DNA of 64,000 bases. Origin: an uncultured Desulfuromonadales bacterium (GTDB lineage: Bacteria; Desulfobacterota; Desulfuromonadia; Geobacterales; Pseudopelobacteraceae). The DNA lies in NCBI GenBank assembly GCA_903868145.1, contig CAIPTY010000058.1, positions 1 through 64,000 of the forward strand, in the 5' to 3' direction. The position numbers were made by a program, and so were the translations under genes. The first letter of the stretch is position 1. Each line of letters starts with the position of its first letter. Positions 1-64,000 of this stretch are shown here, in pieces. The notes beneath the pieces are model-generated. The model saw only the letters and a program-made list of their open reading frames with translations, made no database searches and was not told the origin of the DNA.

Positions 1-99
1 CACAATTTTACAGGTACTGAGCGTCACCATCTTCGAGCGAATGCCCTTATTGCAAGCACTTACAGATTCCGATTACAGAAGCGAAACAGACGAAAATAA
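1..99 (+). CDS. Possible C-terminal end of a gene entering the window
   Basis: Frame 1 is open from the first base to a TAA at 97-99 and encodes a strongly basic tail (it ends LQKRNRRK). It could be the end of a gene starting before the window, but 32 residues are too few to recognise a family, and an open frame this short can arise by chance. The following promoter and leader at 128-231 show that a new transcription unit starts downstream. Confidence 0.2.
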   Translation, partial: HNFTGTERHHLRANALIASTYRFRLQKRNRRK

Positions 100-127
100 T
101 AACCAACTGTTTTTATTCAACTAAACG

Positions 128-157
128 TTGGGACACTACTGAGTTTGTATATATAAA
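128..157 (+). promoter_or_regulatory. Predicted sigma-70 promoter of the rhodanese/importer operon
   Basis: A weak -35 box TTGGGA (128-133) is followed after 18 nt by a good -10 box TATAAA (152-157). Transcription would start near 164, which places the leader RNA element at the extreme 5' end of the transcript. The -35 box is poor, so an activator may be needed. Confidence 0.45.
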
Positions 158-160
158 TAA

Positions 161-231
161 GAGGCCGACCAGAAAAACTGGAGGCCAGGCAGGAACGGGC
201 TTGCATCGCCGTTGTTGTCTGGCCTTTTTTT
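161..231 (+). promoter_or_regulatory. Sulfur-operon leader element, copy 1 (hairpin overlapping a terminator)
   Basis: A small hairpin, CCAG-AAAAA-CTGG (169-181), is flanked by GA on the left and A on the right and enclosed by GGCC (163-166) and GGCC (183-186). The right-hand GGCC is also the 5' arm of an intrinsic terminator, GGCCAGGCA paired with TGTCTGGCC, followed by seven T (to 231). The enclosing stem and the terminator are therefore mutually exclusive, as in attenuators and riboswitches. In this copy the shared arm is GGCC where the other four have GGTC, and the distal terminator arm changes to match. Ligand unknown; four further copies are in the window. Confidence 0.8.
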
Positions 232-257
232 ATTACACTCACACAAGGAGCATTCTC

Positions 258-1235
258 ATGTTGGTGACACGTTTTTATTCTGTAGCTGTGGCAGTATTAC
301 TCCTCGTTATGCAGGTATCATTCACACACGCCGCCGATGGTAATTACAAAGGCTACCCGCGCGGCAACGCCCTGATCACCGCGCAGGAACTCAAGCGCCT
401 GATCGATGCCAGAGACTCGAAACTTGTGATACTGGCGGCCGAAAACAGTGTCGAGTACCGCCTGGGGCATGTTCCCGGCTCATACCAGGTGGACCGCCCC
501 GCCATCGAAGCGCCTCCTGAAACCCAGAACGGCGTCACCGGCAATATCATAAGCGCCGCAGGATTCACCAAGCTCCTTCAGGGTCTGGGCGTCAATCACG
601 ATTCTACCATTGTCGTGTATGACACCAAGTACGATGCGACCCGCCTCTGGTGGGCGTTCACCTACTACGGCAAGGGAGATGTGCGGGTACTGGACGGCGG
701 CGTAAAAGCCTGGAGAGCGGCCGGATATTCGGTTGACCTGCTGGCACCGTCCACGCCAGCTCGCAGCGGTAATTTTGTTGCCAAAGTTTCGCTCCCCTCT
801 CTACGGGTGGACACTTCCGAAGTTATCGCGGCTCAGAAGAGCGATAAGGCGCAGATATGGGATAATCGCGACCTGAAGGAGTTTACCGGCGAAGAGCTGA
901 AAAAGGGTGCCCAGCGTGCCGGTCGTATCCCCGGAAGCAGTCACAGCAACTGGACTGTTTTCAAGAAGAAGGAGAATCAGGCTGAATGGCTTACGGCAGC
1001 AGAAGTCAAGCCGGTACTTCAGAAGCTCGGATATGATCAGAACAAGGAGCATTACTTCTACTGTCAGTCCGGCGTGCGCTCAACCCAGGCGATCTTCGCA
1101 CTGTATCTGGCCGGCTGGCCTCTGGAAAAACTGCACAACTACGACAGCTCCTGGATCGGCTGGTCAAGGGACAGGAATCTGCCGCTTGTTACCGGAACCC
1201 CTGGCTCAGCGGATCTGGCGAAGGCTGGCCTCTAG
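258..1235 (+). CDS. Exported two-domain rhodanese (thiosulfate/mercaptopyruvate sulfurtransferase)
   Basis: The product is a 325-residue sulfurtransferase of the SseA type, which moves sulfane sulfur from a donor to a thiophilic acceptor through a cysteine persulfide. The first 25 residues form a signal peptide (MLVTRFYSVAVAV..., cleavage after THA), so it acts in the periplasm. Two rhodanese domains are visible. The N-terminal one lacks the catalytic cysteine (YDTKYDATR in its place), and the C-terminal one has the active loop CQSGVR with Cys269. The ATG at 258 is chosen because AAGGAG lies 7 nt upstream and the signal peptide starts there; a longer frame from 201 would begin inside the leader terminator. 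First gene of a sulfur operon behind leader copy 1. Confidence 0.9.
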   Translation: MLVTRFYSVAVAVLLLVMQVSFTHAADGNYKGYPRGNALITAQELKRLIDARDSKLVILAAENSVEYRLGHVPGSYQVDRPAIEAPPETQNGVTGNIISAAGFTKLLQGLGVNHDSTIVVYDTKYDATRLWWAFTYYGKGDVRVLDGGVKAWRAAGYSVDLLAPSTPARSGNFVAKVSLPSLRVDTSEVIAAQKSDKAQIWDNRDLKEFTGEELKKGAQRAGRIPGSSHSNWTVFKKKENQAEWLTAAEVKPVLQKLGYDQNKEHYFYCQSGVRSTQAIFALYLAGWPLEKLHNYDSSWIGWSRDRNLPLVTGTPGSADLAKAGL

Positions 1236-1253
1236 GCCGGACGGAGAATTTAA

Positions 1254-2513
1254 ATGAGGCTTGCACTGGCCGGAAAAACGGCTCCAACACCCATTGATGA
1301 GGTTGTCCGGCGCTACCCCGATGTTCCGCGTCTGCTGGTCATCAAGACCGACGTGCAGCGACGGGGCGTTTTTTACAGCGATGCGGCACTGGCACTGCTC
1401 GATGAGACACAACATCAGACCACGGGAACCCATATCTTCGGAGCTCGCGACGGCCTGATAGCACTGCGCCCGGAATCGCTGCTGCTGCGCGATGGCAGCT
1501 CGATCATAACGACGCCAACCCCGCTGGAAGAAAACCCGTACGTGGTTGATGCCAAAGACGGGGTACCCTGGCTGTTTGACGATGGTATCCCTCTGGAAGC
1601 CGTTGACTACTGGCCCGCCCCCGATTTTTACGCCAGAACAAGCAGCTCCGGGGTACCGATGAAAAATATCGTCAGTGCCCGTCCCCAGCGTCTTAATATA
1701 TTCCCCTACCGCTACTGCACCTTCTGGAACAACAACAAAGGCTGCTCCTTCTGCGACATAGTTTCGCAACTTAAGAAGGGGGGCAAGGAACTCAACATAC
1801 CGGCGAAGCTGGACCCTCGCGAGGTGGGTGATGTGATCGGCGAAGCGTTGAAAGAACCGGGGCGTTTTTCGTCCGTCTTTCTGACTTCCGGTTCAATCGT
1901 CAGCGGCCAGGAAGCATTTGATGATGAGGTTGATTACTACATCCAGATACTGCACGAGGTCGGCAGGCACTTTAAGGCCCCGAAATTTCCGAGTCAGATC
2001 ATCGGAACCGCCTTCACCAAAAAGCAACTGCAGCGCTTGTATGATGAAACCGGTCTGATGAGTTATACCTCCGACATTGAGGTACTGAACGAAGAGCTGT
2101 TCAATAAACTCTGCCCCGGCAAGGCAGAATGGATCGGCTACCGGGAGTGGAAAAAACGGCTGGTGGATGCCGTGGAGGTCTTTGGCCCCGGCCGCGTTAA
2201 TACCGGCCTTGTTGCCGGAATTGAGCTGGCGGGGCCGCACGGGTTTTCTTCCGAAGATGAGGCGCTCGAACGGACACTCGACGAAGCGGAAGAACTGGCC
2301 CGGCAGGGTGTCAGCACGGTCTTCATCGTCTGGTCGCCCCGTCCCGATACCCCGCTGGGTGATCAGAAGAACGCCTCGCTTGACTACTACATCCGCCTGG
2401 CGCGGGGGCTGCATGCCCTGCGGGTAAAATACCGGCTGCCGATCGGTTTTGATGACTATCGCCACTGCGGAAACCACCCGGACAGTGACCTGTCGCGATT
2501 GCTGCCGTACTGA
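1254..2513 (+). CDS. Radical SAM protein with unusual CX8CX2C cluster motif
   Basis: This 419-residue protein has a central TIM-barrel-like radical SAM region. The presumed [4Fe-4S] cysteines are Cys155, Cys164 and Cys167 in CTFWNNNKGCSFC, a CX8CX2C spacing instead of the common CX3CX2C. About 150 residues precede the motif, which is long for the superfamily. Its reaction is not recognisable from sequence. It starts 18 nt after the rhodanese with GGAGA six bases before the ATG, and is followed by a flavin-barrel-like gene, so the operon pairs it with sulfur transfer and an organosulfur importer. A role in C-S bond chemistry is inference from context only. Confidence 0.8.
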   Translation: MRLALAGKTAPTPIDEVVRRYPDVPRLLVIKTDVQRRGVFYSDAALALLDETQHQTTGTHIFGARDGLIALRPESLLLRDGSSIITTPTPLEENPYVVDAKDGVPWLFDDGIPLEAVDYWPAPDFYARTSSSGVPMKNIVSARPQRLNIFPYRYCTFWNNNKGCSFCDIVSQLKKGGKELNIPAKLDPREVGDVIGEALKEPGRFSSVFLTSGSIVSGQEAFDDEVDYYIQILHEVGRHFKAPKFPSQIIGTAFTKKQLQRLYDETGLMSYTSDIEVLNEELFNKLCPGKAEWIGYREWKKRLVDAVEVFGPGRVNTGLVAGIELAGPHGFSSEDEALERTLDEAEELARQGVSTVFIVWSPRPDTPLGDQKNASLDYYIRLARGLHALRVKYRLPIGFDDYRHCGNHPDSDLSRLLPY

Positions 2514-2527
2514 AAAGGAATATGAAA

Positions 2528-2974
2528 ATGTCACTGTTATCAAGTGCTTTACGCGAATATATCCAGGATCGATCAGCTGTAAAAGTTCTTGCAACGCTTG
2601 ACGGGAACGATGCTCCCTACGCTGTCGTCAGTCCGTTCCTGCAACTTGATGAACAGGGGCATCTTGTGCATCTGGAGCTGCTGGAAAAATCAGTCACCAA
2701 TCGCAACCTTCTGCGAAGCCTCTGGTTTGATCGGAAGATTTCCGTCTCTGTGGGAAGCTATGTTATCAAGGGGTCGCCGGTCAAGGCACACATCAGCGGC
2801 CCGGTGTTCCGGCGCTATTACGAGCAGGTACGCTGTGTCCTTGATGACGCGGATCTTTCCTGCGTCTGGCTGATAGAGCCGGAAGAGGTGGTTGATGAAA
2901 CCTACGCAACCAGGAAACAGCAGGAGGAGGAGCAGTTTCCATTCTCCGTTCATCTGGATCGGCTGACGAATTGA
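2528..2974 (+). CDS. Small pyridoxamine-phosphate-oxidase-like (flavin split barrel) protein
   Basis: The 149-residue product resembles the split-barrel flavin-binding fold: a predicted strand series near residues 20-95 (VLATLDGNDAPYAVVSPF, HLVHLELLE, KISVSVGSYVI) of the kind seen in PNPOx-like proteins, which bind FMN, F420 or haem. No specific substrate can be read. An upstream in-frame ATG at 2522 lies only a few bases from AAGGA, so 2528, with about 8 nt spacing, is preferred. It sits between the radical SAM gene and an importer. Similar barrels occur in the minus-strand operon at 9282-10657, which is also controlled by the leader element. Confidence 0.6.
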   Translation: MSLLSSALREYIQDRSAVKVLATLDGNDAPYAVVSPFLQLDEQGHLVHLELLEKSVTNRNLLRSLWFDRKISVSVGSYVIKGSPVKAHISGPVFRRYYEQVRCVLDDADLSCVWLIEPEEVVDETYATRKQQEEEQFPFSVHLDRLTN

Positions 2975-3040
2975 GGGGGATGTGCCTTTGAATCTGACGA
3001 AGCAAAATAGCATCTGTAGTACAATTGAAAGGAACCCAGC

Positions 3041-4057
3041 ATGATACAAAAACTGATTTTTAAACCAGCAGGAGTTTTACTGGGAGCACTGTTACTTACC
3101 GGGTCACTCGTCACTTCCGTTTTTGCCGAGGTTAAAGAAGTACGCCTTGCCAAGCAGTATGGTCTCAGCTATCTGTCCATGATCGTCATGGAGGAGCAGA
3201 AGCTGATTGAGAAACATGCCAAAAAGGCCGGCCTTGGCGACATCAAGGTAAGCTGGAATACCTTCAGTTCCGGCTCGGTCATGAATGATGCCCTCCTGTC
3301 GGGAAGTGTCGATTTTGCCTCCGGCGGCGTGGCGCCGTTGATCAAGTTGTGGGACAAGACAAAAGGCGAAGTCAAGGGTGTCGCAGCCATTGATACGATC
3401 CCGCTCTACCTCAATTCCAACAATCCGGCGGTCAAAAGCATCAAGGATCTGACCGACAAGGACAAGATCGCCCTGCCGGCGGTTAAGGTCTCTATTCAGG
3501 CGGTAACCCTGCAGATGGCAGCGGCAAAACTGTTCGGACAGAAAAATTATGAGAAGCTGGACAAGCTGACAGTCTCCATGAAACACCCGGACGCCCAGGC
3601 TGCGCTCCTGTCACCCAAGTCGGAAATTACCGCCCATTTTGCCAGCCCGCCGTTCATGTTTCAGGAGCTGAAAGATCCCCGTGTCCATACGATTGTCAAC
3701 TCATTTGATCTCCTCGGTGGTCCGCATACCTTTGACGTGATCTGGGCTCACGGGCGGTTTCATGACGCCAACCCCAAAACGTACGCTGCGGTATATGCAG
3801 CGCTTGAAGAGGCAATTGCCTTTATCAACCGGGATAAGCGCGCAGCAGCCGAATTGTATATCAAAGCCTCCAAGTCAAAAGAGTCGGTGGAGGTCATCTA
3901 TGGTTATCTGACCAAAGAACCGATCAGCTACACCACTACCCCGCTCAATATCACCAAATACTCTGACTTCATGTACCAGACCGGCAGCATTGCGAACAGG
4001 CCGAAGAACTGGAAGGATCTCTTCTTTTCCAATATTCACGGCAAGCAGGGGAGCTAG
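3041..4057 (+). CDS. ABC importer substrate-binding protein, TauA/SsuA (NitT/TauT) type
   Basis: The 338-residue periplasmic binding protein begins with a Sec signal peptide (hydrophobic core to about residue 28, ending SVFA|EVKE) and continues with the two-lobe NMT1/SsuA fold, which in this family binds sulfonates, nitrate, thiamine precursors or similar small ligands. Conserved blocks include GSVDFASGGVAP and the later AALLSPKSEITAHFASPPF. It precedes its own ATPase and permease and forms a complete importer. The sulfur context favours an organosulfur ligand, but the ligand itself cannot be read. It lacks the Cys-Cys motif found in four other binding proteins of this window. Confidence 0.85.
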   Translation: MIQKLIFKPAGVLLGALLLTGSLVTSVFAEVKEVRLAKQYGLSYLSMIVMEEQKLIEKHAKKAGLGDIKVSWNTFSSGSVMNDALLSGSVDFASGGVAPLIKLWDKTKGEVKGVAAIDTIPLYLNSNNPAVKSIKDLTDKDKIALPAVKVSIQAVTLQMAAAKLFGQKNYEKLDKLTVSMKHPDAQAALLSPKSEITAHFASPPFMFQELKDPRVHTIVNSFDLLGGPHTFDVIWAHGRFHDANPKTYAAVYAALEEAIAFINRDKRAAAELYIKASKSKESVEVIYGYLTKEPISYTTTPLNITKYSDFMYQTGSIANRPKNWKDLFFSNIHGKQGS

Positions 4058-4059
4058 CG

Positions 4060-4842
4060 ATGGGCAGTGCAGCCCCCCTGCTGGATGTGCAGGGTGTTAC
4101 CATACAGTACAAAACCAGCGCGCAACTGGTGACCGCCACCTGGAGGGTCGGTTTTCAGGCAGACCGTTCCGATCGCCTGGTTCTGCTGGGTCCCTCCGGT
4201 TGCGGAAAGTCCACATTACTCAAGGCGATTGGCGGCTATCTGACGCCAACCGAGGGGGAAATTACGCTGAGCGGTCGCACCATCAGTGGACCGGGACCTG
4301 ACAGGGTCATGGTTTTTCAGGAGACAGATCAACTGCTTCCCTGGAAGACGGTGCTGCAGAATGTGGCCTTCGCCCTGACTGCCAGCGGCAGGGCATCCGG
4401 ACAGAATGCTGATGAACAGGCCATGATTGCCATTCGCACCGTCAAGCTGGAAAAGTTTGCCGACTCCTATCCCCACACCCTGTCAGGCGGTATGAAACAG
4501 CGGGTCGCCATCGCGCGCTGTCTGGCGATGCAGCCGGAAATTGTCCTGATGGACGAACCGTTTGCAGCGCTGGATGCTTTGACCCGTCAGCAGATGCAGG
4601 AAGAGCTGCTGGAGTTGTGGAGTCGGTCACAGTTTACCCTGATTTTCGTCACGCACTCCATCGAAGAAGCGATTCTGCTCGGAAACCGCATAGTGCTTCT
4701 CTCACCTCACCCCGGGCAGGTGAAGGAAATTATGGACGTGAATCTGGATGATCCGGGCAACCGTTTTCACGGTCGTTTCGACGAACTGCGGGACACGATC
4801 CATCGGGTGCTGTTCAAGGATGTGGGCGATTATGTCATTTGA
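4060..4842 (+). CDS. ABC importer ATPase, TauB/SsuB type
   Basis: A 260-residue ATP-binding subunit with all ATPase motifs: Walker [12 protein letters not shown]-loop VMVFQETDQ, signature LSGGMKQR, Walker [14 protein letters not shown] and switch histidine in FVTHSIEEA. It powers the importer formed with the preceding binding protein (2 nt gap) and the following permease, whose start lies inside the end of this gene, so the three are translationally coupled. Cytoplasmic, membrane-associated. Family assignment is firm and substrate assignment is not. Confidence 0.92.
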   Translation: MGSAAPLLDVQGVTIQYKTSAQLVTATWRVGFQADRSDRLVLLGPSGCGKSTLLKAIGGYLTPTEGEITLSGRTISGPGPDRVMVFQETDQLLPWKTVLQNVAFALTASGRASGQNADEQAMIAIRTVKLEKFADSYPHTLSGGMKQRVAIARCLAMQPEIVLMDEPFAALDALTRQQMQEELLELWSRSQFTLIFVTHSIEEAILLGNRIVLLSPHPGQVKEIMDVNLDDPGNRFHGRFDELRDTIHRVLFKDVGDYVI

Positions 4843-5737
4843 AAAAAGTGCCGCCATAACCCGGGATCTATCCGGGATTTCTCGTGAGGCTACCGCTTTC
4901 CGGTCGCATGGACAGCCAACGGACCAGGCTATTTCGGAAATCGTCCGCCCGCTGTCACGTGCGGAAAAAATCTGGAATCAGGCGATTGTACGCAAATCGC
5001 TTATTCTGGTGCTACTGGCGATAGCGTGGCAGGTGTATGCCCAGCAACTCAACAATCCGCTGATGTTTCCGACGTTCACCGATACAACTGCCGCGCTCTG
5101 GAATGCTTTTACCAAAGGTGAACTGGGAAGTCGCGTACTCGTATCGCTCAGGATTCTATTAAGCGGCTATGGTATCGGCGTCCTTCTGGCAACCGTGCTG
5201 GCCGCGCTGGCCAACGCTACCCGTCCGGGCAATGACCTTCTGGAAGTTTTGACCGCCATGTTCAACCCGTTGCCGCCCATCGCCCTGCTGCCCCTTGCGC
5301 TGCTCTGGTTCGGGCTTGGCAACGGCAGCATCACCTTTGTTCTGGTTCACGCAGTCCTCTGGCCGGTGGCGCTCAGCACCCACTCAGGTTTTGCGTCCAT
5401 CAGCGGCACGATCCGCATGGTCGGGCGCAACTACGGGCTGACCGGTTTGCGCTACCTCCTGCATATTCTCATTCCAGCGGCCTTCCCGGCCATCCTGACC
5501 GGCCTCAAAAACGGCTGGGCCTTTGCCTGGCGAACCCTGATCGCCGCCGAACTGGTCTTCGGGGTCAGCTCAGGTTCAGGCGGCATCGGCTGGTTTATCT
5601 ACGAAAACAAGAATCAGCTGGAAATTGCTTACGTCTTTGCCGGCCTGCTGACGGTCATTGCCATCGGTGTCACCATGGACAGCCTGTTCCGGCTGGTTGA
5701 GCGGCGCACGATCAATCGATGGGGGATGAAGTTTTGA
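4832..5737 (+). CDS. ABC importer permease, TauC/SsuC type
   Basis: The 301-residue inner-membrane subunit has a cytoplasmic N-terminus of about 45 residues and six hydrophobic segments. It carries the coupling-loop region of BPD-type permeases (near LTGLRYLLHILIPAAFP) and the family pattern LIAAELVFGVSSG. The ATG at 4832 overlaps the ATPase stop by 11 nt and has AGGA upstream; a longer frame from 4748 would duplicate ATPase sequence and is not used. It completes the importer 3041-5737. Confidence 0.88.
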   Translation: MSFEKSAAITRDLSGISREATAFRSHGQPTDQAISEIVRPLSRAEKIWNQAIVRKSLILVLLAIAWQVYAQQLNNPLMFPTFTDTTAALWNAFTKGELGSRVLVSLRILLSGYGIGVLLATVLAALANATRPGNDLLEVLTAMFNPLPPIALLPLALLWFGLGNGSITFVLVHAVLWPVALSTHSGFASISGTIRMVGRNYGLTGLRYLLHILIPAAFPAILTGLKNGWAFAWRTLIAAELVFGVSSGSGGIGWFIYENKNQLEIAYVFAGLLTVIAIGVTMDSLFRLVERRTINRWGMKF

Positions 5738-5765
5738 TATCCATGCGTCGCAACAGGCAGCCATC

Positions 5766-7130
5766 GTGATCTCGGAACAACCATACGATGTTGCAGTCAT
5801 TGGCGCAGGGGCCAGCGGAACGCTTGTTGCGAGCCAATACAGCAGGCGCGCTGCACCCGGAGCGCGCCTGGCGCTGATTGGTTCCGGCAGTCGCCCGGGA
5901 CGCGGGGTTGCGTATGAAACACCCTACCTGGCCAACGTGCTGAATGTGCCGGCGGGCAACATGAGCGCCTTTCCTGATGACAGGCTGCATTTTCTCCGCT
6001 GGCTTTCCACCCGTATGGCCGGTGCCGGTGCCAGAACATTTGCGCCGCGAAAACTATATGGCGATTATCTGGCCGGGATTTTAGCGGAAACATTGCACGT
6101 GGGAACTGTCCAGTTGATTGATGCCACTGCCACAAACCTCAGCCTCAACAATAAAGGCTGGACCGTGCACCTGGATGACGGGACAACCATCCAGGCCTGC
6201 TCGGTTGTGCTGGCAATCGGCAACGCGCTTATTCCTTCTGTTCCGCTGGACGTCAGCAGTATTGCTCACTTTTATCACGGCAATCCGTGGGGGGCGGATG
6301 CCCTCAAGGGATTAGCCCGCACCGCACCTGTCTTGCTGATCGGCACCGGTTTGACGATGGTTGATGTGGCCCTGTCTCTGCGGGAGACCGGGCATGAAGG
6401 GCCAATCCATGCAGTTTCACGACATGGAAGATTGTACCATGAGCACAAAACCTACACGCAGCAACCGTTACAGGAAATTGACGACAGATTCAGATCCCCT
6501 CTTGCAGCACTGCGCAGTGTCCGTTCGGCAATTCTACAGGTGATGAATGCCGGAGGAGACTGGCGGGCCGTGATTGACAGTCTGCGACCCCACACTGCGC
6601 AGATCTGGCACTCGTGGTCATTGCGTCAACGAGCCTCCTTCCTGCGCCACGCCCGAAATCTGTGGGATATTCATCGTCATCGTATGGCTCCCCAGGTCGC
6701 AACCCATCTCAACCGATTGCTGGCTGACGGTATACTTCGCATCCACGCCGGTCGTCTGGTCAAAGCTGAAACGGACGGGGCACAGGCAAAAATAACCATT
6801 CGTTCCTCACGCACCGGGAAAAGTTGTGTTGTGCCGGTAGAGCGGGTGATCAACTGCACCGGTCCCGCTCGCAACTTCACCACCACCGATATCCCGCCGA
6901 TTGCGGGTATGCGTGATCAGGGTTGGCTGACTCCCGACCAACTGCGTCTTGGCATCGAGACCGACGAGGACGGCCGGCTGATCGGGGCTGACGGTACAAG
7001 CATAAACACCCTTTTTGCTATTGGTCCGCTGCGCATACCTGACCTGTTCGAATCCATAGCAATGCCGGAAATACGTGTTCAAGCCGCTGAACTGGCAGGA
7101 TTGCTGACATCAAAGGAATTGAATGATTAG
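5766..7130 (+). CDS. FAD/NAD(P)-binding oxidoreductase
   Basis: The 454-residue protein opens with a dinucleotide-binding motif (VIGAGASGTLVA) and matches the FAD-NAD(P)-binding family that has the conserved block GRGVAYETPYLANVLNVPAG. A second nucleotide-binding region is near residue 190 (VLLIGTGLTMVD). These are cytosolic flavoproteins, some of which are N-hydroxylase-like or disulfide-reductase-like, and the substrate is unknown. The start is a GTG at 5766, because upstream frames are closed. It follows the permease by 28 nt and overlaps the next gene by 8 nt, so it belongs to the copy-1 sulfur operon and may oxidise or reduce an imported sulfur compound (inference). Confidence 0.8.
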   Translation: MISEQPYDVAVIGAGASGTLVASQYSRRAAPGARLALIGSGSRPGRGVAYETPYLANVLNVPAGNMSAFPDDRLHFLRWLSTRMAGAGARTFAPRKLYGDYLAGILAETLHVGTVQLIDATATNLSLNNKGWTVHLDDGTTIQACSVVLAIGNALIPSVPLDVSSIAHFYHGNPWGADALKGLARTAPVLLIGTGLTMVDVALSLRETGHEGPIHAVSRHGRLYHEHKTYTQQPLQEIDDRFRSPLAALRSVRSAILQVMNAGGDWRAVIDSLRPHTAQIWHSWSLRQRASFLRHARNLWDIHRHRMAPQVATHLNRLLADGILRIHAGRLVKAETDGAQAKITIRSSRTGKSCVVPVERVINCTGPARNFTTTDIPPIAGMRDQGWLTPDQLRLGIETDEDGRLIGADGTSINTLFAIGPLRIPDLFESIAMPEIRVQAAELAGLLTSKELND

Positions 7131-8244
7131 CAAAGAACGGCTGTACCTGAGCTTCATGGAGCTGTGCGCCATTGATTCGGAACCGAGCGGAGAGCGCCTG
7201 ATGGCGGACCGCTTGAAGGAACTTCTGGTATTGCAGGGTTTCACCGTCATTGAAGATGAGACTGCCGAGAAAATTGGAGGTAACGCGGGAAATCTCATCG
7301 CTCGCCTGAAAGGCACCAGCCGGGCCGAGTCGATCCTCTTCTCGTGTCACATTGACCGGGTTACCCCAGGGATTGGTGTTAAACCTCGCATCGAAGGTGA
7401 TTATATCATCAGCGATGGCACAACCGTCCTCGGTGCCGATGATGCCGCCGGACTAGCGGCAATTCTTGAGGCGATCACAGCGATAAATGAGTCGGGACTA
7501 CCTCACGCTCCCATCGAACTTGTTCTGACAGTGGCCGAGGAGCTGGCGCTTACCGGAGTCAAACATCTCGATACCGGACAGCTTGCTTCCCGATACGGTT
7601 TTGTGCTGGATGCAGGCGGGCCGGTGGGAGAAATCGTACTTCAGGCACCGGAACAGGTTAAATTTAAGGCGGTTTTCCATGGACGCAGCGCCCATGCCGG
7701 GGCCGCACCAGAAGAGGGGGTATCAGCCATCCAGATCGCCGGGGTTGCCATCAGCCGAATGAACCTACTACGCATCGACCCCGAATCAACCGCCAATATC
7801 GGTAGTATCTCCAGCGTAGGGCCGAGCAATATCGTGCCGGATCGCTGTGAACTGAACGGAGAAGCCCGATCACTTGAACCGGCCAAATTGAGATTTCAGA
7901 TTGATGCCCTGACCGAGGCCATGGCGTCTTCGGCAGCGGAGTTTGCTGGTTCGGTAGACATAACCTTTCTGCCATGCTACCCGTCATACAAGCTGGCGGA
8001 AGATTCGGAACCGGTCCGACGAGCCGCACTGGCCGCGTATCGGATCGGTGCGCCGGTCAGCTTCAAGACTACCGGTGGAGGTTCGGACGCGAACATCTTA
8101 AATAACAGGGGGTTGCCGACCGTCGTATTGAGCTGCGGTTACGAGCATGCCCATACCAATGCAGAACGGATTTCGCTTGAGCAGCTGGCGCTCTTGGCGG
8201 AGTGGGTGCTGGCGATTATCGACCCTGAAGTGATTCGCTTGTGA
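7123..8244 (+). CDS. M20-family metallopeptidase (PepT-like)
   Basis: The 373-residue enzyme has the two-zinc M20 layout: a metal histidine in CHIDRV, the bridging aspartate block GADDAAGLAA, the catalytic base pair EE in TVAEELALTG, the dimerisation domain with HGRSAHAGAAPEEG, and a C-terminal histidine in HAHTNAERIS. Members hydrolyse peptides or N-acyl amino acids in the cytoplasm. AAGGA lies 6 nt before the ATG, which overlaps the upstream stop. As last gene of the copy-1 operon it may release cysteine or methionine from a conjugate (inference). It converges on the minus-strand ferredoxin gene 28 nt away. Confidence 0.88.
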   Translation: MISKERLYLSFMELCAIDSEPSGERLMADRLKELLVLQGFTVIEDETAEKIGGNAGNLIARLKGTSRAESILFSCHIDRVTPGIGVKPRIEGDYIISDGTTVLGADDAAGLAAILEAITAINESGLPHAPIELVLTVAEELALTGVKHLDTGQLASRYGFVLDAGGPVGEIVLQAPEQVKFKAVFHGRSAHAGAAPEEGVSAIQIAGVAISRMNLLRIDPESTANIGSISSVGPSNIVPDRCELNGEARSLEPAKLRFQIDALTEAMASSAAEFAGSVDITFLPCYPSYKLAEDSEPVRRAALAAYRIGAPVSFKTTGGGSDANILNNRGLPTVVLSCGYEHAHTNAERISLEQLALLAEWVLAIIDPEVIRL

Positions 8245-8271
8245 CAGGTATGGAATTCTTCTCATTGACGA

Positions 8272-8544
8272 CTACGGGTTTGCCAACGCAATCTGGGGAT
8301 GTTTTGTTTTCAGCCGTTTACTCGCCTCGTCGACGTATCCCGTCATCGCAATGCCCCCCATAACGCACGATTCAGCACATCTGCCGCATCCAACGCACTC
8401 ATCAACTGCCGTCACCCATGGGACAAATATCCCTTCTTCTCCGCCAGGAAACATCTGGAGACACTTTTTGGGACAGCTTCGGACACAGACCGTACACCCC
8501 TCGCAGTATTCAACGATGATCCATGGTAGCACCACCGGTTTCAT
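8272..8544 (-). CDS. 2[4Fe-4S] ferredoxin
   Basis: A 90-residue cytoplasmic electron carrier. It has two complete cluster motifs, CEGCTVCVRSCP near residue 14 and CVGCGRCAESC near residue 50, both CX2CX2CX3C, so two [4Fe-4S] clusters are expected. It could deliver low-potential electrons to one of the flavin-barrel proteins of its operon or to the nitrogenase-like enzyme elsewhere in the island (inference). Its ATG overlaps the stop of the upstream membrane-protein gene. It is the last gene of the minus-strand operon headed by leader copy 5. Confidence 0.9.
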   Translation of the reverse strand: MKPVVLPWIIVEYCEGCTVCVRSCPKKCLQMFPGGEEGIFVPWVTAVDECVGCGRCAESCVMGGIAMTGYVDEASKRLKTKHPQIALANP

Positions 8545-9242
8545 TTTTCGGAACCGGCCCAGAATTGATTATCGGGGGCTTCGCTGAATCTGGCACCGAT
8601 CGATGTTTGCGTTTTGTAGCAATGCACAGCATAGCGACAGAAGAAGAAATCTACCGTAAGTATTCCCACTGCAAATCGGAGTATGGTATATCCGAGCGTA
8701 GCTTTCCCCGTCAATAGCGCTATAATTCCAGCACCATAGACGAGCAGCGACAACAGGCTGAGGATCCATACCGCGTGCCATGTTACGCGTGTTCTGGTTT
8801 CCTGTGTTACATCGGCAACTTTACCGATCGTAAACCAGAAAAACCCGGCGGAAAAAAATCCGGCGAGACCTGTCGCGAGGAGTGAAATGATCTGAAGACC
8901 GCCCAACGAGAGGGGCACACTGGCTAGAGCGAAAAACAGTGCCAATCCGCCACTGATACGAAGTCCTTTAAAATGAGACCCCATATCTTTGATCCCTTCA
9001 TAACAGGCCTTCAGCAGGATGACCGCACCCACATACGTAAGCAGTGGTGGAAATGCCGGCAGAAGCGGCGGAATATGCCCGATTGCTCCATGACTGTACG
9101 AACCGAGCCAATCAGGAAACCAAAGTCCCAGAGTTGCAGGAACCGCACCGATTTCAAGCCAGAGGGCAACCTTGTCTTTAGTCCAGCGTGGACGGATGAA
9201 CCCTGAGATCGCCTTCTTCTTTTTTACCGTTATGCTACTCAT
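8541..9242 (-). CDS. Uncharacterised integral membrane protein
   Basis: A 233-residue protein with about six hydrophobic segments after a basic N-terminus (SSITVKKKKAISGF). No catalytic motif or known family is evident to me. The ATG at 9242 is chosen because GAGGA lies 8 nt upstream, and the longer frame to 9263 adds seven residues without a ribosome site. It overlaps the ferredoxin gene by 4 nt (ATGA) and follows a flavin-barrel gene, so it could anchor an electron-transfer or transport step for the operon's sulfur compound. Function unknown. Confidence 0.7.
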   Translation of the reverse strand: MSSITVKKKKAISGFIRPRWTKDKVALWLEIGAVPATLGLWFPDWLGSYSHGAIGHIPPLLPAFPPLLTYVGAVILLKACYEGIKDMGSHFKGLRISGGLALFFALASVPLSLGGLQIISLLATGLAGFFSAGFFWFTIGKVADVTQETRTRVTWHAVWILSLLSLLVYGAGIIALLTGKATLGYTILRFAVGILTVDFFFCRYAVHCYKTQTSIGARFSEAPDNQFWAGSEK

Positions 9243-9281
9243 AGCTGTTGTCCTCTTCTGCATCGAGTGTATGATGCGGCA

Positions 9282-9692
9282 TTATTTGGGTGGCCCGTTA
9301 TCGAGCCAGCGACTGGTTTCAAACTGTATGACCTGTTCGTATGGAAGCACATCAAGGCGCAATCCCGCTTCGGGCCCCGGCTTTGTACTGTAGATTTCAT
9401 CGACAGCCACAACGAGTATGTTGTCTTCAAGCCGACCGGCACCTTTAAACTGATACGCAGCGCGAATACTGCCGATTCCACCTGGCCCGAAAGCAACCCT
9501 CGGGTTCTCTGTTACCTGCGATCTGATCAGCGCGACCTGTTTTTCGCTAAGCTTAAATCGTATTGTGTTGTCATCATCCGCGGTTGCTGAATCGACTACG
9601 ACCACTGCGGGGATGCCCGATTTTGAAGCCACGGCGATATGTGCGCCGAGGCCGGTGAGCCAGTTCTTCATTCTGGGAGTTACGTGTGCCAT
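9282..9692 (-). CDS. Pyridoxamine-phosphate-oxidase-like flavoprotein
   Basis: The 136-residue product has the short PNPOx-like split-barrel form: an early strand pair (GAHIAVASKSGIPAVVVV) and the later block NPRVAFGPGGIGS, followed by AAYQFKGAGRLEDN, typical of the strand that lines the flavin site. Proteins of this fold bind FMN, F420 or haem, and the ligand cannot be told here. It is one of three such genes in a row (9282-10657) in a leader-controlled operon with an ATC-hydrolase-like protein, which suggests a reductive step in thiol or thiazoline metabolism. Substrate unknown. Confidence 0.7.
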   Translation of the reverse strand: MAHVTPRMKNWLTGLGAHIAVASKSGIPAVVVVDSATADDDNTIRFKLSEKQVALIRSQVTENPRVAFGPGGIGSIRAAYQFKGAGRLEDNILVVAVDEIYSTKPGPEAGLRLDVLPYEQVIQFETSRWLDNGPPK

Positions 9693-9719
9693 TAGTGTCT
9701 CCTTGGATGGTATTTGTTT

Positions 9720-10202
9720 TTAAAGTGAAATATTTGCCCCCGCATTTTCAGGAGCAAAATCGGTTATCGTCTCGACCCGGAGGGTTATGACACCCCGCTG
9801 CACGAGACTCGGCGGCCGGATATCGGGTGGAACTTCGGATGGAGGTTCTTTCAGCGCCCAGTCACCCCATTCATCCAGAGCATCCTTCGCGCGCAGCCCT
9901 TCCCATACATAATCGTCTGGAAGCCCTTCCTGAAGTATTGTCGCAGAGCCGGAAAAGGTCCACGTCCGCCCTTTTAGCGGATGTGACATCGTGATGACGC
10001 CGTGGGGATTTTCCAAAAGGTTCACCCGGGTTTTTTGGGCGAACATCTCCGCTATCAGGATATATTCGTCTTTAAATAGTGTTACGAAGCGCTCTCCCAC
10101 AACATTCGGGTTGCCGTTTTTTGATGACGTGGTGAGATACACGACAGCACCACCCGCACCTACCGTCTTTAACGCCTTTTTCATTTCTCCGCTCAGTTTC
10201 AT
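9720..10202 (-). CDS. Pyridoxamine-phosphate-oxidase-like flavoprotein
   Basis: A 160-residue split-barrel protein with the blocks VVYLTTSSKNGNPNVVG, EYILIAEMFAQKTRVNLLEN and RTWTFSGSATIL, the usual order for FMN-binding members. It is a clear paralogue of the next gene upstream, which has FAQKTKVNLNEN at the same place, so the pair arose by duplication and may form a heterodimer. Its start codon overlaps the stop of that paralogue by 4 nt. Cytoplasmic; substrate not identifiable. Confidence 0.78.
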   Translation of the reverse strand: MKLSGEMKKALKTVGAGGAVVYLTTSSKNGNPNVVGERFVTLFKDEYILIAEMFAQKTRVNLLENPHGVITMSHPLKGRTWTFSGSATILQEGLPDDYVWEGLRAKDALDEWGDWALKEPPSEVPPDIRPPSLVQRGVITLRVETITDFAPENAGANISL

Positions 10203-10657
10203 ATCGAAGCCTCCACCAACCGTTCTGGTTTAAAAATAATTACGCCACGCTCGGCAAAGACCGTCGGACGGATCGATTCATCCGCTTCAAGCACCGGTTC
10301 GACTGTGCTATCCCAGTCACCGTAGTGGTTGAGCACGTCCTCAGCCGTTAGACCGAAAATTTTAAACTTTGCAGGGTGCCCCCACTGCACGATATCGGCT
10401 GTCCCCTCCAGGACAATGTTTGTGCCATCTTTTTCAGAGGTAAAGCTCAGCGAAGCATGATGATTCTCGTTAAGATTGACTTTTGTTTTCTGTGCAAAAA
10501 GATCCGGCAGCAAGATCAGTTCGTCATTGACCACATCCGAAAATGGTATCGGCAACAGATTTGTTTTACCGTCCTTCGAGGATGTGGCAAAATAAGTAAT
10601 GAACAGCTCGGGCGATCGGGCTTTCAGTCGTTGCAGCAGCTTTTCTGGTAGTTTCAT
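10199..10657 (-). CDS. Pyridoxamine-phosphate-oxidase-like flavoprotein
   Basis: A 152-residue paralogue of the following gene, with ITYFATSSKDGKTNLLPI, the shared block DLFAQKTKVNLNENHH and the strand GTNIVLEGTADIV. The ATG at 10657 is used because GGAGG lies directly upstream at normal spacing; an alternative frame from 10687 adds ten residues that overlap the upstream gene. The ATG overlaps the stop of the ATC-hydrolase-like gene (ATGA), which indicates translational coupling. Flavin binding is predicted and substrate unknown. Confidence 0.78.
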   Translation of the reverse strand: MKLPEKLLQRLKARSPELFITYFATSSKDGKTNLLPIPFSDVVNDELILLPDLFAQKTKVNLNENHHASLSFTSEKDGTNIVLEGTADIVQWGHPAKFKIFGLTAEDVLNHYGDWDSTVEPVLEADESIRPTVFAERGVIIFKPERLVEASI

Positions 10658-11151
10658 ACTTCCTCCAGGGTGTATTCGAAGGCGCAATACGCATTTCCTT
10701 CAGGGATTGTTTTCGACTGTTGTACGGTAATGTTCGGCATGAGAGCTTTCGCAAAGGGCTCGTCTCGTTTGCAACTGAATGCGATCCCAAGGGTTTCTTT
10801 TCCCTTTGACTGGTACATTTCGGCATATTTGCACTGTAAAACTCGGAACTTGAGGCTTTTTTCCGTCAGATCGTCGAGCACAATATCGAGTCGACCGTCA
10901 CCGCCAAGAATTTTCCAGATTTCATACAAGTCATGCAGGGTGGGATTCGGGTATTGTATCAGAAACAAGGCAGCTGACTTTGCAGCGGCATCATTCACCA
11001 CCTCCTTCAGCAGATCATGCGCGGCATCACTCCCGTAGCGTTTTGTAATCAGATCAACGAATGAGGCGACCAGATCAATCTCGATTGATATTCTCTCAAG
11101 TTGAGATACTGTGGATTCGGGTAAAACTGTTTTTTCAGTCATTGCATCCAT
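10654..11151 (-). CDS. L-2-amino-thiazoline-4-carboxylate hydrolase-like protein
   Basis: The 165-residue product resembles the small ATC-hydrolase family, whose founding member opens a thiazoline ring on the way to L-cysteine. The C-terminal part shows the family pattern: a cysteine-bearing strand (LGIAFSCKRDEPFAKALMP), then QSKTIPEGNAYCAFEY. The N-terminus is helical. The ATG at 11151 is preferred over a TTG at 11187 that would lie inside the leader terminator; an ATG at 11142 is also possible. As first gene behind leader copy 5 it links that operon to cysteine or thiol metabolism. Its real substrate is unknown. Confidence 0.65.
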   Translation of the reverse strand: MDAMTEKTVLPESTVSQLERISIEIDLVASFVDLITKRYGSDAAHDLLKEVVNDAAAKSAALFLIQYPNPTLHDLYEIWKILGGDGRLDIVLDDLTEKSLKFRVLQCKYAEMYQSKGKETLGIAFSCKRDEPFAKALMPNITVQQSKTIPEGNAYCAFEYTLEEV

Positions 11152-11185
11152 CGTTTCGAAAGTATTTTTAAGCCATATTGAACAC

Positions 11186-11237
11186 AAAAAAAGAGGTCAA
11201 GAGCTGTAACTCTTGACCTCCGGTTATCCGGTCAGTC
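11186..11237 (-). promoter_or_regulatory. Sulfur-operon leader element, copy 5 (minus strand)
   Basis: Read on the minus strand: GACT, GA, then the hairpin CCGG-ATAA-CCGG, A, and GGTC, which is also the 5' arm of the terminator GGTCAAGAG paired with CTCTTGACC, followed by seven T. Compared with the CCAG/CTGG hairpin of the other copies, both sides changed, so pairing is kept. It precedes the ATC-hydrolase-like operon and is the shortest of the five copies. Confidence 0.8.
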
Positions 11238-11241
11238 GTTT

Positions 11242-11269
11242 ATATATAATTTTTATAGGATTTATATTG
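11242..11269. promoter_or_regulatory. AT-rich operator-like repeat (TATAG core) overlapping the copy-5 promoter
   Basis: Half sites ATATATAAT and TTTATATTG flank a 10-nt centre TTTTATAGGA. The stretch is nearly the same as the repeat at 43313-43340. Here it covers the -10 box and the start point, a position typical of repression. Regulator unknown, and no regulator gene lies in the window. Confidence 0.45.
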
Positions 11270-11289
11270 TATGTTTTGATTTCTGTCAA
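11261..11289 (-). promoter_or_regulatory. Predicted sigma-70 promoter for the minus-strand sulfur operon
   Basis: On the minus strand, a perfect TTGACA (11284-11289) and TATAAA (11261-11266) are separated by 17 nt. Transcription would start near 11254 and reach the leader element about 17 nt later. An AT-rich operator-like repeat overlaps the -10 box. Confidence 0.7.
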
Positions 11290-11320
11290 GAGTTTTTTTC
11301 ATGCTGAAAAATATTCGAGT

Positions 11321-11349
11321 TTGTCATCTTCACGTTCGCATGCTATCGT
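11321..11349 (+). promoter_or_regulatory. Predicted promoter of the antitoxin gene
   Basis: TTGTCA (11321-11326) and TATCGT (11344-11349) are 17 nt apart, ahead of AAAGGAG and the ATG near 11381. It diverges from the minus-strand sulfur promoter at 11261-11289. Confidence 0.5.
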
Positions 11350-11380
11350 TAACTCCAATTCAATCTAAAGGAGAATCGTC

Positions 11381-11599
11381 ATGCAGACTATGCGACAGGT
11401 GTTTACCGATGCCCTTGCATTACCACCGATAGAACGGGCGGAGTTGATCGACGAACTATTCTTCAGCTTCGACCGCAGTAACCGCAAACGACTTGACCAA
11501 CTATGGGCAATAGAAGCTGAAAGCCGGATTGATGCCTTTGAACGTGGTGACTTTGTTGCTATTCCTGCGGATGAGGTCTTTGCCAACCTCAATAAATGA
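11381..11599 (+). CDS. Addiction-module antitoxin, RelB/StbD-like short family
   Basis: The 72-residue protein matches the short putative addiction-module component family: helical N-terminus followed by LPPIERAELIDELFFSF and a C-terminal toxin-binding tail (AIPADEVFANL). Such antitoxins neutralise a RelE/ParE-type partner. AAAGGAG lies 8 nt before the ATG. The expected toxin gene starts in the overlapping ATGA but is degraded (11596-11725), so the antitoxin appears to be an orphan. Confidence 0.75.
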   Translation: MQTMRQVFTDALALPPIERAELIDELFFSFDRSNRKRLDQLWAIEAESRIDAFERGDFVAIPADEVFANLNK

Positions 11600-11725
11600 A
11601 TCCCGTACGAGCCGTCAAATTTTTTCCTCAAGTACAAAAGAAACAATCATCTCTTCATAGTTGCTGTCATTCATCTCAAGCGAGAACCTGACTCCTGGCA
11701 AAATAATCTTCCGAGTGGAGAGTAA
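11596..11725 (+). pseudogene. Remnant of a RelE/ParE-type toxin gene
   Basis: The ATG overlaps the antitoxin stop (ATGA), as in intact modules, and the first residues MNPVRAVKFF are toxin-like. The frame then shifts. The +1 frame from about 11624 encodes KRNNHLFIVAVIHLKREP, which resembles the C-terminal strand of RelE toxins, and ends in TAA at 11723-11725. Only about 40 codons remain of the usual 90-100, so a large internal part has been deleted and the product should be inactive. Confidence 0.65.
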
Positions 11726-11783
11726 ACCCTCTTTCTGTAATCCCTAAAACAACTACTAAAACTATAGAAATAAAAATTTTACA

Positions 11784-11812
11784 TTGACTCCTCACGCTAA
11801 CCCGTTTAGAGT
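11784..11812 (+). promoter_or_regulatory. Predicted promoter of the corrinoid/methyltransferase operon
   Basis: TTGACT (11784-11789) and TAGAGT (11807-11812) are 17 nt apart. The same -35/-10 pair occurs at 19460-19489 with 18 nt spacing. The motif TATAGA lies 15 nt upstream of the -35 box (11763-11768), as it does at two other leader-bearing promoters. Confidence 0.6.
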
Positions 11813-11828
11813 GGGAAAAATTGAACTC

Positions 11829-11891
11829 GGCTGACCAGAAAAACTGGAGGTCAAGGAAGAGCTAGCGCTCACGCCTTGACCTCTTTTTTTT
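11829..11891 (+). promoter_or_regulatory. Sulfur-operon leader element, copy 2
   Basis: GGCT, GA, the hairpin CCAG-AAAAA-CTGG, A and GGTC (11829-11852) are followed by the terminator GGTCAAGG paired with CCTTGACC and eight T (to 11891). GGTC is shared between the enclosing stem and the terminator. An inner GAGC/GCTC stem lengthens the terminator. It precedes the binding-protein and corrinoid-methyltransferase operon. Confidence 0.82.
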
Positions 11892-11932
11892 CGCACATCA
11901 AAGCATCACCATACCAAAAGGAGGATCACCGC

Positions 11933-12889
11933 ATGAAAAAAGCAGTCAAGTTTGCAGCAGCACTCAGCGCAGTAGCAGCCATCTCCATAGGAATTTCCGG
12001 AGTTGCCACTGCAAAAAAGGACGAAGCCCCGGCCAGGATTGTCGTATCTGATGCCAAGACCACCCATCACCTGAACCTGTACGTGGCACAGGACCTGGGG
12101 TACTTCAAAAAACGCAACCTGGATGTATCCATCGTGGAAGCAAAAGAACTGTCCGCCGCCCGTGATGCAGTGGTATCAGGTCAGGCCGATGTATTCTGGT
12201 CCTGCCCGACCGTCGCCATTGCCGCTGTCGCAAACGGTGCGCCGATCAAGGTTATCTCGCAGGTCAAAACCCCCTGTACCTCAGTGCTGGTTGTCAAACA
12301 GGATTCACCCATCAAGACCTGGAAGGATCTGAAAGGCAAGCATATCGCCGGTATCTCGCCAACCTGCGAAGCGGTCATCGCCTACGAAAAAAAGGCTCGT
12401 GAGAACGGCGGTGAATACATTCTTGAAAAACTGGCCGGCGGACCGGCTATTGCAGCCCTTGAGGCCGGCAAGGTGGACGGAGCCATCCTGGAAGAACCGC
12501 ATGTCAGTATCGCCGAGCTGAAGGGGTACAAGGTTGTCCTGCGAGATGCCGCGTCCAATGTGCCGTGCCGCACGATCAATGCCCGCACCGGCTACCTTAA
12601 AGAGAACTCTGAGGCGCTCAAGCGCTTCATTGAGGCCATCAAGGAGGCTAACGCCTTTATCCTCAAAGATCCATCCGGCAAACAGGTGGTGGAAATTGCC
12701 AAAAAATATACCGGCGCTCCCGAGAATGCCATCAAGCATGGCAATGGCCGCCTCAAGTTCACCACCGTTATTCAGGAAAAAGGGCTGAGCGCACTGGCCG
12801 ATGAACTGGTATCACTGAAAAACATCAAGGAGAATCCCGGCACCAGACTGTATGCCGCGGAATTCAAGGGCATTACCTGGGGTAAATAA
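11933..12889 (+). CDS. Lone ABC substrate-binding protein (NitT/TauT type)
   Basis: A 318-residue periplasmic binding protein with a signal peptide ending near residue 26 (SGVATA|KKDE) and the NMT1/SsuA fold (LNLYVAQDLGYFKKRNLDVS, then VSGQADVFWSCPTVAI). No ATPase or permease adjoins it, so it must share those of another importer in the island. The mature part has several cysteines (FWSCP, KTPCTS, SPTCEA, NVPCRT); the last occupies about the place where four other binding proteins here have a Cys-Cys pair. AAGGAGG precedes the ATG. It overlaps the corrinoid protein by one base, which ties the ligand to methyl-transfer chemistry (inference). Confidence 0.85.
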   Translation: MKKAVKFAAALSAVAAISIGISGVATAKKDEAPARIVVSDAKTTHHLNLYVAQDLGYFKKRNLDVSIVEAKELSAARDAVVSGQADVFWSCPTVAIAAVANGAPIKVISQVKTPCTSVLVVKQDSPIKTWKDLKGKHIAGISPTCEAVIAYEKKARENGGEYILEKLAGGPAIAALEAGKVDGAILEEPHVSIAELKGYKVVLRDAASNVPCRTINARTGYLKENSEALKRFIEAIKEANAFILKDPSGKQVVEIAKKYTGAPENAIKHGNGRLKFTTVIQEKGLSALADELVSLKNIKENPGTRLYAAEFKGITWGK

Positions 12890-13545
12890 TGCAGAATCGT
12901 AATCTGACAGCGGACGATCATTTCAAAGAGCTGGCAGAGGCGGTCGTGGAGATGGATGAGGAGCGGGCGGTAGCAGCCGCCCACGCCTCACTGGAATCCG
13001 GCATCGACGCCTACGATGCCATTCAGCAGGGGCTTTCGGCCGGCATGGAACGCGCCGGGCAGCTTTTTGAAGAGGAGGAGTATTTCATCCCGGAACTGCT
13101 GATGTGTTCCGATGCCATGTACGCCGGTCTGGAGGTGCTCAAGCCGCATTTGAAAAAGACGGCCGGAAGCAGGGGGACCGTAGTCATCGGTGTTATCGAG
13201 GGGGATACCCACGATATCGGCAAGAACATGGTTCGCATCATGTTTGAAACCGGCGGGTTCAACGTCATCGATCTGGGGCGCGACGTGCCACCGCAACGCT
13301 TTGTCGATACGGCAATTGACTCCAACGCCGATATCATTGCACTCTCGACACTGATGACCACCACCATGGACGGTATGGGCACCGTGGTCAGACTGTTGAA
13401 CGAGGCGGATATCCGCCAGGGGATCAAAGTCATGGTTGGCGGCGGCCCGATATCACCAGGATTTGCAAAGCGAATCGGTGCCGACGGCTATGCCGTTAAT
13501 GCCGCTGAAGCGGTCAAGGTTGCCCGGGAGCTTGTTGCGATATGA
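12889..13545 (+). CDS. Corrinoid (cobamide-binding) methyl-carrier protein, MtaC/MtbC type
   Basis: A 218-residue carrier that shuttles a methyl group on cobalt between two methyltransferases. Residues 1-90 form the four-helix cap domain, and the B12 domain follows with the signature EGDTHDIGKNMV, in which His108 is the lower-axial (base-off) ligand. The SxL (LSTLMTTTMDG) and GG (VGGGPIS) contacts for the nucleotide tail are also present. The start overlaps the preceding stop. Genes for three MtaA/UroD-type proteins and a reactivase follow, so a complete cobamide module is encoded. Which methyl donor is used (methylthiol, methoxy or methylamine) is not visible. Confidence 0.9.
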   Translation: MQNRNLTADDHFKELAEAVVEMDEERAVAAAHASLESGIDAYDAIQQGLSAGMERAGQLFEEEEYFIPELLMCSDAMYAGLEVLKPHLKKTAGSRGTVVIGVIEGDTHDIGKNMVRIMFETGGFNVIDLGRDVPPQRFVDTAIDSNADIIALSTLMTTTMDGMGTVVRLLNEADIRQGIKVMVGGGPISPGFAKRIGADGYAVNAAEAVKVARELVAI

Positions 13546-13566
13546 AACCATGAAGAACTTATGAAA

Positions 13567-13642
13567 TGGTGGGCACAGTTGGGATCGAACCAACGACCTG
13601 CCGATTAAGAGTCGGCTGCTCTACCAGCTAAGCTATGTGCCC
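13567..13642 (-). tRNA. tRNA-Lys (anticodon CUU)
   Basis: On the minus strand the 76-nt gene has acceptor arms GGGCACA and TGTGCCC, an anticodon stem GCCGA/TCGGC with loop CTCTTAA (anticodon CTT), a T loop GGTTCGATCC and an encoded 3' CCA (13567-13569). It lies against the direction of the methyltransferase operon, between the corrinoid-protein gene and the first methyltransferase. Confidence 0.93.
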
Positions 13643-13694
13643 AGAGGTTGGAAAGCTAATCCAATTTGAAGCATCTGTCCAATTGATTTTTTGA

Positions 13695-14795
13695 ATGAGA
13701 AACGATATGTCGATTCAATTTCCCGTACAGACAGATGTCATGTCACCCCTGGCCCGCCTGGCGGCCTACAGTCGGGGTGAGTCCATTGACCGACTCCCCT
13801 GTGTTCCGATTATCGGCAACACCGCCGCTCGGGTGATCGGGGTAAAGGTTTCGCAATTTCGCGGCAACGGGCATGTAATTGCCGAAGCCCAGACCGCCTC
13901 ATACCGAAAGTTCGGCTATGACGTAATCCGGGTTTTTACTGATCTGTACACACTGGCCGAAGCCATGGGGGCTGTCGTGCGCTACCCGGAAGACGAGACA
14001 GCCTATCTGGCAGCGCCTGCCCTTGATTCGATTGATGACATAGCACGATTGCAGCCCGTCGAGCCTCACAAAAATGGCAACCTCCCCTGCCACCTGGAGG
14101 CGATGAAGCGGGTTATTGAGGCGGTGGGCCAGGAAGTGCCGGTGACCGGTGCGCTCACCTGCCCCTTTACCACCGCCTCCTTTTTGATCGGCGCAGAAAA
14201 TCTGGTACGACTGGTCATCAAAAATCCCGAGGCGGTTCACCGTCTCTGCGAAGTGGCCCTGGAGTCGGCTATTCGCTATGCTACCGCCATTATCGAAACC
14301 GGATGCACACCCAGCCTTACCGATCCCATGTCGTCCAGCACCGTTATCGGGCCGCGGCAATTTCTGGAGTTTTCCTATCCCTACCTCAAGAGACTGATCG
14401 ATTTCATCCACAGCCACGACAAAAAAGTCACGCTGCACATCTGCGGCAAGACTGAAAAGATCTGGCAAGCCATGGCAGACGCCGGTGCTGACTGCATCAG
14501 CATCGACAACGACGCCAGACTGCGCGGGGCCGTGGAGAGTGTTGGCGACAGACTGCGCATCATGGGTAATGTCCACCCTTCGGAGATAATGCTGCAAGGG
14601 ACAACGGCAGATGTGAGACAGGCGGTTTTCGACTGCGTCGCCCAGGCAGGCGCAAGCCCCAGAGGTTACATTATCGCATCGGGCTGCAGCCTGCCCACCG
14701 AGACACCCTTTTCCAATATTCAGGCCATGATGGATGCGGCTTGTGAGATCGGCTGGCCGATCAGTCCTGACCTGCTTTCACGGGGGCAGATATGA
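13695..14795 (+). CDS. MtaA/UroD-family cobamide methyltransferase
   Basis: A 366-residue protein of the uroporphyrinogen-decarboxylase superfamily, branch MtaA/MtbA/CmuA, which moves methyl groups to or from a corrinoid protein or a thiol. The zinc site is visible: HxC in LHICGK (His248, Cys250) and a distal cysteine in ASGCSLP (Cys331). N-terminal blocks such as LAAYSRGESIDRLPCVP are typical. The start at 13695 has no strong ribosome site; an ATG at 13707 is possible. The stop overlaps the next paralogue. Role as substrate-side or acceptor-side methylase cannot be told from sequence. Confidence 0.85.
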   Translation: MRNDMSIQFPVQTDVMSPLARLAAYSRGESIDRLPCVPIIGNTAARVIGVKVSQFRGNGHVIAEAQTASYRKFGYDVIRVFTDLYTLAEAMGAVVRYPEDETAYLAAPALDSIDDIARLQPVEPHKNGNLPCHLEAMKRVIEAVGQEVPVTGALTCPFTTASFLIGAENLVRLVIKNPEAVHRLCEVALESAIRYATAIIETGCTPSLTDPMSSSTVIGPRQFLEFSYPYLKRLIDFIHSHDKKVTLHICGKTEKIWQAMADAGADCISIDNDARLRGAVESVGDRLRIMGNVHPSEIMLQGTTADVRQAVFDCVAQAGASPRGYIIASGCSLPTETPFSNIQAMMDAACEIGWPISPDLLSRGQI

Positions 14796-15814
14796 GCAGT
14801 ACAAGCCCCAAGGATCGATTGCTGGATACCCTGGCAAAAAAACGGGTTGACCGTCCACCGGTCATCTGTACCGGGGGGATGATGAATTCCGCCATCGTCG
14901 ATGTGATGACCAAAACCGGGCACACGCTGCCGGAAGCTCATTTCGAGGCAGGACGCATGGCCGATCTGGCAGCCGGTATTCATCACGAGACCGGGTTTGA
15001 GAACCTGGGGATTCCCTTCTGCATGACGGTCGAAGCTGAAGTTCTGGGCAGTGAGGTTGATTTCGGATCGCTTGCCTGCGAACCGAAGATAGCCCGTGAA
15101 CTTTTTCCATCGGTGAAAAGTGTTGTCTACCGGGATATCAGCTCGATGCTGCAGGTCGGCCGTATCTCGCAGGTGGCACGCGCTGCAGAACTGCTGGCAC
15201 TGCGTCACCCCGATCAGCCGGTTATCGGCAGCCTGACCGGTCCGGTCAGTACGGCGGCTTCGCTGGTTGAGCCGCTGCAGTTTTTGAAAGAGCTGCGCAA
15301 AGAGCGGGAATCTGCTCATCGGGTTCTGGAGTATGTCAGCAATTTTCTGATCGGGTTTGCCAGGGTATTGGTTGACAGCGGCGCAACAGTCATCTGCATC
15401 GGTGATCCGACCGCCACGGGAGAGATACTGGGGCCGCGCATGTTTGACGAGTACGCCGTAACCTATCTCAACAAGGTTATCGATGGCATTCATGCCACGG
15501 GAGTTCCGGTGCTGGTGCATATCTGCGGCGAAATGAAGGCGGTCAAACCCTCCATCCCCCTGCTGCACTCCGATGCCATCAGCGCCGACGCATTTGTCAA
15601 TCTGAAGCTGCTCAAACAGGAGTATTCACAACTGACCACCATGGGCAACCTGAGCACCATCCTGCTGGAGAGCGGCGACCCTGAAAAGGTGATCCACAGG
15701 ACGGAAACACTGCTTCGAGAAGGTATCGACATCATTTCACCGGCCTGCGGATTGAGCACATCCACGTCGCTGGACACCATCCGGGCCATGACCGACACCG
15801 TAAAGGAAGCCTGA
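14792..15814 (+). CDS. MtaA/UroD-family cobamide methyltransferase
   Basis: A 340-residue second member of the MtaA/UroD superfamily. It opens SPKDRLLDTLAKKRVDRPPV and keeps the zinc ligands in LVHICGE (His243, Cys245) and SPACGLS (Cys319). It diverges from its neighbour at 13695, which suggests a different methyl donor or acceptor. It overlaps that gene by 4 nt and is followed after 1 nt by the reactivase, so it is firmly part of the corrinoid operon. Confidence 0.85.
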   Translation: MSSTSPKDRLLDTLAKKRVDRPPVICTGGMMNSAIVDVMTKTGHTLPEAHFEAGRMADLAAGIHHETGFENLGIPFCMTVEAEVLGSEVDFGSLACEPKIARELFPSVKSVVYRDISSMLQVGRISQVARAAELLALRHPDQPVIGSLTGPVSTAASLVEPLQFLKELRKERESAHRVLEYVSNFLIGFARVLVDSGATVICIGDPTATGEILGPRMFDEYAVTYLNKVIDGIHATGVPVLVHICGEMKAVKPSIPLLHSDAISADAFVNLKLLKQEYSQLTTMGNLSTILLESGDPEKVIHRTETLLREGIDIISPACGLSTSTSLDTIRAMTDTVKEA

Positions 15815-15815
15815 C

Positions 15816-17483
15816 ATGCCGGTCGTCAGTTTTCTGCCGGATCAGCGGCGGATTGAAATACCGAACGGCACCACGATCCTGGAAGCTTCGCGCCGGGCGG
15901 GCGTGCTGATTGAAGCGCCGTGCAACGGAGCCGGCCATTGCGCCAAGTGCCTTGTGCACCTGGCGGTAGACGATCTTGCCCATCTCCTTGTCCATCTGGA
16001 TGCACCGACTGACGGTATCAGTAACGGTGCGGTGCTGGCATGTCATGCTGAAGTCTACGACGATGTAACCGTGAATGTCGCTCCACACACGGAAACAGGC
16101 TTACGGGTTTTGAGCAGCGGCGCAGCGGTCGGCGTTACAGCGGATCCCTTCATCACCAAGCGCTATGATTGCACCACGAACCGGACCAGCATCCTTGCCG
16201 GCGGCAACCTCATATCCACTGAGGCCGGAGATACGACTGGCAGCACTATCGGCCTGGTGGTGGATATCGGCACCACAACCCTGGTTGCCGCACTGGTGGA
16301 TCTGCTCAATGGCCGGACGCTTGCCAGCAGCACTGCTCTGAACCCTCAGAGTCTGCATGCCCAGGATATACTCTCCCGGATTCGTTTCGCCGGCAGTCCC
16401 GAAGGGTTGCGCAGTATGCAGCGTGACGTTGTCGAAGAGATAAACCGGCTGCTTGTAACATTGACTGAAACTGCCGGTATCGCGACTGCTGATGTCCACG
16501 AAGCGGTTTTGAGCGGCAATACCTGCATGCTGCATCTGCTGGCCGGAGTTGACCCCACGCCGCTGGGAAAACACCCTTTTCTGCCAAGTATCAGAGGTGG
16601 CAGGCATATCGCGGCCACAGACATCGGACTGAATATCTCACCGGGCGGACTTGCCTATCTGCCTCCGGTCATTTCTGCTTATGTCGGCGCTGATATCAGC
16701 TCCGGCATTCTGGCCACAGATCTGGCAGCGCTTACCGGAAGCACGTTGTTTATCGATATCGGCACCAACGGCGAACTGGTCCTGGCAGAAAACGGACGCC
16801 TGGTTGCCTCGGCAACCGCTGCCGGCCCGGCGTTTGAAGGTATGAACATCTCCTGCGGCATGCGGGCGGCTGTCGGGGCAATCGAGCGTTTTTCCATCCT
16901 GACAGACGGTGAGCTAGAGATCGGTGTTATCGGCGATGTCACGCCAACCGGCATCTGCGGCAGCGGTTTGATGGATCTGGTTTCTGAACTTCTGGAACAT
17001 GGTGTCATCGGTGCGAGCGGAAGACTGGCCGTACCTCGTTCCGAAGGAGATACACACCAAAAGCTGGCGGCGCGAATCATCAGGATAGATGGAGGTAGTG
17101 CGTTTCATATCCATGAGCATGTGTTGATCAGCCAGAAGGATATCCGCCAGGTTCAGCTGGCAAAAGGGGCTATACGGGCCGGTATTGAGCTGCTGCTGCG
17201 CAAGGCAGGAATTAGCGCAGACAATCTGGATCGCGTACTGATTGCTGGCTCTTTCGGATATCACCTGCGCGAACGGAGTCTGTTGACACTGAGACTGCTT
17301 CCGCCGGAGACTTCCGGAAAAATATCGTTTGTCGGGAACACCTCTCGCAGCGGAGGAGAAATGCTGCTGGTAAACCGGCAGCTCCGTGAACAGCTGGCCG
17401 GAATTGTATCACGGGTTATACCGATGGATCTTGCATCTGATCCTGATTTTGAGCGCACATTTATCGAGGCCATGAAGTTTTGA
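15816..17483 (+). CDS. Reductive activator of corrinoid proteins (ferredoxin plus ASKHA/DUF4445)
   Basis: A 555-residue RACE-type protein that uses ATP and low-potential electrons to return inactive Co(II) corrinoid to Co(I). The N-terminal [2Fe-2S] ferredoxin domain has Cys36, Cys42, Cys45 and Cys76. The C-terminal ASKHA-fold ATPase begins near residue 145 with GLVVDIGTTTLVAALVDL, followed by LSGNTCMLHLLAGVDP, FIDIGTNGEL and a final RVLIAGSFGYHLR. It serves the corrinoid protein at 12889, and possibly the QueG-like enzyme at 27334. Same operon as the methyltransferases. Confidence 0.9.
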   Translation: MPVVSFLPDQRRIEIPNGTTILEASRRAGVLIEAPCNGAGHCAKCLVHLAVDDLAHLLVHLDAPTDGISNGAVLACHAEVYDDVTVNVAPHTETGLRVLSSGAAVGVTADPFITKRYDCTTNRTSILAGGNLISTEAGDTTGSTIGLVVDIGTTTLVAALVDLLNGRTLASSTALNPQSLHAQDILSRIRFAGSPEGLRSMQRDVVEEINRLLVTLTETAGIATADVHEAVLSGNTCMLHLLAGVDPTPLGKHPFLPSIRGGRHIAATDIGLNISPGGLAYLPPVISAYVGADISSGILATDLAALTGSTLFIDIGTNGELVLAENGRLVASATAAGPAFEGMNISCGMRAAVGAIERFSILTDGELEIGVIGDVTPTGICGSGLMDLVSELLEHGVIGASGRLAVPRSEGDTHQKLAARIIRIDGGSAFHIHEHVLISQKDIRQVQLAKGAIRAGIELLLRKAGISADNLDRVLIAGSFGYHLRERSLLTLRLLPPETSGKISFVGNTSRSGGEMLLVNRQLREQLAGIVSRVIPMDLASDPDFERTFIEAMKF

Positions 17484-17500
17484 GCGACGGAGGACGGCCG

Positions 17501-18325
17501 ATGTCGTGCAACAAACAGAAGGTTCTGCATGGGCACCCCTGCCTGGGGGGCAATCGACATAAAAACGGGCGGGTACACTTGGCTGTTGCCCCGCGCTGCA
17601 ACATTGCCTGCGCCTATTGCGACCGCAAACATGACTGTGCCAACGAATCACGTCCGGGAGTAACCAGCCGGATCCAGACGCCGCAATCTGCACTGGAGCA
17701 TCTGCGGCTGGTTCTTTCGGATCAGAAAATGGCCGAGATCATCAAGGTTGTCGGCATTGCCGGCCCCGGAGATCCGCTTGCCAACGACGAAACATTTGAA
17801 ACCTTCCGCCTGGTCAGAGAGGAATTCCCCGGTCTTATTTTTTGTATGAGTACCAACGGACTCCTGCTGCCGGACAGGATTGATGAGCTTGAACAGATAG
17901 GGCTGCACAGTCTGACGGTTACCATCAACGCGCTTTCACCCGGCGTGGGAGCCAGCATCTACCGCAGCGTCAACTATCGTGAAAAACTGATGGCAGGGAT
18001 AGAAGGAGCTGCCCTGTTGATAGACCGGCAAATCGAGGGCGTCAGACTGGCCGCCGAACGTGGGTTGGTTGTCAAGGTCAATACTGTGCTGATCCCCGGC
18101 TGCAATGATGACCAGATACCACTGATTGCCGAGAAGGTCAGTGATCTGGGGGCGTATGTCATGAATGTCATGCCGGTGATACCGTGCGGCGAGTTCAAGA
18201 ATATGATTCCACCGGCACAGGACTACCTGGAACAGGTGCGCTCTGCCAACGAACATATCATCACCCAGTTTCGGCACTGCAGCCAGTGCAGGGCTGATGC
18301 CTTCGGACTGATTGGAAACAGGTGA
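17501..18325 (+). CDS. NifB-like radical SAM cofactor-assembly protein, without NifX domain
   Basis: The 274-residue protein closely follows the NifB core, which inserts carbide and sulfur to fuse two [4Fe-4S] clusters into the NifB-co precursor. Visible are HPCLGGNRHKNGRVHLAVAP, the radical SAM motif CNIACAYC (Cys33, Cys37, Cys40), the NifB-specific RKHDCANESRPGV, and the C-terminal cluster ligands CSQCRADAFGLIG (Cys260, Cys263). There is no C-terminal NifX domain; a separate one is encoded at 19630. GGAGGA precedes the ATG at 17501. Its presence implies that the nitrogenase-like NifDK downstream carries an L-cluster-type cofactor. It overlaps no Nif gene but lies within the corrinoid operon. 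Confidence 0.9.
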   Translation: MSCNKQKVLHGHPCLGGNRHKNGRVHLAVAPRCNIACAYCDRKHDCANESRPGVTSRIQTPQSALEHLRLVLSDQKMAEIIKVVGIAGPGDPLANDETFETFRLVREEFPGLIFCMSTNGLLLPDRIDELEQIGLHSLTVTINALSPGVGASIYRSVNYREKLMAGIEGAALLIDRQIEGVRLAAERGLVVKVNTVLIPGCNDDQIPLIAEKVSDLGAYVMNVMPVIPCGEFKNMIPPAQDYLEQVRSANEHIITQFRHCSQCRADAFGLIGNR

Positions 18326-18328
18326 AAC

Positions 18329-19429
18329 ATGACTGCTGACAATGTGGAATACATGACCTCAAAAGAGCGGGTGGTTGCCGCACTGACCGGACAGCCTTAC
18401 GATCGGATTCCTGTTTTCATGCTGCTTAGCGACCAGGCAGCCAGAACAATCGGTGTCAGTGTAGGTGAATACCAGAATTCAGCCAACCTTCTGGCACAGG
18501 GGCAATTGAAGGCCTGGCGCGAGTATGGAATGGACATGATCAATACCGGACCGGGACTGACCGGCATCGCCGAAGCGGCCGGCAGTCGCCTGGCGTTTCC
18601 GGATGATACCGCTTATGTGACGGAGACGGCCATACAGGAGCTGACCGACCTTGATAGATTGCGATGCCCGGATCCGCTGCGTGACGGCCGTCTGCCGCTC
18701 TTTCTGGAGGCAACCGATACAGTACTTAAGGAGGTTGGCGATCAGGTGCTGGTCTCCTTGACGACCGCCGGTCCGTTTACCACCGCTTCAGGCTTGCGAG
18801 GCACAGAGCATCTGATGCGTGATCTGCGCCGCAACCCCGATTTTGTCCACCGCCTGATGCGTTTTGCCACCGATTGCACCATCCCCTTTGTTCGCGAAGT
18901 CATACAACGGGGCGCACGCATCGGCATAGCCGAACCGGTGGCTTCGGGAACCCTGATCAGCCGCAAGCAGTTTCTGGAATTTGTCGCCCCGTACCTGAAG
19001 GAGCTTATCAGTGAAATCAAAAAAATATCCGGCGGGACTCCTTCGCTGCATATCTGCGGTAACAGTTCAAAAATCTGGCATGACATGGCCGACTGCGGAG
19101 CCGGCACGCTGAGTCTTGATGACGAAGTAGATCTGGCAGAGGCGAGCGTTGCTGTTGGTGATCGTGTGGCGTTGGTGGGAAACATAAGACCGACGGCGAC
19201 TATGGCGCTGGGAACACCGAATGATGTTCGCCGGGATGTGGTCGAATGTCTGCTGAAGGGAGTTGGAAATCCGAAGGGCTATATTCTTGGGCTTGGTTGC
19301 GCACTGCCGATCAACACTCCGCCAGAAAATATCCACGCACTGGTAGCGGCGGCACAGGAATATGGCCGTTGGCCGATTGACCCTGAGAAGCTGCAGGTTA
19401 TTTGGGCACGATTCACTGGCATAAAATAA
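18329..19429 (+). CDS. MtaA/UroD-family cobamide methyltransferase
   Basis: A 366-residue third paralogue, closer to the gene at 13695 than to that at 14792. The zinc ligands are His241 and Cys243 in LHICGN and Cys324 in GLGCALP. It begins 3 nt after the NifB-like gene, so in this operon a cobamide methyltransferase and nitrogenase-type cofactor assembly are co-transcribed. That linkage is the reason to suspect both act on one class of methylated sulfur compound. It is the last gene before the next leader-controlled unit. Confidence 0.85.
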   Translation: MTADNVEYMTSKERVVAALTGQPYDRIPVFMLLSDQAARTIGVSVGEYQNSANLLAQGQLKAWREYGMDMINTGPGLTGIAEAAGSRLAFPDDTAYVTETAIQELTDLDRLRCPDPLRDGRLPLFLEATDTVLKEVGDQVLVSLTTAGPFTTASGLRGTEHLMRDLRRNPDFVHRLMRFATDCTIPFVREVIQRGARIGIAEPVASGTLISRKQFLEFVAPYLKELISEIKKISGGTPSLHICGNSSKIWHDMADCGAGTLSLDDEVDLAEASVAVGDRVALVGNIRPTATMALGTPNDVRRDVVECLLKGVGNPKGYILGLGCALPINTPPENIHALVAAAQEYGRWPIDPEKLQVIWARFTGIK

Positions 19430-19455
19430 ATATAAAAGTTATAGAATTTGTATTT
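19428..19455. promoter_or_regulatory. AT-rich operator-like inverted repeat upstream of the nifX/nifH promoter
   Basis: AAATATAAA (19428-19436) and TTTGTATTT (19447-19455) match as an inverted repeat at 8 of 9 positions around a 10-nt centre containing TATAG. The repeat ends 4 nt before the -35 box. The same layout occurs at 43313-43340. Confidence 0.55.
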
Positions 19456-19459
19456 TATC

Positions 19460-19489
19460 TTGACTTTAAAAATTATATTCTGATAGAGT
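19460..19489 (+). promoter_or_regulatory. Predicted promoter of the nifX/nifH-like operon
   Basis: TTGACT (19460-19465) and TAGAGT (19484-19489) are 18 nt apart, the same boxes as at 11784-11812. The untranslated leader would be about 130 nt long and holds leader copy 3. Confidence 0.6.
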
Positions 19490-19540
19490 GCACAACATTC
19501 AAGGCACTCTTAACCTTGAAACCCCGAAATCATTACGTAC

Positions 19541-19604
19541 GACTGACCAGAAAACTGGAGGTCAAGACAGAGCGATACCGCTCAAGGTCTTGACCTCTTT
19601 TTTT
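19541..19604 (+). promoter_or_regulatory. Sulfur-operon leader element, copy 3
   Basis: GACT, GA, the hairpin CCAG-AAAA-CTGG (loop one base shorter), A and GGTC are followed by the terminator GGTCAAGAC paired with GTCTTGACC and seven T (19598-19604). Here the terminator stem reads AAGAC/GTCTT where copy 2 has AAGG/CCTT, another compensating change. An inner GAGC/GCTC stem is present. It precedes the nitrogenase-like operon. Confidence 0.82.
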
Positions 19605-19629
19605 GTTCCTGCATTCCGCGAGGAAATCT

Positions 19630-19986
19630 ATGGACGTGAAAATAGCAATCGCCAGTAGCGATGGTCAGAACGTGAACGAGCATTTTGGAAGAGCCCGGAG
19701 TTTTGACGTTTATCATCTCGGTGATAATGGGCAAACATTTATTGAGCGAAGAGAAGTAAATCCGGTCTGTAACGAACATACACATGATGACGATCGCTTA
19801 TTCAGGACCGCCGATGCCTTGTCTGACTGTCGCGGTGTTGTGGCGGCGCAAATTGGTTCCGGGGCTATCGACGCACTGCTGACGCACCGGATCATGGCGT
19901 TCACCCTGCCTGGGCCAATTGTGGAAGCAATAGAGGCGCTGATCAAAGCAAAGCGTTTCAACCATCTGAAGACATATCAAAGATAA
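19630..19986 (+). CDS. NifX/NafY-type iron-molybdenum-cofactor-binding protein
   Basis: The 118-residue product is a single dinitrogenase iron-molybdenum cofactor biosynthesis domain ([18 protein letters not shown] at the start, [17 protein letters not shown] in the middle), the fold that binds and passes on NifB-co or similar clusters. It probably supplies the domain missing from the short NifB-like protein at 17501. The ATG at 19630 has GAGGAAA upstream; a longer frame from 19603 would start inside the leader terminator. NifH follows 13 nt later. Confidence 0.85.
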
Positions 19987-19999
19987 GATTGAGGGAATA

Positions 20000-20875
20000 A
20001 TGGCAAAAGCACCCAAGCAGATCGCCATATACGGCAAAGGCGGAATCGGAAAATCAACAACCACCTCAAACATCAGTGCCGCCCTGTCGGTGGCCGGATT
20101 CCGGGTGATGCAGATCGGCTGTGATCCCAAGAGCGATTCAACCGTCACCCTGCGCGGCGGCGAATACATCCCGACCATCCTGGACACGTTGCGCGAAAAG
20201 AAAAACGCCAAGGCCGAAGATCTGGTATTCAGCGGCTTCAACGGTGTGTATTGCGTGGAAGCTGGCGGCCCGGCACCGGGTGTCGGATGCGCAGGTCGCG
20301 GCATCATAACCGCCGTGGAACTGCTCAAACAGCAAAAAGTCTTTGAGTCACTGGATCTGGATTTTGTGATCTATGACGTTCTGGGCGACGTCGTCTGTGG
20401 CGGTTTTGCCGTACCGATCCGGGAGGGAATCGCCGAACATGTGTTCACGGTAACATCATCGGACTTCATGGCCATCTATGCCGCCAATAACCTGTTTACC
20501 GGTATCAAAAAATACTCCGACAGCGGTGGTGCACTGCTTGGTGGTGTAATTGCAAATTCCGTCAACGCCCAGTATTCACGGCATATTATCGATGATTTTG
20601 TCTCGCGCACCAATACCCAGGTCATTGAATACGTGCCTCGTTCGATCACGGTTACACAATCGGAACTGCAGGGAAAAACAACCATTGAGGCTTTTCCTGA
20701 TTCCGAACAGGCGAAAATCTACAAAAACCTGGCTGCCAGTATCGCCGGACATACTGAGTCAAAAGTGCCTGAACCGCTGGATGTGCATGAGTTGAGGAAA
20801 TGGGCAGCAGAATGGTCCGATCAGATTCTGGCCATGGAGACCGGTGAAGTTCGCAGCAGCGGACAGAGTATATGA
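20000..20875 (+). CDS. NifH-like ATP-dependent iron protein (dinitrogenase-reductase type)
   Basis: A 291-residue homodimeric electron donor that couples ATP hydrolysis to electron delivery. It shows the P-loop [10 protein letters not shown], the bridging [4Fe-4S] cysteines in GVGCAGRG (Cys97) and [10 protein letters not shown] (Cys133), and Arg100 at the site that is ADP-ribosylated in true NifH. It resembles NifH more than ChlL/BchL at the N-terminus ([28 protein letters not shown]). Its catalytic partners are encoded 8 kb downstream at 28726 and 30240, separated by importer genes. It lies in the operon with NifX-like protein behind leader copy 3. Confidence 0.9.
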
Positions 20876-20887
20876 CGGGGCTGAATC

Positions 20888-21703
20888 ATGCATGAAGTCA
20901 TCATTTCAAACGTCAGTTATTCATACGGCAGCAACCTGGTGCTACGGGATATCAACCTCACCGCTGAGGCGGGTGATTTCATCTGTCTGCTTGGACCCTC
21001 AGGCTGCGGCAAAAGTACCCTGCTGCGACTACTGGCAGGTCTCGCCAGCCCGACAACCGGAAGCATTACTCTGGATGGCAGCACGATCACCGGACCGGGC
21101 CTTGATCGTGGCGTTGTTTTTCAGGATTATTCACTGTTCCCCTGGATGACAGCTAGTCAGAATATTGTGCTGGCGCTGGAGCAGGCTTTCCCCGGGAGGA
21201 AAAAAAGTGATTACCGGGAAACCGCCGCCGGATATCTGGAAATGGTCGGGTTGCATGACGCCATTGACAAGCTGCCGGGCCAGCTTTCCGGAGGCATGCG
21301 ACAGCGGGCTGCAATTGCACGTGTCTTCGCGATCAACTCACCAGTACTCCTGATGGATGAACCGTTTGGGGCTCTCGACGCAATTACCCGTGCACGGCTT
21401 CAAGACTTGCTGCTGCAGCTATGGCAACAGAAGGAGGGAGAACGCAAAACCGTCTTCTTTGTCACTCATGATGTGGAAGAGGCCATCCTGTTGGCAAACC
21501 GTATTGTGGTGCTGGGGCTCAATCCCGGCAATGTAAAAGGGGTCTTCAGTGTTGATCTTCCGCGTCCACGCATACGTCAGGAGCTCTATTTGAAAGAGTC
21601 TTTCCTTGTACTTAGGGATAAGCTGGTGACTGTGCTGCACGAAAATATCCTTTCCGAACTTGACGGCGGTCAGACGGTGCATCCCCCCGGAGAAGGGATA
21701 TGA
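20888..21703 (+). CDS. ABC importer ATPase, TauB/SsuB type
   Basis: A 271-residue ATPase with Walker [12 protein letters not shown]-loop GVVFQDYSLFPW, signature LSGGMRQR, Walker B PVLLMDEPFGALD and H-loop FVTHDVEEA. It is placed directly behind NifH and before four binding proteins and two permeases (21700-27324), which have no other ATPase among them, so it probably drives both permeases. The stop overlaps the next ATG. Confidence 0.9.
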   Translation: MHEVIISNVSYSYGSNLVLRDINLTAEAGDFICLLGPSGCGKSTLLRLLAGLASPTTGSITLDGSTITGPGLDRGVVFQDYSLFPWMTASQNIVLALEQAFPGRKKSDYRETAAGYLEMVGLHDAIDKLPGQLSGGMRQRAAIARVFAINSPVLLMDEPFGALDAITRARLQDLLLQLWQQKEGERKTVFFVTHDVEEAILLANRIVVLGLNPGNVKGVFSVDLPRPRIRQELYLKESFLVLRDKLVTVLHENILSELDGGQTVHPPGEGI

Positions 21704-22464
21704 GTCTGATTGCCATGCGAATGATAATTCCGATGATAGTGGCAGCAGCATTGGTATGTTCAGGTGCGAAACCCGTCTCGGCCACAATGCAAAAAACCTT
21801 GCGGTTTGGTTATCTGGATCATCCCGGCTCAGCCCTTTTTCTGATCGCCGCAGCCAAGGAATATTTTCGAGAAGAAGGGCTTCAGGTAGAGTTGATTAGG
21901 TATTCGGAATCGGCTCGTGGCCTCTCGGCACTTGAAACAGGGGTAATCGATGTTGGTGCCTTCACTACAAGCGACAGTCTGCGTGCCATCGCGGACGGCA
22001 AGGGGTTTCGCATCATCGCCGGCGGCGGTACACAACTGTCCGCTAATCCGCTGACAGAGCTGGATGACGCACTGCAGGCTGAAACGGACAGCAGAGGTAT
22101 AATCGTACTGATACCCCCCTCCTGGCCGAATGCCGAGAAGGGAACCATCATTCAACTGACAGCCGCAATCATAAAGGCCTACCGCACTCAGCAGCAATCT
22201 CAAACACGTGACAGCAAACACACCGCCGCGGTTCACTTTGATCCCAACCCCGATTACTGGCGACTGGAACGTATCTGGCGCTCGCTCGGATTACAGGACT
22301 CCACCATGAAGCGTGATTTCCTGGCGAGTCATGTCTACGAGGAAATCTACTGCGACGCCCTCGACCGCATGCTGCTGGGCCCGATTGATTCGATACTGCA
22401 ACAGCTTTTCAGCAAGGCGGTCTGCACCCCGAACTGCTGTCCGGCCAGCGCAGCAAAACTCTAA
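21700..22464 (+). CDS. Shortened ABC substrate-binding protein lacking part of the second lobe
   Basis: The 254-residue protein has a signal peptide and the first lobe of its neighbours (FLIAAAKEYFREEGLQVELI, then LETGVIDVGAFTTSD), and later segments align with the C-terminal helices of the 22488 protein (TAAIIKAYRTQQQ; ASHVYEEIYCDALDRML). About 85 residues between them are missing, including the region that carries the Cys-Cys pair in its paralogues. Instead it ends with CTPNCCPAS (Cys242, Cys246, Cys247). The reading frame is intact, so this may be a specialised form or an early stage of decay. Start overlaps the ATPase stop. Confidence 0.65.
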   Translation: MSLIAMRMIIPMIVAAALVCSGAKPVSATMQKTLRFGYLDHPGSALFLIAAAKEYFREEGLQVELIRYSESARGLSALETGVIDVGAFTTSDSLRAIADGKGFRIIAGGGTQLSANPLTELDDALQAETDSRGIIVLIPPSWPNAEKGTIIQLTAAIIKAYRTQQQSQTRDSKHTAAVHFDPNPDYWRLERIWRSLGLQDSTMKRDFLASHVYEEIYCDALDRMLLGPIDSILQQLFSKAVCTPNCCPASAAKL

Positions 22465-22487
22465 CCTGTCGTATAGGAGGAAAAACT

Positions 22488-23516
22488 ATGAAACGAATCA
22501 TCGCAGCAATCCTGTTACTGGCACTTACGGCGTCCAGCGGCATAGCAGCCGATCTGCCGAAACTGAGAGTCGGCTATGTTCCTGAGCCGGCGCACGGACT
22601 CTACTTCCTGGCCAAAGAAAAAGGGTATTTCAAGGAGGAAGGTGTTGATGTCGAACTGTTCCAATTCGGCAGTGCCGCCGAAGGTGTTGCCGCAGTCAAG
22701 GCCGGAAAACTGGATGTGGGAACCTTCGGAACAACCGCACCGCTGCTTTTCATCAGTAAAGGAAGCGAATTCACCTTCATCGGCGGCATGATGATCGGTG
22801 GTCAGGCCATTATTGCTAGACCGGAACGGCTGGCAGAGCTTTCCGGCAAAGATCTGAAGGTCTACAAGGGCAAGAAAATAGGACTGGTAAAGCTCTCCAC
22901 CGGTGATGTCATCTTTCGGGGCGCCTTGAAAAAGGCCGGGATTGATGTGAAGAAAGATCTGACCTTCGTAGAGTTCGGTTCGGCCGCAGCGGTGGTGGAG
23001 GCAGTCAAGAAAGGTGCTGTTGACGCGGGGCTGGTCTGGCCGCCACACTTCTCTCTGGCCGAGAAAAATCATGGCCTCAAGGTTGCGCACTATATCTCCG
23101 AATTCTATCCCGACTACACCTGCTGTCGCATATTTGCTCACACCGCCAAAGTAAATTCAGAACCGGAAACCTACAGAAGGTTTCTGACAGCCCTGATCCG
23201 TGCCTATAAATTCTACAAGACCAACCCTGAAGAGACAGTGCAGGTCTATACCAAAGCGCTGAAAATTGATGAAGATATCGTCCGGAACGAAACCTACGTG
23301 AAAAAAGTTGCCGACTCAAATCCTGACCCGTTGCGCAAGGGGATTCTCGACTTCTGGCAGCATATCCTCGCCGCCGGTTATATCCCGCAGGATTATCCGA
23401 TTGACAAGCATATCAACACTGCCATTTACAAGCAGGCCCTTGATTCGGTCATCAAGAAAGAGCCGAAAGACAAAATTTATCAACAGATGCTGACCTTCTA
23501 CAAAAAAAACAATTAA
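22488..23516 (+). CDS. ABC substrate-binding protein (NitT/TauT type) with Cys-Cys motif
   Basis: A 342-residue periplasmic protein with signal peptide (cleavage near residue 20, SSGIAA|DLPK) and two-lobe NMT1/SsuA fold: AHGLYFLAKEKGYFKEEGVD, KAGKLDVGTFGTTAPL, and DAGLVWPPHFSLA. Cys212 and Cys213 in YTCCRIF lie at the lobe interface region and recur in three paralogues. AGGAGG precedes the ATG. It is one of three similar full-length binding proteins (22488, 23532, 25527), which suggests one importer core with several ligands. The ligand is unknown; organosulfur is inferred from context. Confidence 0.88.
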   Translation: MKRIIAAILLLALTASSGIAADLPKLRVGYVPEPAHGLYFLAKEKGYFKEEGVDVELFQFGSAAEGVAAVKAGKLDVGTFGTTAPLLFISKGSEFTFIGGMMIGGQAIIARPERLAELSGKDLKVYKGKKIGLVKLSTGDVIFRGALKKAGIDVKKDLTFVEFGSAAAVVEAVKKGAVDAGLVWPPHFSLAEKNHGLKVAHYISEFYPDYTCCRIFAHTAKVNSEPETYRRFLTALIRAYKFYKTNPEETVQVYTKALKIDEDIVRNETYVKKVADSNPDPLRKGILDFWQHILAAGYIPQDYPIDKHINTAIYKQALDSVIKKEPKDKIYQQMLTFYKKNN

Positions 23517-23531
23517 AAAGGAGAATTACAG

Positions 23532-24575
23532 ATGAAACGATTACTCGCATTGCTGGTACTTTTAACGCTGACAGTTACCAGCACAGGTTTTGCCGCCGAA
23601 TTGAAAAAACTCAAAATCGGCTATCTGCCAACATCGGGTCACCTGTTGTACTTCGTTGCCAAGGAAAAAGGCTATTTCCAACAGGAAGGTCTGGATGTGG
23701 AGCTTGCCCGCTTCACCAATTCCGGCGAAGGGCTGACAGCCATAAAGACCGGTAAGCTTGATGCGGGCTCGTTCGGTACATCAGCGCCGCTGGTGTTCAT
23801 CGATAAAGGTGCCGATTTTGCCATCTTTGGCGGTCAGATGGGTGAAGGACACGGCCTGGTGGCAAAGCCGGACAAGGCGGAGCGCTTCAAGGATCTGAAA
23901 AACTTCAAGGGAGCCACCATTGGCGCGATCCGTCTGGCCACAGGCGACGTGGTCTTTCGCGCTGCGCTCTACGATGTTGGCATTGATTGGAAGAAGGATC
24001 TTACCATCAAGGAGTTCGACTCACCGGCCGCTGTTCTAGAAGCAATCAAGAAGGGTTCGCTGGATGCCGGGCTTCTCTGGGTCCCTTACCTCACCATGGC
24101 AGAAAAACAGGGACTCAAGGTTGTCAAATATTCCGGTGATGTGATTAAGGGGCACACCTGCTGCCGTCAGGTGGCCTTGACTACCACACTGAAGGAGCGT
24201 CAACCGGATTTTGAACATTTTCTGACTGCTCTGCTCAAGGCGTACAAATTTTATCTGACTGACAAAAACGGTACCGTGGATGCGGTCTCCAAATACGTGA
24301 CAATTGACAAGGCCGACCTGCTGAAGGACATCTATGATGGGCACCTGCTGGTCAGTCCAGATCCGCACCGCAAATCGGTACTACAGTTCTGGGATTTTAT
24401 GAAGAAGATCGATTATGTAAGTTCAAAAGATTCGATAGATAAACGAATTAATACAAAGCTTTACGCTAATGCCCTGGCTTCGCTGCAGAAACAAGAGCCA
24501 AAGGAAAAACTATGGAAATCGCTTGAGAAGGAATTCAAGGGCGGTGATCCGGAACTACACATCAAGGCACATTAG
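23532..24575 (+). CDS. ABC substrate-binding protein (NitT/TauT type) with Cys-Cys motif
   Basis: A 347-residue paralogue of the 22488 protein with the same order of blocks (HLLYFVAKEKGYFQQEGLD, KTGKLDAGSFGTSAPLVF, DAGLLWVPYLTMA). Signal peptide to about residue 22 (STGFAA|ELKK). Cys210 and Cys211 are in HTCCRQ. AAAAAGGAG precedes the ATG and the gap to the previous gene is 15 nt. It probably feeds the permease encoded 10 nt downstream. Confidence 0.88.
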   Translation: MKRLLALLVLLTLTVTSTGFAAELKKLKIGYLPTSGHLLYFVAKEKGYFQQEGLDVELARFTNSGEGLTAIKTGKLDAGSFGTSAPLVFIDKGADFAIFGGQMGEGHGLVAKPDKAERFKDLKNFKGATIGAIRLATGDVVFRAALYDVGIDWKKDLTIKEFDSPAAVLEAIKKGSLDAGLLWVPYLTMAEKQGLKVVKYSGDVIKGHTCCRQVALTTTLKERQPDFEHFLTALLKAYKFYLTDKNGTVDAVSKYVTIDKADLLKDIYDGHLLVSPDPHRKSVLQFWDFMKKIDYVSSKDSIDKRINTKLYANALASLQKQEPKEKLWKSLEKEFKGGDPELHIKAH

Positions 24576-24585
24576 GTCGCACTGC

Positions 24586-25488
24586 ATGAAACACATTTTT
24601 ACTGTCTCCAACATATTGTTCATCAGCCTGCTGGCGGCCATATTCTGGCCGTCGGCAGAACAGGTGCCCTGGTACCTCCTGACGGTTATTATTACTGTCA
24701 AGGTAATCACATTGCTCAGAATAGCCGCGTCCAGAAACGTTCAGGCAAACCTGGGAGCCAATGATGTCAGCGCCATTATCTTTACCGTATTGCTGGCCTG
24801 GTACCTGTTAACGACCCGCTATGTGGTGTTGGATAAAATGCTTTTCCCGCAGCCGGAGGCGGTGCTGAGGCTTTTTGTCGCTGAACTGCCGGATATGCTT
24901 AAAGGGTTGCTCAACTCACTGATCCTGCTGGTCAGTGGCTATTGTCTGGCGCTGGCTACCGCCCTGCCGCTCGGCCTAGTGGTCGGCTGGAGGGCTCGAC
25001 TGTTTCATGCCGTTAACCCGCTTACCAAGGTGTTGGGGCCGATACCACCGATTGTCTACATTCCCTATGCCATCGCCCTGCTGCCCTCTTTCAGGGCTGC
25101 CTCGATCTTTGTAATCTTTATCGGGGCGTTTTGGCCGATCTTCATCAATACCGTCAACGGTGTTTTTAACATCCCCAAAGGCCTGCTGGATTCGGCGCGA
25201 GTGCTCAACCTGAAGGAGCGTACCCTTTTGGTGCGCATCATCCTGCCGGGTGCCATGCCTTCTATCTGCACAGGGGCAACTCTGGCACTGGTATTCGCCT
25301 TTGTGCTGCTGGCAGCGGCTGAGCTGATCGGTGCCAATTCTGGTGTCGGTTGGTACATAAAAAACTTTGCTGATTTTGCAGATTATCAGCGGGTGATTGT
25401 TGGCATCATATTCATCAGTATTGTGGTTACAGCAATTACCTGGGGAACCGAGCGAGTTGAAAAGCATCTGTTGAGGTGGAGAAATTAA
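24586..25488 (+). CDS. ABC importer permease, TauC/SsuC type
   Basis: A 300-residue inner-membrane protein with eight or so hydrophobic stretches, two more at the N-terminus than the classic form (FTVSNILFISLLAAIFW; LLTVIITVKVITLL). The C-terminal core is a BPD-type permease: ILLVSGYCLALATALPLGL, coupling loop near NLKERTLLVRIILPGAMP, then LAAAELIGANSG. The ATG at 24586 follows the preceding stop; a frame extending back to 24469 overlaps the binding-protein gene and is not credible. Confidence 0.85.
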   Translation: MKHIFTVSNILFISLLAAIFWPSAEQVPWYLLTVIITVKVITLLRIAASRNVQANLGANDVSAIIFTVLLAWYLLTTRYVVLDKMLFPQPEAVLRLFVAELPDMLKGLLNSLILLVSGYCLALATALPLGLVVGWRARLFHAVNPLTKVLGPIPPIVYIPYAIALLPSFRAASIFVIFIGAFWPIFINTVNGVFNIPKGLLDSARVLNLKERTLLVRIILPGAMPSICTGATLALVFAFVLLAAAELIGANSGVGWYIKNFADFADYQRVIVGIIFISIVVTAITWGTERVEKHLLRWRN

Positions 25489-25526
25489 GAGAAATATCGG
25501 GTACGCGCAGTGCCCCGGAGGAAGTC

Positions 25527-26549
25527 ATGAAACGAATATTGATTGTGCTACTAAGCATCTTGACGGTCACAATTTCTGCAGTGCATGCGGTTGAAAAGCC
25601 AAAGCTCAAGGTTGGATACTCTGCAGGTGGCGGCAGCCTGCTTTCATTTATCGCCCACGACCAGAAGCTTTTTGAAAAAGAGGGAGTCGTAGTCGAACTG
25701 ATACCGTTCAGCAGCTCTGCAGATGGTTTGAATGCACTGAACAGCGGCAAGATAGATGTGGGAATTTCCTTCGGAACCGGGGGGCCTTTAACCTTCATTT
25801 CAAAAGGATCCGATTTCAGCATCATTGGCGGTCATCTCGCCGGAGGACATCCGGTTATCGCGTTGCCTTCACGCGCCAAAGAATTCCGTACGATCTCAGA
25901 TTACAAAGGGAAAACCGTTGCGACACCGCGACTCTATACTGCGGATGTTGTCTGGCGTGGAGCGCTTAAAAAAGCGGGGATAGATCCCAATAAGGATGTA
26001 AAAATCGTTGAAATGAAAACTCCGTCTGCTGTTCTTGAGGCAGTCAAGTCCGGCAAGGTCGATGTCGGCATCGGGGCTGCTTCGATCCTGATGAAGGCCA
26101 GGGAGGCGGGTGTCTCGATTGTAGGCTGGAGTAACGATTTCTTTCCGGAGCACCCCTGCTGCCGTGTTGTCGTGCGTGGCAAGGCAAGCAAGGAGAATCC
26201 AGACCGTTACCGCGCATTTCTCAGGGCCATACTTCAGGCCGAAAAAATCCTGAATACAGACCCGGATTTGGCAGTGGCTGCCAACCGCAAATACCTTGAG
26301 ATCGACGAAAAGATGGCCAGAGAGTACACGCTGGAGCCTCACCAGCACATTTCAGTAGATCCGAACCGCAAGGGGATAAATCGGATGTGGAACGATATGA
26401 AGGCCATAGATTATGTGCAGAGCGAACTTGATGTGAACCGCTACATCAATGTTGAATTGTATCGGGATGCATTAAAGGAGCTGCTGCGCCGTAATCCCAA
26501 AGATACATTCTATCTCGCGGCAAAAAAGAAGTTTGAAAAACTGAACTGA
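25527..26549 (+). CDS. ABC substrate-binding protein (NitT/TauT type) with Cys-Cys motif
   Basis: A 340-residue periplasmic protein with signal peptide (ILIVLLSILTVTISAVHA) and the NMT1/SsuA fold: GGGSLLSFIAHDQKLFEKEG, NSGKIDVGISFGTGGPLTF, DVGIGAASILMKAREAG. Cys211 and Cys212 are in HPCCRVV. GGAGGA lies 6 nt before the ATG at 25527. The gene is paired with the permease at 26563, making a second binding-protein/permease set next to the 23532/24586 set. Confidence 0.88.
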   Translation: MKRILIVLLSILTVTISAVHAVEKPKLKVGYSAGGGSLLSFIAHDQKLFEKEGVVVELIPFSSSADGLNALNSGKIDVGISFGTGGPLTFISKGSDFSIIGGHLAGGHPVIALPSRAKEFRTISDYKGKTVATPRLYTADVVWRGALKKAGIDPNKDVKIVEMKTPSAVLEAVKSGKVDVGIGAASILMKAREAGVSIVGWSNDFFPEHPCCRVVVRGKASKENPDRYRAFLRAILQAEKILNTDPDLAVAANRKYLEIDEKMAREYTLEPHQHISVDPNRKGINRMWNDMKAIDYVQSELDVNRYINVELYRDALKELLRRNPKDTFYLAAKKKFEKLN

Positions 26550-26562
26550 TCGGTGAAGCAGA

Positions 26563-27324
26563 ATGTTTCCAGAACTTCTCAAAAAATACGGCAGATCGTT
26601 TGCCCTGCTGATGCTGATGGTACTATTGTTCGAGGTCGCAACCGATCTGACCGGGTGGCTTGAACCGGTTCTGTTTCCCGGCCTCTCGAAGATTCTGCCG
26701 GAGTTTTATAAATCCCTGCCGAAACTGATCAAAGGGCTTTTCAACTCTCTGTCGTTGCTGATCCCGAGCTACCTGTCAGCTCTCGTGCTTGGTATCAGCG
26801 GCGGACTGCTGGTAGGCTCATCGGCAACCCTCCGGGCGACGTTCATGCCGATTTTCAGAGGGATCAGTCCGATACCACCTACCATGCTGATTCCCTATGC
26901 AATTGCCGTGTTGCCGACCTTCTGGCTTTCCTCGGCTTTCATAATCTTTGCCGGGGCTTTCTGGCCGATCCTGATGGGGACGATTCATGGAGTTGTACTG
27001 CTGGAACAGCGCTATCTCGACAATGCCAGCACGTTGGGGCTGCGGGGTTTTCGCCTCCTGCGGATTGTTGTTTTTCCTGGAGCCCTGCCGATGATTTTCA
27101 GCGGGGCCGGTATGTCGCTGGTGTTCAGCTTCATACTTCTGACCGTAGCCGAAATGTTCGGTGCCAAATCCGGAATGGGACATTTTATTCAGTACTACGC
27201 TGATTTTTCTGATTATCCCAAGGTACTTGCCGGCATGTTGTTTATGTCACTGGTCATCATACTCATCATGGAACTGTTTGATCTTGTGCAACGACGTACT
27301 CTGCACTGGACTGCCAAACGTTAG
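26563..27324 (+). CDS. ABC importer permease, TauC/SsuC type
   Basis: A 253-residue inner-membrane subunit, the usual size, with six hydrophobic segments, PPTMLIPYAIAVLPTFWLSS in the middle, the coupling loop near TLGLRGFRLLRIVVFPGALP and a following TVAEMFGAKSGMG. It belongs with the binding protein at 25527. No ATPase is adjacent; the one at 20888 is the nearest candidate. Confidence 0.87.
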   Translation: MFPELLKKYGRSFALLMLMVLLFEVATDLTGWLEPVLFPGLSKILPEFYKSLPKLIKGLFNSLSLLIPSYLSALVLGISGGLLVGSSATLRATFMPIFRGISPIPPTMLIPYAIAVLPTFWLSSAFIIFAGAFWPILMGTIHGVVLLEQRYLDNASTLGLRGFRLLRIVVFPGALPMIFSGAGMSLVFSFILLTVAEMFGAKSGMGHFIQYYADFSDYPKVLAGMLFMSLVIILIMELFDLVQRRTLHWTAKR

Positions 27325-27333
27325 GAATCCGAC

Positions 27334-28704
27334 ATGCCTAATCAGACTGTGGATGTTAAGGCGTCGTTGTTTGTAAATGAAATCCCGAAATGGGGTGAAC
27401 CATATCCAAATATTCTGAACCGCCAGTCGGTGCTGGCATGCCTGACCGACTATATTGTTCAGGTAAATTACAACGGATATAAGCCAGACCCGCGCAAGGT
27501 TCTGGCTGTCAGAACATCGGACCGGACGGCAAGCCTTCGCAATGCTGCAACTCCACTTCGTCAGGAGGTCTATTACTTCATCGAAGGGGAGATTTTTCCT
27601 GAAGTTGGAACTACCCGTCTACAAGATGGACAGCCACCGGCCAAACTGGCGGAAATTCTGCTGGAACGGAGCTACGAACAGCTCTACATCTGGACTGCCT
27701 ATGATTTTACCAAGGGTTCACCACCAGGATTCAGAAAACCCTTTGACCATCCACTGATTCATAAAGGCTCACCGAGTCCCAACCCTGAGCAGAAAACCAG
27801 AAATCATGAAGTTGTGACAGGAACGAATCCACTGTTTTTTCATCCCGATCCGGTACCCCGCAATGTCATCGGGCAGGACATCACTCCTGATGTTTCAGCA
27901 GACCGGATTTTGGAATATGTGTCTCAGCTTGTACGGACAGATTTTCGCAATGCCTTGCCCGAAGGCGACAATCCACCTATCTGGGGCGATCCGCTGATCG
28001 GGATTGCTTCGGCAGATGATCTCCTGTTTGAAAGGTTTCAGGATCCGGAGGTCGTAGGACCGGGGCACCGTCTGCCGTATGAATGGCTGCCGGGTGCCCG
28101 TTCGGTCATCAGTGTTTTTCTGCCTTTCACTGAGCATATTTCGAAAAACTACACGAAGGAGCAGCGCTATTCAGCAATTGAGTTTTCTTCCGGAAAGTGG
28201 AACGGCTCCAAGTTTCTCAATGTGGTGCGTCGTGCCCTGATCCGATTTGCCTCACAGCATGGCGGCCTGGCGATCGCCCCAAATATTGATCCACGTTATG
28301 ACTCTGACGAATGGCGGCCGTTCTGGTCAGAGCGGCACACCGCTTTTGCCGCCGGATTGGGTACATTTGGTCTTCATCAAAATTTCATCAGTGAAAAAGG
28401 GTGTCTCGGTCGACTTTGCAGCGTTGTGACAACGCTCAATATTGTTCCGACAAAGAGAATCTATAGCGACATTTACGGCTACTGTCTGTATGCCTTCGAC
28501 GGCAGTTGCCACGCATGTATCGAGCGCTGCCCCACCGGTGCCGTGAGCGATGTCGGAAAGATTGCAGACAGATGCGAAACACACGGCAACAAGGATCATT
28601 TCAAGGAATGGGGATATGGCTCCTGCGGCCACTGCTCTACGCTGATTCCCTGCAGTCGTGAGATACCGGGCAAGATCAGAAATACTCTGCAAGCGTTACT
28701 GTAA
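27334..28704 (+). CDS. QueG-like (epoxyqueuosine-reductase-related) iron-sulfur protein
   Basis: The 456-residue protein ends in a two-cluster ferredoxin-like region typical of the QueG/reductive-dehalogenase clan: CHACIERCPTGAV and CGHCSTLIPC near residues 395-440, preceded by AFAAGLGTFGLHQNFISEKG and CLGRLCSVVTTL, which match the cobalamin-protein core. About 200 residues before the core (TRLQDGQPPAKLAEILLERS and onward) are not recognised. Members use B12 and low-potential electrons for reductive cleavage of C-O or C-halogen bonds, so C-S cleavage is conceivable here. It lies directly before the NifD-like gene. Function unassigned; not a standard tRNA-modifying QueG. Confidence 0.72.
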   Translation: MPNQTVDVKASLFVNEIPKWGEPYPNILNRQSVLACLTDYIVQVNYNGYKPDPRKVLAVRTSDRTASLRNAATPLRQEVYYFIEGEIFPEVGTTRLQDGQPPAKLAEILLERSYEQLYIWTAYDFTKGSPPGFRKPFDHPLIHKGSPSPNPEQKTRNHEVVTGTNPLFFHPDPVPRNVIGQDITPDVSADRILEYVSQLVRTDFRNALPEGDNPPIWGDPLIGIASADDLLFERFQDPEVVGPGHRLPYEWLPGARSVISVFLPFTEHISKNYTKEQRYSAIEFSSGKWNGSKFLNVVRRALIRFASQHGGLAIAPNIDPRYDSDEWRPFWSERHTAFAAGLGTFGLHQNFISEKGCLGRLCSVVTTLNIVPTKRIYSDIYGYCLYAFDGSCHACIERCPTGAVSDVGKIADRCETHGNKDHFKEWGYGSCGHCSTLIPCSREIPGKIRNTLQALL

Positions 28705-28725
28705 ATTTGGAAAGGAAGTATCAGA

Positions 28726-30243
28726 ATGAGTTATATCGATTTGAAAACACCACCCAAACGTGAAGATCGCCTGAACGCCTGTATTGCCCATGCTGGGACA
28801 ATCTGTGAGATGGCAGCTGGCAAAGGGAAGAAATCGTGTCTGCAGAACGATGGCGACCGCTCCTTCACCCAGGGCAATATCTGTCTTCTGCTACCGGCCC
28901 TGGCCATGCTCAACACCCTGCCGGACAACGTCGTCCTGCAACACAGTGCGGTCGGTTGCGGAAGTTGTACACATTCTCAGAACGCCAATGTGCGTTTTGG
29001 CAGTAATGCCCGCCACGGAAAGCCCAAAGACGGCATTTGGCTTTCTACCGCCATGAATGAGACCGATGTCATCACCGGAGGAGAGGAAAAGCTGGAACAG
29101 GCAATAATCGAGGCTGACCGGCGCTACAAACCGTTCAGCATCACCGTTGTCTCCGGTTGCGTTCCGGGTATTATAGGTGATGATATAGACAGCGTTGTGC
29201 AGCGGGTTCAGCCCGAAGTCAACGCTCGCCTGCTGCCGGTACATTGCGAGGGTTTCAAGACTAAAATATGGGCCACTGCCTACGATGCGGTGTATCACGG
29301 TATTGGCCGGACCTTGTTACGGAGTGGAGAACAGTCCCCTGACGCTGATGGCCTGTCTCCCTACAAAGGACTTGAACGATTACCGTACACGGTCAACCTG
29401 ATGAATGTCTCTTCCATGGGGAAAATTGACGAACTGGAGCTGGAGCGTCTGCTGAACTCTCTCAGGCTGGAAGTGAACGTATTCCCGGTATTTACTCACC
29501 CGGAAAGCATGGTAAAGGCCACCCAGGCGGCACTTTCCATCAGCACCTGCCCGACACACGATGACTACTTCCTCTCCTATCTTGAAGAGCGCTTTGGCGT
29601 ACCGGCACTCATCAGGCATATGCCGATTGGTATTGAAAACACCGGGCTCTGGTTGCGTGATGTTGCTGCACGGTTTGACAGAGAACAAGATGTGGAACGG
29701 ATCATCGAACATGAGGAAAAAGAGTTGAAAGCTGCACTGGCTGAATTCAGGCCGCTCTTTGAAGGGAAAAAGGTCTTTATCAGCGCAGGTGAGTTCCGTG
29801 CCCTGGCGACGGCACGTCTGCTGGAGGAGATCGGTTTCACGGTCGTCGGCATCCGCTCCTTTCACCACGACCATTTTGCCGAAGTGGAATATGAAAAGCT
29901 GGCCAAATCAAGCACTGAAGACTACGTGATCGATATAGCAAATGTGCAGCCATTTGAGGAGGCCAACCTGCTGCGCCGCCTCAAGCCAGACCTGTTTCTG
30001 GGACATGCCAACGGTAACGGCACCGCCTCCAAACTGGGCATCCCCACCCATGCCATCTACCACACGGCTCTGGCATATATCGGTTACAAAGGCGTTTACG
30101 AGATCGCCCGCCGTCTCCATCGCGAGCTGAAAAATCCGATCTATAACCGCAAACTGGCGGACAACGTCAGGCTGCCTTACCGTGATGCGTGGTATGAAAC
30201 AAGCCCGTTCAGTTATATCACCAAAGGAGATTCTGCCGCATGA
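28726..30243 (+). CDS. NifD-like nitrogenase-superfamily catalytic subunit
   Basis: A 505-residue alpha-type subunit. P-cluster cysteines are placed as in NifD: Cys19 (ACIAHAG), Cys78 (SAVGCG) and Cys145 (SGCVPGIIGDDI). Both cofactor ligands also have equivalents: Cys275 in STCPTHDDYFLSYLEERFG, aligning with NifD Cys275 before the same helix pattern, and His446 in the block GIPTHAIYHTALAYIGYKG, aligning with His442 (Tyr and Gly at +8 and +10 agree). It therefore should carry a FeMoco-like cluster, unlike ChlN/BchN. The homocitrate and N2-specific surroundings are not conserved. Methylthio-alkane reductase (MarD) is the best known fit. NifK follows in an ATGA overlap. Confidence 0.85.
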   Translation: MSYIDLKTPPKREDRLNACIAHAGTICEMAAGKGKKSCLQNDGDRSFTQGNICLLLPALAMLNTLPDNVVLQHSAVGCGSCTHSQNANVRFGSNARHGKPKDGIWLSTAMNETDVITGGEEKLEQAIIEADRRYKPFSITVVSGCVPGIIGDDIDSVVQRVQPEVNARLLPVHCEGFKTKIWATAYDAVYHGIGRTLLRSGEQSPDADGLSPYKGLERLPYTVNLMNVSSMGKIDELELERLLNSLRLEVNVFPVFTHPESMVKATQAALSISTCPTHDDYFLSYLEERFGVPALIRHMPIGIENTGLWLRDVAARFDREQDVERIIEHEEKELKAALAEFRPLFEGKKVFISAGEFRALATARLLEEIGFTVVGIRSFHHDHFAEVEYEKLAKSSTEDYVIDIANVQPFEEANLLRRLKPDLFLGHANGNGTASKLGIPTHAIYHTALAYIGYKGVYEIARRLHRELKNPIYNRKLADNVRLPYRDAWYETSPFSYITKGDSAA

Positions 30244-31583
30244 GTAACCACTATATTGAACGGCCCCGCTATACCTGCGCACAAGGCGGCGCTGCAGCTA
30301 CCGTGACAGCTCTGCCTGGCGGTATTCCCATACTTCATTCACCTTCCGGCTGCGCTGGTAACTTTGCCTGGACCCAGAACGGAGGGTCGGGGCTTCAAGT
30401 CGGTGGATATTGCGGAACACTTGCCATTCCAAGTTCAAGCATTCAGGAGCGTGACGTGGTTTTCGGCGGTGATGACCGTTTGCGGGAGCAGATCGAAAAC
30501 ACCCTCAAGATTATGGACGGCAGCATTTATGCTGTCCTGAGCAGTTGCGTCACCGAGGTTATCGGAGATGATATCAAATCAGTAGTGTCTGATTTCAAAA
30601 GGAAGGGAATTCCGATTGTCGGTGCCGAGACGGGCGGTTTCAAGGGTAATTCCTATCTGGGCTACGATCTGATTCTAAAGTCGCTTTTCAAAGATTTTCT
30701 GGATCGCGATCTGGAAAAAAAGAAGAAACGGGTTAATCTGTGGGGCATCATTCCGTCTTACGACCCTTTCTGGCGAGGCAATCTGGAAGAGGTGCGCCGT
30801 TTGCTGGAACAGCTCGGACTTGAGGTAAATTCGTTCTTTCTGGCAGAAGACACCATCGAAGCAATCCGACAGGCGGGATCGGCATCACTCAACATCGTCA
30901 TATCACACGCCTACGGCCTTGAGGCAGCTGAACTTTTTGAGGAAATCCACACAACACCCTACATCAGCGTGCCCTTGCCGATCGGGGCGAGCGCGAGCGA
31001 ATCCTTCCTCCGAACAGTCGGAAAGACAGCAAAAGTCAGCTCCAAACTGACCGAATCGGTCATCAGGGCTGAAAAAAAACGGTACTACCGCTACCTTGAA
31101 CCGCTGACCGACTGCATCACGGATCTTGATCTCCAACGCTATGCAGTGGTTATTGGTGATGCCAATAATGCAACTGCAGTCACAAAGTTTCTGGCCGATG
31201 ATCTGGGATGGCTGCCGGAACTTACGGTATGTACTGATCAGTTACAGGAACATGAACAGGAACGGCTGCGAGAGCAGCTCAAGCACCTCGAATCGCGCTA
31301 TCCGGTTACCCTGGTTTTTGAAAGCGATGGAAGTAGAATACGTGAGCATCTCAAAGAAAAGTGGCCGGCAACCGGCGCAGGCAGGTATCAGAACCTGTTC
31401 AGCCCGGCCTTTGTTGTCGGCAGTTCACTGGATCGGGAACTGGCGCTTGAGCTCGGCGCACCGCATCTCTCGGTGAGTTTTCCGGTGGCAAACCGGGCGA
31501 TTCTTGATCGCGGTTACACCGGTTTTCGTGGAGGATTGCGACTGATCGAGGATCTGATCGGCGCAGTCGTGGCTGGAAGGTGA
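30240..31583 (+). CDS. NifK-like nitrogenase-superfamily beta subunit
   Basis: A 447-residue beta-type subunit with the three P-cluster cysteines of NifK: Cys13 (YTCAQGGA), Cys38 (PSGCAGNF) and Cys103 (SSCVTEVIGDD). It lacks the long N-terminal extension of Azotobacter NifK, as alternative and nitrogenase-like beta subunits do. The C-terminal cluster-domain block FPVANRAILDRGYTGFRG is conserved. It overlaps the NifD-like gene by 4 nt, and together they form the expected heterotetramer reduced by the NifH-like protein at 20000. MarK-like by context. Confidence 0.85.
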   Translation: MSNHYIERPRYTCAQGGAAATVTALPGGIPILHSPSGCAGNFAWTQNGGSGLQVGGYCGTLAIPSSSIQERDVVFGGDDRLREQIENTLKIMDGSIYAVLSSCVTEVIGDDIKSVVSDFKRKGIPIVGAETGGFKGNSYLGYDLILKSLFKDFLDRDLEKKKKRVNLWGIIPSYDPFWRGNLEEVRRLLEQLGLEVNSFFLAEDTIEAIRQAGSASLNIVISHAYGLEAAELFEEIHTTPYISVPLPIGASASESFLRTVGKTAKVSSKLTESVIRAEKKRYYRYLEPLTDCITDLDLQRYAVVIGDANNATAVTKFLADDLGWLPELTVCTDQLQEHEQERLREQLKHLESRYPVTLVFESDGSRIREHLKEKWPATGAGRYQNLFSPAFVVGSSLDRELALELGAPHLSVSFPVANRAILDRGYTGFRGGLRLIEDLIGAVVAGR

Positions 31584-31594
31584 CAGGAGACTGT

Positions 31595-32500
31595 ATGAAA
31601 TTGCTACAAACCTATCTCGTTCTCGGCGCATTTCTATTGTTAACATTTCTCCTGATTGCAGGTTGTCAGGATCGAGCACCTTCGCAGCAGAGCCCGGCTC
31701 CCAAGGTATCAGTGCCACGTATCGGTTACAATCCGAATCCTCTGCTCGGCCCGCTCTACGCCGCCCAATCAAACGGAAGAAGCTGGGAGTTGACCAAATT
31801 CGGCACCGGCGGCGACGTCGGATATTCCCTGATCTCCGGTGACATCGATGCCGGTTTTGTTGAGACCGAAAAGGCGCTCAAGCTGATCAAGGCTCCCGGT
31901 GGCGAGAAGCTGAAAGTGGCCGGAGCGATCCAGTTTCCCTATGGAGCAACCCTTGTCGTGCGCAAAGATCTGAAGGTGCGCCTAAGCGATCTTACCGGTA
32001 AAAAAATAGCGGCGCTGGAAGCCGACTGCATCCTCAATCACCAGTTTAATACGGACGCCAGGCGCCACGGGCTCGACAGCAAAACGCTGAAATTCAGCTA
32101 CATGCCGTTCGCGGATATGCTTCCTGCACTGGAGGCCAAAGTAATTGACGGGGCCCTGGTCAAAGGGGCACATGCCGTTCTGGCTGAATTACAGGGGCAC
32201 AAGATCATCTACCAGAATTGGGACATCAAAGCCGGTGCAGACGATTGCTGTCCACCATCCATAGCCCAGACCGAATACTTCCTGCTGGTTCGGGAACAGT
32301 CTGTTGAAAAAGTGAAGCCGCTGATTACGGCACTGGTAAAAGCCAGCGAGTTACCGCCGACACAGCTTCGACAGGCGATCAGCAGTCAACTCGGCTACCC
32401 GGTAGCCGCCCTGGAACAGTACCCCACAGCCAGCTTTGCGATTGTCTCACCGGAGCAGATTAAACTACTGGGGGAACAGCGATGTCTGTTGACTCGATAA
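31595..32500 (+). CDS. Lipoprotein ABC substrate-binding protein with Cys-Cys motif
   Basis: A 301-residue binding protein with a lipoprotein signal (FLLIAGC, lipidated Cys near residue 25), so it is tethered to a membrane, unlike the other binding proteins here. The NMT1-type fold is shorter at the front (VPRIGYNPNPLLGPLYAAQS). Cys218 and Cys219 lie in DDCCPPS. AGGAGA precedes the ATG at 31595. It overlaps the following permease by 19 nt and forms a complete importer with 32482 and 33344, next to NifDK. Confidence 0.85.
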   Translation: MKLLQTYLVLGAFLLLTFLLIAGCQDRAPSQQSPAPKVSVPRIGYNPNPLLGPLYAAQSNGRSWELTKFGTGGDVGYSLISGDIDAGFVETEKALKLIKAPGGEKLKVAGAIQFPYGATLVVRKDLKVRLSDLTGKKIAALEADCILNHQFNTDARRHGLDSKTLKFSYMPFADMLPALEAKVIDGALVKGAHAVLAELQGHKIIYQNWDIKAGADDCCPPSIAQTEYFLLVREQSVEKVKPLITALVKASELPPTQLRQAISSQLGYPVAALEQYPTASFAIVSPEQIKLLGEQRCLLTR

Positions 32501-33339
32501 TTCGCGACAGCGCAACTTCACGGCGAGGTCTGCGATGGTGGAATCTGGTGGTGCGAGAGCTGGTGGTTTTCCTGCGGACATCATTCGGCAGTGTCTTTTC
32601 CCGCGAGTTCCTGACGGTGCTGATTCCGCTCCTGATCCTCTGGGAAGTCTTGCCTCGTTTGGGTGTTGTGCCGAGAACGCTGGTTCCTCCACCCTCGGCG
32701 GTAGTTGTTACATTCCGGGACATGGTGGTCGATCTAAATATGGCCGAACATCTCACGTCAAGTGCAATTCGTTTCACCTCGGGATTTTTGCTGGCGTTGG
32801 TGACCGCCTTCCCGATCGGGGTGCTGATGGGGTGGAACCTGTTCATCCGCAAACATGCCTTGCCGCTGTTCCAGATTCTTGCTCCGGTGCCGCCCCCCGC
32901 CTGGGTACCGATCACCATCATCCTGTTCGGAGTCGGCCTGCCGATGCAGATATTCCTGATTTTTCTGGGGGTGTTCTATCCGATCCTGTTCAACACCTAC
33001 CAGGGGATCAAGGAGACCGACCCGCGCTATCTTGCCTCGGCTCGGGTCTTCGGCGCCAGTGAATTCACCCTGATCACCCGGGTCTACATCTGGCACGCCC
33101 TCGGTTCTGTCATCATGGGGATCAAGATCGGCATCGCCCTGGGATTGATCATGCTGGTAATCGCCGAGATGTACGGCGGACGCTCCGGGCTCGGCTGGCT
33201 GCTGCTGGAGGCCAAGGAGTATTTCCAGATCGACCGCATGGTGGTCTGCATGGTGCTGCTCGGTTTCATCGGCTGGTTTCTGATCGAGGTGATGAAATAT
33301 ATCGAACTGAAACTGGCAGTCTGGCGGATCGGCAGGTGA
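32482..33339 (+). CDS. ABC importer permease, TauC/SsuC type
   Basis: A 285-residue inner-membrane subunit with an N-terminal arginine-rich stretch, then six hydrophobic segments, APVPPPAWVPITIILFGVGL in the middle, the coupling loop near FGASEFTLITRVYIWHALG and IAEMYGGRSGLG. The start lies inside the upstream gene, which implies translational coupling. It pairs with the ATPase 4 nt downstream. Confidence 0.88.
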   Translation: MSVDSIIRDSATSRRGLRWWNLVVRELVVFLRTSFGSVFSREFLTVLIPLLILWEVLPRLGVVPRTLVPPPSAVVVTFRDMVVDLNMAEHLTSSAIRFTSGFLLALVTAFPIGVLMGWNLFIRKHALPLFQILAPVPPPAWVPITIILFGVGLPMQIFLIFLGVFYPILFNTYQGIKETDPRYLASARVFGASEFTLITRVYIWHALGSVIMGIKIGIALGLIMLVIAEMYGGRSGLGWLLLEAKEYFQIDRMVVCMVLLGFIGWFLIEVMKYIELKLAVWRIGR

Positions 33340-33343
33340 CGGC

Positions 33344-34216
33344 ATGATCGAGGCTAAAGGCATCAGCAAGTTCTTCTCCGTTGTTAATGACGACCGGACT
33401 GCGGAGGGCTTTACGGCACTCAATTCGGTATCGCTGCGGATCGAGAGCGGATCATTCGTATCGCTGCTGGGGCCCAGTGGCTGCGGTAAATCTACCTTTC
33501 TTGAGATTCTGGCCGGGCTGCAGGCACCCAGTGACGGCCAGGTCTGGATCGATGACAAACTGGTGCTTGAGCCGCTGCCGGCGACCCGCAGAGAGATGGA
33601 GGAGTACCGCAAAAAGTACCGTTTTCTATCCCCCATTGCAAACAGCCTGTTCCGTGACAACCCCAAGCATGACATTGCCATGATCTTTCAGGATTATGCG
33701 GTATTTCCCTGGATGACCGCCCGTCAAAATGTGCTGTTCACCCTCAAGCTGCGTGGGGTGCAGAAGAGTGAACGGGAAGGCGCGGCAGCAGACTATCTCC
33801 GCCTGGTAGGGCTGTCAGGATCGGAAAACAAGTACCCGTCGCAGCTCTCGGGCGGTATGCGCCAGCGGCTGGCACTGGCCCGAGCCCTGTCGGTGGAGCC
33901 GCGCATAATCCTGATGGACGAGCCGTTTGCCGCCGTGGATGCCCTGACCCGCGAGCGGCTGCAGGAGGATCTGTTGCGACTCTGGCAGGAAACAAAGAAA
34001 ACTATCGTACTGGTGACCCACGATGTGGACGAAGCGGTCTATCTCTCAGATGAGGTGGTGGTCTTTTCGCCGCTGCCCGGCTCGATCCGCAACAAGGTTG
34101 CGGTGGATATCCCGCGCCCACGACGACGGTCGTCATCTGAAATAAGAGAGATTAAAGAACGTCTGCTGGCGATGTATAAATACGATACCATTCACGAATC
34201 AGATTACAGCATATAG
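33344..34216 (+). CDS. ABC importer ATPase with insertion before the Q-loop
   Basis: A 290-residue ATPase with Walker [11 protein letters not shown], signature LSGGMRQR, Walker [14 protein letters not shown] and H-loop VTHDVDEAV. Between Walker A and the Q-loop ([13 protein letters not shown]) it has about 30 extra residues ([20 protein letters not shown] and onward) that the ATPases at 4060 and 20888 lack. The insert is charged and probably sits on the surface. The rest is ordinary TauB/SsuB type. Confidence 0.9.
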
Positions 34217-34230
34217 CGAGGAACAGGTTC

Positions 34231-35193
34231 ATGTCCAATGACCAGACAACTTCAACCTTCCGCAACACAATCTATGACGATATCACCGGCGCCATCGGCA
34301 GTACGCCGCTCGTGCGTCTGAGAAAGATCACCGAAGGGGCTCACGCTACTGTCGTGGCAAAAGTTGAGTCATTCAATCCGCTCAACAGTGTCAAGTGCCG
34401 CATTGGCAAAGCCATGATCGAGGCGGCTGAACGGGATGGAAAACTCAAACCGGGCATGACCGTGATCGAACCGACTTCAGGTAATACCGGCATCGGCCTG
34501 GCATTTGCCTGCCGGGCCAGGGGTTATAAGCTGATAATCACCATGCCGGAGACCATGTCCATCGAACGTCGTAAGCTGATGCAGATGCTGGGGGCCGAAC
34601 TGGTGCTGACACCCGGTCCTGATGGAATGGCTGGTTCGATCAGCAAGGCAAAAGAACTTAACCGCCTGATACCGGGCAGTTTCATTCCGCTGCAGTTTGA
34701 AAATCCGGCCAATCCGCAGGTTCATCGCGAGACTACTGCCGAAGAGATCTGGGCGGATACCGCCGGAAAGGCTGACATTCTGGTGGCTGGCGTCGGAACC
34801 GGCGGCACGATTACCGGTATCTCTGAGGTGCTTAAAGCGCGCAAACCCTCCTTCCGCTCGATTGCTGTGGAACCGGAAGCCTCACCGGTACTCTCCGGCG
34901 GAAAACCGGGGCCGCACCGCATCCAGGGGATCGGTGCCGGATTCATCCCCGGCATTCTCAATCGCAAGATAATCGACGAGGTAATCCAGGTAACCAATGA
35001 GGATGCCTTTGATACCGCGCGAAGAGTTGCATTGGACGAAGGAATACTGTGCGGCATATCATCGGGGGCGGCAGTCTGGGCAGCCCTTCAGGCCGCGCTG
35101 CGGGAGGAGAATACAGGGAAGCTGATTGTGGTGATCCTGCCGGATTCGGGTGAACGCTATATTACAACACAGTTGTCCGAGCAGGTGGAGTGA
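34231..35193 (+). CDS. cysK: Cysteine synthase (O-acetylserine sulfhydrylase)
   Basis: A 320-residue PLP enzyme that makes L-cysteine from O-acetylserine and sulfide in the cytosol. The PLP lysine is Lys55 in [12 protein letters not shown], identical in motif to E. coli CysK; the substrate loop [13 protein letters not shown] and the PLP phosphate loop [10 protein letters not shown] are intact. The O-acetylserine donor can come from the serine acetyltransferase at 47599. It is 14 nt behind the importer ATPase, so released sulfide would be captured in the same transcription unit. Confidence 0.92.
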
Positions 35194-35363
35194 CGATGTT
35201 TGAGCAGATATACGTGGCAATAAAATCCATTTGATGTGGCAGTACAACTACAACATTTCAACAATCCTGCAACGTGCAATCCCGCAAGCCAGGTACCATG
35301 CTTCTCCCTGATCGGTATTGTCCCCGGAATATCCAAAATCTCGTTATATCCTCATAAATTGCG

Positions 35364-35392
35364 TTGACACTACCCTGCACCGGGTGTATGTG
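35364..35392 (+). promoter_or_regulatory. Predicted promoter of the PSD-like gene
   Basis: TTGACA (35364-35369) and TATGTG (35387-35392) are 17 nt apart. The rest of the 283-nt gap 35194-35476 shows no gene or clear terminator to me. Confidence 0.45.
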
Positions 35393-35476
35393 TCGTCAAC
35401 TCAAAAAGCAGATTCCCGTCCCTATTTACCGAAGCTTATACAGTCATCAGGCATGCCTTTCAGAAGGAGAATGTTT

Positions 35477-36763
35477 ATGAAAAAGATGAATTTTATGGTC
35501 CGCTTAATCTCTGTTTTTGCTTTATTCTCATGCTTGAACTTCAGCGCTTTTGCCGGGGAGATCAACTCCGGTTCTGCAAAGCATGAGCCGATAACACTGC
35601 AGTTGATAACCATGGTAGAGCATAATTCGGAACTAAAGAAAATGCTCATTCAGTCAATTGAGAGAGCACACACGATCAATCCTGACAAGGTAACCAACCC
35701 GGTAAAGACGCTGGATGAATATTACAATTTTGTGGATTGGGCCGCAAAGGCTATGCCCTGGTCAATTCTGCCGAACAGCCCCTATTCGTCTCTCTACGAT
35801 CAGATTGACCAGAGTCTTGATTTCTTCTATTTCGTCAACGATCAACCGCTTGCCGGATTAAATGGTAAAGGCTATTACAATAATTCACTGCAATACCATG
35901 AACCGTATCGTACATGGTTAATCAACTTCACAAAAGAGTGGGGTCTGTATTTGAGTAAAGAAGGGTCATGGAAAGATGAGTACTACAAAAAAGCTCTTGA
36001 AGATGACAGATTTGGGCTGAACAGGGGCTGGTATGAGGATCCATCAAAATGGAAAACATTCAATGACTTTTTTGCACGGTATCTGAAATCACCTGATCAA
36101 CGGCCGATAGCAGCACAAAATGACCCATCAATCGTATCAGCCCCCGCCGACTCAAAGCCTCAGGGCGTGTGGAAAATTGACAAATATTCCAATATTCTGC
36201 ATAAAAATGGCGTCACCATCAAATCCGGTGTTTTCACCTCCATAGCCGCCCTTATCGGTGAAGAGAGTGCGTACAAAAATGCATTTGCCAATGGAACGCT
36301 GACGCATACATTCCTTGATGTAAACGATTATCATCGCTATCATTTTCCGGTTGACGGGATAATAAAAGAGGTTCGCATTATCCAGAGCGATGATGCTGTC
36401 GGCGGATTTTTGACATGGGATCCCAAGACCAACAAATATGCTCTTGATGCAAACACCCCCGGCTGGCAGAATATTGAGACGCGTGGATGCGTAATTATCG
36501 AAACCCAAAAGTATGGTTTGGTGGCACTGCTGCCTATCGGTATGTCACAGGTATCTTCCGTTAATTTTGAAAAGAGCGTCAAGGTCGGCACCACCGTCAG
36601 GAAGGGCGATATGATGGGATATTTCCTGTTTGGCGGATCGGACTTCGTCCTGCTCTTCCAGAACAAAGTGGATTTTACATTAACGGCCCCAAAAGATAGT
36701 GATGGCTCCCGTAAACACATTTTGATGGGCGAAGAGTACGGCAGGCTGACAGTCAAAAAATGA
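35477..36763 (+). CDS. Exported phosphatidylserine-decarboxylase-like protein
   Basis: The 428-residue product has a signal peptide (MVRLISVFALFSCLNFSAFA) and a C-terminal PSD-type domain: HTFLDVNDYHRYHFPVDG holds the conserved histidines, and FLFGGSDFVLLF is the self-cleavage region, with GGS as in the LGST-type site. PSD enzymes make a pyruvoyl group there and decarboxylate phosphatidylserine. The exported form with a long N-terminal domain is typical of a side branch whose substrate is not known. The ATG at 35477 is used, 7 nt after AAGGAG; an upstream ATG at 35471 is too close. No link to sulfur is visible. Confidence 0.78.
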   Translation: MKKMNFMVRLISVFALFSCLNFSAFAGEINSGSAKHEPITLQLITMVEHNSELKKMLIQSIERAHTINPDKVTNPVKTLDEYYNFVDWAAKAMPWSILPNSPYSSLYDQIDQSLDFFYFVNDQPLAGLNGKGYYNNSLQYHEPYRTWLINFTKEWGLYLSKEGSWKDEYYKKALEDDRFGLNRGWYEDPSKWKTFNDFFARYLKSPDQRPIAAQNDPSIVSAPADSKPQGVWKIDKYSNILHKNGVTIKSGVFTSIAALIGEESAYKNAFANGTLTHTFLDVNDYHRYHFPVDGIIKEVRIIQSDDAVGGFLTWDPKTNKYALDANTPGWQNIETRGCVIIETQKYGLVALLPIGMSQVSSVNFEKSVKVGTTVRKGDMMGYFLFGGSDFVLLFQNKVDFTLTAPKDSDGSRKHILMGEEYGRLTVKK

Positions 36764-36807
36764 TCTAATCTGCGACGATCAGATACAGCATAGAATGTGG
36801 AGTAATT

Positions 36808-39800
36808 CTATCTGTTGGTTGACGCACTGAATGACGCCACGTTCAGGCAGAAAATATTTATCTTTGAAATCGTGTTAGGTGGATACTCGCCGCCATCCTT
36901 TTCGAGTGCAAGTACCGGAAAATTCCGTTCCTGCGCCCAGGGGGCATAGATCGCCTCAATAAGCCTCCCCGGCAGGCAGGCGAACGGCGAAATTATGACA
37001 ATGCCGGAGTATCCGCTGTTCATGGCTTCGGACGCCACTGCGGGGGAGAGTGTTGCCTCGGATTCGAAATCCATGGAGGTAAATTCGGGAACTCGCGCCA
37101 TAATGGCTTTCATGTTCGACGGCGTGGCGGGCAACAGGCCCGACTCCCGAATCATAGCCTCGATTTTTTTCTGTTTTGAATGTTTCCAGGCAGATTCGAT
37201 TCTCATCTGAATACGTTTTAGATAGTACGTGGACGTTGCTTTCGAAAACATTTTTTTACCGGAATACTGCTGTTGCAGCCTCTGCTTGCGCGAATAGTCC
37301 AGGTAATGAATCCACTCCGTCAGCCCGGAAATCCGCGTTAAAATCCCCCATTCAGTGAGCCGGTCCACGAGCGGTGATACTGAAAAATCATCCCGGCGCA
37401 CAAAAATCTCACCGACAATCAATACCTTTTTCACCTGTTCCACATCCCGCAGACGCGGCAACTTCGCCAGCTGCTGCGCCATACCGCGCAAGGCGGCCAG
37501 AAGCTCCGTGTCAAGATCACCTTTCTCAAAAATTGTAATCAGTTTTTTCCAGGTTTCGTCTACAATGCGCATACCTTCAGACGGTTCCGTCAGACAGACA
37601 CGGATACCGGATTTGAGATCCTTCAGCGCATCACCCACGCAGAACGCTCGCCAGAGCAGCCGCGAAATACCCGGCCCGAGCTCGTTGTATGAATTGTCCG
37701 AGCTGACCCGCAGCAGAACGATATTTTCGTATCCCACCTCTCGCAGTATCCGGTCATAAAAAACCGCATACTGCCCTGTCCGGCAGGGCCCCGTGGTAAT
37801 GGGAGAAAGAAGCACGTAAATTCGATTCTGGTCAACGCCGTTGCGCTGAAAATACTGGATAAACGAGCCCAGTACGATCAGGCAGGGGATGCATTCCTTG
37901 CCCGAAGCGATATTCTGCGCCAGTTGCAGGGTGTCTCGATCCGATACCGGCAGATCCTCCGTATCGATTCCGTAGCGCCGACAGATGGCCGCCGTGGCCT
38001 GTGTCGATTCGCTCCCCATGTTCGGCAGCAGGAACTTGATGCGCGTATCACTCATTTCGATTCTGGAGCTGGTCTCATTATCGAATATATGCATCTTTCC
38101 ATCGGTAATTCTGGATTCATAGCGTGAGTTGAGCCGGTTTTCCATCATGAAGCTGCCCCGTTGCCGATAGCCTTCAATGATATCAAGCAGCGCTTCAATA
38201 CGGGTATCGACGCCGGCATCGGCAGTATGGGAATCAAGCTCGAGAATCAGGAATGGTTTGGTGCCATGAATCCAGCGGAGATAATGCAGGATGAAGGAGT
38301 CGGGGGCGCAGGAAAAATTTGAGATATAACAGATGTACAGATTCCTGTTGCGCACAATGTTGACTGCGGCCCGCAGATTCTGCTGACCGTAGTACCAGTA
38401 CATGTTTTCATATATGTCGGCATCATCCAGGGGGATGAAATCAAACGGTATGACCGTGTAGCCGCGCGAGGTAAACTTTTTGGGAATCCCCATGTTGGCA
38501 AATGACGCAAACGCATTGTACGGGCGACCAAAGAGCACTATCGCGGTTTTATTCTCTTTTTCCACCCGTGCGATTGCGCGAATCCCTTCTTCGCGAGCGG
38601 CCTGCAAATAGGCTCGGTATGCCTCAACCCCCTTTTTATAGGCGTTGCGCCCTTCGGCCTCGGAAAAGCCGAGCTGCACGGCGCTCTCGATAAAGGCTGA
38701 CGCACCGGAATCGAGGCCGTCAATAAAACTCACCACCGGCGCAAGAATCTTCTCGTTTGGAATCTGGAAGGCTGTTCGGAGATAGTACGGCAACCCCTGC
38801 GTAATGGGACAGAGGCAGGCATGAACATCTTCCTGGTACGATTCGTGGTCTTTGAAGTGCGGCAGAAAATAAAAATCGCACTCCCGCTCGATCAGCTCAA
38901 CCATCATGCCGTGGGCAATCTCACCCGGATAGCAGAATGGGGCATTCATTTTTTCCAGGCCCTCGTGATCGACGGTCTCGGACAGTATCCAGGCGACACC
39001 CAGAGTTTTGAAAAAATGAGAATAGAGCGGCCAGAGCGAGTAGACCGAAAACGCCAGTGGAATTCCTACGACAAGCCGCGGTTCAGGCTCCGGGGAAGTT
39101 GCATCGGCACCAAAGACATTGAACAGCAGCTCGTGGTGGCGTTGAACCAGGTCATCGGCAGGTGCTTCTTCGAGCAACACTTTTTTTCTACTGTTCGCGA
39201 ATTTATTGCATCGTCCGCCAAAGTTATATGTATTTTCACCGACCTTCAGTCGCTTGACGGGGCAGAGGTTCTCGCACGCACGGCAGATAAACTCCCCGCC
39301 TGAGACGATGTCGCGCTCCAGTATTTCCTCCAGATCATACCTGCCCCCCTGCAGTAACCCTTCGGACATTTTCCGCTTGGCAAGGATTGCGACGCCAAAG
39401 CAGCCCATCAGTTCGGGATCCGGCGGAACCACAATGTCTTTTCCCGTAAGCGCGGCAAATGCCAGCGGAACGGCGCTGTTTTTTGCCACTCCGCCCTGAA
39501 GGACAACCCGGTTGCCCACAGTGCGATTGCCCACAACGCGGTTCAGGTAGTTGTGGACGATGGAATAGACCAGGCCGGCTACGATATTGTATCGGCTTGC
39601 CCCCTCCTGAATTGCCTTGCGAATATCCGAATTGATAAAAGCTGAGCAGTGCTCGCCGAATTTAAGAGGGGTCGTCCCCTTTTCCGCAAGGTCACCGATC
39701 TCGCTCGCCGATGTAACAGCCAGATCTCCCTTGGCCGATTCCTCAAGAAAAGACCCCGTACCGGCGGAACAGGCTTCGTTCATGGCGTAATCGATGGGCA

Positions 39801-41052
39801 CGCTGTTTTTTATAAGAACATATTTGGCATCCTGCCCGCCTATTTCAAAAATAGTGTCAATATTTTTGTCAAAATATGTGGTGCCCACGGTATGCGATAT
39901 GATCTCGTTATAAATACCCTCGGTTCCCATGAACACGCCTAATATCTCACGTGACGAGCCGGTAGTTGCCGTCAGAACGATATTGACATCCAGCGAATCT
40001 ATTTCATCGATAATTTCTTTTTTTATCTCTCCGATACACTCTTTGAGTGCGTGTACCGGATCGCCATGGGTACGACCGTAGAAAGTCGCTACTATCTCAT
40101 CGGTTTCGTAATCAATGAGCGCAACTTTGGTGGTAGTAGAACCGCCGTCGATACCCAGAATATAGTCACGTCCAGGTTGAACCTTGCCATGCCTGGGCTG
40201 CATGTAATGAACCCGTGAGGTGAAATCTGCCAGTGGCGGCAGTTTTTCGTATGATATATGCTCATCCCGGAACAGATGTTTGACATCAGGTAACGGCTCA
40301 CCATCTGTTTCTGCAAGCAGGGCTGCGCCGTAAGCTTCAAAACAGGTGGCGGTTTCCGGAATTTCAAACGTCACGTGCGGCATGGCGCTGGTCAGAAAGC
40401 TTATGAGATGGGGATTGCGCGTAAGACCACCGGTCAGGAGCACCGTGCCGGTTGTTATTTTCGCTTTTTTAAGAAATTCGCACACCTTTTCAGCCATGAC
40501 ATTGGAAAGCGAAAGGACGATATCACCTTTTGAGGCCTCGCCTTTATTCAGTTTATGCGTGCAATCGCTCTTCATGAACACCGAACAGCGCGACGAAATC
40601 TTGTGGACGGAACAGTTCGAGGCAGTGTCGATCCCCTCCGTCACTTCCAGATTCATCCGCCTGAGCTGCTGTTTGAAAAATTCGCCCGTGCCCGATGCAC
40701 ACTTGTTACCCGAGAAGGAATTTACAATACGTCCGGCCTCATTTACGGCAAAAACGACCAGATCCTCCCCTCCCATTGACACGACCGCACGACAGGAGTA
40801 GGTATGTTTCTTCAGCATGGCCTGAATGGCCACTGCTTCAATAACTCCTTTGAGCCGTATGGTTTGCAGACCGTTATTTGCCGTTGCCAGAGCTACGATT
40901 CCCTGCGGGATCTCTGTATGGCCAAGAATCGCTGCAACCGTTTTACGCACATCGCCGTCGTGGGCACGCATCTCGGAATGGATAAGTCTGCCATCCTCCA
41001 GAACCGCAACCTTGACACTGGAAGAACCGATGTTGATTCCACAGGTTTTCAT
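36808..41052 (-). CDS. Fused acyl-CoA dehydratase activase / HgdB-like protein
   Basis: A 1414-residue protein. Residues 1-255 and about 285-560 are two ASKHA ATPase domains of the HgdC/BadF type (GINIGSSSVKVAVLEDG; GIDGGSTTTKVALIDY), each with the cluster-cysteine regions CASGTGEFF or CSAGTGSFLEES and GEHCSAFINSD. A cysteine-rich linker follows (CRACENLCPVKRL), then a DUF2229-type domain and an HgdB-like region (CYPGEIAHGM). Such proteins hydrolyse ATP to push electrons to very low potential for a [4Fe-4S] or double-cubane partner. The partner here is unknown. It is transcribed alone, between a PSD-like gene and the C-S lyase. Confidence 0.85.
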   Translation of the reverse strand: MKTCGINIGSSSVKVAVLEDGRLIHSEMRAHDGDVRKTVAAILGHTEIPQGIVALATANNGLQTIRLKGVIEAVAIQAMLKKHTYSCRAVVSMGGEDLVVFAVNEAGRIVNSFSGNKCASGTGEFFKQQLRRMNLEVTEGIDTASNCSVHKISSRCSVFMKSDCTHKLNKGEASKGDIVLSLSNVMAEKVCEFLKKAKITTGTVLLTGGLTRNPHLISFLTSAMPHVTFEIPETATCFEAYGAALLAETDGEPLPDVKHLFRDEHISYEKLPPLADFTSRVHYMQPRHGKVQPGRDYILGIDGGSTTTKVALIDYETDEIVATFYGRTHGDPVHALKECIGEIKKEIIDEIDSLDVNIVLTATTGSSREILGVFMGTEGIYNEIISHTVGTTYFDKNIDTIFEIGGQDAKYVLIKNSVPIDYAMNEACSAGTGSFLEESAKGDLAVTSASEIGDLAEKGTTPLKFGEHCSAFINSDIRKAIQEGASRYNIVAGLVYSIVHNYLNRVVGNRTVGNRVVLQGGVAKNSAVPLAFAALTGKDIVVPPDPELMGCFGVAILAKRKMSEGLLQGGRYDLEEILERDIVSGGEFICRACENLCPVKRLKVGENTYNFGGRCNKFANSRKKVLLEEAPADDLVQRHHELLFNVFGADATSPEPEPRLVVGIPLAFSVYSLWPLYSHFFKTLGVAWILSETVDHEGLEKMNAPFCYPGEIAHGMMVELIERECDFYFLPHFKDHESYQEDVHACLCPITQGLPYYLRTAFQIPNEKILAPVVSFIDGLDSGASAFIESAVQLGFSEAEGRNAYKKGVEAYRAYLQAAREEGIRAIARVEKENKTAIVLFGRPYNAFASFANMGIPKKFTSRGYTVIPFDFIPLDDADIYENMYWYYGQQNLRAAVNIVRNRNLYICYISNFSCAPDSFILHYLRWIHGTKPFLILELDSHTADAGVDTRIEALLDIIEGYRQRGSFMMENRLNSRYESRITDGKMHIFDNETSSRIEMSDTRIKFLLPNMGSESTQATAAICRRYGIDTEDLPVSDRDTLQLAQNIASGKECIPCLIVLGSFIQYFQRNGVDQNRIYVLLSPITTGPCRTGQYAVFYDRILREVGYENIVLLRVSSDNSYNELGPGISRLLWRAFCVGDALKDLKSGIRVCLTEPSEGMRIVDETWKKLITIFEKGDLDTELLAALRGMAQQLAKLPRLRDVEQVKKVLIVGEIFVRRDDFSVSPLVDRLTEWGILTRISGLTEWIHYLDYSRKQRLQQQYSGKKMFSKATSTYYLKRIQMRIESAWKHSKQKKIEAMIRESGLLPATPSNMKAIMARVPEFTSMDFESEATLSPAVASEAMNSGYSGIVIISPFACLPGRLIEAIYAPWAQERNFPVLALEKDGGEYPPNTISKINIFCLNVASFSASTNR

Positions 41053-41219
41053 ACTGTTTTCCAGAAAAATGAATTTTGATTCTGCATGTCAGTTCGTCAT
41101 GACCGGTTCGTAATATCACAAAGGAAAACCATGAATCTACATCAATCATATATGTGGCGCACAATTTTATTTTTTATTCACACCTCCGCCCCTATCCGTA
41201 GAATGAGAGGGGGAAAAGT

Positions 41220-42407
41220 GTGAGCACACCTTTCGATTTTGACGCCGTCATCGACCGCAGCGGCACCGGCAGCGAGAAATGGGACAAATATCAGGGGCGC
41301 GACATCATCCCGCTCTGGGTGGCTGATATGGACTTCCGATCTCCCCCGGCGGTGATCGAGGCATTGCACAGGCGCATCGAGCATGGCGTGTTTGGCTATA
41401 GCCAGCCGTCGCCCGGTTTGGTGGAGGCGGTGCGGCAACATTTGGATCGGGATTTCGGCTGGCAGGTTCAGCCGAAATGGCTGGTCTGGCTGCCCGGCCT
41501 GGTGTGCGGGCTGAATGTGCTGTGCAGGGCCGTTGGAGAAACGGGCGACGAAGTCGTAACGTTTACGCCGATCTATCCCCCGTTCATCTCGGCTCCCTCC
41601 CTTTCGCAGCGCAGCACGGTCAAGGTTCCGCTGAAACTGGAGCGGGGTAACTGGGTGGCCGATATGGAGGCTCTGGAGAAGGCCATCACGCCGCGGACAA
41701 AACTGTTGCTGCTCTGCAGCCCCCATAATCCGGTCGGCCGGGTCTGGAACCGGGATGAGCTCAGGCAGTTTGCCGACGTGGCTGAACGCCATGACCTGAT
41801 AATCGGTTCCGATGATATCCATGCCGGTCTGATTCTGGACGAGAGAACACGTCACCTGCCGATTGCCACCCTGTCGCCGGAGACTGCCCGCCGAACCATC
41901 AGCCTGCTGGCCCCCAGCAAAACCTATAACATCCCCGGTCTGGGCTGTTCCTTCGCTGTTATCAGTGATCCGGAACTGCGCACAAGATTCATCAAGGCCG
42001 CCGGCCGGATCGTGCCGCACGTCAATCTGCTCGGCTACACCGCCACCGAAGCGGCCTACCGCAATGGCGAGGAGTGGCGTCAGGCGCTGCTGGCCTACCT
42101 GAGAGTGAATCGTGATCTGGTGGAAGCGGAGATAGGAAATATACCGGGGTTGGCGACAACCCATGTGGAGGCAACCTACCTGGCCTGGATCGATACCCGT
42201 GGAGCCCGGATCGAAAAGCCGGGCAGTTTCTTCGAGCAGGCCGGAGTCGGTCTTTCGGATGGTTCCGATTTCGGCGCACCCGGTTTTGTACGGCTAAATT
42301 TCGGCTGTAGCAGATCCCTGCTTGTTGAGGCTCTCATGCGAATGCGCCGTGCAGTGGAAAACATCTCTCGCGATAACGCCAGTCCATCGTATCCGGCATC
42401 ATCATAA
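41220..42407 (+). CDS. patB: PatB/MalY-type cystathionine beta-lyase (C-S lyase)
   Basis: A 395-residue class-II-aminotransferase-fold PLP enzyme that splits C-S bonds of cystathionine or cysteine conjugates, giving a thiol, pyruvate and ammonia. It opens with the family block FDAVIDRSGTGSEKWDKY and IPLWVADMDFRSPPA, and the PLP lysine is Lys234 in APSKTYNIPGLGCSF. The start is a GTG at 41220 behind a purine-rich GAGAGGGGG. Divergent from the giant activase across 167 nt. It fits the sulfur island as a thiol-releasing step. Confidence 0.9.
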   Translation: MSTPFDFDAVIDRSGTGSEKWDKYQGRDIIPLWVADMDFRSPPAVIEALHRRIEHGVFGYSQPSPGLVEAVRQHLDRDFGWQVQPKWLVWLPGLVCGLNVLCRAVGETGDEVVTFTPIYPPFISAPSLSQRSTVKVPLKLERGNWVADMEALEKAITPRTKLLLLCSPHNPVGRVWNRDELRQFADVAERHDLIIGSDDIHAGLILDERTRHLPIATLSPETARRTISLLAPSKTYNIPGLGCSFAVISDPELRTRFIKAAGRIVPHVNLLGYTATEAAYRNGEEWRQALLAYLRVNRDLVEAEIGNIPGLATTHVEATYLAWIDTRGARIEKPGSFFEQAGVGLSDGSDFGAPGFVRLNFGCSRSLLVEALMRMRRAVENISRDNASPSYPASS

Positions 42408-42462
42408 CCCCTGATTATCGATTTAACCTATTGAATATCAAAACACTATCGGGAATAACAAT

Positions 42463-42491
42463 TTGTAAATTGTCGCCGATAGGCTTATAAC
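42463..42491 (+). promoter_or_regulatory. Predicted promoter of the two-domain rhodanese
   Basis: TTGTAA (42463-42468) and TATAAC (42486-42491) are 17 nt apart, about 45 nt before the start codon. This unit has no leader element. Confidence 0.55.
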
Positions 42492-42533
42492 CCAATCCAC
42501 TGTGGGATACATATATTTCAAGAGGAGATTGTT

Positions 42534-43283
42534 GTGAAAATGGCTCGATACGCATATCTGGTTTTGTTTCTGTTGTTGGCATGGTCTGCTGGCACTGTGG
42601 CGTCAGAAAAAAGCACGGACCCGTACAAGGTTGTCACCAGCGCAGAACTCAAGGCACTTGTCGACAACAAGTTTCCCGGACTTGTCATAATAGATGCACG
42701 CAGTCCGGAAGAATTTCAGGAAGTCCACATCAGTGGGGCCCTCAGCATTCCGTTACCAAAGCTCGAGAAGGATGCAACCCTGCTCAAGTCGCCAAAAGAT
42801 GCCAAACTGGTTTTTTACTGCAACGGGGTAAAATGCGGCAAAAGCGGCAAGTCTGCGAAAATAGCCATTGATAACGGATTCAGGGATGTTTCTGTCTATG
42901 CTGAAGGTATGCCGGTCTGGGAGGAGAAGGGGTTCCCGATGAACACCGGGCCGGATTACGCAAAAAAAGTCGCGACGATCCGACTGAAGCCGGCAGAGCT
43001 CAAAGCGCTTCTGGAGCAGAAGCCCGACACGATTACACTCGTCGATGTGCGTGAACCGGATGAGTTTGCAGCAGGGCATATTCCCGGTGCAATCAACCTC
43101 CCCCTGGCTAATTTTGCCGCTGGATCAGGTGTATTGGATAAAGGGAAGAGGATCGTTGTCTACTGCAATACCGGCAATCGAAGCTACAGCGCCTATCGCA
43201 AACTTCAGAAACTTGCCTATCCCGCCATCGGCGAAGCCGTATTCTCGGATTGGAAGCTCGAAGGACATACCGTTGTGAAATAA
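42534..43283 (+). CDS. Exported tandem rhodanese-domain protein
   Basis: A 249-residue protein with a signal peptide (YLVLFLLLAWSAGTVAS) and two rhodanese domains. Domain 1 has its loop in FYCNGVKCGKSGKSA and domain 2 in VYCNTGNRSYSA; both keep the nucleophilic cysteine, unlike the protein at 258. It likely handles persulfide or thiosulfate in the periplasm. The GTG at 42534 is used because GAGGAG lies 6 nt upstream; the ATG at 42540 is an alternative. It is followed by leader copy 4, which starts a new unit. Confidence 0.85.
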   Translation: MKMARYAYLVLFLLLAWSAGTVASEKSTDPYKVVTSAELKALVDNKFPGLVIIDARSPEEFQEVHISGALSIPLPKLEKDATLLKSPKDAKLVFYCNGVKCGKSGKSAKIAIDNGFRDVSVYAEGMPVWEEKGFPMNTGPDYAKKVATIRLKPAELKALLEQKPDTITLVDVREPDEFAAGHIPGAINLPLANFAAGSGVLDKGKRIVVYCNTGNRSYSAYRKLQKLAYPAIGEAVFSDWKLEGHTVVK

Positions 43284-43312
43284 TGTATACCGCCCGGCCA
43301 TCGGGAGCACAT

Positions 43313-43340
43313 AAATATAATTTTTATAGACATTATATTT
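43313..43340. promoter_or_regulatory. AT-rich operator-like inverted repeat upstream of the encapsulin operon promoter
   Basis: AAATATAAT (43313-43321) and ATTATATTT (43332-43340) are a perfect 9-bp inverted repeat around a 10-nt centre with TATAG. It ends 5 nt before the -35 box, the same place as at 19428-19455, which suits an activator or a roadblock regulator. Confidence 0.6.
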
Positions 43341-43345
43341 TTTAG

Positions 43346-43374
43346 TTGACAGCCGGTTTCAGGTCTGGTAAATC
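43346..43374 (+). promoter_or_regulatory. Predicted promoter of the DsrE/TusA/encapsulin operon
   Basis: A perfect TTGACA (43346-43351) is followed after 17 nt by a weak TAAATC (43369-43374). The leader to the first ATG would be about 158 nt and contains leader copy 4. Confidence 0.55.
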
Positions 43375-43436
43375 TCCCTCAATAAAGCACACCAAAACGG
43401 GGAAATAATCCCGGAAATGTAACGCATACACCCAAC

Positions 43437-43501
43437 GGCTGACCAGAAAAACTGGAGGTCAAGGAAAGAGCGATTCTGCTCTCAAGCCTTGACCTCTTTT
43501 T
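43437..43501 (+). promoter_or_regulatory. Sulfur-operon leader element, copy 4
   Basis: GGCT, GA, the hairpin CCAG-AAAAA-CTGG, A and GGTC are followed by the terminator GGTCAAGG paired with CCTTGACC and five T (43497-43501). GGTC is shared by both structures. An inner GAGC/GCTC stem occurs as in copies 2 and 3. It precedes the encapsulin operon. Confidence 0.82.
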
Positions 43502-43538
43502 GTATTTCCGGCGCGCCACACCCACAGAGGTTATCGTC

Positions 43539-44018
43539 ATGGCAGAGCAGCAGAAGCTATCCATCATCAGCATGAGCGGCGATTTCGACAAGGTCATCGC
43601 CGTCTTTACCCTGGCATCCGGGGCAGCGGCGGTAGGCTACCAGGTCAATATATTCTTCACCTTCTGGGGTTTGAACAGCATCAAGAAAGTGACCGGCAGA
43701 AGTTTTATCGGCAGCGGTTTCATGGCCCGCTTCTTCAACTTCCTGCTGGGGGGAAGAAAGAATCTGCCGCTCAGCCGGCTTAACTTCGGAGGTTTAAGCC
43801 CGATCCTCATGACCGGCATGATGAAGGGGAAGAATGTGGCCACCCTGGAGGAACTGTTCGATGCTTCCAAGGCATTGAAAGTCAACTTCTACGCCTGCGA
43901 GATGGCCATGCACGTACTGGGGTTGGGCAGAGAGGATTTCATCCCGGAAGTGAAGGACGTCCTGGGCGTCGCTTCCTTCCTGGAACTTTCAAAAGGAGGT
44001 CAGACACTCTTTATATGA
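43539..44018 (+). CDS. DsrE2-type sulfur-relay protein
   Basis: The 159-residue product belongs to the DsrE/DsrF-like family of small persulfide carriers. It has the family opening KLSIISMSGDFDKVIAVFTL, a hydrophobic centre (GFMARFFNFLLGG) and the conserved cysteine in FYACEMAMHVLGL, which would carry the persulfide. The DsrE2 subgroup is often next to TusA and rhodanese genes in sulfur-handling bacteria. The ATG at 43539 follows AGAGG. It overlaps the following TusA gene by 4 nt, so the pair probably passes sulfur directly. Confidence 0.85.
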   Translation: MAEQQKLSIISMSGDFDKVIAVFTLASGAAAVGYQVNIFFTFWGLNSIKKVTGRSFIGSGFMARFFNFLLGGRKNLPLSRLNFGGLSPILMTGMMKGKNVATLEELFDASKALKVNFYACEMAMHVLGLGREDFIPEVKDVLGVASFLELSKGGQTLFI

Positions 44019-44242
44019 GCACATACAATCTGGACATAACCAGGGAGCGCTGCCCGATGACCTTTGTCAAAGCCAAGCTGCACCTGGAACAGCTGGAACC
44101 GGGCGATACCACCGAGATACTGCTCACCGCCGGCGAACCGCTGGATAATGTTCCCCGCACTGCCACAGAGCAGGGCTATCAGGTACTGGAAAGCATTCAC
44201 GTACGAGACAATATTCACAAATTAATCATCCGGAAGCCGTAA
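44015..44242 (+). CDS. TusA-family sulfur carrier
   Basis: A 75-residue SirA/TusA-like protein with the diagnostic CPMTFVKAKLHLEQL; Cys13 carries persulfide sulfur between a desulfurase and acceptors. It differs from E. coli TusA (CPxP) by having CPM, as does its paralogue at 52294 (CPT). It lies between the DsrE2 gene and the encapsulin, so it may bring sulfur to or from the encapsulated desulfurase (inference). Confidence 0.88.
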   Translation: MSTYNLDITRERCPMTFVKAKLHLEQLEPGDTTEILLTAGEPLDNVPRTATEQGYQVLESIHVRDNIHKLIIRKP

Positions 44243-44268
44243 TAAAAACATTTCAAAGGAGACGACCC

Positions 44269-45726
44269 ATGGCAGACAATCTTATTCAGCGCAGCGTAAC
44301 CACCTCAGTGGCCAGAAATCTGGCCAGCACCACCAAAACCGCACCGCAACTGGCATCCATCACCCCGCGACACCTGCTGAGCCTGCTCCCCTGGGTACAT
44401 GTCGAAGGTGGCACCTACCGCGTCAACCGAACCAGGGTCGAACTGCCCAATGCTGAGCGGGTGGAATTCAGTCTGAACGATGGCGTTGCGACATTCGAAC
44501 CCCAGGCCCTTCGCAGTGTGCCACTGTTCTCAAAACTTTCCGAAGACATCATCAGAAAAATTGCCGGCAGCTTCAAGACGGAAAAAGTCACACTCGGCAA
44601 TACCCTGGTGACTGAGGGCAAGGACCGCAACAAGTTTTTTGTGATTGCCCAGGGGCAGGTGGAGGTTCTCAGCAAAGGGGTGCATGGCAGCGATCTTCGG
44701 ATTGCGCTTTTGAGTGAAGGTGAATACTTCGGCGAAGCCGATCTGGTCTCGGATAAACCCTCCGATGTCACCATCCGCACCATCAACTCCTGCGTGCTAC
44801 TGACCCTCTCCCGCAAGGACCTGGATGCACAGCTCACGAAAAATGCCGGCCTGAAACAGGAATTCAAGAAAGCCGTTGAGGAACATCTGGAGCTCCTGGC
44901 AGCGGTCAACAAGTACGGCGAGCGCAACATCGACCTGGTGTCCGGCCTGGCCGAGAACGTGATCATTCCCGAGACTTTCGTGGACTACTCCGAAGCGCCG
45001 CGTGAATATTCACTCAGCGCCGTGCAGACCGTCGTGCGCGTGCATACCCGCGTTTCCGACCTCTACAACAATCCCTACAATCAGTTGGAGGAACAACTGC
45101 GCCTGACCATTGAAGGAATCAAGGAGCGTCAGGAGTGGGAGTTGATCAACAACAAGAGCTTTGGCCTGCTCCACTCCGTGCATCCATCCCACCGTATCAG
45201 CTCCCGGTATGGCGCGCCGACCCCGGACGATCTGGATGAATTGCTGGCGCTGGTCTGGAAAAAACCGGCCTTCTTCCTGGCTCATCCCAAGGCCATCGCA
45301 GCCTTCGAACGCGAATGCACATGGCGTGGTGTTCCGCCGAACACAACCACCGTCTTCGGCACACCGGTCATCCTCTGGCGCGGTATTCCGCTGATCCCCT
45401 CGGACAAGCTGGAGGTCAAGAGCCGCTATGCACACAATCAGTGGCTCGGAACCACCAGTATTCTCCTCGTGCGTGTCGGTGAAGAGGATCAGGGGGTCGT
45501 CGGTCTTCACCAGCAGGGCATTCCGGGCGAAATTTCTCCCAGCCTGTCGGCCCGCCTGATGGGGCTGGATAACCTGGGCGTGGCCTCCTACCTGCTGTCA
45601 CTCTACTTCTCGGCCGCAGTGCTGACCGATGACGCCATCGGTGTGCTGGAAAATGTGGAAGTCGGTTACTATCATCACTACGAGCACAGCGTCCCGGTGG
45701 CATACAATTCCGGCGCAGGAATATAA
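44269..45726 (+). CDS. Family 2B encapsulin shell protein with cyclic-nucleotide-binding-like domain
   Basis: The 485-residue protein has the family 2B architecture: an N-terminal arm (to about residue 80), an inserted CAP-like cNMP-binding domain (about 85-205, FFVIAQGQVEVLSKG and LSEGEYFGEADLVS), then the HK97 phage-capsid fold (about 215-485, YSEAPREYSLSAVQTVVRVH and MGLDNLGVASYLLSLYFSAAV). Such proteins assemble into icosahedral nanocompartments, which in family 2A store sulfur made by an enclosed cysteine desulfurase. The phosphate-binding arginine of true cAMP sites is missing (GEADLVSDKPSDVTIRT). The cargo gene follows 129 nt downstream. Assignment is firm. Confidence 0.88.
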   Translation: MADNLIQRSVTTSVARNLASTTKTAPQLASITPRHLLSLLPWVHVEGGTYRVNRTRVELPNAERVEFSLNDGVATFEPQALRSVPLFSKLSEDIIRKIAGSFKTEKVTLGNTLVTEGKDRNKFFVIAQGQVEVLSKGVHGSDLRIALLSEGEYFGEADLVSDKPSDVTIRTINSCVLLTLSRKDLDAQLTKNAGLKQEFKKAVEEHLELLAAVNKYGERNIDLVSGLAENVIIPETFVDYSEAPREYSLSAVQTVVRVHTRVSDLYNNPYNQLEEQLRLTIEGIKERQEWELINNKSFGLLHSVHPSHRISSRYGAPTPDDLDELLALVWKKPAFFLAHPKAIAAFERECTWRGVPPNTTTVFGTPVILWRGIPLIPSDKLEVKSRYAHNQWLGTTSILLVRVGEEDQGVVGLHQQGIPGEISPSLSARLMGLDNLGVASYLLSLYFSAAVLTDDAIGVLENVEVGYYHHYEHSVPVAYNSGAGI

Positions 45727-45748
45727 CTGTCTCTGCAACATGATTTAA

Positions 45749-45815
45749 CACAGAGACGCAGCGAACGTCAGACTTTACAGGTTTCAGATTTCTCTGTGAT
45801 CTCTGCGCCTCTGTG
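45749..45815. repeat. Stem-loop repeat between encapsulin and cargo genes
   Basis: CACAGAGACGCAG (45749-45761) pairs with CTGCGCCTCTGTG (45803-45815) at 12 of 13 positions around a 41-nt loop, and GGTTTTTGG follows. The CACAGAG/CTCTGTG type of sequence is a repeat seen in many bacterial genomes, so this could be a mobile palindrome or a partial terminator that lowers cargo expression. Confidence 0.55.
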
Positions 45816-45854
45816 GTGAGGTTTTTGGAATTTCAGATAAAGGATGGTTACATC

Positions 45855-47582
45855 ATGCCCGATATAACTCCCGACCTGGTAGCCCAGGTCGCTTCACGGC
45901 TTTACAACCAGCTTCCGACTGGAGAAGCGTTCCCTGGGAACGGCGCCGATTCGCGCTGCATTGCCGCAACCCTCCTGGAACGTGCCAAACAGGACACATC
46001 ATCACTCTCCGCCGGTGCCGTCGACACTGTTTCCGGAAGTGGAGAAGCTCTTGAACGGATCAGTCATGTTTTTGAATCGCTTAAAACCGGCCCGGCACAC
46101 ACGGCCACGGGAAATCCGTTTGCCCACGACCTGTTAAAAACCGTCAGCCTGCCACACTCTCCGTCGCTTGGGCAGCAGGCCGACAATCTGGTGCGCCAGC
46201 AGACCTACAGGGATAACGCCGCCAGCCATGGCGACCTGAAGGGATTTGTTCAGAATATCAAGTCCTTCCGGCACCATCTGAGCGGAAACCCTGATACTGA
46301 CGGGAAGCATGTTGATCCGTTCGCCCGGCTGCTGCAGGCCTCTCTCCCCAAAAGCAGCAAACTGGCAGGCACTCCGTCCTTTAACGTGGCCGCCATCCGT
46401 GGTGATTTTCCTATTTTGCATCAGCAGATTCATGGCAGGCAACTGGTCTGGTTTGATAACGCCGCCACCACCCAGAAACCGAGACAGGTTATTGATGCCC
46501 TTAAACGCTTCTACGAGCAGGATAATTCCAACATCCATCGCGGTGCCCATACCCTGGCGGCACGTGCCACCGATGCCTTTGAAGGGGCGCGCGACACAAT
46601 CCGGGACTACCTGAACGCCGGGTCCAGCGAGGAGATCATTTTCGTTCGCGGAACCACCGAGGGGATCAACCTGGTGGCCAATTCCTACGGCAAACGTTTC
46701 CTGCAGCCGGGCGACGAGATTCTGCTGTCAGAGCTGGAACACCACGCCAATATTGTCCCCTGGCAGATCGTTGCCAAAGAACGTGGTGCGGTCATCAGGG
46801 TTATTCCGGTCAACGACAACGGGGAGATCAATCTGTCGGAATACCAGCGCCTGTTGAACCCGCGCACCCGTCTGGTAGGGCTGGCACATGCCAACAACAG
46901 TCTCGGCACCGTGCTTCCGATTGCAGAGATGACCCAACTGGCAAAACGCTATGGCGCCCATGTTCTGATCGACGGCGCCCAGTCTGTCGCCCACCTGCCG
47001 GTAGACGTGCAGGCGCTCGGGATCGATTTCTTTGTCTTCTCCGGCCATAAGATCTTCGGCCCCACCGGCATCGGGGCGGTCTATGGCCGCCGGGAGCTGC
47101 TGGAAGAGCTGCCCCCCTGGCAGGGTGGCGGCAATATGATCAAGGATGTCACCTTCGACGAAACCATCTATAGCGGTGTCCCCGCAAAATTTGAGGCGGG
47201 AACCCCCAATGTGGCCGATGCCTACGGACTTGGCGTGGCACTGGACTATGTCAGTCGAATCGGCCTGCCGAACATCGCCGCCTACGAGCACCGGTTGCTG
47301 GAATACGCCACCGAGAAACTCCGTAGTGTCAACGGCCTGCGTCTGATTGGAAATCCACGGGAGAAGGTAGCCGTGACATCTTTTGTATTAAGGGATAAAC
47401 CGGTACCGGAAGTCGGCACATATCTGGATCAGCACGGCATCGCCGTGCGGGCCGGTCACCACTGTGCCCAGCCCTCGTTGCGCCGCTTCGGACTTGAAGC
47501 AACCGTGCGGCCGTCCTATTCGTTCTACAACACCTTCGAAGAGATTGACCGAATGGTCTACGCACTACACCAACTCCGTTAA
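45855..47582 (+). CDS. Cysteine desulfurase, encapsulin cargo, with disordered N-terminal extension
   Basis: A 575-residue SufS-type PLP enzyme that releases sulfane sulfur from L-cysteine. The catalytic part begins near residue 178 (FNVAAIRGDFPILHQQIHG) and has the PLP lysine Lys399 (SGHKIFGPTG) and the persulfide cysteine Cys537 (RAGHHCAQPS). The first 175 residues, rich in Ser, Thr, Ala and Gly, are absent from housekeeping SufS and match the disordered loading extension of family 2 encapsulin cargo. AAGGA precedes the ATG at 45855. The shell is encoded immediately upstream. Confidence 0.9.
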   Translation: MPDITPDLVAQVASRLYNQLPTGEAFPGNGADSRCIAATLLERAKQDTSSLSAGAVDTVSGSGEALERISHVFESLKTGPAHTATGNPFAHDLLKTVSLPHSPSLGQQADNLVRQQTYRDNAASHGDLKGFVQNIKSFRHHLSGNPDTDGKHVDPFARLLQASLPKSSKLAGTPSFNVAAIRGDFPILHQQIHGRQLVWFDNAATTQKPRQVIDALKRFYEQDNSNIHRGAHTLAARATDAFEGARDTIRDYLNAGSSEEIIFVRGTTEGINLVANSYGKRFLQPGDEILLSELEHHANIVPWQIVAKERGAVIRVIPVNDNGEINLSEYQRLLNPRTRLVGLAHANNSLGTVLPIAEMTQLAKRYGAHVLIDGAQSVAHLPVDVQALGIDFFVFSGHKIFGPTGIGAVYGRRELLEELPPWQGGGNMIKDVTFDETIYSGVPAKFEAGTPNVADAYGLGVALDYVSRIGLPNIAAYEHRLLEYATEKLRSVNGLRLIGNPREKVAVTSFVLRDKPVPEVGTYLDQHGIAVRAGHHCAQPSLRRFGLEATVRPSYSFYNTFEEIDRMVYALHQLR

Positions 47583-47598
47583 GCGAAGGGACACACAG

Positions 47599-48465
47599 AT
47601 GACTCCGATCTATGCACAGAAAGTAACGCTGACCGGCATCCATCAGGAGCGGAGCGTAAGCCGCCCCCAGCCTGATACAACCGATCCGGTCTGGACGCGA
47701 CTGCGCCAGGATGTGTTTGTTACTGCCAAGACTGAACCCATGCTGGCCGGCTATCTTCACGATACGGTGCTCAAGCATGGCTCACTGGAGGCATCGATCT
47801 CGTACTTCCTGGCCGGTAAGCTGGCCTCTCCCTATCTGACGACAACGTCGCTGCGTGATGTGTTTTATGAGGCGCTTACCTCCTCAGAAAACATCCGTGA
47901 GGCCGTGCGGCGCGACCTTCAGGCCGTGGTGGAACGGGACCCGGCGGCCAACAGCCTCGCCCTGCCCTATCTGAACTTCAAGGGTTTTCAGGCACTGCAA
48001 TCCTATCGAGTCTCCAACTGGCTCTGGTGGCAGAAGCGTCAGCCGCTGGCGCTCTACCTGCAAAGCCGCATATCCGAAGCCTTTGACGTGGACATCCACC
48101 CGGCCGCCCGCATCGGCAAAGGGATTCTGATCGACCACGGCACCAGTGTGGTGATCGGGGAAACCGCCGTGGTTGGCAATGACGTTTCCATGCTGCACGA
48201 AGTCACGCTGGGTGGAACCGGCAAAGAGACCGGCGACCGTCATCCCAAAGTCGGCAACGGCGTTCTTATCGGCGCAGGAGCAAAGATCCTCGGCAATATC
48301 AAAATAGGTGACGGTTCAAAGATTGCTGCCTGCAGTGTAGTTCTCAACGATGTGCCGCCCCACTCCACGGTGGCAGGCATACCAGCCAAGGTTGTCGGTA
48401 AACCGAATGTTGCAGAACCTGGCAGGCAGATGGATCACTTTGTGGATTTTGACTACTGCATATAA
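47599..48465 (+). CDS. cysE: Serine O-acetyltransferase
   Basis: A 288-residue enzyme that makes O-acetylserine from serine and acetyl-CoA for cysteine synthesis. The C-terminal half is a left-handed beta helix with hexapeptide repeats, DIHPAARIGKGILIDHGTSV and VSMLHEVTLGGTGKETGDRH, containing the catalytic histidines. The N-terminal helical domain is typical of the long CysE form. The ATG at 47599 lies 16 nt after the cargo gene. The same gene order (shell, desulfurase, acetyltransferase) is known from family 2 encapsulin loci. Confidence 0.92.
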   Translation: MTPIYAQKVTLTGIHQERSVSRPQPDTTDPVWTRLRQDVFVTAKTEPMLAGYLHDTVLKHGSLEASISYFLAGKLASPYLTTTSLRDVFYEALTSSENIREAVRRDLQAVVERDPAANSLALPYLNFKGFQALQSYRVSNWLWWQKRQPLALYLQSRISEAFDVDIHPAARIGKGILIDHGTSVVIGETAVVGNDVSMLHEVTLGGTGKETGDRHPKVGNGVLIGAGAKILGNIKIGDGSKIAACSVVLNDVPPHSTVAGIPAKVVGKPNVAEPGRQMDHFVDFDYCI

Positions 48466-48466
48466 T

Positions 48467-48483
48467 TATCTATAATATAGATA
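48467..48483. promoter_or_regulatory. Perfect 17-bp palindrome upstream of the metY promoter
   Basis: TATCTATA-A-TATAGATA is a perfect inverted repeat with a single central base, ending 18 nt before the -35 box at 48502. It overlaps the end of the upstream unit and has no T run, so an operator is more likely than a terminator. Its regulator is unknown. Confidence 0.5.
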
Positions 48484-48501
48484 GATATATAAATTTAGTA
48501 G

Positions 48502-48531
48502 TTGACAAGCATGTGCGCAAATTGCTATCTA
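48502..48531 (+). promoter_or_regulatory. Predicted promoter of the metY-thiocarboxylate operon
   Basis: TTGACA (48502-48507) is followed after 18 nt by TATCTA (48526-48531). The first start codon is about 50 nt further on. No leader element is present here. Confidence 0.55.
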
Positions 48532-48579
48532 CTATTCCAGAACTGATATCACAGGATATTTTTTCCGGAAGAGGAAGCA

Positions 48580-49824
48580 ATGGAAAAATCACTTCGATTC
48601 GACTCCCTGCTGATTCATGGCGGGCTAGATGCGGGTCCCGCCGGATCGACATCGGTGCCGATCGTTCAATCAAGCTCCTTTGCCTACCAGACGGCGGAGG
48701 AGCTGGAAGACGTGTTTCGCGGCCGGGCGGTCGGATCGGTATATACCCGCATCGGCAACCCGACCACCGAGGCACTTGAGAAACGTCTGGCGCTTCTGGA
48801 GGGGGGCGGGACAGCTATCGCCACCGCATCCGGCATGGCAGCCATTACCACCGCAGTGCTGACCATCCTGCGGGCCGGGGACGAAATTCTCTCTTCCTCA
48901 TCCCTGTTCGGCGGCACCTTTTCACTCTTCCGTGACACGCTCTCCAACTATGGCATCACGTCCCGCTTTGTGGATCCGCTTGATCCCGACGGCTTCAGGG
49001 ATGCCGTCAACGACCGCACCAGGCTCCTGTTTGTCGAGACCATCGGCAATCCCAAACTGGATGTGCCGGATGTGCCGCTGCTCGCCCGGATTGCGCATAA
49101 CGCCGGGATCCCGATCATGGTGGATTCGACGGTCACGACGCCATATCTTGCCAACGGAGTGCAGCTTGGCGCCGATATTCTTACCTACTCCACCAGCAAG
49201 TACACCAACGGTACCGGCACAACCATCGGCGGCGTCATTATCGATCGGGGCGTATTCGACTGGAACACCCCCCGGTTCCCGCATTTCGAGGCGTTTCACA
49301 AAAAATACCGCAACTTCGCCTTCACCGCCCGGGCTCGCAAACTGGTACACAAGGATGTAGGCGCCTGCGCCGCGCCGTTCAACTCCTACCTGTTGACCGA
49401 AGGTATCCAGACACTGGCACTGCGCATGGATCGTCACTGCTCAAGCGCCCTGACACTGGCCCGTTTTCTTGAAGATCACCCGAAAGTAGCCTGGGTCAGC
49501 TATCCCGGTCTGGAGGATTCGCCGCACCATGCCGTTGCCACCAGGCTCTACGGCGGACGCTATGGAGGTCTGCTGACCTTCGGCACCGGCGACAAGGCCT
49601 CCGCCTTCAAGGTTATCAACAACCTCAGACTCGCCAAAAACCTGGCCAACATCGGCGATGCCAAGACCCTGGTGATTCACCCCGCCAGCACCATCTGCGG
49701 CGACTACAATGCTGACGAAAAAGCCCTGATGGGGGTCACGGAAGACCTTATCCGGGTCTCGGTTGGCATTGAGGACTGCCGCGATATTGTGGAAGACTTC
49801 AAACAGGCGCTTGATGCAGCCTGA
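48580..49824 (+). CDS. metY: Cys/Met-metabolism PLP enzyme, MetY-type sulfhydrylase
   Basis: A 414-residue enzyme of the cystathionine-gamma-synthase fold with the PLP lysine Lys207 (STSKYTNGTGTTIGG). Length and the following genes point to O-acetyl-L-homoserine sulfhydrylase, which makes homocysteine from acetylhomoserine and a sulfur donor. Methionine gamma-lyase or cystathionine synthase are alternatives that sequence alone does not exclude. In Wolinella a MetY beside a ThiS-like carrier takes sulfur from the carrier's thiocarboxylate, and the same neighbours occur here. Confidence 0.83.
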   Translation: MEKSLRFDSLLIHGGLDAGPAGSTSVPIVQSSSFAYQTAEELEDVFRGRAVGSVYTRIGNPTTEALEKRLALLEGGGTAIATASGMAAITTAVLTILRAGDEILSSSSLFGGTFSLFRDTLSNYGITSRFVDPLDPDGFRDAVNDRTRLLFVETIGNPKLDVPDVPLLARIAHNAGIPIMVDSTVTTPYLANGVQLGADILTYSTSKYTNGTGTTIGGVIIDRGVFDWNTPRFPHFEAFHKKYRNFAFTARARKLVHKDVGACAAPFNSYLLTEGIQTLALRMDRHCSSALTLARFLEDHPKVAWVSYPGLEDSPHHAVATRLYGGRYGGLLTFGTGDKASAFKVINNLRLAKNLANIGDAKTLVIHPASTICGDYNADEKALMGVTEDLIRVSVGIEDCRDIVEDFKQALDAA

Positions 49825-49853
49825 AGCAGTGAATTTTATGGAGGAGTTGAATA

Positions 49854-50066
49854 ATGAAGATACGTATCAATGGAAAAGAAACCCTGCTGGCTGAAAACCC
49901 GCAGCGCACCGTTGACTCCCTGCTGGAAGAGCTGGATGTTTCCCAGCGGCTGTACGTTACGGTGGAACTGAACGGCGAGATTCTTGATCGTCCAGCCTAC
50001 GAGACAACACCGGTCAACGAGGGAGATGTAATCGAGTTCCTGTACTTCATGGGCGGAGGACGCTGA
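49854..50066 (+). CDS. ThiS/MoaD-like sulfur-carrier protein with a C-terminal GGGR tail
   Basis: A 70-residue beta-grasp protein (MKIRINGKETLLAENP, then DVIEFLYFMGGGR). Carriers of this family need a free C-terminal Gly-Gly to be adenylated and converted to a thiocarboxylate. Here an extra Arg follows the glycines, so the product must first be trimmed; the JAMM protease at 50882 is the obvious candidate. This matches the HcyS/HcyD pair of Wolinella methionine synthesis. GGAG precedes the ATG. Confidence 0.85.
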   Translation: MKIRINGKETLLAENPQRTVDSLLEELDVSQRLYVTVELNGEILDRPAYETTPVNEGDVIEFLYFMGGGR

Positions 50067-50067
50067 C

Positions 50068-50880
50068 ATGCTGACCGAATCCCAGATTGAGCGCTATTCG
50101 CGCCACATCATCCTGAAAGAGGTCGGCGGCAAAGGACAGCAGAAGCTGTTTGACGGCCGCGTGCTGATTATCGGCGCAGGCGGGCTCGGCGCACCGATCG
50201 CACTGTATCTTGCAGCCGCGGGTGTCGGCACCATCGGCATTGCCGATGCCGACGATGTTGACCTCTCCAACCTGCAGCGCCAGGTGATCCATTTTACTCC
50301 CGATATCGGCAAGCCCAAGGTGGAGTCTGCCCGGGAGAAAATGCAGGCCATCAATCCGGATGTAAAGGTTGTGACCTACAGGGAGTGGATATCGGCAGCC
50401 AATATCAACGGCATCATTGCCGATTATGACTTTATTATCGACGGAACCGATAACTTTGCGGCCAAGTTTCTGATCAACGACGCCTGTGTTCTGGCCGGTA
50501 AACCGTATTCGCACGGCGGTATCCTGCAATTCGACGGGCAGACCATCACTGTCAGGCCCCATGAATCTGCCTGCTACCGCTGTATTTTTCCCGAACCACC
50601 CCCTAAAGACGCCATTCCATCCTGCTCCCAGGCCGGCGTGATCGGCGTGCTACCCGGCGTGATCGGTACAATCCAGGCCACCGAAGCGATCAAGTTTCTG
50701 CTGGGCAAGGGCGACCTGCTGACCGACCGTCTGCTGACCTACAGCGCCCTGCGCATGAAGTTCCGCGAGGTTCCGCTCAAACGGAAAACCGCCTGCCCGG
50801 TCTGTGGCGATACCCCCACCATCACCGAGGTTCACGACGAACTGGACGCCCTGACCGTCTGCGACCTGAAGGAGTCCTGA
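50068..50880 (+). CDS. ThiF/MoeB/HesA-type adenylyltransferase
   Basis: A 270-residue E1-like enzyme that adenylates the C-terminus of the carrier protein. It has the nucleotide-binding loop GAGGLGAPIALYLAAAGVG, the motif DNFAAKFLINDAC, and a zinc site made of CYRCIF and CPVCGD. It lies 1 nt after the carrier gene and 1 nt before the protease gene, so the three form a tight unit and should work on the same thiocarboxylate pathway (HcyF role by context). Confidence 0.88.
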   Translation: MLTESQIERYSRHIILKEVGGKGQQKLFDGRVLIIGAGGLGAPIALYLAAAGVGTIGIADADDVDLSNLQRQVIHFTPDIGKPKVESAREKMQAINPDVKVVTYREWISAANINGIIADYDFIIDGTDNFAAKFLINDACVLAGKPYSHGGILQFDGQTITVRPHESACYRCIFPEPPPKDAIPSCSQAGVIGVLPGVIGTIQATEAIKFLLGKGDLLTDRLLTYSALRMKFREVPLKRKTACPVCGDTPTITEVHDELDALTVCDLKES

Positions 50881-50881
50881 C

Positions 50882-51283
50882 ATGCTCCGGATTCCCCACG
50901 CCATCCACGATGATCTGATCGCCCACGCCCGTGAGGGCTTTCCGCTGGAGGTCTGCGGCATTCTGGGCGGGCTTGATGACTCGGTTTCGGCCATCTACCG
51001 CATGACGAATACTGATGCAAGCAATGAGCATTTCATGATGGATCCGAAGGAGCAGTTCTCGGTCGTCAAGGCTCTGCGTGCCAAGGGGCTTGTCATGCTG
51101 GCCATTTATCACTCACACCCGGAAACTCCGGCCCGCCCCTCTGAGGAGGATATCAAACTGGCGCTGACGCCGGATGTTTCCCACATCATTATTTCACTTG
51201 CCGACCCGGCACTCCCGGTTGTACAGTCCTACAAAATAAGTTCAGGAAATGTAACATCCGAGTCAATAGAAATCGGTATTTGA
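50882..51283 (+). CDS. JAMM/MPN+ metalloprotease (carrier-trimming, Mec/HcyD-like)
   Basis: The 133-residue protein carries the JAMM zinc motif: Glu in LEVCGILGG, then HSHP and the distant Ser-Asp in ARPSEED. JAMM proteases next to ThiS-like carriers remove residues after the Gly-Gly, and the carrier at 49854 needs that step. In the Mycobacterium CysO system the related Mec+ releases cysteine from the carrier. Role: carrier maturation or product release. Confidence 0.87.
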   Translation: MLRIPHAIHDDLIAHAREGFPLEVCGILGGLDDSVSAIYRMTNTDASNEHFMMDPKEQFSVVKALRAKGLVMLAIYHSHPETPARPSEEDIKLALTPDVSHIIISLADPALPVVQSYKISSGNVTSESIEIGI

Positions 51284-51329
51284 ACCGCTTGTATCACTAC
51301 CCACACTCAAATTAATTGGAGTTACAGCA

Positions 51330-52280
51330 ATGTCCGACGTTAAGCAGACAAAGATAGACCTGAATAATCTCAAGGCCGGCGGTTTCATCAAGGAACGGGG
51401 CAAAGACCTTTTTACGGTACGGCTGCGGGTACCGGGCGGCAGAATGTCGATTCCCCGGCTGAAGCGGATTGCCGAGGTGGCGGAAAAGTTTGGCGGTGAA
51501 TTCGTACACCTGTCCGTGCGGCAGTCCATTGAGCTGATCAACATCAATTTCAAGGACTTTGATGCCGTCGTCGAGGAACTGGGTGAATCAGCGCAAAAAG
51601 TCGCTTCCTGCGGTGCAAGGGTGCGCGTCCCTGTGGCATGCGGCGGCTGCGAATACAATCCCAACGGGCTGGTTGACACCCAGAAGTCAGCCCTTGAAGT
51701 GGATGAAAAACTCTTTGGCACCCCCACCGGCCACCACAAATTCAAGGTGGCCTTTGCCGGGTGCCCCTTCGACTGCCCCAAATCGGCAACAAACGACGTC
51801 GGCTTCCAGGGCGCCGTCTACCCAAAACTTGACAAGGGTGCCTGCATAAGCTGCGGCCTCTGCGCCAAGAACTGCGTACCCGGGGCGATCGTCATGGGAG
51901 AGGACAACAAACCGCTCTTCAGCGACGATCCCTGCATCTGGTGCGGCGACTGCGTCAAGGTCTGCCCCACCGGCGCCTGGAGCGAGGCGCGACGCGGTTA
52001 CAACGTGCGCATCGGCGGCAAATGGGGACGTAACCCGCTGGTGGGCACACTGTTCGCCACGTTTCTTCCGGAAGACAAGGCGGTCGCCTTTATCGCCACC
52101 GTACTGGAGTGGTACAAACAGAAAGCTGAGGGGCTTGGACGCATCAGACTCGGCGACACGATCATCAAGGAAGGCCCACAGGTTCTTCTGGATCACCTTC
52201 GCACCCGGTTTCCGGAGTACATCGTGGCCGAGACCATCGAACCGCAGAGAATCGCTACGCAGGTGGGAATCCCGGCATGA
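51330..52280 (+). CDS. Ferredoxin-type sulfite/nitrite reductase, siroheme family
   Basis: A 316-residue protein with an N-terminal ferrite-reductase-like half domain (DLFTVRLRVPGGRMSIPR), siroheme/[4Fe-4S] cysteines in the regions ACGGCEYNPNG and GCPFDCPKS, and an inserted 2[4Fe-4S] ferredoxin (CISCGLCAKNC; CIWCGDCVKVCP). This is the short AsrC-like assimilatory or anaerobic type that reduces sulfite to sulfide. Between the carrier genes and TusA it is expected to supply sulfur for the thiocarboxylate, as proposed in Wolinella. Confidence 0.83.
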   Translation: MSDVKQTKIDLNNLKAGGFIKERGKDLFTVRLRVPGGRMSIPRLKRIAEVAEKFGGEFVHLSVRQSIELININFKDFDAVVEELGESAQKVASCGARVRVPVACGGCEYNPNGLVDTQKSALEVDEKLFGTPTGHHKFKVAFAGCPFDCPKSATNDVGFQGAVYPKLDKGACISCGLCAKNCVPGAIVMGEDNKPLFSDDPCIWCGDCVKVCPTGAWSEARRGYNVRIGGKWGRNPLVGTLFATFLPEDKAVAFIATVLEWYKQKAEGLGRIRLGDTIIKEGPQVLLDHLRTRFPEYIVAETIEPQRIATQVGIPA

Positions 52281-52293
52281 AAGGACATAACAC

Positions 52294-52521
52294 ATGCAGA
52301 CCATAGACCTTCGCGGCATAAGCTGTCCCACCAATTTTGTCAAGGCCAAGCTGGCCCTTGAGGATCTTGAGGTCGGTGAAACTGCTCTGATCCTGCTGGA
52401 CGACGGCGAGCCGGTCAAGAACGTCCCCCGCAGCCTGAAGGCCGACGGCCACAAAATCGTCGCTTTGAAGCAATCCGATGATGGGCACTACGTGCTTGAA
52501 CTGGAGAAAGGTGAAGAGTAA
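52294..52521 (+). CDS. TusA-family sulfur carrier
   Basis: A 75-residue paralogue of the protein at 44015, with CPTNFVKAKLALEDL and the persulfide Cys11. It starts 13 nt after the sulfite reductase gene and is placed where Wolinella has a SirA-like protein. It could carry sulfide-derived sulfur from the reductase to the carrier protein or to MnmA downstream. Confidence 0.88.
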   Translation: MQTIDLRGISCPTNFVKAKLALEDLEVGETALILLDDGEPVKNVPRSLKADGHKIVALKQSDDGHYVLELEKGEE

Positions 52522-52566
52522 TCTGCCTGACTGCAAAACGGTGGAGAATCTGACTGGCAGGTGTGT

Positions 52567-53661
52567 GTGAGCAAGCGAGTAGTTGTTGCCATGAGCGGCG
52601 GGGTGGACTCTTCGGTCAGCGCGGCTCTGCTGAAAGAGCAGGGATACGACGTTATCGGAGTATCGATGCAGCTCTACGAACCGGTTGCCAGGGATCCCTC
52701 CTGCAGGAGCAAGACCTGCTGCTCCCTGGATGATGTGCTGGACGCCGGGCGCGTTGCCAAAAAACTCGGAATCGAGTTTGAGGTAATCGACCTGCGAACC
52801 GAATTCAAGCGCCTTGTTATCGATCACTTCGTCGCAGAATACGCTTCCGGTCGCACTCCTAACCCCTGCATCCGCTGCAATGAGCTGGTGAAATACGGGT
52901 TGCTGCTCGACAGGGCCGCTCTGATCGGCGCGGATCTGCTTGCCACAGGCCATTATGCCCGCATCACCCGGAATGACTCCGGAAGCTTCAGCCTGAGAAC
53001 CGGGCTGGACCCTGCCAAAGACCAATCCTACTTTCTCTTCACCCTGACACAGCAGCAGTTGTCGCGAACCGTTTTTCCGGTCGGTATGCTTGAAAAGACC
53101 CGCGTCAGGGAACTGGCTGCTTCATTCAACCTGCCGGTGGCGCAGAAACACGAAAGCCAGGAGATATGTTTCATTCCCGACAACGATTATGCGGGTTTTC
53201 TGGAGCGAAACGGCATAGCCGAATCATCCGGCGAGATTGTGACAGCGGATGGAACGGTGATCGGCCGGCACGCCGGTATTCATCGCTATACCGTCGGTCA
53301 GCGCAAAGGGCTTGGCGTTGCCTGGAAACATCCCCTGCATGTGATCGCCGTTCAGCGGGAGCAAAACCGCATCGTTGCAGGGGCGGCAACGGAACTGGAG
53401 ACCCGGGAGATGACCGCCAGCGGCGTCACCTGGCTGGAGCAGCCCCAGCGATCCGAATTTCGTTCCGCCTGCAGAATCCGCTATCGGCACGCGCCCGCAC
53501 CCTGTCTGGTCGCACTGCTCGCCGACGGTCGCCTCTCTGTTCGCTTCGATACCCCCCAGAAGGCTGTCACCCCCGGACAGGCCGCCGTGCTGTACGACGG
53601 TGATCGGGTGCTTGGAGGCGGCTGGATCGATGATCAGGTCAATTCCCTGACGCAGATCTGA
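52567..53661 (+). CDS. mnmA: tRNA-uridine 2-sulfurtransferase
   Basis: A 364-residue enzyme that thiolates U34 of tRNA-Lys, -Glu and -Gln. The PP-loop is VVAMSGGVDSSVSAALL, with catalytic cysteines in NPCIRCNELVK and SQEICFIPD. The start is one of two GTG codons 6 nt apart (52561 or 52567); 52567 gives the usual MSKRVVVAMSGG-type opening. Its sulfur would come through the TusA protein encoded just upstream. Confidence 0.9.
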   Translation: MSKRVVVAMSGGVDSSVSAALLKEQGYDVIGVSMQLYEPVARDPSCRSKTCCSLDDVLDAGRVAKKLGIEFEVIDLRTEFKRLVIDHFVAEYASGRTPNPCIRCNELVKYGLLLDRAALIGADLLATGHYARITRNDSGSFSLRTGLDPAKDQSYFLFTLTQQQLSRTVFPVGMLEKTRVRELAASFNLPVAQKHESQEICFIPDNDYAGFLERNGIAESSGEIVTADGTVIGRHAGIHRYTVGQRKGLGVAWKHPLHVIAVQREQNRIVAGAATELETREMTASGVTWLEQPQRSEFRSACRIRYRHAPAPCLVALLADGRLSVRFDTPQKAVTPGQAAVLYDGDRVLGGGWIDDQVNSLTQI

Positions 53662-53770
53662 CGCAAATCTTGACTCACAGCCAAAAATCGCGTACCGTGC
53701 GTGCCTGTTTTGATTCAATTTTATTGTGATACCTTTTCCGGATAATTGGGGAGATGGAAAGAGGATGTGC

Positions 53771-54586
53771 ATGCGTCTGTTGTTTGTTTGTATCTGTCTG
53801 TTGGCATTATCGGGCACTGTTCGGGCCGAAGATCACATCTTCAACAGCACGACGGCTCTCAAGGAACAGGGAATCCGCCTGGGAGAAGAGGCTCTGGAGG
53901 TAGTCAAGACACCGATTGACATCGATGGCTACGGCATGATCGGCACCATCGGCGTGGCGGGCGTCTTTGGACTCACCTATACCTTCGATCAGGATATCCG
54001 CACCAGGCTGCAGAAGAATCAGAGTAAAACCATGAAGAATGCGACCGATATCGGTGCCCTTGTGGGTGACCCGTATATCCATATAGGCATTGCGGCAGCC
54101 GTGTACGGCCTGGGAATAATCGGTGACTCTCCTCACGTGAAGGAGATGGGGGAGATGCTGGGGGAAGCACTCTTTCTTGCCGATGCAACGACGTTTCTGG
54201 TGAAACAATCCGCCGGCCGGGCACGTCCTTTTGTCAGAAACGACAATCACAAAGGCGTCTACCTGCCAGGCCAGTTCAAGACCAATTTCGACTCCCTCCC
54301 CTCCATGCATACCGCAAGCTCGTTTGCCATGGCCTCGATCATGGCCGCCAACTCCGACAGCCTGGCGGCGCAGCTTCTCTATTATTCCGCCGCTGCGTTC
54401 GTGGGATTCTCCCGCGTCTATCAGGATAAGCACTGGGCCAGCGATGTTATTCTGGGCGCGGCAATCGGCGAGTTGTGCGGCAGGATAGTCATGGCTGCAC
54501 ACACGAATAAAGATGATAAAATGGTATCAATACTTCCCTATGCCACTACCACATCGGGTGGAGTTGCTTTTTCCGGTAAATGGTAA
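53771..54586 (+). CDS. Exported PAP2-family phosphatase
   Basis: A 271-residue membrane-linked or periplasmic phosphatase with a signal peptide (MRLLFVCICLLALSGTVRA). The three PAP2 motifs are KQSAGRARPF, SMHTASS and SRVYQDKHWASD, giving the catalytic histidines. Substrates are lipid phosphates such as undecaprenyl pyrophosphate or phosphatidic acid. The ATG at 53771 is preferred over 53765, which touches its own ribosome site. It is the first housekeeping gene after the sulfur island. Confidence 0.86.
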   Translation: MRLLFVCICLLALSGTVRAEDHIFNSTTALKEQGIRLGEEALEVVKTPIDIDGYGMIGTIGVAGVFGLTYTFDQDIRTRLQKNQSKTMKNATDIGALVGDPYIHIGIAAAVYGLGIIGDSPHVKEMGEMLGEALFLADATTFLVKQSAGRARPFVRNDNHKGVYLPGQFKTNFDSLPSMHTASSFAMASIMAANSDSLAAQLLYYSAAAFVGFSRVYQDKHWASDVILGAAIGELCGRIVMAAHTNKDDKMVSILPYATTTSGGVAFSGKW

Positions 54587-54589
54587 AGC

Positions 54590-56683
54590 CTATTTAAGCC
54601 CGTACAGTTGCCGGTAGGTTGCGGCCGAGGCATACACCTTCTTCACATAATCCCGTGTTTCCTGGTACGGGATGCTCTCGATGAACTCATCTTTTGCAAG
54701 CCCTTTCATATTTTTTCTCCACCGCTCCACCGCTCCTGCCCCCGCGTTGTAGGCCGCGATCGAGTAGATCACATCACCGTCATACCCCTTCAGCAGATCC
54801 CGGAAATGGCGGGTACCCAGCTTGATGTTATACTCTGGAACCGTCAGCCGCATCGGGTCGAAGAGCGCCCTCTCGCGAACCATTGCCCGTGCCGTTGCGG
54901 GCATGAGCTGCATCAGGCCTATGGCACCGGCGGGGGACTTGACCGCTGGACTGAAACTGCTTTCGGCTCGCATCAAGGCATAGATCAGACCTTCAGAAAG
55001 AGAATTGGCGGCACAATTCTGATGAATCGGGGCATTAAACGCCAGGGGATACCCTGTAGCCCAGAGCGGCAGGCTGGTCGAATCCCATCTTACGGGTTTG
55101 CTTGACCTGAACAGGGCAATGGACGAACCGTAATCCTGCATTTCCAGATAAATACGCGCCAGCCCGGGGTACTGGGATTTGTTGTCGCCCGCCCTCTTGC
55201 GGGCCGCAGACATTTCAGTCCGAGCTTCCTCCATCATTCCCAGAGATGCCAGGAGACGCGGCTTTTCAAAACCGGCCAGATGCGGAAGTTCTGCAAGGGC
55301 ATTTCGCTGACCAAGGGGCTGACGCACATCGGCGATACCCTTCTGGTCGCGATACCATGAGGCATAGAATCCAGCCGGATACTCATCCTGAAGGAGTCGG
55401 TAGCAGGCGGCCGACTCCGCATTCCCGGTGCGTTCCAGAGAGCGGGCCAGCCAGTACAGAGACTTTTCCCGCACGCTTTCATCCTTCAGCATTTTCCTGA
55501 ACGATTCCGTAGCGATTTCATACTCACCGGCAAGATAACGGCACCAGGCAGCCTCCCACCCCGCACGCGCCACAAACCGGGAGTCCGCAGGGCCCGTAAC
55601 GATCCTCTCGAACATTTTTGCAGCATCGGCATAGCTCCCCTGACGACGACGCAGAGCGGCAACCTCCATCAACGCCTCATCAGATAATACCTGTTTTTTC
55701 CCCTCACCTGCCAGTTCCAGATACAGTGCTGCGGCCTGCTCATGCCGTTCCTGGCGCTGGAGAGCGCGAGCCAGCCAGAATCGGGCCTCTGATCGGATTC
55801 CAGGCAGCGTGCTGTCCGCAGCCTTGATCAGGCTCTTCTCGGCGAGCTTCCAGTTTCTTAGACGGTACTGTGCCATTCCTGTCCGCAGATCTATGCGGGT
55901 AACAACAGCGGGAGCCAGCCCGTTCAACGGAATGCTCTGAAGGGTTTTCAGGGAGCTGCTGAAATCATTCTGGGTAAAGAGCGTGGAGGAGCGGCGGACA
56001 AGCTCCTCAACCGTATAGGGAGCAGGCCTGATATTACTCTTCTCAAGCTCCTTGAGGCGCTCCTGCGATTTTCGGGCCTGGGATGATGATGGGTTGTTCA
56101 GCCAGATAGTGCGATAGATCGGGGCACTGCCGCTTGTATCGCCAGTCAGTTCACGGCACTGGGCCGATTGATAGAGTGCATCCACCGAATCGGCCCCCGA
56201 AGGATGTTTTTCGATAAAGCCCTGATACAGCTTCTGGGCTCCGGCGTAATCTCCGGCTGCATAGAATATGTCCGCCCCAAGCTTCTCGGATCGTCTTACC
56301 AGCACTGATGAAGGATATGAACGGGGAATCGATGCCGCCTTGGCGGCAGCCTCAGGATATTTTTTCTGCTTCAACAGGGCTTCAGCCTGATAAAAAACGG
56401 CATAATCCGCCAGCATCGGCAGCTTCAGCTCTGCCTCTGCCAGCATGACGGCCGCTTCATCCATCTTTCCCTGCTTCAGAGCCGCCATGCCCATCAGAAA
56501 CGTGCGCTGGGGAGATTCATCGGACACTTTTGCCGTGCTGTATGCCGAGCCATAGTCCTTATCCCGGAATAGGCCGGCAGCCTGCCCAAGCAGGTCTGCC
56601 GCCGGAGATGAGAGGGCGCACAGGTACAGCACAGCGGCCACGGCGATCGCCGTGACAATTGATGTTACCTTGAAGTGATGCAT
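54590..56683 (-). CDS. Soluble lytic murein transglycosylase with TPR-rich N-terminus
   Basis: A 697-residue periplasmic enzyme that cuts peptidoglycan to 1,6-anhydro sugars. It has a signal peptide (VTSIVTAIAVAAVLYLCALS), about 400 residues of helical TPR-like repeats (for example YPSSVLVRRSEKLGADIFY), and a C-terminal Slt domain with the catalytic glutamate in MRAESSFSPAVKSPAGAIGL. The ATG at 56683 fits the signal peptide better than the ATG at 56731. Converges on the PAP2 gene with 3 nt between stops. Confidence 0.88.
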   Translation of the reverse strand: MHHFKVTSIVTAIAVAAVLYLCALSSPAADLLGQAAGLFRDKDYGSAYSTAKVSDESPQRTFLMGMAALKQGKMDEAAVMLAEAELKLPMLADYAVFYQAEALLKQKKYPEAAAKAASIPRSYPSSVLVRRSEKLGADIFYAAGDYAGAQKLYQGFIEKHPSGADSVDALYQSAQCRELTGDTSGSAPIYRTIWLNNPSSSQARKSQERLKELEKSNIRPAPYTVEELVRRSSTLFTQNDFSSSLKTLQSIPLNGLAPAVVTRIDLRTGMAQYRLRNWKLAEKSLIKAADSTLPGIRSEARFWLARALQRQERHEQAAALYLELAGEGKKQVLSDEALMEVAALRRRQGSYADAAKMFERIVTGPADSRFVARAGWEAAWCRYLAGEYEIATESFRKMLKDESVREKSLYWLARSLERTGNAESAACYRLLQDEYPAGFYASWYRDQKGIADVRQPLGQRNALAELPHLAGFEKPRLLASLGMMEEARTEMSAARKRAGDNKSQYPGLARIYLEMQDYGSSIALFRSSKPVRWDSTSLPLWATGYPLAFNAPIHQNCAANSLSEGLIYALMRAESSFSPAVKSPAGAIGLMQLMPATARAMVRERALFDPMRLTVPEYNIKLGTRHFRDLLKGYDGDVIYSIAAYNAGAGAVERWRKNMKGLAKDEFIESIPYQETRDYVKKVYASAATYRQLYGLK

Positions 56684-56795
56684 GGGTTCTGCCTTTCGTG
56701 AAAATGGCCCTGAGCTCTTGCCCATGGCCATTATGATTTTGGTTCACAATAATGCCTGCAACGTATGTAGATGATGCAATTTGATGTCTTTTTAC

Positions 56796-56895
56796 AATTC
56801 CAGATCAAGGATGATATCAAGGCGGCGAGGCGTACTTCACAGTACGTTGAGCTGCCGAAGACGAGCCAACGAAGATAGGGCCTTGATATGGAATT
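56796..56895. repeat. Long imperfect stem-loop, probable dispersed repeat
   Basis: AATTCCAGATCAAGG (56796-56810) pairs with CCTTGATATGGAATT (56881-56895) at 14 of 15 positions, and an inner CGTACT/AGTACG stem (56831-56846) sits at the tip. The structure looks like the palindromic elements scattered in many deltaproteobacterial genomes. It fills most of the gap upstream of the transglycosylase gene. Confidence 0.6.
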
Positions 56896-56910
56896 GGAAT
56901 TACGGAGGTT

Positions 56911-57171
56911 TCACCACTTCCTTCTGGCCAACTCTTCCTGATAGTACTTATGGTACAGGATATCCCAGTCACGGCTGCCAGGAATCCTGTTCTTCATCCT
57001 CGCGCGCACCGCCTCGTCAATTTCATCGGCCACGTGGAAAAAGGCTGTCAGCGATCGTTTGACACTCTCAAGCGAGCGACGTTCGTCACTGAAATCAGCC
57101 AGATCGTCTCGCCAGAGACGTTCCATTATGGCATGGGACAGATGCGAAATGCGGTCTTCCGAGAGGGACAT
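56911..57171 (-). CDS. DUF507 family protein
   Basis: An 86-residue cytoplasmic protein of the DUF507 family, all helical and charged (RISHLSHAIMERLWRDDL; VKRSLTAFFHVADEIDEAV). Function is unknown. A second DUF507 gene lies 8 nt upstream and the two are commonly found in tandem in Geobacter-like bacteria, which supports a paired function. Confidence 0.82.
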   Translation of the reverse strand: MSLSEDRISHLSHAIMERLWRDDLADFSDERRSLESVKRSLTAFFHVADEIDEAVRARMKNRIPGSRDWDILYHKYYQEELARRKW

Positions 57172-57179
57172 GCGGCTCC

Positions 57180-57467
57180 TTACAGAACTATCTTGCGTTC
57201 CTTTGCCAATTTTTCCTTGATCATCTTCAACATCCTGCGCCGGTCAATTTCAGCCGCTCCACGCCCCAGACCGGCAATCGTGTCATTCAGCAGGCGCTCC
57301 GCATCACGCTCCAGAGACTGTTCCTGGTTGAAATTCTCGGCAACGGCCTTCGCAATCCCCTCGACCACGGCTCCCCTGTCCCGACGGGGCGTGATCAGCC
57401 CTTCTGCGGACAGATCGTTGCAGACCTTTTCCGCAAGACGCTGTATCTGCTCTTCCCTTAATCTCAT
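57180..57467 (-). CDS. DUF507 family protein
   Basis: The 95-residue product is the first of the DUF507 pair (RLREEQIQRLAEKVCNDLSA at the start, GRGAAEIDRRRMLKMIKEKL at the end). The ATG at 57467 has GAGG upstream; a longer frame from 57491 adds eight residues. No function is known. About 276 nt without a gene follow up to 57743, in which I see nothing to annotate. Confidence 0.82.
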   Translation of the reverse strand: MRLREEQIQRLAEKVCNDLSAEGLITPRRDRGAVVEGIAKAVAENFNQEQSLERDAERLLNDTIAGLGRGAAEIDRRRMLKMIKEKLAKERKIVL

Positions 57468-57743
57468 TGCGCCTCGCGTGGTAAAAGTCATCCTGCGTCA
57501 AAAACCGGGGCACTGTCACAAAAAACCATAACATACCGTTTAATAACAACTTTATTTGGAATGCTTTAAAGTGGACTTATTGTACCTGTTCCGGATAGAA
57601 TTGCAAACCAAATTGACTCCAGGCTTACAAGTTATAATCTACGGTGTTGAACAGCAGATTCTGGACAAAATATCTCGGAATTTAGACAGCATTATTGTTC
57701 GGAATCCTGTCCGGATTTAATGACGTTTGTTTATACGCACCGC

Positions 57744-58247
57744 CTATTGATGTTCTTTTAAAACGACGGTCTCCTTCAAATCTTTGACCAACGCCTGCTC
57801 ATCTTCTACTGATAACGAAGATCGAAGCAACGTACCGTTAAATTTTTTCAGTTCATCAACGATACTCTGAGAGATGCTTTTATGGATTCGTATAAAAATG
57901 GCCGAACTGCCCGGTTCTAAAACGTCTGCGACATCTTTAACAAAATTATCCATGATACCTATATGTTTTAATATCTTTACCGTGCCCCCCACTGCAGCTC
58001 CGATCACTCCGCCTACCAGAAGACCGGCAGGACCCGCTAACACCATGCCAAACTGGCTTCCAACTGCTGCGTCACTCATTACCAGGAGATTGCTATGCTT
58101 GATTTTTATAGTTCCATCCAGCCTCCGGATCGCAACAACAGCATCATCAAGATTTACCTTATGAATCTGCTGCATTTTTTCCAGATCGAGAAGTACCTCA
58201 TCCGCACTAAATTCTCCCTTGAATCCGGCAATAATTAGTTCACTCAT
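57744..58247 (-). CDS. DUF1269-type membrane-associated protein
   Basis: A 167-residue protein with the DUF1269 layout: alpha/beta N-terminus (LIIAGFKGEFSADEVLLDLE), a glycine-rich hydrophobic hairpin in the middle (GPAGLLVGGVIGAAVGGTV) and a C-terminal domain. It probably associates with the membrane through the hairpin. Function is unknown; homologues are sometimes stress-related. The flanking gaps (57468-57743 and 58248-58481) show no gene, and a near-palindrome at 58416-58434 is the only structure. Confidence 0.75.
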   Translation of the reverse strand: MSELIIAGFKGEFSADEVLLDLEKMQQIHKVNLDDAVVAIRRLDGTIKIKHSNLLVMSDAAVGSQFGMVLAGPAGLLVGGVIGAAVGGTVKILKHIGIMDNFVKDVADVLEPGSSAIFIRIHKSISQSIVDELKKFNGTLLRSSLSVEDEQALVKDLKETVVLKEHQ

Positions 58248-58481
58248 TTCGTCTCCTTTACATTCGTATTATACCGTAAAAACCCGGTAACGGGTCACAC
58301 GGCAAAAAGAATATTCATGCTGGGCATGGAATGTACCCACTCTACTTCATCATCTGCTTCTCTGTCGCCTCTTTATTTGGGCGGATTACCGGCTCCGTTT
58401 GGCCCGGCTATTATTATCACGTGAGCCATGTGATTGTACCATCATTTTGATTCACCTGGACAATAGATACACTGAATCTCC

Positions 58482-61400
58482 TTACATTTCCAGCACCCTC
58501 TTCATCTCTGCGACAAGCAGATCAACTTCCAGCGGTTTGGAAACATAGCCATCAAACCCTGCCCCGATGAATCGCTCTTTGTCGTCACGCAGAGAGTAGG
58601 CTGTCAGGGCGATGACTGGCTGATGGTATGGTGTCCCCACTTCTTGCTTCCGGATCTCACGCAGTGCTTCTTCACCGTTCATGAGCGGCATCTGTATGTC
58701 CATGAGGATGAGGTCGAATGGACTCTGCTTGTATAGTGACAGACAGTCAATACCATTTTCTGCCACCACTACGTCATGTCCGATTTTTTTAAGCAGTGCG
58801 GTCTGGAACCTGATGTTGACGGGGTTGTCTTCGACCAGCAGTATGCGCAGGGGCTTGCCTTCCCAGAGAACTGTCTTGTCTGTGTGTACTTCTATTTCCG
58901 GGGCTGATTTACTGATGACGGAGAACGGAATCGTCAGTCTGAAACAGCTTCCTACTCCTTGCGTACTCTCTACAGTGATCTTCCCGTCCATAAGTTCGGC
59001 AAGGCTCTGGCTGATGGTTAATCCGAGGCCGGTTCCGCCATACAGGCGTGATGTGGAGACAGCTTCCTGAGAAAACGGCTGGAATATCTTTTCAAGAGCC
59101 TCTTCCGAGATTCCTATGCCGGTGTCCTGAACGGAGAACTGTATCAGTGCCCCGCCGCTCTGATGTTTGAGAACTTGAAGTGTCAGCGTTACGCTCCCTT
59201 TTTCAGTGAACTTGATGGCGTTTCCGATAAGGTTCACGATGATCTGCTTTATGCGCAGCTGGTCTCCTGTTACCAGACCGGGGAGATCATCGGGCAGATT
59301 GAGCGTGAACGAAAGTCCCTTTTGATACGCTACGGACTTCTGTGTCTGTACGACATCGTGAATGCAGTGCTTCAGGCTGAAGTCCACCATTTCGATGGTT
59401 ACTTTTCCCGACTCGATCTTGGACAAATCAAGTATGTCATTGATCAAAGTAAGCAGGTTTTTTCCTGAAGAAGCAAGAGTTTCCACATAGTCCTTCTGCT
59501 CTTCGGTCAGGTCGGTCATTTTCAGGAGTTGCGTCATGCCGATGACACCGTTCATGGGGGTACGGATTTCGTGACTCATGTTGGCGAGGAAGTCGCTCTT
59601 GGCACGGTTGGCGGCTTCGGCGGCTGACTTGGCCTGCTCCAGTTCTTGTTCGTGTTGCTTGCGTAGACTTATATCGTGGGCGTTTGCATATATTAGCCCA
59701 TCTAAATCATAATAACACTGCCACGAGAACCAGAACACCATGCCGTCTTTACTTACTAAACGGTTCTCAAAAGCAGGAGCCACACTTCCTCGAGGAACTT
59801 TACGAACTTCTTCAATTGTTCTCAGGCGGTCATCAGGATGGACTAATTTAATAAATGGCATGACATACAGTTCTTGCTCAGGGTAATTAAGCTTTTCTAT
59901 GCCTGCAGGATTCATCATAGTGAACCCCCCAGATGAATCACAGATACCCATCAAGTCAGGTGATGTGTTGAATAGTCGATAAAATTGCGCCTGCCTCATT
60001 TCCAGCAACTTAATATCGGTGATGTCCATGCATGAACCGATATATCCTGTGAAAGTATTCTCACTAAATGTCGGCACTCCGTTATCAATCAACCAGCGAT
60101 ACTGACCGTCCGCAGCGCGTAGTCTGTACTCCATGGAGAATGATTGGCGGTTGTCAAATGATGTTGTGTAGGTTTCAAGGCAACGATCAAAATCCTCCGG
60201 ATGAACTCCTTCCGCCCAGCCATTGCCATACTCCTGCTCCATGCTCCGACCGGTAAAGTCGAACCACACTTTGTTAAACCAATAGCAGAGCTTGTCAGCA
60301 CCGGCGATCCAGATCAGTACAGGAGCCGAGTTTGCCATGTTCCGAAAACGTTCTTCACTCTCCTTCAGTAATTCTTCTGCGTGCTTCCGTTCACTGATAT
60401 TGCGGACTATGTGTACTGCTCCGGTTACTGTGCCTTCGACATCACGGACAGGACTGAAGTGAAGCTCGTACCAGTTGCGTTCCAGTTTTGTGCTTCCAAA
60501 CATCTGTGTAACGATAAAATCCTCTCCTCCAAAAGCACGGTTCCAGCATGCCACGCCTTTGGCAAGGTCCTCTGGATACTGCTCAAGCAGCTTGAACATC
60601 GAGTCACCTGTCTCCAGATCCTTATCAAATATCTTTTTGAACTCATTGCGGAAGGCAGTATTGAATGACGTATACCGGTATTTGGTGTCCATCATGGCAA
60701 TGAGATCCCCGGAACTCTCCACGATGCTGGCGAGTTGGCTCTTGAGAATAAACAGCTTTTCATCCGCATGTTTGATGGCCTGATTCCGGTTTTTCAATAT
60801 CAGCAGTACGATGTACGTGAGAAGGATACTGAAGGCGATACCGGAACAAAAAACGATGTAAGATTTGTCCCTGTTTAATTCCTTGTTGAATCCGGGCAGG
60901 GTCTTGAACGTGAACTGCCATGAAGAACCGTATGCCTGAACTGTTTTTGATGAAGTAAAGGCCGGTGTGTACGTTTCGGGCAGAGTCAGCTTTTGTGCTG
61001 CAATGGAGCTGAACATCAGGGTGTCCGTGGTCTTGCCCCCGATGACGTTTAAATCGAAGGCAATGTCCTGAGGCAGTATGGCGAGAGTGCCGATTACAAA
61101 ATCATTCATGCGGATGGGACTGTAGGCAAATCCTATAAACGCCTTGCGCCGGTTTTCCACGGTATCCAGATGCGTCCCTTGGCGATAAACCGGAACATAC
61201 ATCAACATACCACTCTGTTTATCCTTATCAGTTTCCTGTACCAGAATGATTTTTGCGGCGATGGTGGCGACATTCTCATCCCGTGCCTTGTCCAGTGCCG
61301 CCCTGCGAACTTGTTCGGTATACATGTCATAGCCAAAGGCACGCTGATTACGCCAATTAAAGGGTTCAAGAAAGATTATTGACGTGTAGACCGGCCGTTC

Positions 61401-61853
61401 TCCATCAGGGCGGATGGTGTATTCCGGGAATCCTTCTGAGCGAACTTGCTTGATATGAGCATCTTTTTCCGCAGCTGTAAGCCATATGGAAAATCCGACA
61501 CCAAGAATACCGGGGTGTCTCTCGTCAAGCTGCAATGCAGAAACGTAGTGTCGCCAGTCTGTGCGGGTAACAGTTTCCTTTACGCTGAAAAGCCCGGCGG
61601 CTCCCCGCAGCACCTGTTCGTGGTCATGCATTCTCAAAATTATGTGTTCACTGATTTCGTTAGTTTTATCGGTGTAAATCGCCCGTGATCGTGCCATAAG
61701 GCTGTTGTCAAACTGATACCAGACAAACAAGGTGATAATCAGCGATATGATGAAGGTTGCTGCTGGAAGGAGGTTTAAATACTTGGGGGTTATGGATTTG
61801 GATTTGTCTGTGCTGTTGGAAGAAATGTCGTTTTTTATGGATTCAGGGGACAT
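58482..61853 (-). CDS. Hybrid sensor histidine kinase (CHASE, PAS, HisKA, HATPase, REC)
   Basis: A 1123-residue inner-membrane sensor. A first membrane segment near residue 35-50 and a second near residue 345 bracket a periplasmic CHASE domain of about 290 residues. Three PAS domains follow (for example SGDLIAMMDTKYRYTSFNT), then HisKA with FLANMSHEIRTPMNG, HATPase with IGNAIKFTEKG, and a C-terminal receiver with the phospho-Asp in LILMDIQMPL. The ATG at 61853 has AGGA 6 nt upstream. No dedicated response regulator is adjacent. Signal unknown. Confidence 0.9.
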   Translation of the reverse strand: MSPESIKNDISSNSTDKSKSITPKYLNLLPAATFIISLIITLFVWYQFDNSLMARSRAIYTDKTNEISEHIILRMHDHEQVLRGAAGLFSVKETVTRTDWRHYVSALQLDERHPGILGVGFSIWLTAAEKDAHIKQVRSEGFPEYTIRPDGERPVYTSIIFLEPFNWRNQRAFGYDMYTEQVRRAALDKARDENVATIAAKIILVQETDKDKQSGMLMYVPVYRQGTHLDTVENRRKAFIGFAYSPIRMNDFVIGTLAILPQDIAFDLNVIGGKTTDTLMFSSIAAQKLTLPETYTPAFTSSKTVQAYGSSWQFTFKTLPGFNKELNRDKSYIVFCSGIAFSILLTYIVLLILKNRNQAIKHADEKLFILKSQLASIVESSGDLIAMMDTKYRYTSFNTAFRNEFKKIFDKDLETGDSMFKLLEQYPEDLAKGVACWNRAFGGEDFIVTQMFGSTKLERNWYELHFSPVRDVEGTVTGAVHIVRNISERKHAEELLKESEERFRNMANSAPVLIWIAGADKLCYWFNKVWFDFTGRSMEQEYGNGWAEGVHPEDFDRCLETYTTSFDNRQSFSMEYRLRAADGQYRWLIDNGVPTFSENTFTGYIGSCMDITDIKLLEMRQAQFYRLFNTSPDLMGICDSSGGFTMMNPAGIEKLNYPEQELYVMPFIKLVHPDDRLRTIEEVRKVPRGSVAPAFENRLVSKDGMVFWFSWQCYYDLDGLIYANAHDISLRKQHEQELEQAKSAAEAANRAKSDFLANMSHEIRTPMNGVIGMTQLLKMTDLTEEQKDYVETLASSGKNLLTLINDILDLSKIESGKVTIEMVDFSLKHCIHDVVQTQKSVAYQKGLSFTLNLPDDLPGLVTGDQLRIKQIIVNLIGNAIKFTEKGSVTLTLQVLKHQSGGALIQFSVQDTGIGISEEALEKIFQPFSQEAVSTSRLYGGTGLGLTISQSLAELMDGKITVESTQGVGSCFRLTIPFSVISKSAPEIEVHTDKTVLWEGKPLRILLVEDNPVNIRFQTALLKKIGHDVVVAENGIDCLSLYKQSPFDLILMDIQMPLMNGEEALREIRKQEVGTPYHQPVIALTAYSLRDDKERFIGAGFDGYVSKPLEVDLLVAEMKRVLEM

Positions 61854-61907
61854 GATTAATCCTGACAGATCTGAATGTAGCCGACATGCTGAAGTGAGAA
61901 TACATAC

Positions 61908-61942
61908 AAAAACCGGCGCACGGGAAAGCCGCAACGCCGGTT
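61908..61942 (-). terminator. Intrinsic terminator 55 nt upstream of the histidine kinase start
   Basis: On the minus strand AACCGGCG and CGCCGGTT form an 8-bp stem around a 16-nt loop and run into TTTTT. The kinase ATG is only about 55 nt further on, so this either ends a short upstream transcript or works as an attenuator for the kinase. Confidence 0.65.
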
Positions 61943-61952
61943 AATAATGGAA

Positions 61953-62027
61953 TCAATCAGAATAACTGTTGACAGAAGTATGTGTCAGGAGGAGCTTTTC
62001 TGTCTGTCTGTCTGATGTTGTTGCCAT
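61953..62027 (-). CDS. Candidate 24-residue leader peptide or small protein
   Basis: The frame encodes MATTSDRQTEKLLLTHTSVN and four more residues, with GGAG 8 nt before the ATG and the terminator of 61908-61942 directly after the stop. The layout is that of a leader peptide, but it has no codon run that would suggest a known attenuation mechanism. Chance cannot be excluded. The rest of the gap 61854-62452 holds nothing else that I can support. Confidence 0.3.
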   Translation of the reverse strand: MATTSDRQTEKLLLTHTSVNSYSD

Positions 62028-62452
62028 GACGAGAACTCCACGGATGTGCTAATGAGGATCGTAACAATGACAACAATTTTATTGTACACAGAAATTTGAG
62101 GAATTCAAGCGAAGGGGATTTTTTTTTAGAAACATCACGGTATAGTATGCCCAGACCCGAATACCCACTCATCTGCCACCAAGAGAGAAGCACAGATTAA
62201 GGCTATGAATCGGGCAGACAATATTCTCCTGACATCACAACAATCAACATGACTATTTTTAGGTGTTAAAAGACACGAGTATGAATTAGAGTGTTACCCA
62301 CTAACACAGCTCGGTAATGATACATGGCTGTGGTACAAAACTGGTACGAAAAATACAACTTTGCAGTCAAAACTATTTTCTGGATATTTACTATATTTCA
62401 ATAACTTATGCACGTATAAATGAGACCATCTTCGAAAATCATTGCAAACCAA

Positions 62453-63601
62453 ATGTTTACCCGTATCTACCTGCACATACCCTTCTGTCGTAAGAAATGC
62501 CCCTACTGCGCCTTTTTCTCGCAGGAGCCGTCCGCAGGTGACATTGAGCGCTATGTGCGGCTGGTGTGTGAAGAGATGCTGCACCATTCGCACACGGTCA
62601 CCGCACACGCAGACGTTGATTCGATCTATTTCGGCGGCGGCACGCCGTCACTTCTGGAGCCGCGACATGTTGGAGAGCTGCTGGAACAGACGGCCGGGCT
62701 CTTCCGCCTGGCACCGGAAGTGGAAATCACGCTGGAAACCAACCCCGGCACCGTCGATCTCCGCAAGCTGTCAGGGTTTCGCCAGGCGGGGGTCAACCGT
62801 CTCTCCCTTGGCGTACAGTCATTTGATGACCGGATGCTGGCAACTCTGGGGCGCATCCACACCTCCCGGCAGGCACAGGCGGCGTTCGCATCGGCCCGCA
62901 AGGCCCGCTTCGACAATATCGGCATCGACCTGATCCATTCGCTACCCGGCCAGACCCCTGAAATGTGGCGAACAGACCTGGAACATGCCATTAAACTGGC
63001 TCCCGAACACCTGTCCGTGTATGGCCTGACCATCGAACCCGAAACACCCTTCGCGGCCCGGTATCCTGAGGAAAATACACAACTGCCCGATCAGGATCTC
63101 TCTGCGGAGATGTTCGAGGCGGCAGACGATCTGCTCACGCTTCAAGGTTACGAGCACTATGAGATTGCCAACTATGCCCTGCCGGGTCGGAGCTCACGCC
63201 ACAACAGCGGCTACTGGCACAGGGACGGCTGCCTGGGGCTGGGAGCAGGCGCCCATTCATTCCTTCGTGATACGGATTTCGGCACACGAAGCTGCAACCC
63301 CGGCAACCTGGCGACATACGCCGCAAGCCTGCGGAATGGAGTATCGGCGAGCGAAGAAGTCGTTGCACTGACACGCGATGATGCCGTGTCTGAATTCATG
63401 TTTCTGGGGCTGAGAATGGCAGATGGTGTAACATTCCCCGCTTTCAGGGAGGCATTCGGAATAGAGCTGAAGGATATGTTCGGTCGTCAGGTGGACGATT
63501 TGATTTCTCAACAACTACTGACAGAACATGCGTCAGGGATACGCCTGACCCGGCGCGGCATGCTGCTGTCAAATCACGTATTCCGGATGTTTCTGACGTA
63601 A
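62453..63601 (+). CDS. hemW: HemW-like radical SAM protein (coproporphyrinogen-oxidase-like)
   Basis: A 382-residue radical SAM protein with the HemN-family motif CRKKCPYCAFF, the glycine-rich GGGTPSLL and a C-terminal HemN domain. HemW members bind haem and act as haem chaperones, while true HemN decarboxylates coproporphyrinogen; the short N-terminus without the HemN-specific extension favours HemW. An ATG at 62420 is also in frame, but the family opens as from 62453. Confidence 0.85.
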   Translation: MFTRIYLHIPFCRKKCPYCAFFSQEPSAGDIERYVRLVCEEMLHHSHTVTAHADVDSIYFGGGTPSLLEPRHVGELLEQTAGLFRLAPEVEITLETNPGTVDLRKLSGFRQAGVNRLSLGVQSFDDRMLATLGRIHTSRQAQAAFASARKARFDNIGIDLIHSLPGQTPEMWRTDLEHAIKLAPEHLSVYGLTIEPETPFAARYPEENTQLPDQDLSAEMFEAADDLLTLQGYEHYEIANYALPGRSSRHNSGYWHRDGCLGLGAGAHSFLRDTDFGTRSCNPGNLATYAASLRNGVSASEEVVALTRDDAVSEFMFLGLRMADGVTFPAFREAFGIELKDMFGRQVDDLISQQLLTEHASGIRLTRRGMLLSNHVFRMFLT

Positions 63602-63619
63602 ACCGAACCGGACAAACCG

Positions 63620-63709
63620 TCAATGGCGCGGCACGTTTTGATCTTTCCTGTCTGTTTCCCTGGTGGTTTTCTTATCGCCCCGGTCCCCGAGGTCGCATGA
63701 GTCGGACAT
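63620..63709 (-). CDS. Candidate 29-residue hydrophilic peptide
   Basis: A short frame (MSDSCDLGDRGDKKTTRETD and nine more residues) begins immediately after the stop of the small membrane protein at 63710. It is highly charged and has no recognised family. Retained only because of the tight spacing to its neighbour. Confidence 0.2.
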   Translation of the reverse strand: MSDSCDLGDRGDKKTTRETDRKDQNVPRH

Positions 63710-63799
63710 TCAGGTCTGTATGCCCAGTTTTGGCAAGATCACCTTCTGCAGTAAAATCCAGATGACTATTACGGCAATAACAACAAGAACGTCCTTCAT
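63710..63799 (-). CDS. Small single-span membrane protein
   Basis: A 29-residue frame, MKDVLVVIAVIVIWILLQKV followed by ILPKLGIQT, preceded by GAGG 6 nt before the ATG. It is almost entirely one hydrophobic helix. It follows a DUF2892-type membrane protein on the same strand, so the two may be co-transcribed. Function unknown. Confidence 0.5.
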   Translation of the reverse strand: MKDVLVVIAVIVIWILLQKVILPKLGIQT

Positions 63800-63854
63800 C
63801 TGTCTACCTCACGTGAGCGCTTTTTAGAATGGATAAACCGTATCCTGGTCAGAC

Positions 63855-64000
63855 TTACTTACAGCAACCGCTCTTCGGGAAACGGGGCACACCCATTTTC
63901 TCCAGGACAATAAATGCAGGACAGAATTGGGTGAAGCCGGATTGGAACAGGTTCAGCCCCACAAAACCGGTGAACCAGAGCCAGTTGGGGGAATGGAAGT
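63855..64000 (-). CDS. DUF2892/YgaP-type membrane protein, C-terminal part
   Basis: The open frame runs in from beyond the window end and finishes at 63855. Its 47 visible residues include [20 protein letters not shown] and [12 protein letters not shown], the transmembrane block of DUF2892 proteins, which often carry or accompany a rhodanese domain as in YgaP. Two cysteines end the chain (GCCK). The N-terminus lies outside the window, so a rhodanese fusion cannot be checked. Confidence 0.75.

What the first reader, a model, noticed from the sequence alone, without database searches (positions are those of the whole stretch)
8272..11237. Leader-controlled minus-strand operon: ATC-hydrolase-like protein, three flavin barrels, membrane protein, ferredoxin
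The genes overlap by 4 nt at several junctions (ATGA), so they form one unit. The combination of a thiazoline-ring hydrolase relative, paralogous flavin proteins and a ferredoxin suggests a reductive route from a heterocyclic or conjugated sulfur compound to cysteine. I know of no described pathway with this gene set.
Basis: partly seen in the sequence, partly recalled or inferred. Interest (0 to 1): 0.55.

Follow-up and report, generated by a model that had tools for sequence, protein, structure and literature searches.

The report
Sulfur operon under new RNA switch
A six-gene bacterial operon of flavin, ferredoxin and hydrolase-like proteins is preceded by a tiny RNA switch that also sits in front of many other sulfur-related genes in related bacteria, which suggests a shared and so far undescribed way of turning on sulfur-scavenging genes.

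Summary
The operon is real: a leader plus six minus-strand genes (8272-11237), ATGA overlaps at 3 of 5 junctions, a PF14196 protein, two clear and one probable split-barrel flavoprotein, a membrane protein and a ferredoxin. The larger discovery is the leader. Its ~23-nt hairpin (4 bp, GA/A internal loop, 4 bp, A-rich loop) shares its 3' strand with an intrinsic terminator. It occurs five times in the window, eight times in this genome, and in about half of the order (model: 77 of 138 genomes; strict hairpin pattern: 64 of 135). One column covaries with both alternative partners. Genes that follow it include rhodanese, SsuABC-type transporters, nitrogenase-like genes, the type 2A encapsulin/cysteine-desulfurase operon, serine acetyltransferase and metK. 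Rfam has no match at its cut-offs. Best reading: an antitermination leader of a sulfur-limitation regulon, probably worked by an unidentified RNA-binding protein, with this operon as a member. Ligand, binding protein and substrate remain unknown; nothing here was measured.

The parts
11261..11289 (-). sigma-70-type promoter TTGACA-17-TATAAA of the finding's operon
   Evidence: Letters; TTGAC lies upstream of 58 of 78 leader sites (shuffled mean 10.4, highest 20)
11215..11237 (-). leader hairpin (proposed antiterminator): GACT, GA/A internal loop, CCGG-ATAA-CCGG, GGTC
   Evidence: (61.1 bits; this copy was in the model's training set)
11186..11221 (-). overlapping intrinsic terminator (13 pairs) and T run
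10654..11151 (-). gene 1, PF14196 (ATC_hydrolase family); start ATG 11151 chosen by eye
   Evidence: 57.2 bits, cut-off 28.1
10199..10657 (-). gene 2, PNPOx-type split-barrel flavoprotein
   Evidence: 36% identical to gene 3
9720..10202 (-). gene 3, PNPOx-type split-barrel flavoprotein, paralogue of gene 2
9282..9692 (-). gene 4, probable split-barrel protein; found only in this genome among 395 of the phylum
   Evidence: weak alignment to gene 3 reached by 2 of 200 shuffles, none to gene 2 (137 of 200)
8541..9242 (-). gene 5, membrane protein without family match (four hydrophobic segments)
8272..8544 (-). gene 6, 2[4Fe-4S] ferredoxin
11829..11889 (+). second leader, before SsuA-like protein and corrinoid methyltransferase genes
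   Evidence: (72.8 bits)
19541..19603 (+). third leader, before NifX-like (19627) and NifH-like (20000) genes, followed by SsuABC-type and NifDK-like genes
   Evidence: (67.6 bits)
43437..43502 (+). fourth leader, before DsrE-like, type 2A encapsulin, cysteine-desulfurase-like and serine acetyltransferase genes
   Evidence: (84.0 bits)
163..232 (+). fifth leader, before rhodanese, radical SAM, SsuABC-type, FAD/NAD and M20 peptidase genes (ORFs 201-8244; the rhodanese ORF as listed begins inside the leader, its true start is probably later)
   Evidence: (50.1 bits)

Best explanation
The operon belongs to a sulfur-limitation regulon controlled by a small terminator/antiterminator leader. Shown by sequence: the leader can form a hairpin (4 bp, GA/A internal loop, 4 bp, A-rich loop) or a terminator, not both, because they share one strand; both are conserved and covary; the same leader precedes many sulfur genes. 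Inferred: the terminator wins by default, and when sulfur is short a trans-acting RNA-binding protein holds the hairpin so that polymerase reads through. The products would then form a membrane-linked, ferredoxin-fed flavoprotein system which, with the PF14196 protein, releases usable sulfur from an imported organic sulfur compound. The substrate is unknown. My odds: switch real 0.9; operon in a sulfur regulon 0.8; protein-worked rather than ligand-worked 0.6; organosulfur-cleaving chemistry 0.4. The confidence below is for leader plus regulon membership together.
For: Exact leader pattern: three places on this window's contig and four other genomes of 138; genome-contig scan 19 stretches, of which two (L021, L030) look like chance because they lack a T run. 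Covariance model: 77 of 138 genomes of the order at E <= 0.01, 69 of them at E <= 1e-5 (my count's table). In this genome eight same-strand places of 37 bits or more; the best place elsewhere scores 15.8 bits. A scan by structure (plus GA, A and a T tail) found 79 sites in 558 kb of held loci, 0 in the reversed sequence. Antiterminator 97.2% of cells paired, changes on both sides at 4 pairs, 0 of 500 shuffles as high; terminator 99.3%. The column shared by both helices keeps Watson-Crick partners on both sides in 55 of 75 sequences (10,000 shuffles: mean 32.5, highest 48). The hairpin pattern searched without any terminator gives 182 matches in 64 of 135 genomes, up to 12 in one, against 7 matches of the pattern read backwards (sum checked); in the 30 loci returned, 27 of 31 have the overlapping terminator. 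Downstream genes.
Against: No expression data. No binding protein found: BglG-type RNA-binding domain 0 of 135 genomes; ANTAR in 125 of 135, with or without leaders, and absent by this search from G012, which has nine model matches and six strict hairpins. Two of the three same-genus genomes searched (G067, G068) have no leader match. The promoter of this operon lacks the ATAG...TTGAC box found at 25 of 78 sites. The cut fold of the neighbouring plus-strand leader is not unusual (z -1.37, 21 of 200 shuffles as low). Some leaders precede porins, an aminotransferase or unknown genes. The sites are not independent: several come from one genome, tandem leaders share one downstream gene, and the shuffles do not allow for relatedness. 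A1, R1 and A5 grew out of the first sequence pattern, which fixes part of the conservation. Model matches per genome (up to 14) include opposite strands of the palindromic terminator: ten matches are eight places in this genome.
Confidence: 0.75

Rival explanations
1. The leader is a tiny riboswitch: the GA/A internal loop and A-rich loop bind a sulfur metabolite directly, with no protein.
For: Conserved unpaired bases (A at column 20 in 75 of 75 and GA at columns 5-6 in 74 of 75 model-selected sequences). The leader stands before metK in G031 and G166, a gene put under several SAM riboswitch classes (PMC4239095, passages).
Against: About 23 nt is smaller than any aptamer I recall; the loop varies in length and sequence; the distance from the -35 element varies (mostly 41-110 nt) and by eye I saw no segment 5' of the hairpin common to all sites; no Rfam match at gathering score.
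Confidence: 0.22
2. The motif is a DNA operator (imperfect palindrome) for a sulfur transcription factor, and the terminator is incidental.
For: It is an inverted repeat; Rrf2-family regulator genes follow it in L074 and L024 by Pfam, and in L078 and L057 by similarity to L074's.
Against: 27 of 31 pattern matches have an overlapping terminator by script; the centre is asymmetric (GA against A); inner helix sequences swap strands (CCAG/CTGG, CTGG/CCAG, CTTG/CAAG); covariation reaches into the terminator's 3' arm.
Confidence: 0.05
3. Ribosome-mediated attenuation by a leader peptide rich in Cys or Met codons.
For: Sulfur genes, terminator/antiterminator anatomy.
Against: Only 3 of 78 sites have an SD-preceded ATG/GTG ORF in my scan of the 90 nt upstream; in this operon only about 17 nt of RNA are expected before the hairpin (inferred from the promoter's place).
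Confidence: 0.03
4. The operon's enzymes follow the first reader's idea: thiazoline ring opening (ATC to carbamoylcysteine) followed by reduction to cysteine.
For: Gene 1 passes the PF14196 cut-off; the leader links the operon to sulfur genes.
Against: PF14196 is broad: 99 of 390 genomes, up to nine matches in one; relatives of gene 1 in 25 of 30 loci are distant and without the partner genes; ring hydrolysis as such needs no ferredoxin or flavin (established chemistry, recalled).
Confidence: 0.12
5. The flavin/ferredoxin genes serve redox maturation or electron supply for the adjacent corrinoid and nitrogenase-like systems rather than their own substrate.
For: They lie beside these systems and share their leader; a corrinoid-activase-like protein is encoded at 15816-17483 (AcsV model 380.5 bits, below its cut-off of 800).
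Against: The operon is rare: gene 4 in 1 of 395 genomes of the phylum, gene 1 in 2 of 141 of the order, while leaders and NifH-like genes behind them occur in several relatives.
Confidence: 0.3

Closest known systems
Protein-dependent antitermination leaders (BglG/LicT-RAT, ANTAR/NasR-EutV, HutP) - recalled
   Same: Short RNA hairpin competes with an overlapping intrinsic terminator; one leader type before many operons
   Different: Hairpin shape differs from RAT (recalled); CAT_RBD in 0 of 135 genomes; ANTAR targets are paired hexaloop hairpins (recalled), not seen here. HutP was not searched
S-box and other SAM/SAH riboswitches; metXZ element of beta-proteobacteria (PMC4239095, passages read)
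   Same: Sulfur/methionine genes incl. metK; terminator/antiterminator logic
   Different: About 23-nt core, no Rfam match at cut-off; the metXZ element has six conserved regions and stands before metX/metZ. S-boxes in Geobacter are reported upstream of metIC and metX (PMC545781, passages read)
Geobacter RNA motifs of the 50-genome survey (PMC11109978, passages read)
   Same: Narrowly distributed leader RNAs; the paper speaks of five riboswitch candidates from a Geobacter genome
   Different: The passages I saw name two in Geobacter (yjbM, nifV), neither this one; its many other candidates were not open to me
[quoted passage not shown]
   Same: Attenuator linked to sulfonate transport
   Different: Taxon not clear from the passage; the text has no hit for Geobacter or Desulf-; the alignment is in a supplement I could not open, so identity is undecided
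Type I mlp gene clusters, some with MarHDK-like genes (PMC10418091, abstract and passages read)
   Same: The window's plus-strand cluster (MtaA-like, corrinoid, activase-like plus nitrogenase-like genes)
   Different: Not tested whether the window's Mlp-like or nitrogenase-like proteins fall in those clades; the passages seen do not describe the finding's operon or the leader
Type 2A encapsulin with cysteine desulfurase cargo, up-regulated by sulfur starvation in Synechococcus (PMC8049743, passages read)
   Same: Window 44269-47582 encodes an SrpI-like shell protein and a class V aminotransferase
   Different: Here preceded by the leader and accompanied by DsrE-like and serine acetyltransferase genes

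Membership tests
PF14196 (L-2-amino-thiazoline-4-carboxylate hydrolase family) | Sequence score over Pfam cut-off | tested here: met
   57.2 bits against 28.1
PF14196 (L-2-amino-thiazoline-4-carboxylate hydrolase family) | Ring-opening activity on the thiazoline | not testable with these tools
   Needs an assay
PNPOx-type split-barrel flavoproteins (genes 2, 3) | PNPOx_N score over cut-off | tested here: met
   28.7 and 38.3 bits against 28.1
PNPOx-type split-barrel flavoproteins (gene 4) | Sequence or fold match | tested here: inconclusive
   No family over cut-off; low-confidence model, Foldseek hits mostly split barrels, best E 0.018
Known Rfam RNA family | Gathering score | tested here: not met
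   Window: only a tRNA; 16 other loci: tmRNA and tRNAs only; permissive scan of 11150-11940: five matches, the best sau-63 over this leader at E 0.003 but 29.1 bits against 100 required, the others E 2.4-8.9
Terminator/antiterminator leader | Two mutually exclusive helices, both conserved and covarying | tested here: met
Terminator/antiterminator leader | Change of read-through with the signal | not testable with these tools
   Needs transcription assays
BglG/LicT-type antitermination | CAT_RBD protein in the same genomes | tested here: not met
   0 of 135 genomes; control genomes ring in 4 of 14
ANTAR antitermination | ANTAR protein wherever the leader is | tested here: not met
   G012: nine model matches, six strict hairpins, no ANTAR match, 99% complete draft; one genome, so not final
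Ribosome-mediated attenuator | Leader peptide ORF | tested here: not met
   3 of 78 sites
SAM riboswitch | Known SAM aptamer | tested here: not met
   No Rfam hit at gathering score, also before metK in L079 and L124

The most novel reading that the evidence does not exclude
A previously undescribed class of about 23-nt antitermination leader, present in about half of the order's genomes and up to 12 strict copies in one, runs a sulfur-limitation regulon (organosulfur uptake, nitrogenase-like reductases, corrinoid methyltransferases, sulfur-handling encapsulin, metK) through an unknown sulfur-sensing RNA-binding protein; the finding's operon is a lineage-specific ferredoxin/flavoprotein route to sulfur from an organic compound added to that regulon.
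Probability: 0.45. Interest if true: 0.85.

Novelty: new variant of a known kind. Interest (0 to 1): 0.68.

Why it matters
It would give Geobacter-like bacteria a handle on how they sense sulfur shortage, tie nitrogenase-like enzymes, corrinoid methyl transfer and encapsulin sulfur handling into one regulon, and offer a genome-wide way to find unknown organosulfur enzymes: read what follows the leader. The RNA is short, portable and easy to test, and its partner protein or ligand would be a new regulator.

Tried and rejected
Scan of genome contigs for relatives of gene 1: 49 stretches matched a peptide pattern, none confirmed. Gene 1 in the order: this genome and one 24% relative (L004), where I saw no comparable operon in 3.5 kb. 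Gene 4 in the phylum: only this genome of 395. Plasmid collection with gene 3: no match. PDB sequence searches: genes 3 and 4 none, gene 1 best E 0.06 to aspartate carbamoyltransferase, taken as chance. AlphaFold of gene 4 alone and with genes 2 and 3: low confidence; the Foldseek list is weak support only. BglG-type and ANTAR regulators rejected as partner, the latter on one genome. Leader-peptide attenuation rejected. Looking for a gene shared by leader-bearing clusters (222 ORFs from 15 stretches) gave transporters, nitrogenase-like, cysteine-synthase-like and encapsulin genes but no obvious RNA-binding protein by eye. CsrA considered because of the conserved GGA; not favoured, as the two G are paired in the hairpin and four of 79 structural sites have inner 3' strands without GG (CCAG twice, CGAG, CAAG); not tested further. 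Literature searches listed no paper whose title or abstract start describes this leader or this gene set; I opened six papers in part.
Full report
WHAT IS THERE. The minus strand from 11237 to 8272 holds a leader and six genes in one direction. Gene 1 (stop at 10654) is a PF14196 protein, 57.2 bits. Genes 2 and 3 are PNPOx-type flavoproteins, 36% identical to each other. Gene 4 has no family match over a cut-off; its low-confidence model (pLDDT 45.5) draws nearly only flavin, heme or F420 split-barrel proteins and putative oxidoreductases among the first 35 PDB ranks (HupZ, Rv2074, Desulfovibrio FMN-binding protein; one unnamed S. aureus structure appears twice), best E 0.018, none under 0.001; the tool itself warns against such models. 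Gene 5 is a membrane protein, gene 6 a 2[4Fe-4S] ferredoxin. Overlaps of 4 nt occur at 3 of 5 junctions.

THE LEADER. The RNA can fold into a terminator (GAGGTCAAGAG...CTCTTGACCTC plus T run) or into a hairpin that takes the terminator's 5' arm as its own 3' strand. The whole leader folds at -22.8 kcal/mol with the terminator; cut before most of the terminator's 3' arm it folds as the competing hairpin plus a small stem, -15.0 kcal/mol, z -3.76. The plus-strand leader 600 nt away can do the same, though its cut fold is not unusual (-10 kcal/mol, z -1.37, 21 of 200 shuffles as low). The same pattern appeared at 19544, 43440 and, by the model, at 163. The pattern scan of genome contigs gave 19 stretches, mostly from records titled Geobacteraceae, Geobacter, Geotalea, Geomesophilobacter or Desulfuromonadales and one titled Omnitrophota (a metagenome-assembled genome); two (L021, L030) lack the T run and look like chance.

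HOW WIDE. A covariance model from 22 leaders (R1) matched 77 of 138 genomes of the order at E <= 0.01, 69 of them at E <= 1e-5 by my count; E-values are rough. The counts per genome there (1 to 14) include opposite strands of the palindromic terminators. In the window's own genome eight same-strand places score 37 to 84 bits; the rest are opposite strands of the same places and one unrelated place of 15.8 bits. Two of three same-genus genomes have no match. The strict hairpin pattern, with no terminator asked for, matches in 64 of 135 genomes, 182 places, up to 12 in one genome, against 7 places for the pattern read backwards (sum). A second model (R2) gave 13 of 385 genomes of the phylum, 8 of them outside the order. 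Reading the letters of these eight, the usual hairpin is in four (G166, G219, G350, G488); G376 and G509 have it with inner helix TCAG/CTGA, a double change at a pair that never varied in A5; G473 has TCAG/CTGA but AA in place of GA; G472 shows only a terminator (by eye).

WHY IT IS A TWO-STATE RNA. Over 75 distinct sequences (A5) the antiterminator pairs hold in 97.2% of cells with changes on both sides at four pairs, none of 500 shuffles reaching the covariation score; the terminator holds in 99.3%. The outer helix was not part of R1's structure, so its covariation (column 2 with 23: GC 31, AU 29, GU 11, other 4) was not built in, although R1 models the bases themselves. Column 23 also pairs with column 82 of the terminator; Watson-Crick pairs on both sides hold in 55 of 75 sequences, against a mean of 32.5 and a maximum of 48 in 10,000 shuffles. 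These sequences are related, so the shuffles overstate significance. A scan by structure, fixing only GA, A, the pairings and a T tail, found 79 places in 558 kb of held loci and none in the reversed sequence; the loci had been fetched largely for the leader, so the number is not a density. In the 30 loci returned, 27 of 31 pattern matches are followed by the overlapping terminator by script; of the four others one (L142) shows a terminator by eye and three show none.

WHAT IT CONTROLS. For each of the 79 sites I took the longest ORF starting within 420 nt downstream, grouped them by BLAST and named groups from representatives: a group of 11 linked to rhodanese (five of them only by 22-28% identity), ABC-transporter ATPases 8, DsrE-like heads of the encapsulin operon 10, NifH-like 8, NifX-like 5, permeases 2, SsuA-like 2, radical SAM 2, Rrf2 regulators 4, gene 1 of the finding, a group of 4 without Pfam match, porin-like 3, and 19 further single cases: among these metK, serine acetyltransferase, a sulfite/nitrite reductase-like and an NMT1-type protein, but also an aminotransferase, a serine hydrolase, a methyltransferase, a porin and ORFs I did not name. 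Several sites share a downstream gene or genome, so these are not independent. Outside the order the leader stands before metK (L124), a TauE/SafE-family protein (L127; 450 nt downstream, with a small ORF between) and a PF03601 protein (L125). In this window the five leaders head: rhodanese, radical SAM and SsuABC-type genes; the finding's operon; SsuA-like and corrinoid methyltransferase genes; NifX/NifH-like, SsuABC-type and NifDK-like genes; and DsrE-like, encapsulin, cysteine-desulfurase-like and serine acetyltransferase genes. SrpI encapsulin and its cysteine desulfurase are up-regulated by sulfur starvation in Synechococcus (PMC8049743, passages read), and corrinoid methyltransferase clusters with MarHDK-like genes are linked to methyl-sulfur metabolism (PMC10418091, abstract and passages read). 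Whether the window's nitrogenase-like proteins are MarHDK was not tested; the NifH-like protein scores above NCBIfam's nifH cut-off (402 against 394), the two NifDK-like ones far below theirs. The sulfur-limitation reading rests on this company of genes.

WHAT DRIVES IT. Fifty-eight of 78 sites have TTGAC within 150 nt upstream (mononucleotide shuffles: mean 10.4, highest 20; a few are the TTGACC of a preceding tandem terminator), 25 of 78 have an ATAG...TTGAC box (shuffled 0.6, highest 4), which suggests an added DNA-binding regulator at many promoters but not visibly at this operon. Upstream ORFs with a Shine-Dalgarno are found at 3 of 78 sites. BglG-type proteins are absent (0 of 135); ANTAR proteins are near-universal (125 of 135) and not found in one 99%-complete draft with nine model matches and six strict hairpins. 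I therefore infer an unidentified RNA-binding protein and keep a tiny riboswitch as the main rival.

WHAT THE OPERON DOES. Its genes are rare: gene 4 in 1 of 395 genomes of the phylum, gene 1 in 2 of 141 of the order, although PF14196 as a family is in 99 of 390 of the phylum. In the 30 PF14196 loci held, tblastn finds a relative of gene 1 in 25, about 25-38% identical over the stretch aligned, and none of the five partner genes in any. The enzyme set therefore looks like a local addition to the regulon. A ferredoxin, a membrane protein and split barrels point to reductive chemistry near the membrane; the PF14196 protein may hydrolyse a ring or bind a ligand. The substrate cannot be read from sequence. 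The thiazoline route stays possible but has no specific support.

NOVELTY. Rfam 15 has no family for the leader at gathering scores; a permissive scan gave sau-63, a Staphylococcus sRNA, over this leader at E 0.003 but 29.1 bits against 100 required, and four weaker matches. Nine literature searches gave no description of it in the listings I saw. One paper mentions a sulfonate-transporter attenuator without a clear taxon in the passage read (PMC2965389), and a survey of 50 genomes includes Geobacter (PMC11109978) with candidates I could not open; either might contain it. Mechanistically it is a known kind (antitermination leader) in a new form.

Noticed in passing
window 43437-48465: Type 2A encapsulin operon (DsrE-like, cNMP-domain SrpI-like shell, cysteine-desulfurase-like, serine acetyltransferase) with the leader in front.
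   Followed up: partly
window 12889-31583: Corrinoid protein, three MtaA-like methyltransferases, an AcsV-like activase, NifB-like, NifH-like and two Oxidored_nitro proteins interleaved with SsuABC-type transporters: resembles a type I mlp cluster with nitrogenase-like genes.
   Followed up: partly
window 13567-13642: A tRNA-Lys (CTT) gene on the minus strand lies between the corrinoid-protein and methyltransferase genes of the plus-strand cluster.
   Followed up: no
L007 1498-1634; L019 3611-3746 (minus); L081 1914-2045; L085 1967-2116; L088 1834-2101: Tandem leaders, some with swapped helix sequences (e.g. GGTT/GACC, CTGG/CCAG), in front of one gene.
   Followed up: partly
L079 (G031) and L124 (G166): The leader precedes metK, in G166 outside the order; no Rfam family was found there at gathering score.
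   Followed up: partly
L129 (G509), L130 and L135 (G376), L132 (G473): Outside the order: hairpins with inner helix TCAG/CTGA, a compensated change at a pair that is constant in the order's set; G473 has AA instead of GA.
   Followed up: partly
L024 1799-1867 (minus): A copy in a metagenome-assembled genome titled Omnitrophota, with promoter-like TTGACA and T run, before an Rrf2-family regulator gene.
   Followed up: partly
window 43325-43340; also upstream of leaders in L013, L016, L025, L029: Conserved AT-rich box TATAGAYATTATATTT just before the -35 element; looks like a transcription-factor site or UP-like element.
   Followed up: partly
L072 (own contig C73, 5000-18388): A second sulfur-type cluster of this genome with three leaders: radical SAM homologue, NMT1-type binding protein, permease, ABC ATPase and NifH-like genes.
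   Followed up: partly
window 2522-2974 and L072 3171-3632: Related proteins of about 150 aa (39% identical) next to radical SAM genes; by eye they resemble split-barrel proteins but have no Pfam match.
   Followed up: no
window 11381-11599: Small plus-strand ORF (72 aa) between the two divergent leaders that by recall resembles an addiction-module antitoxin component; not tested.
   Followed up: no
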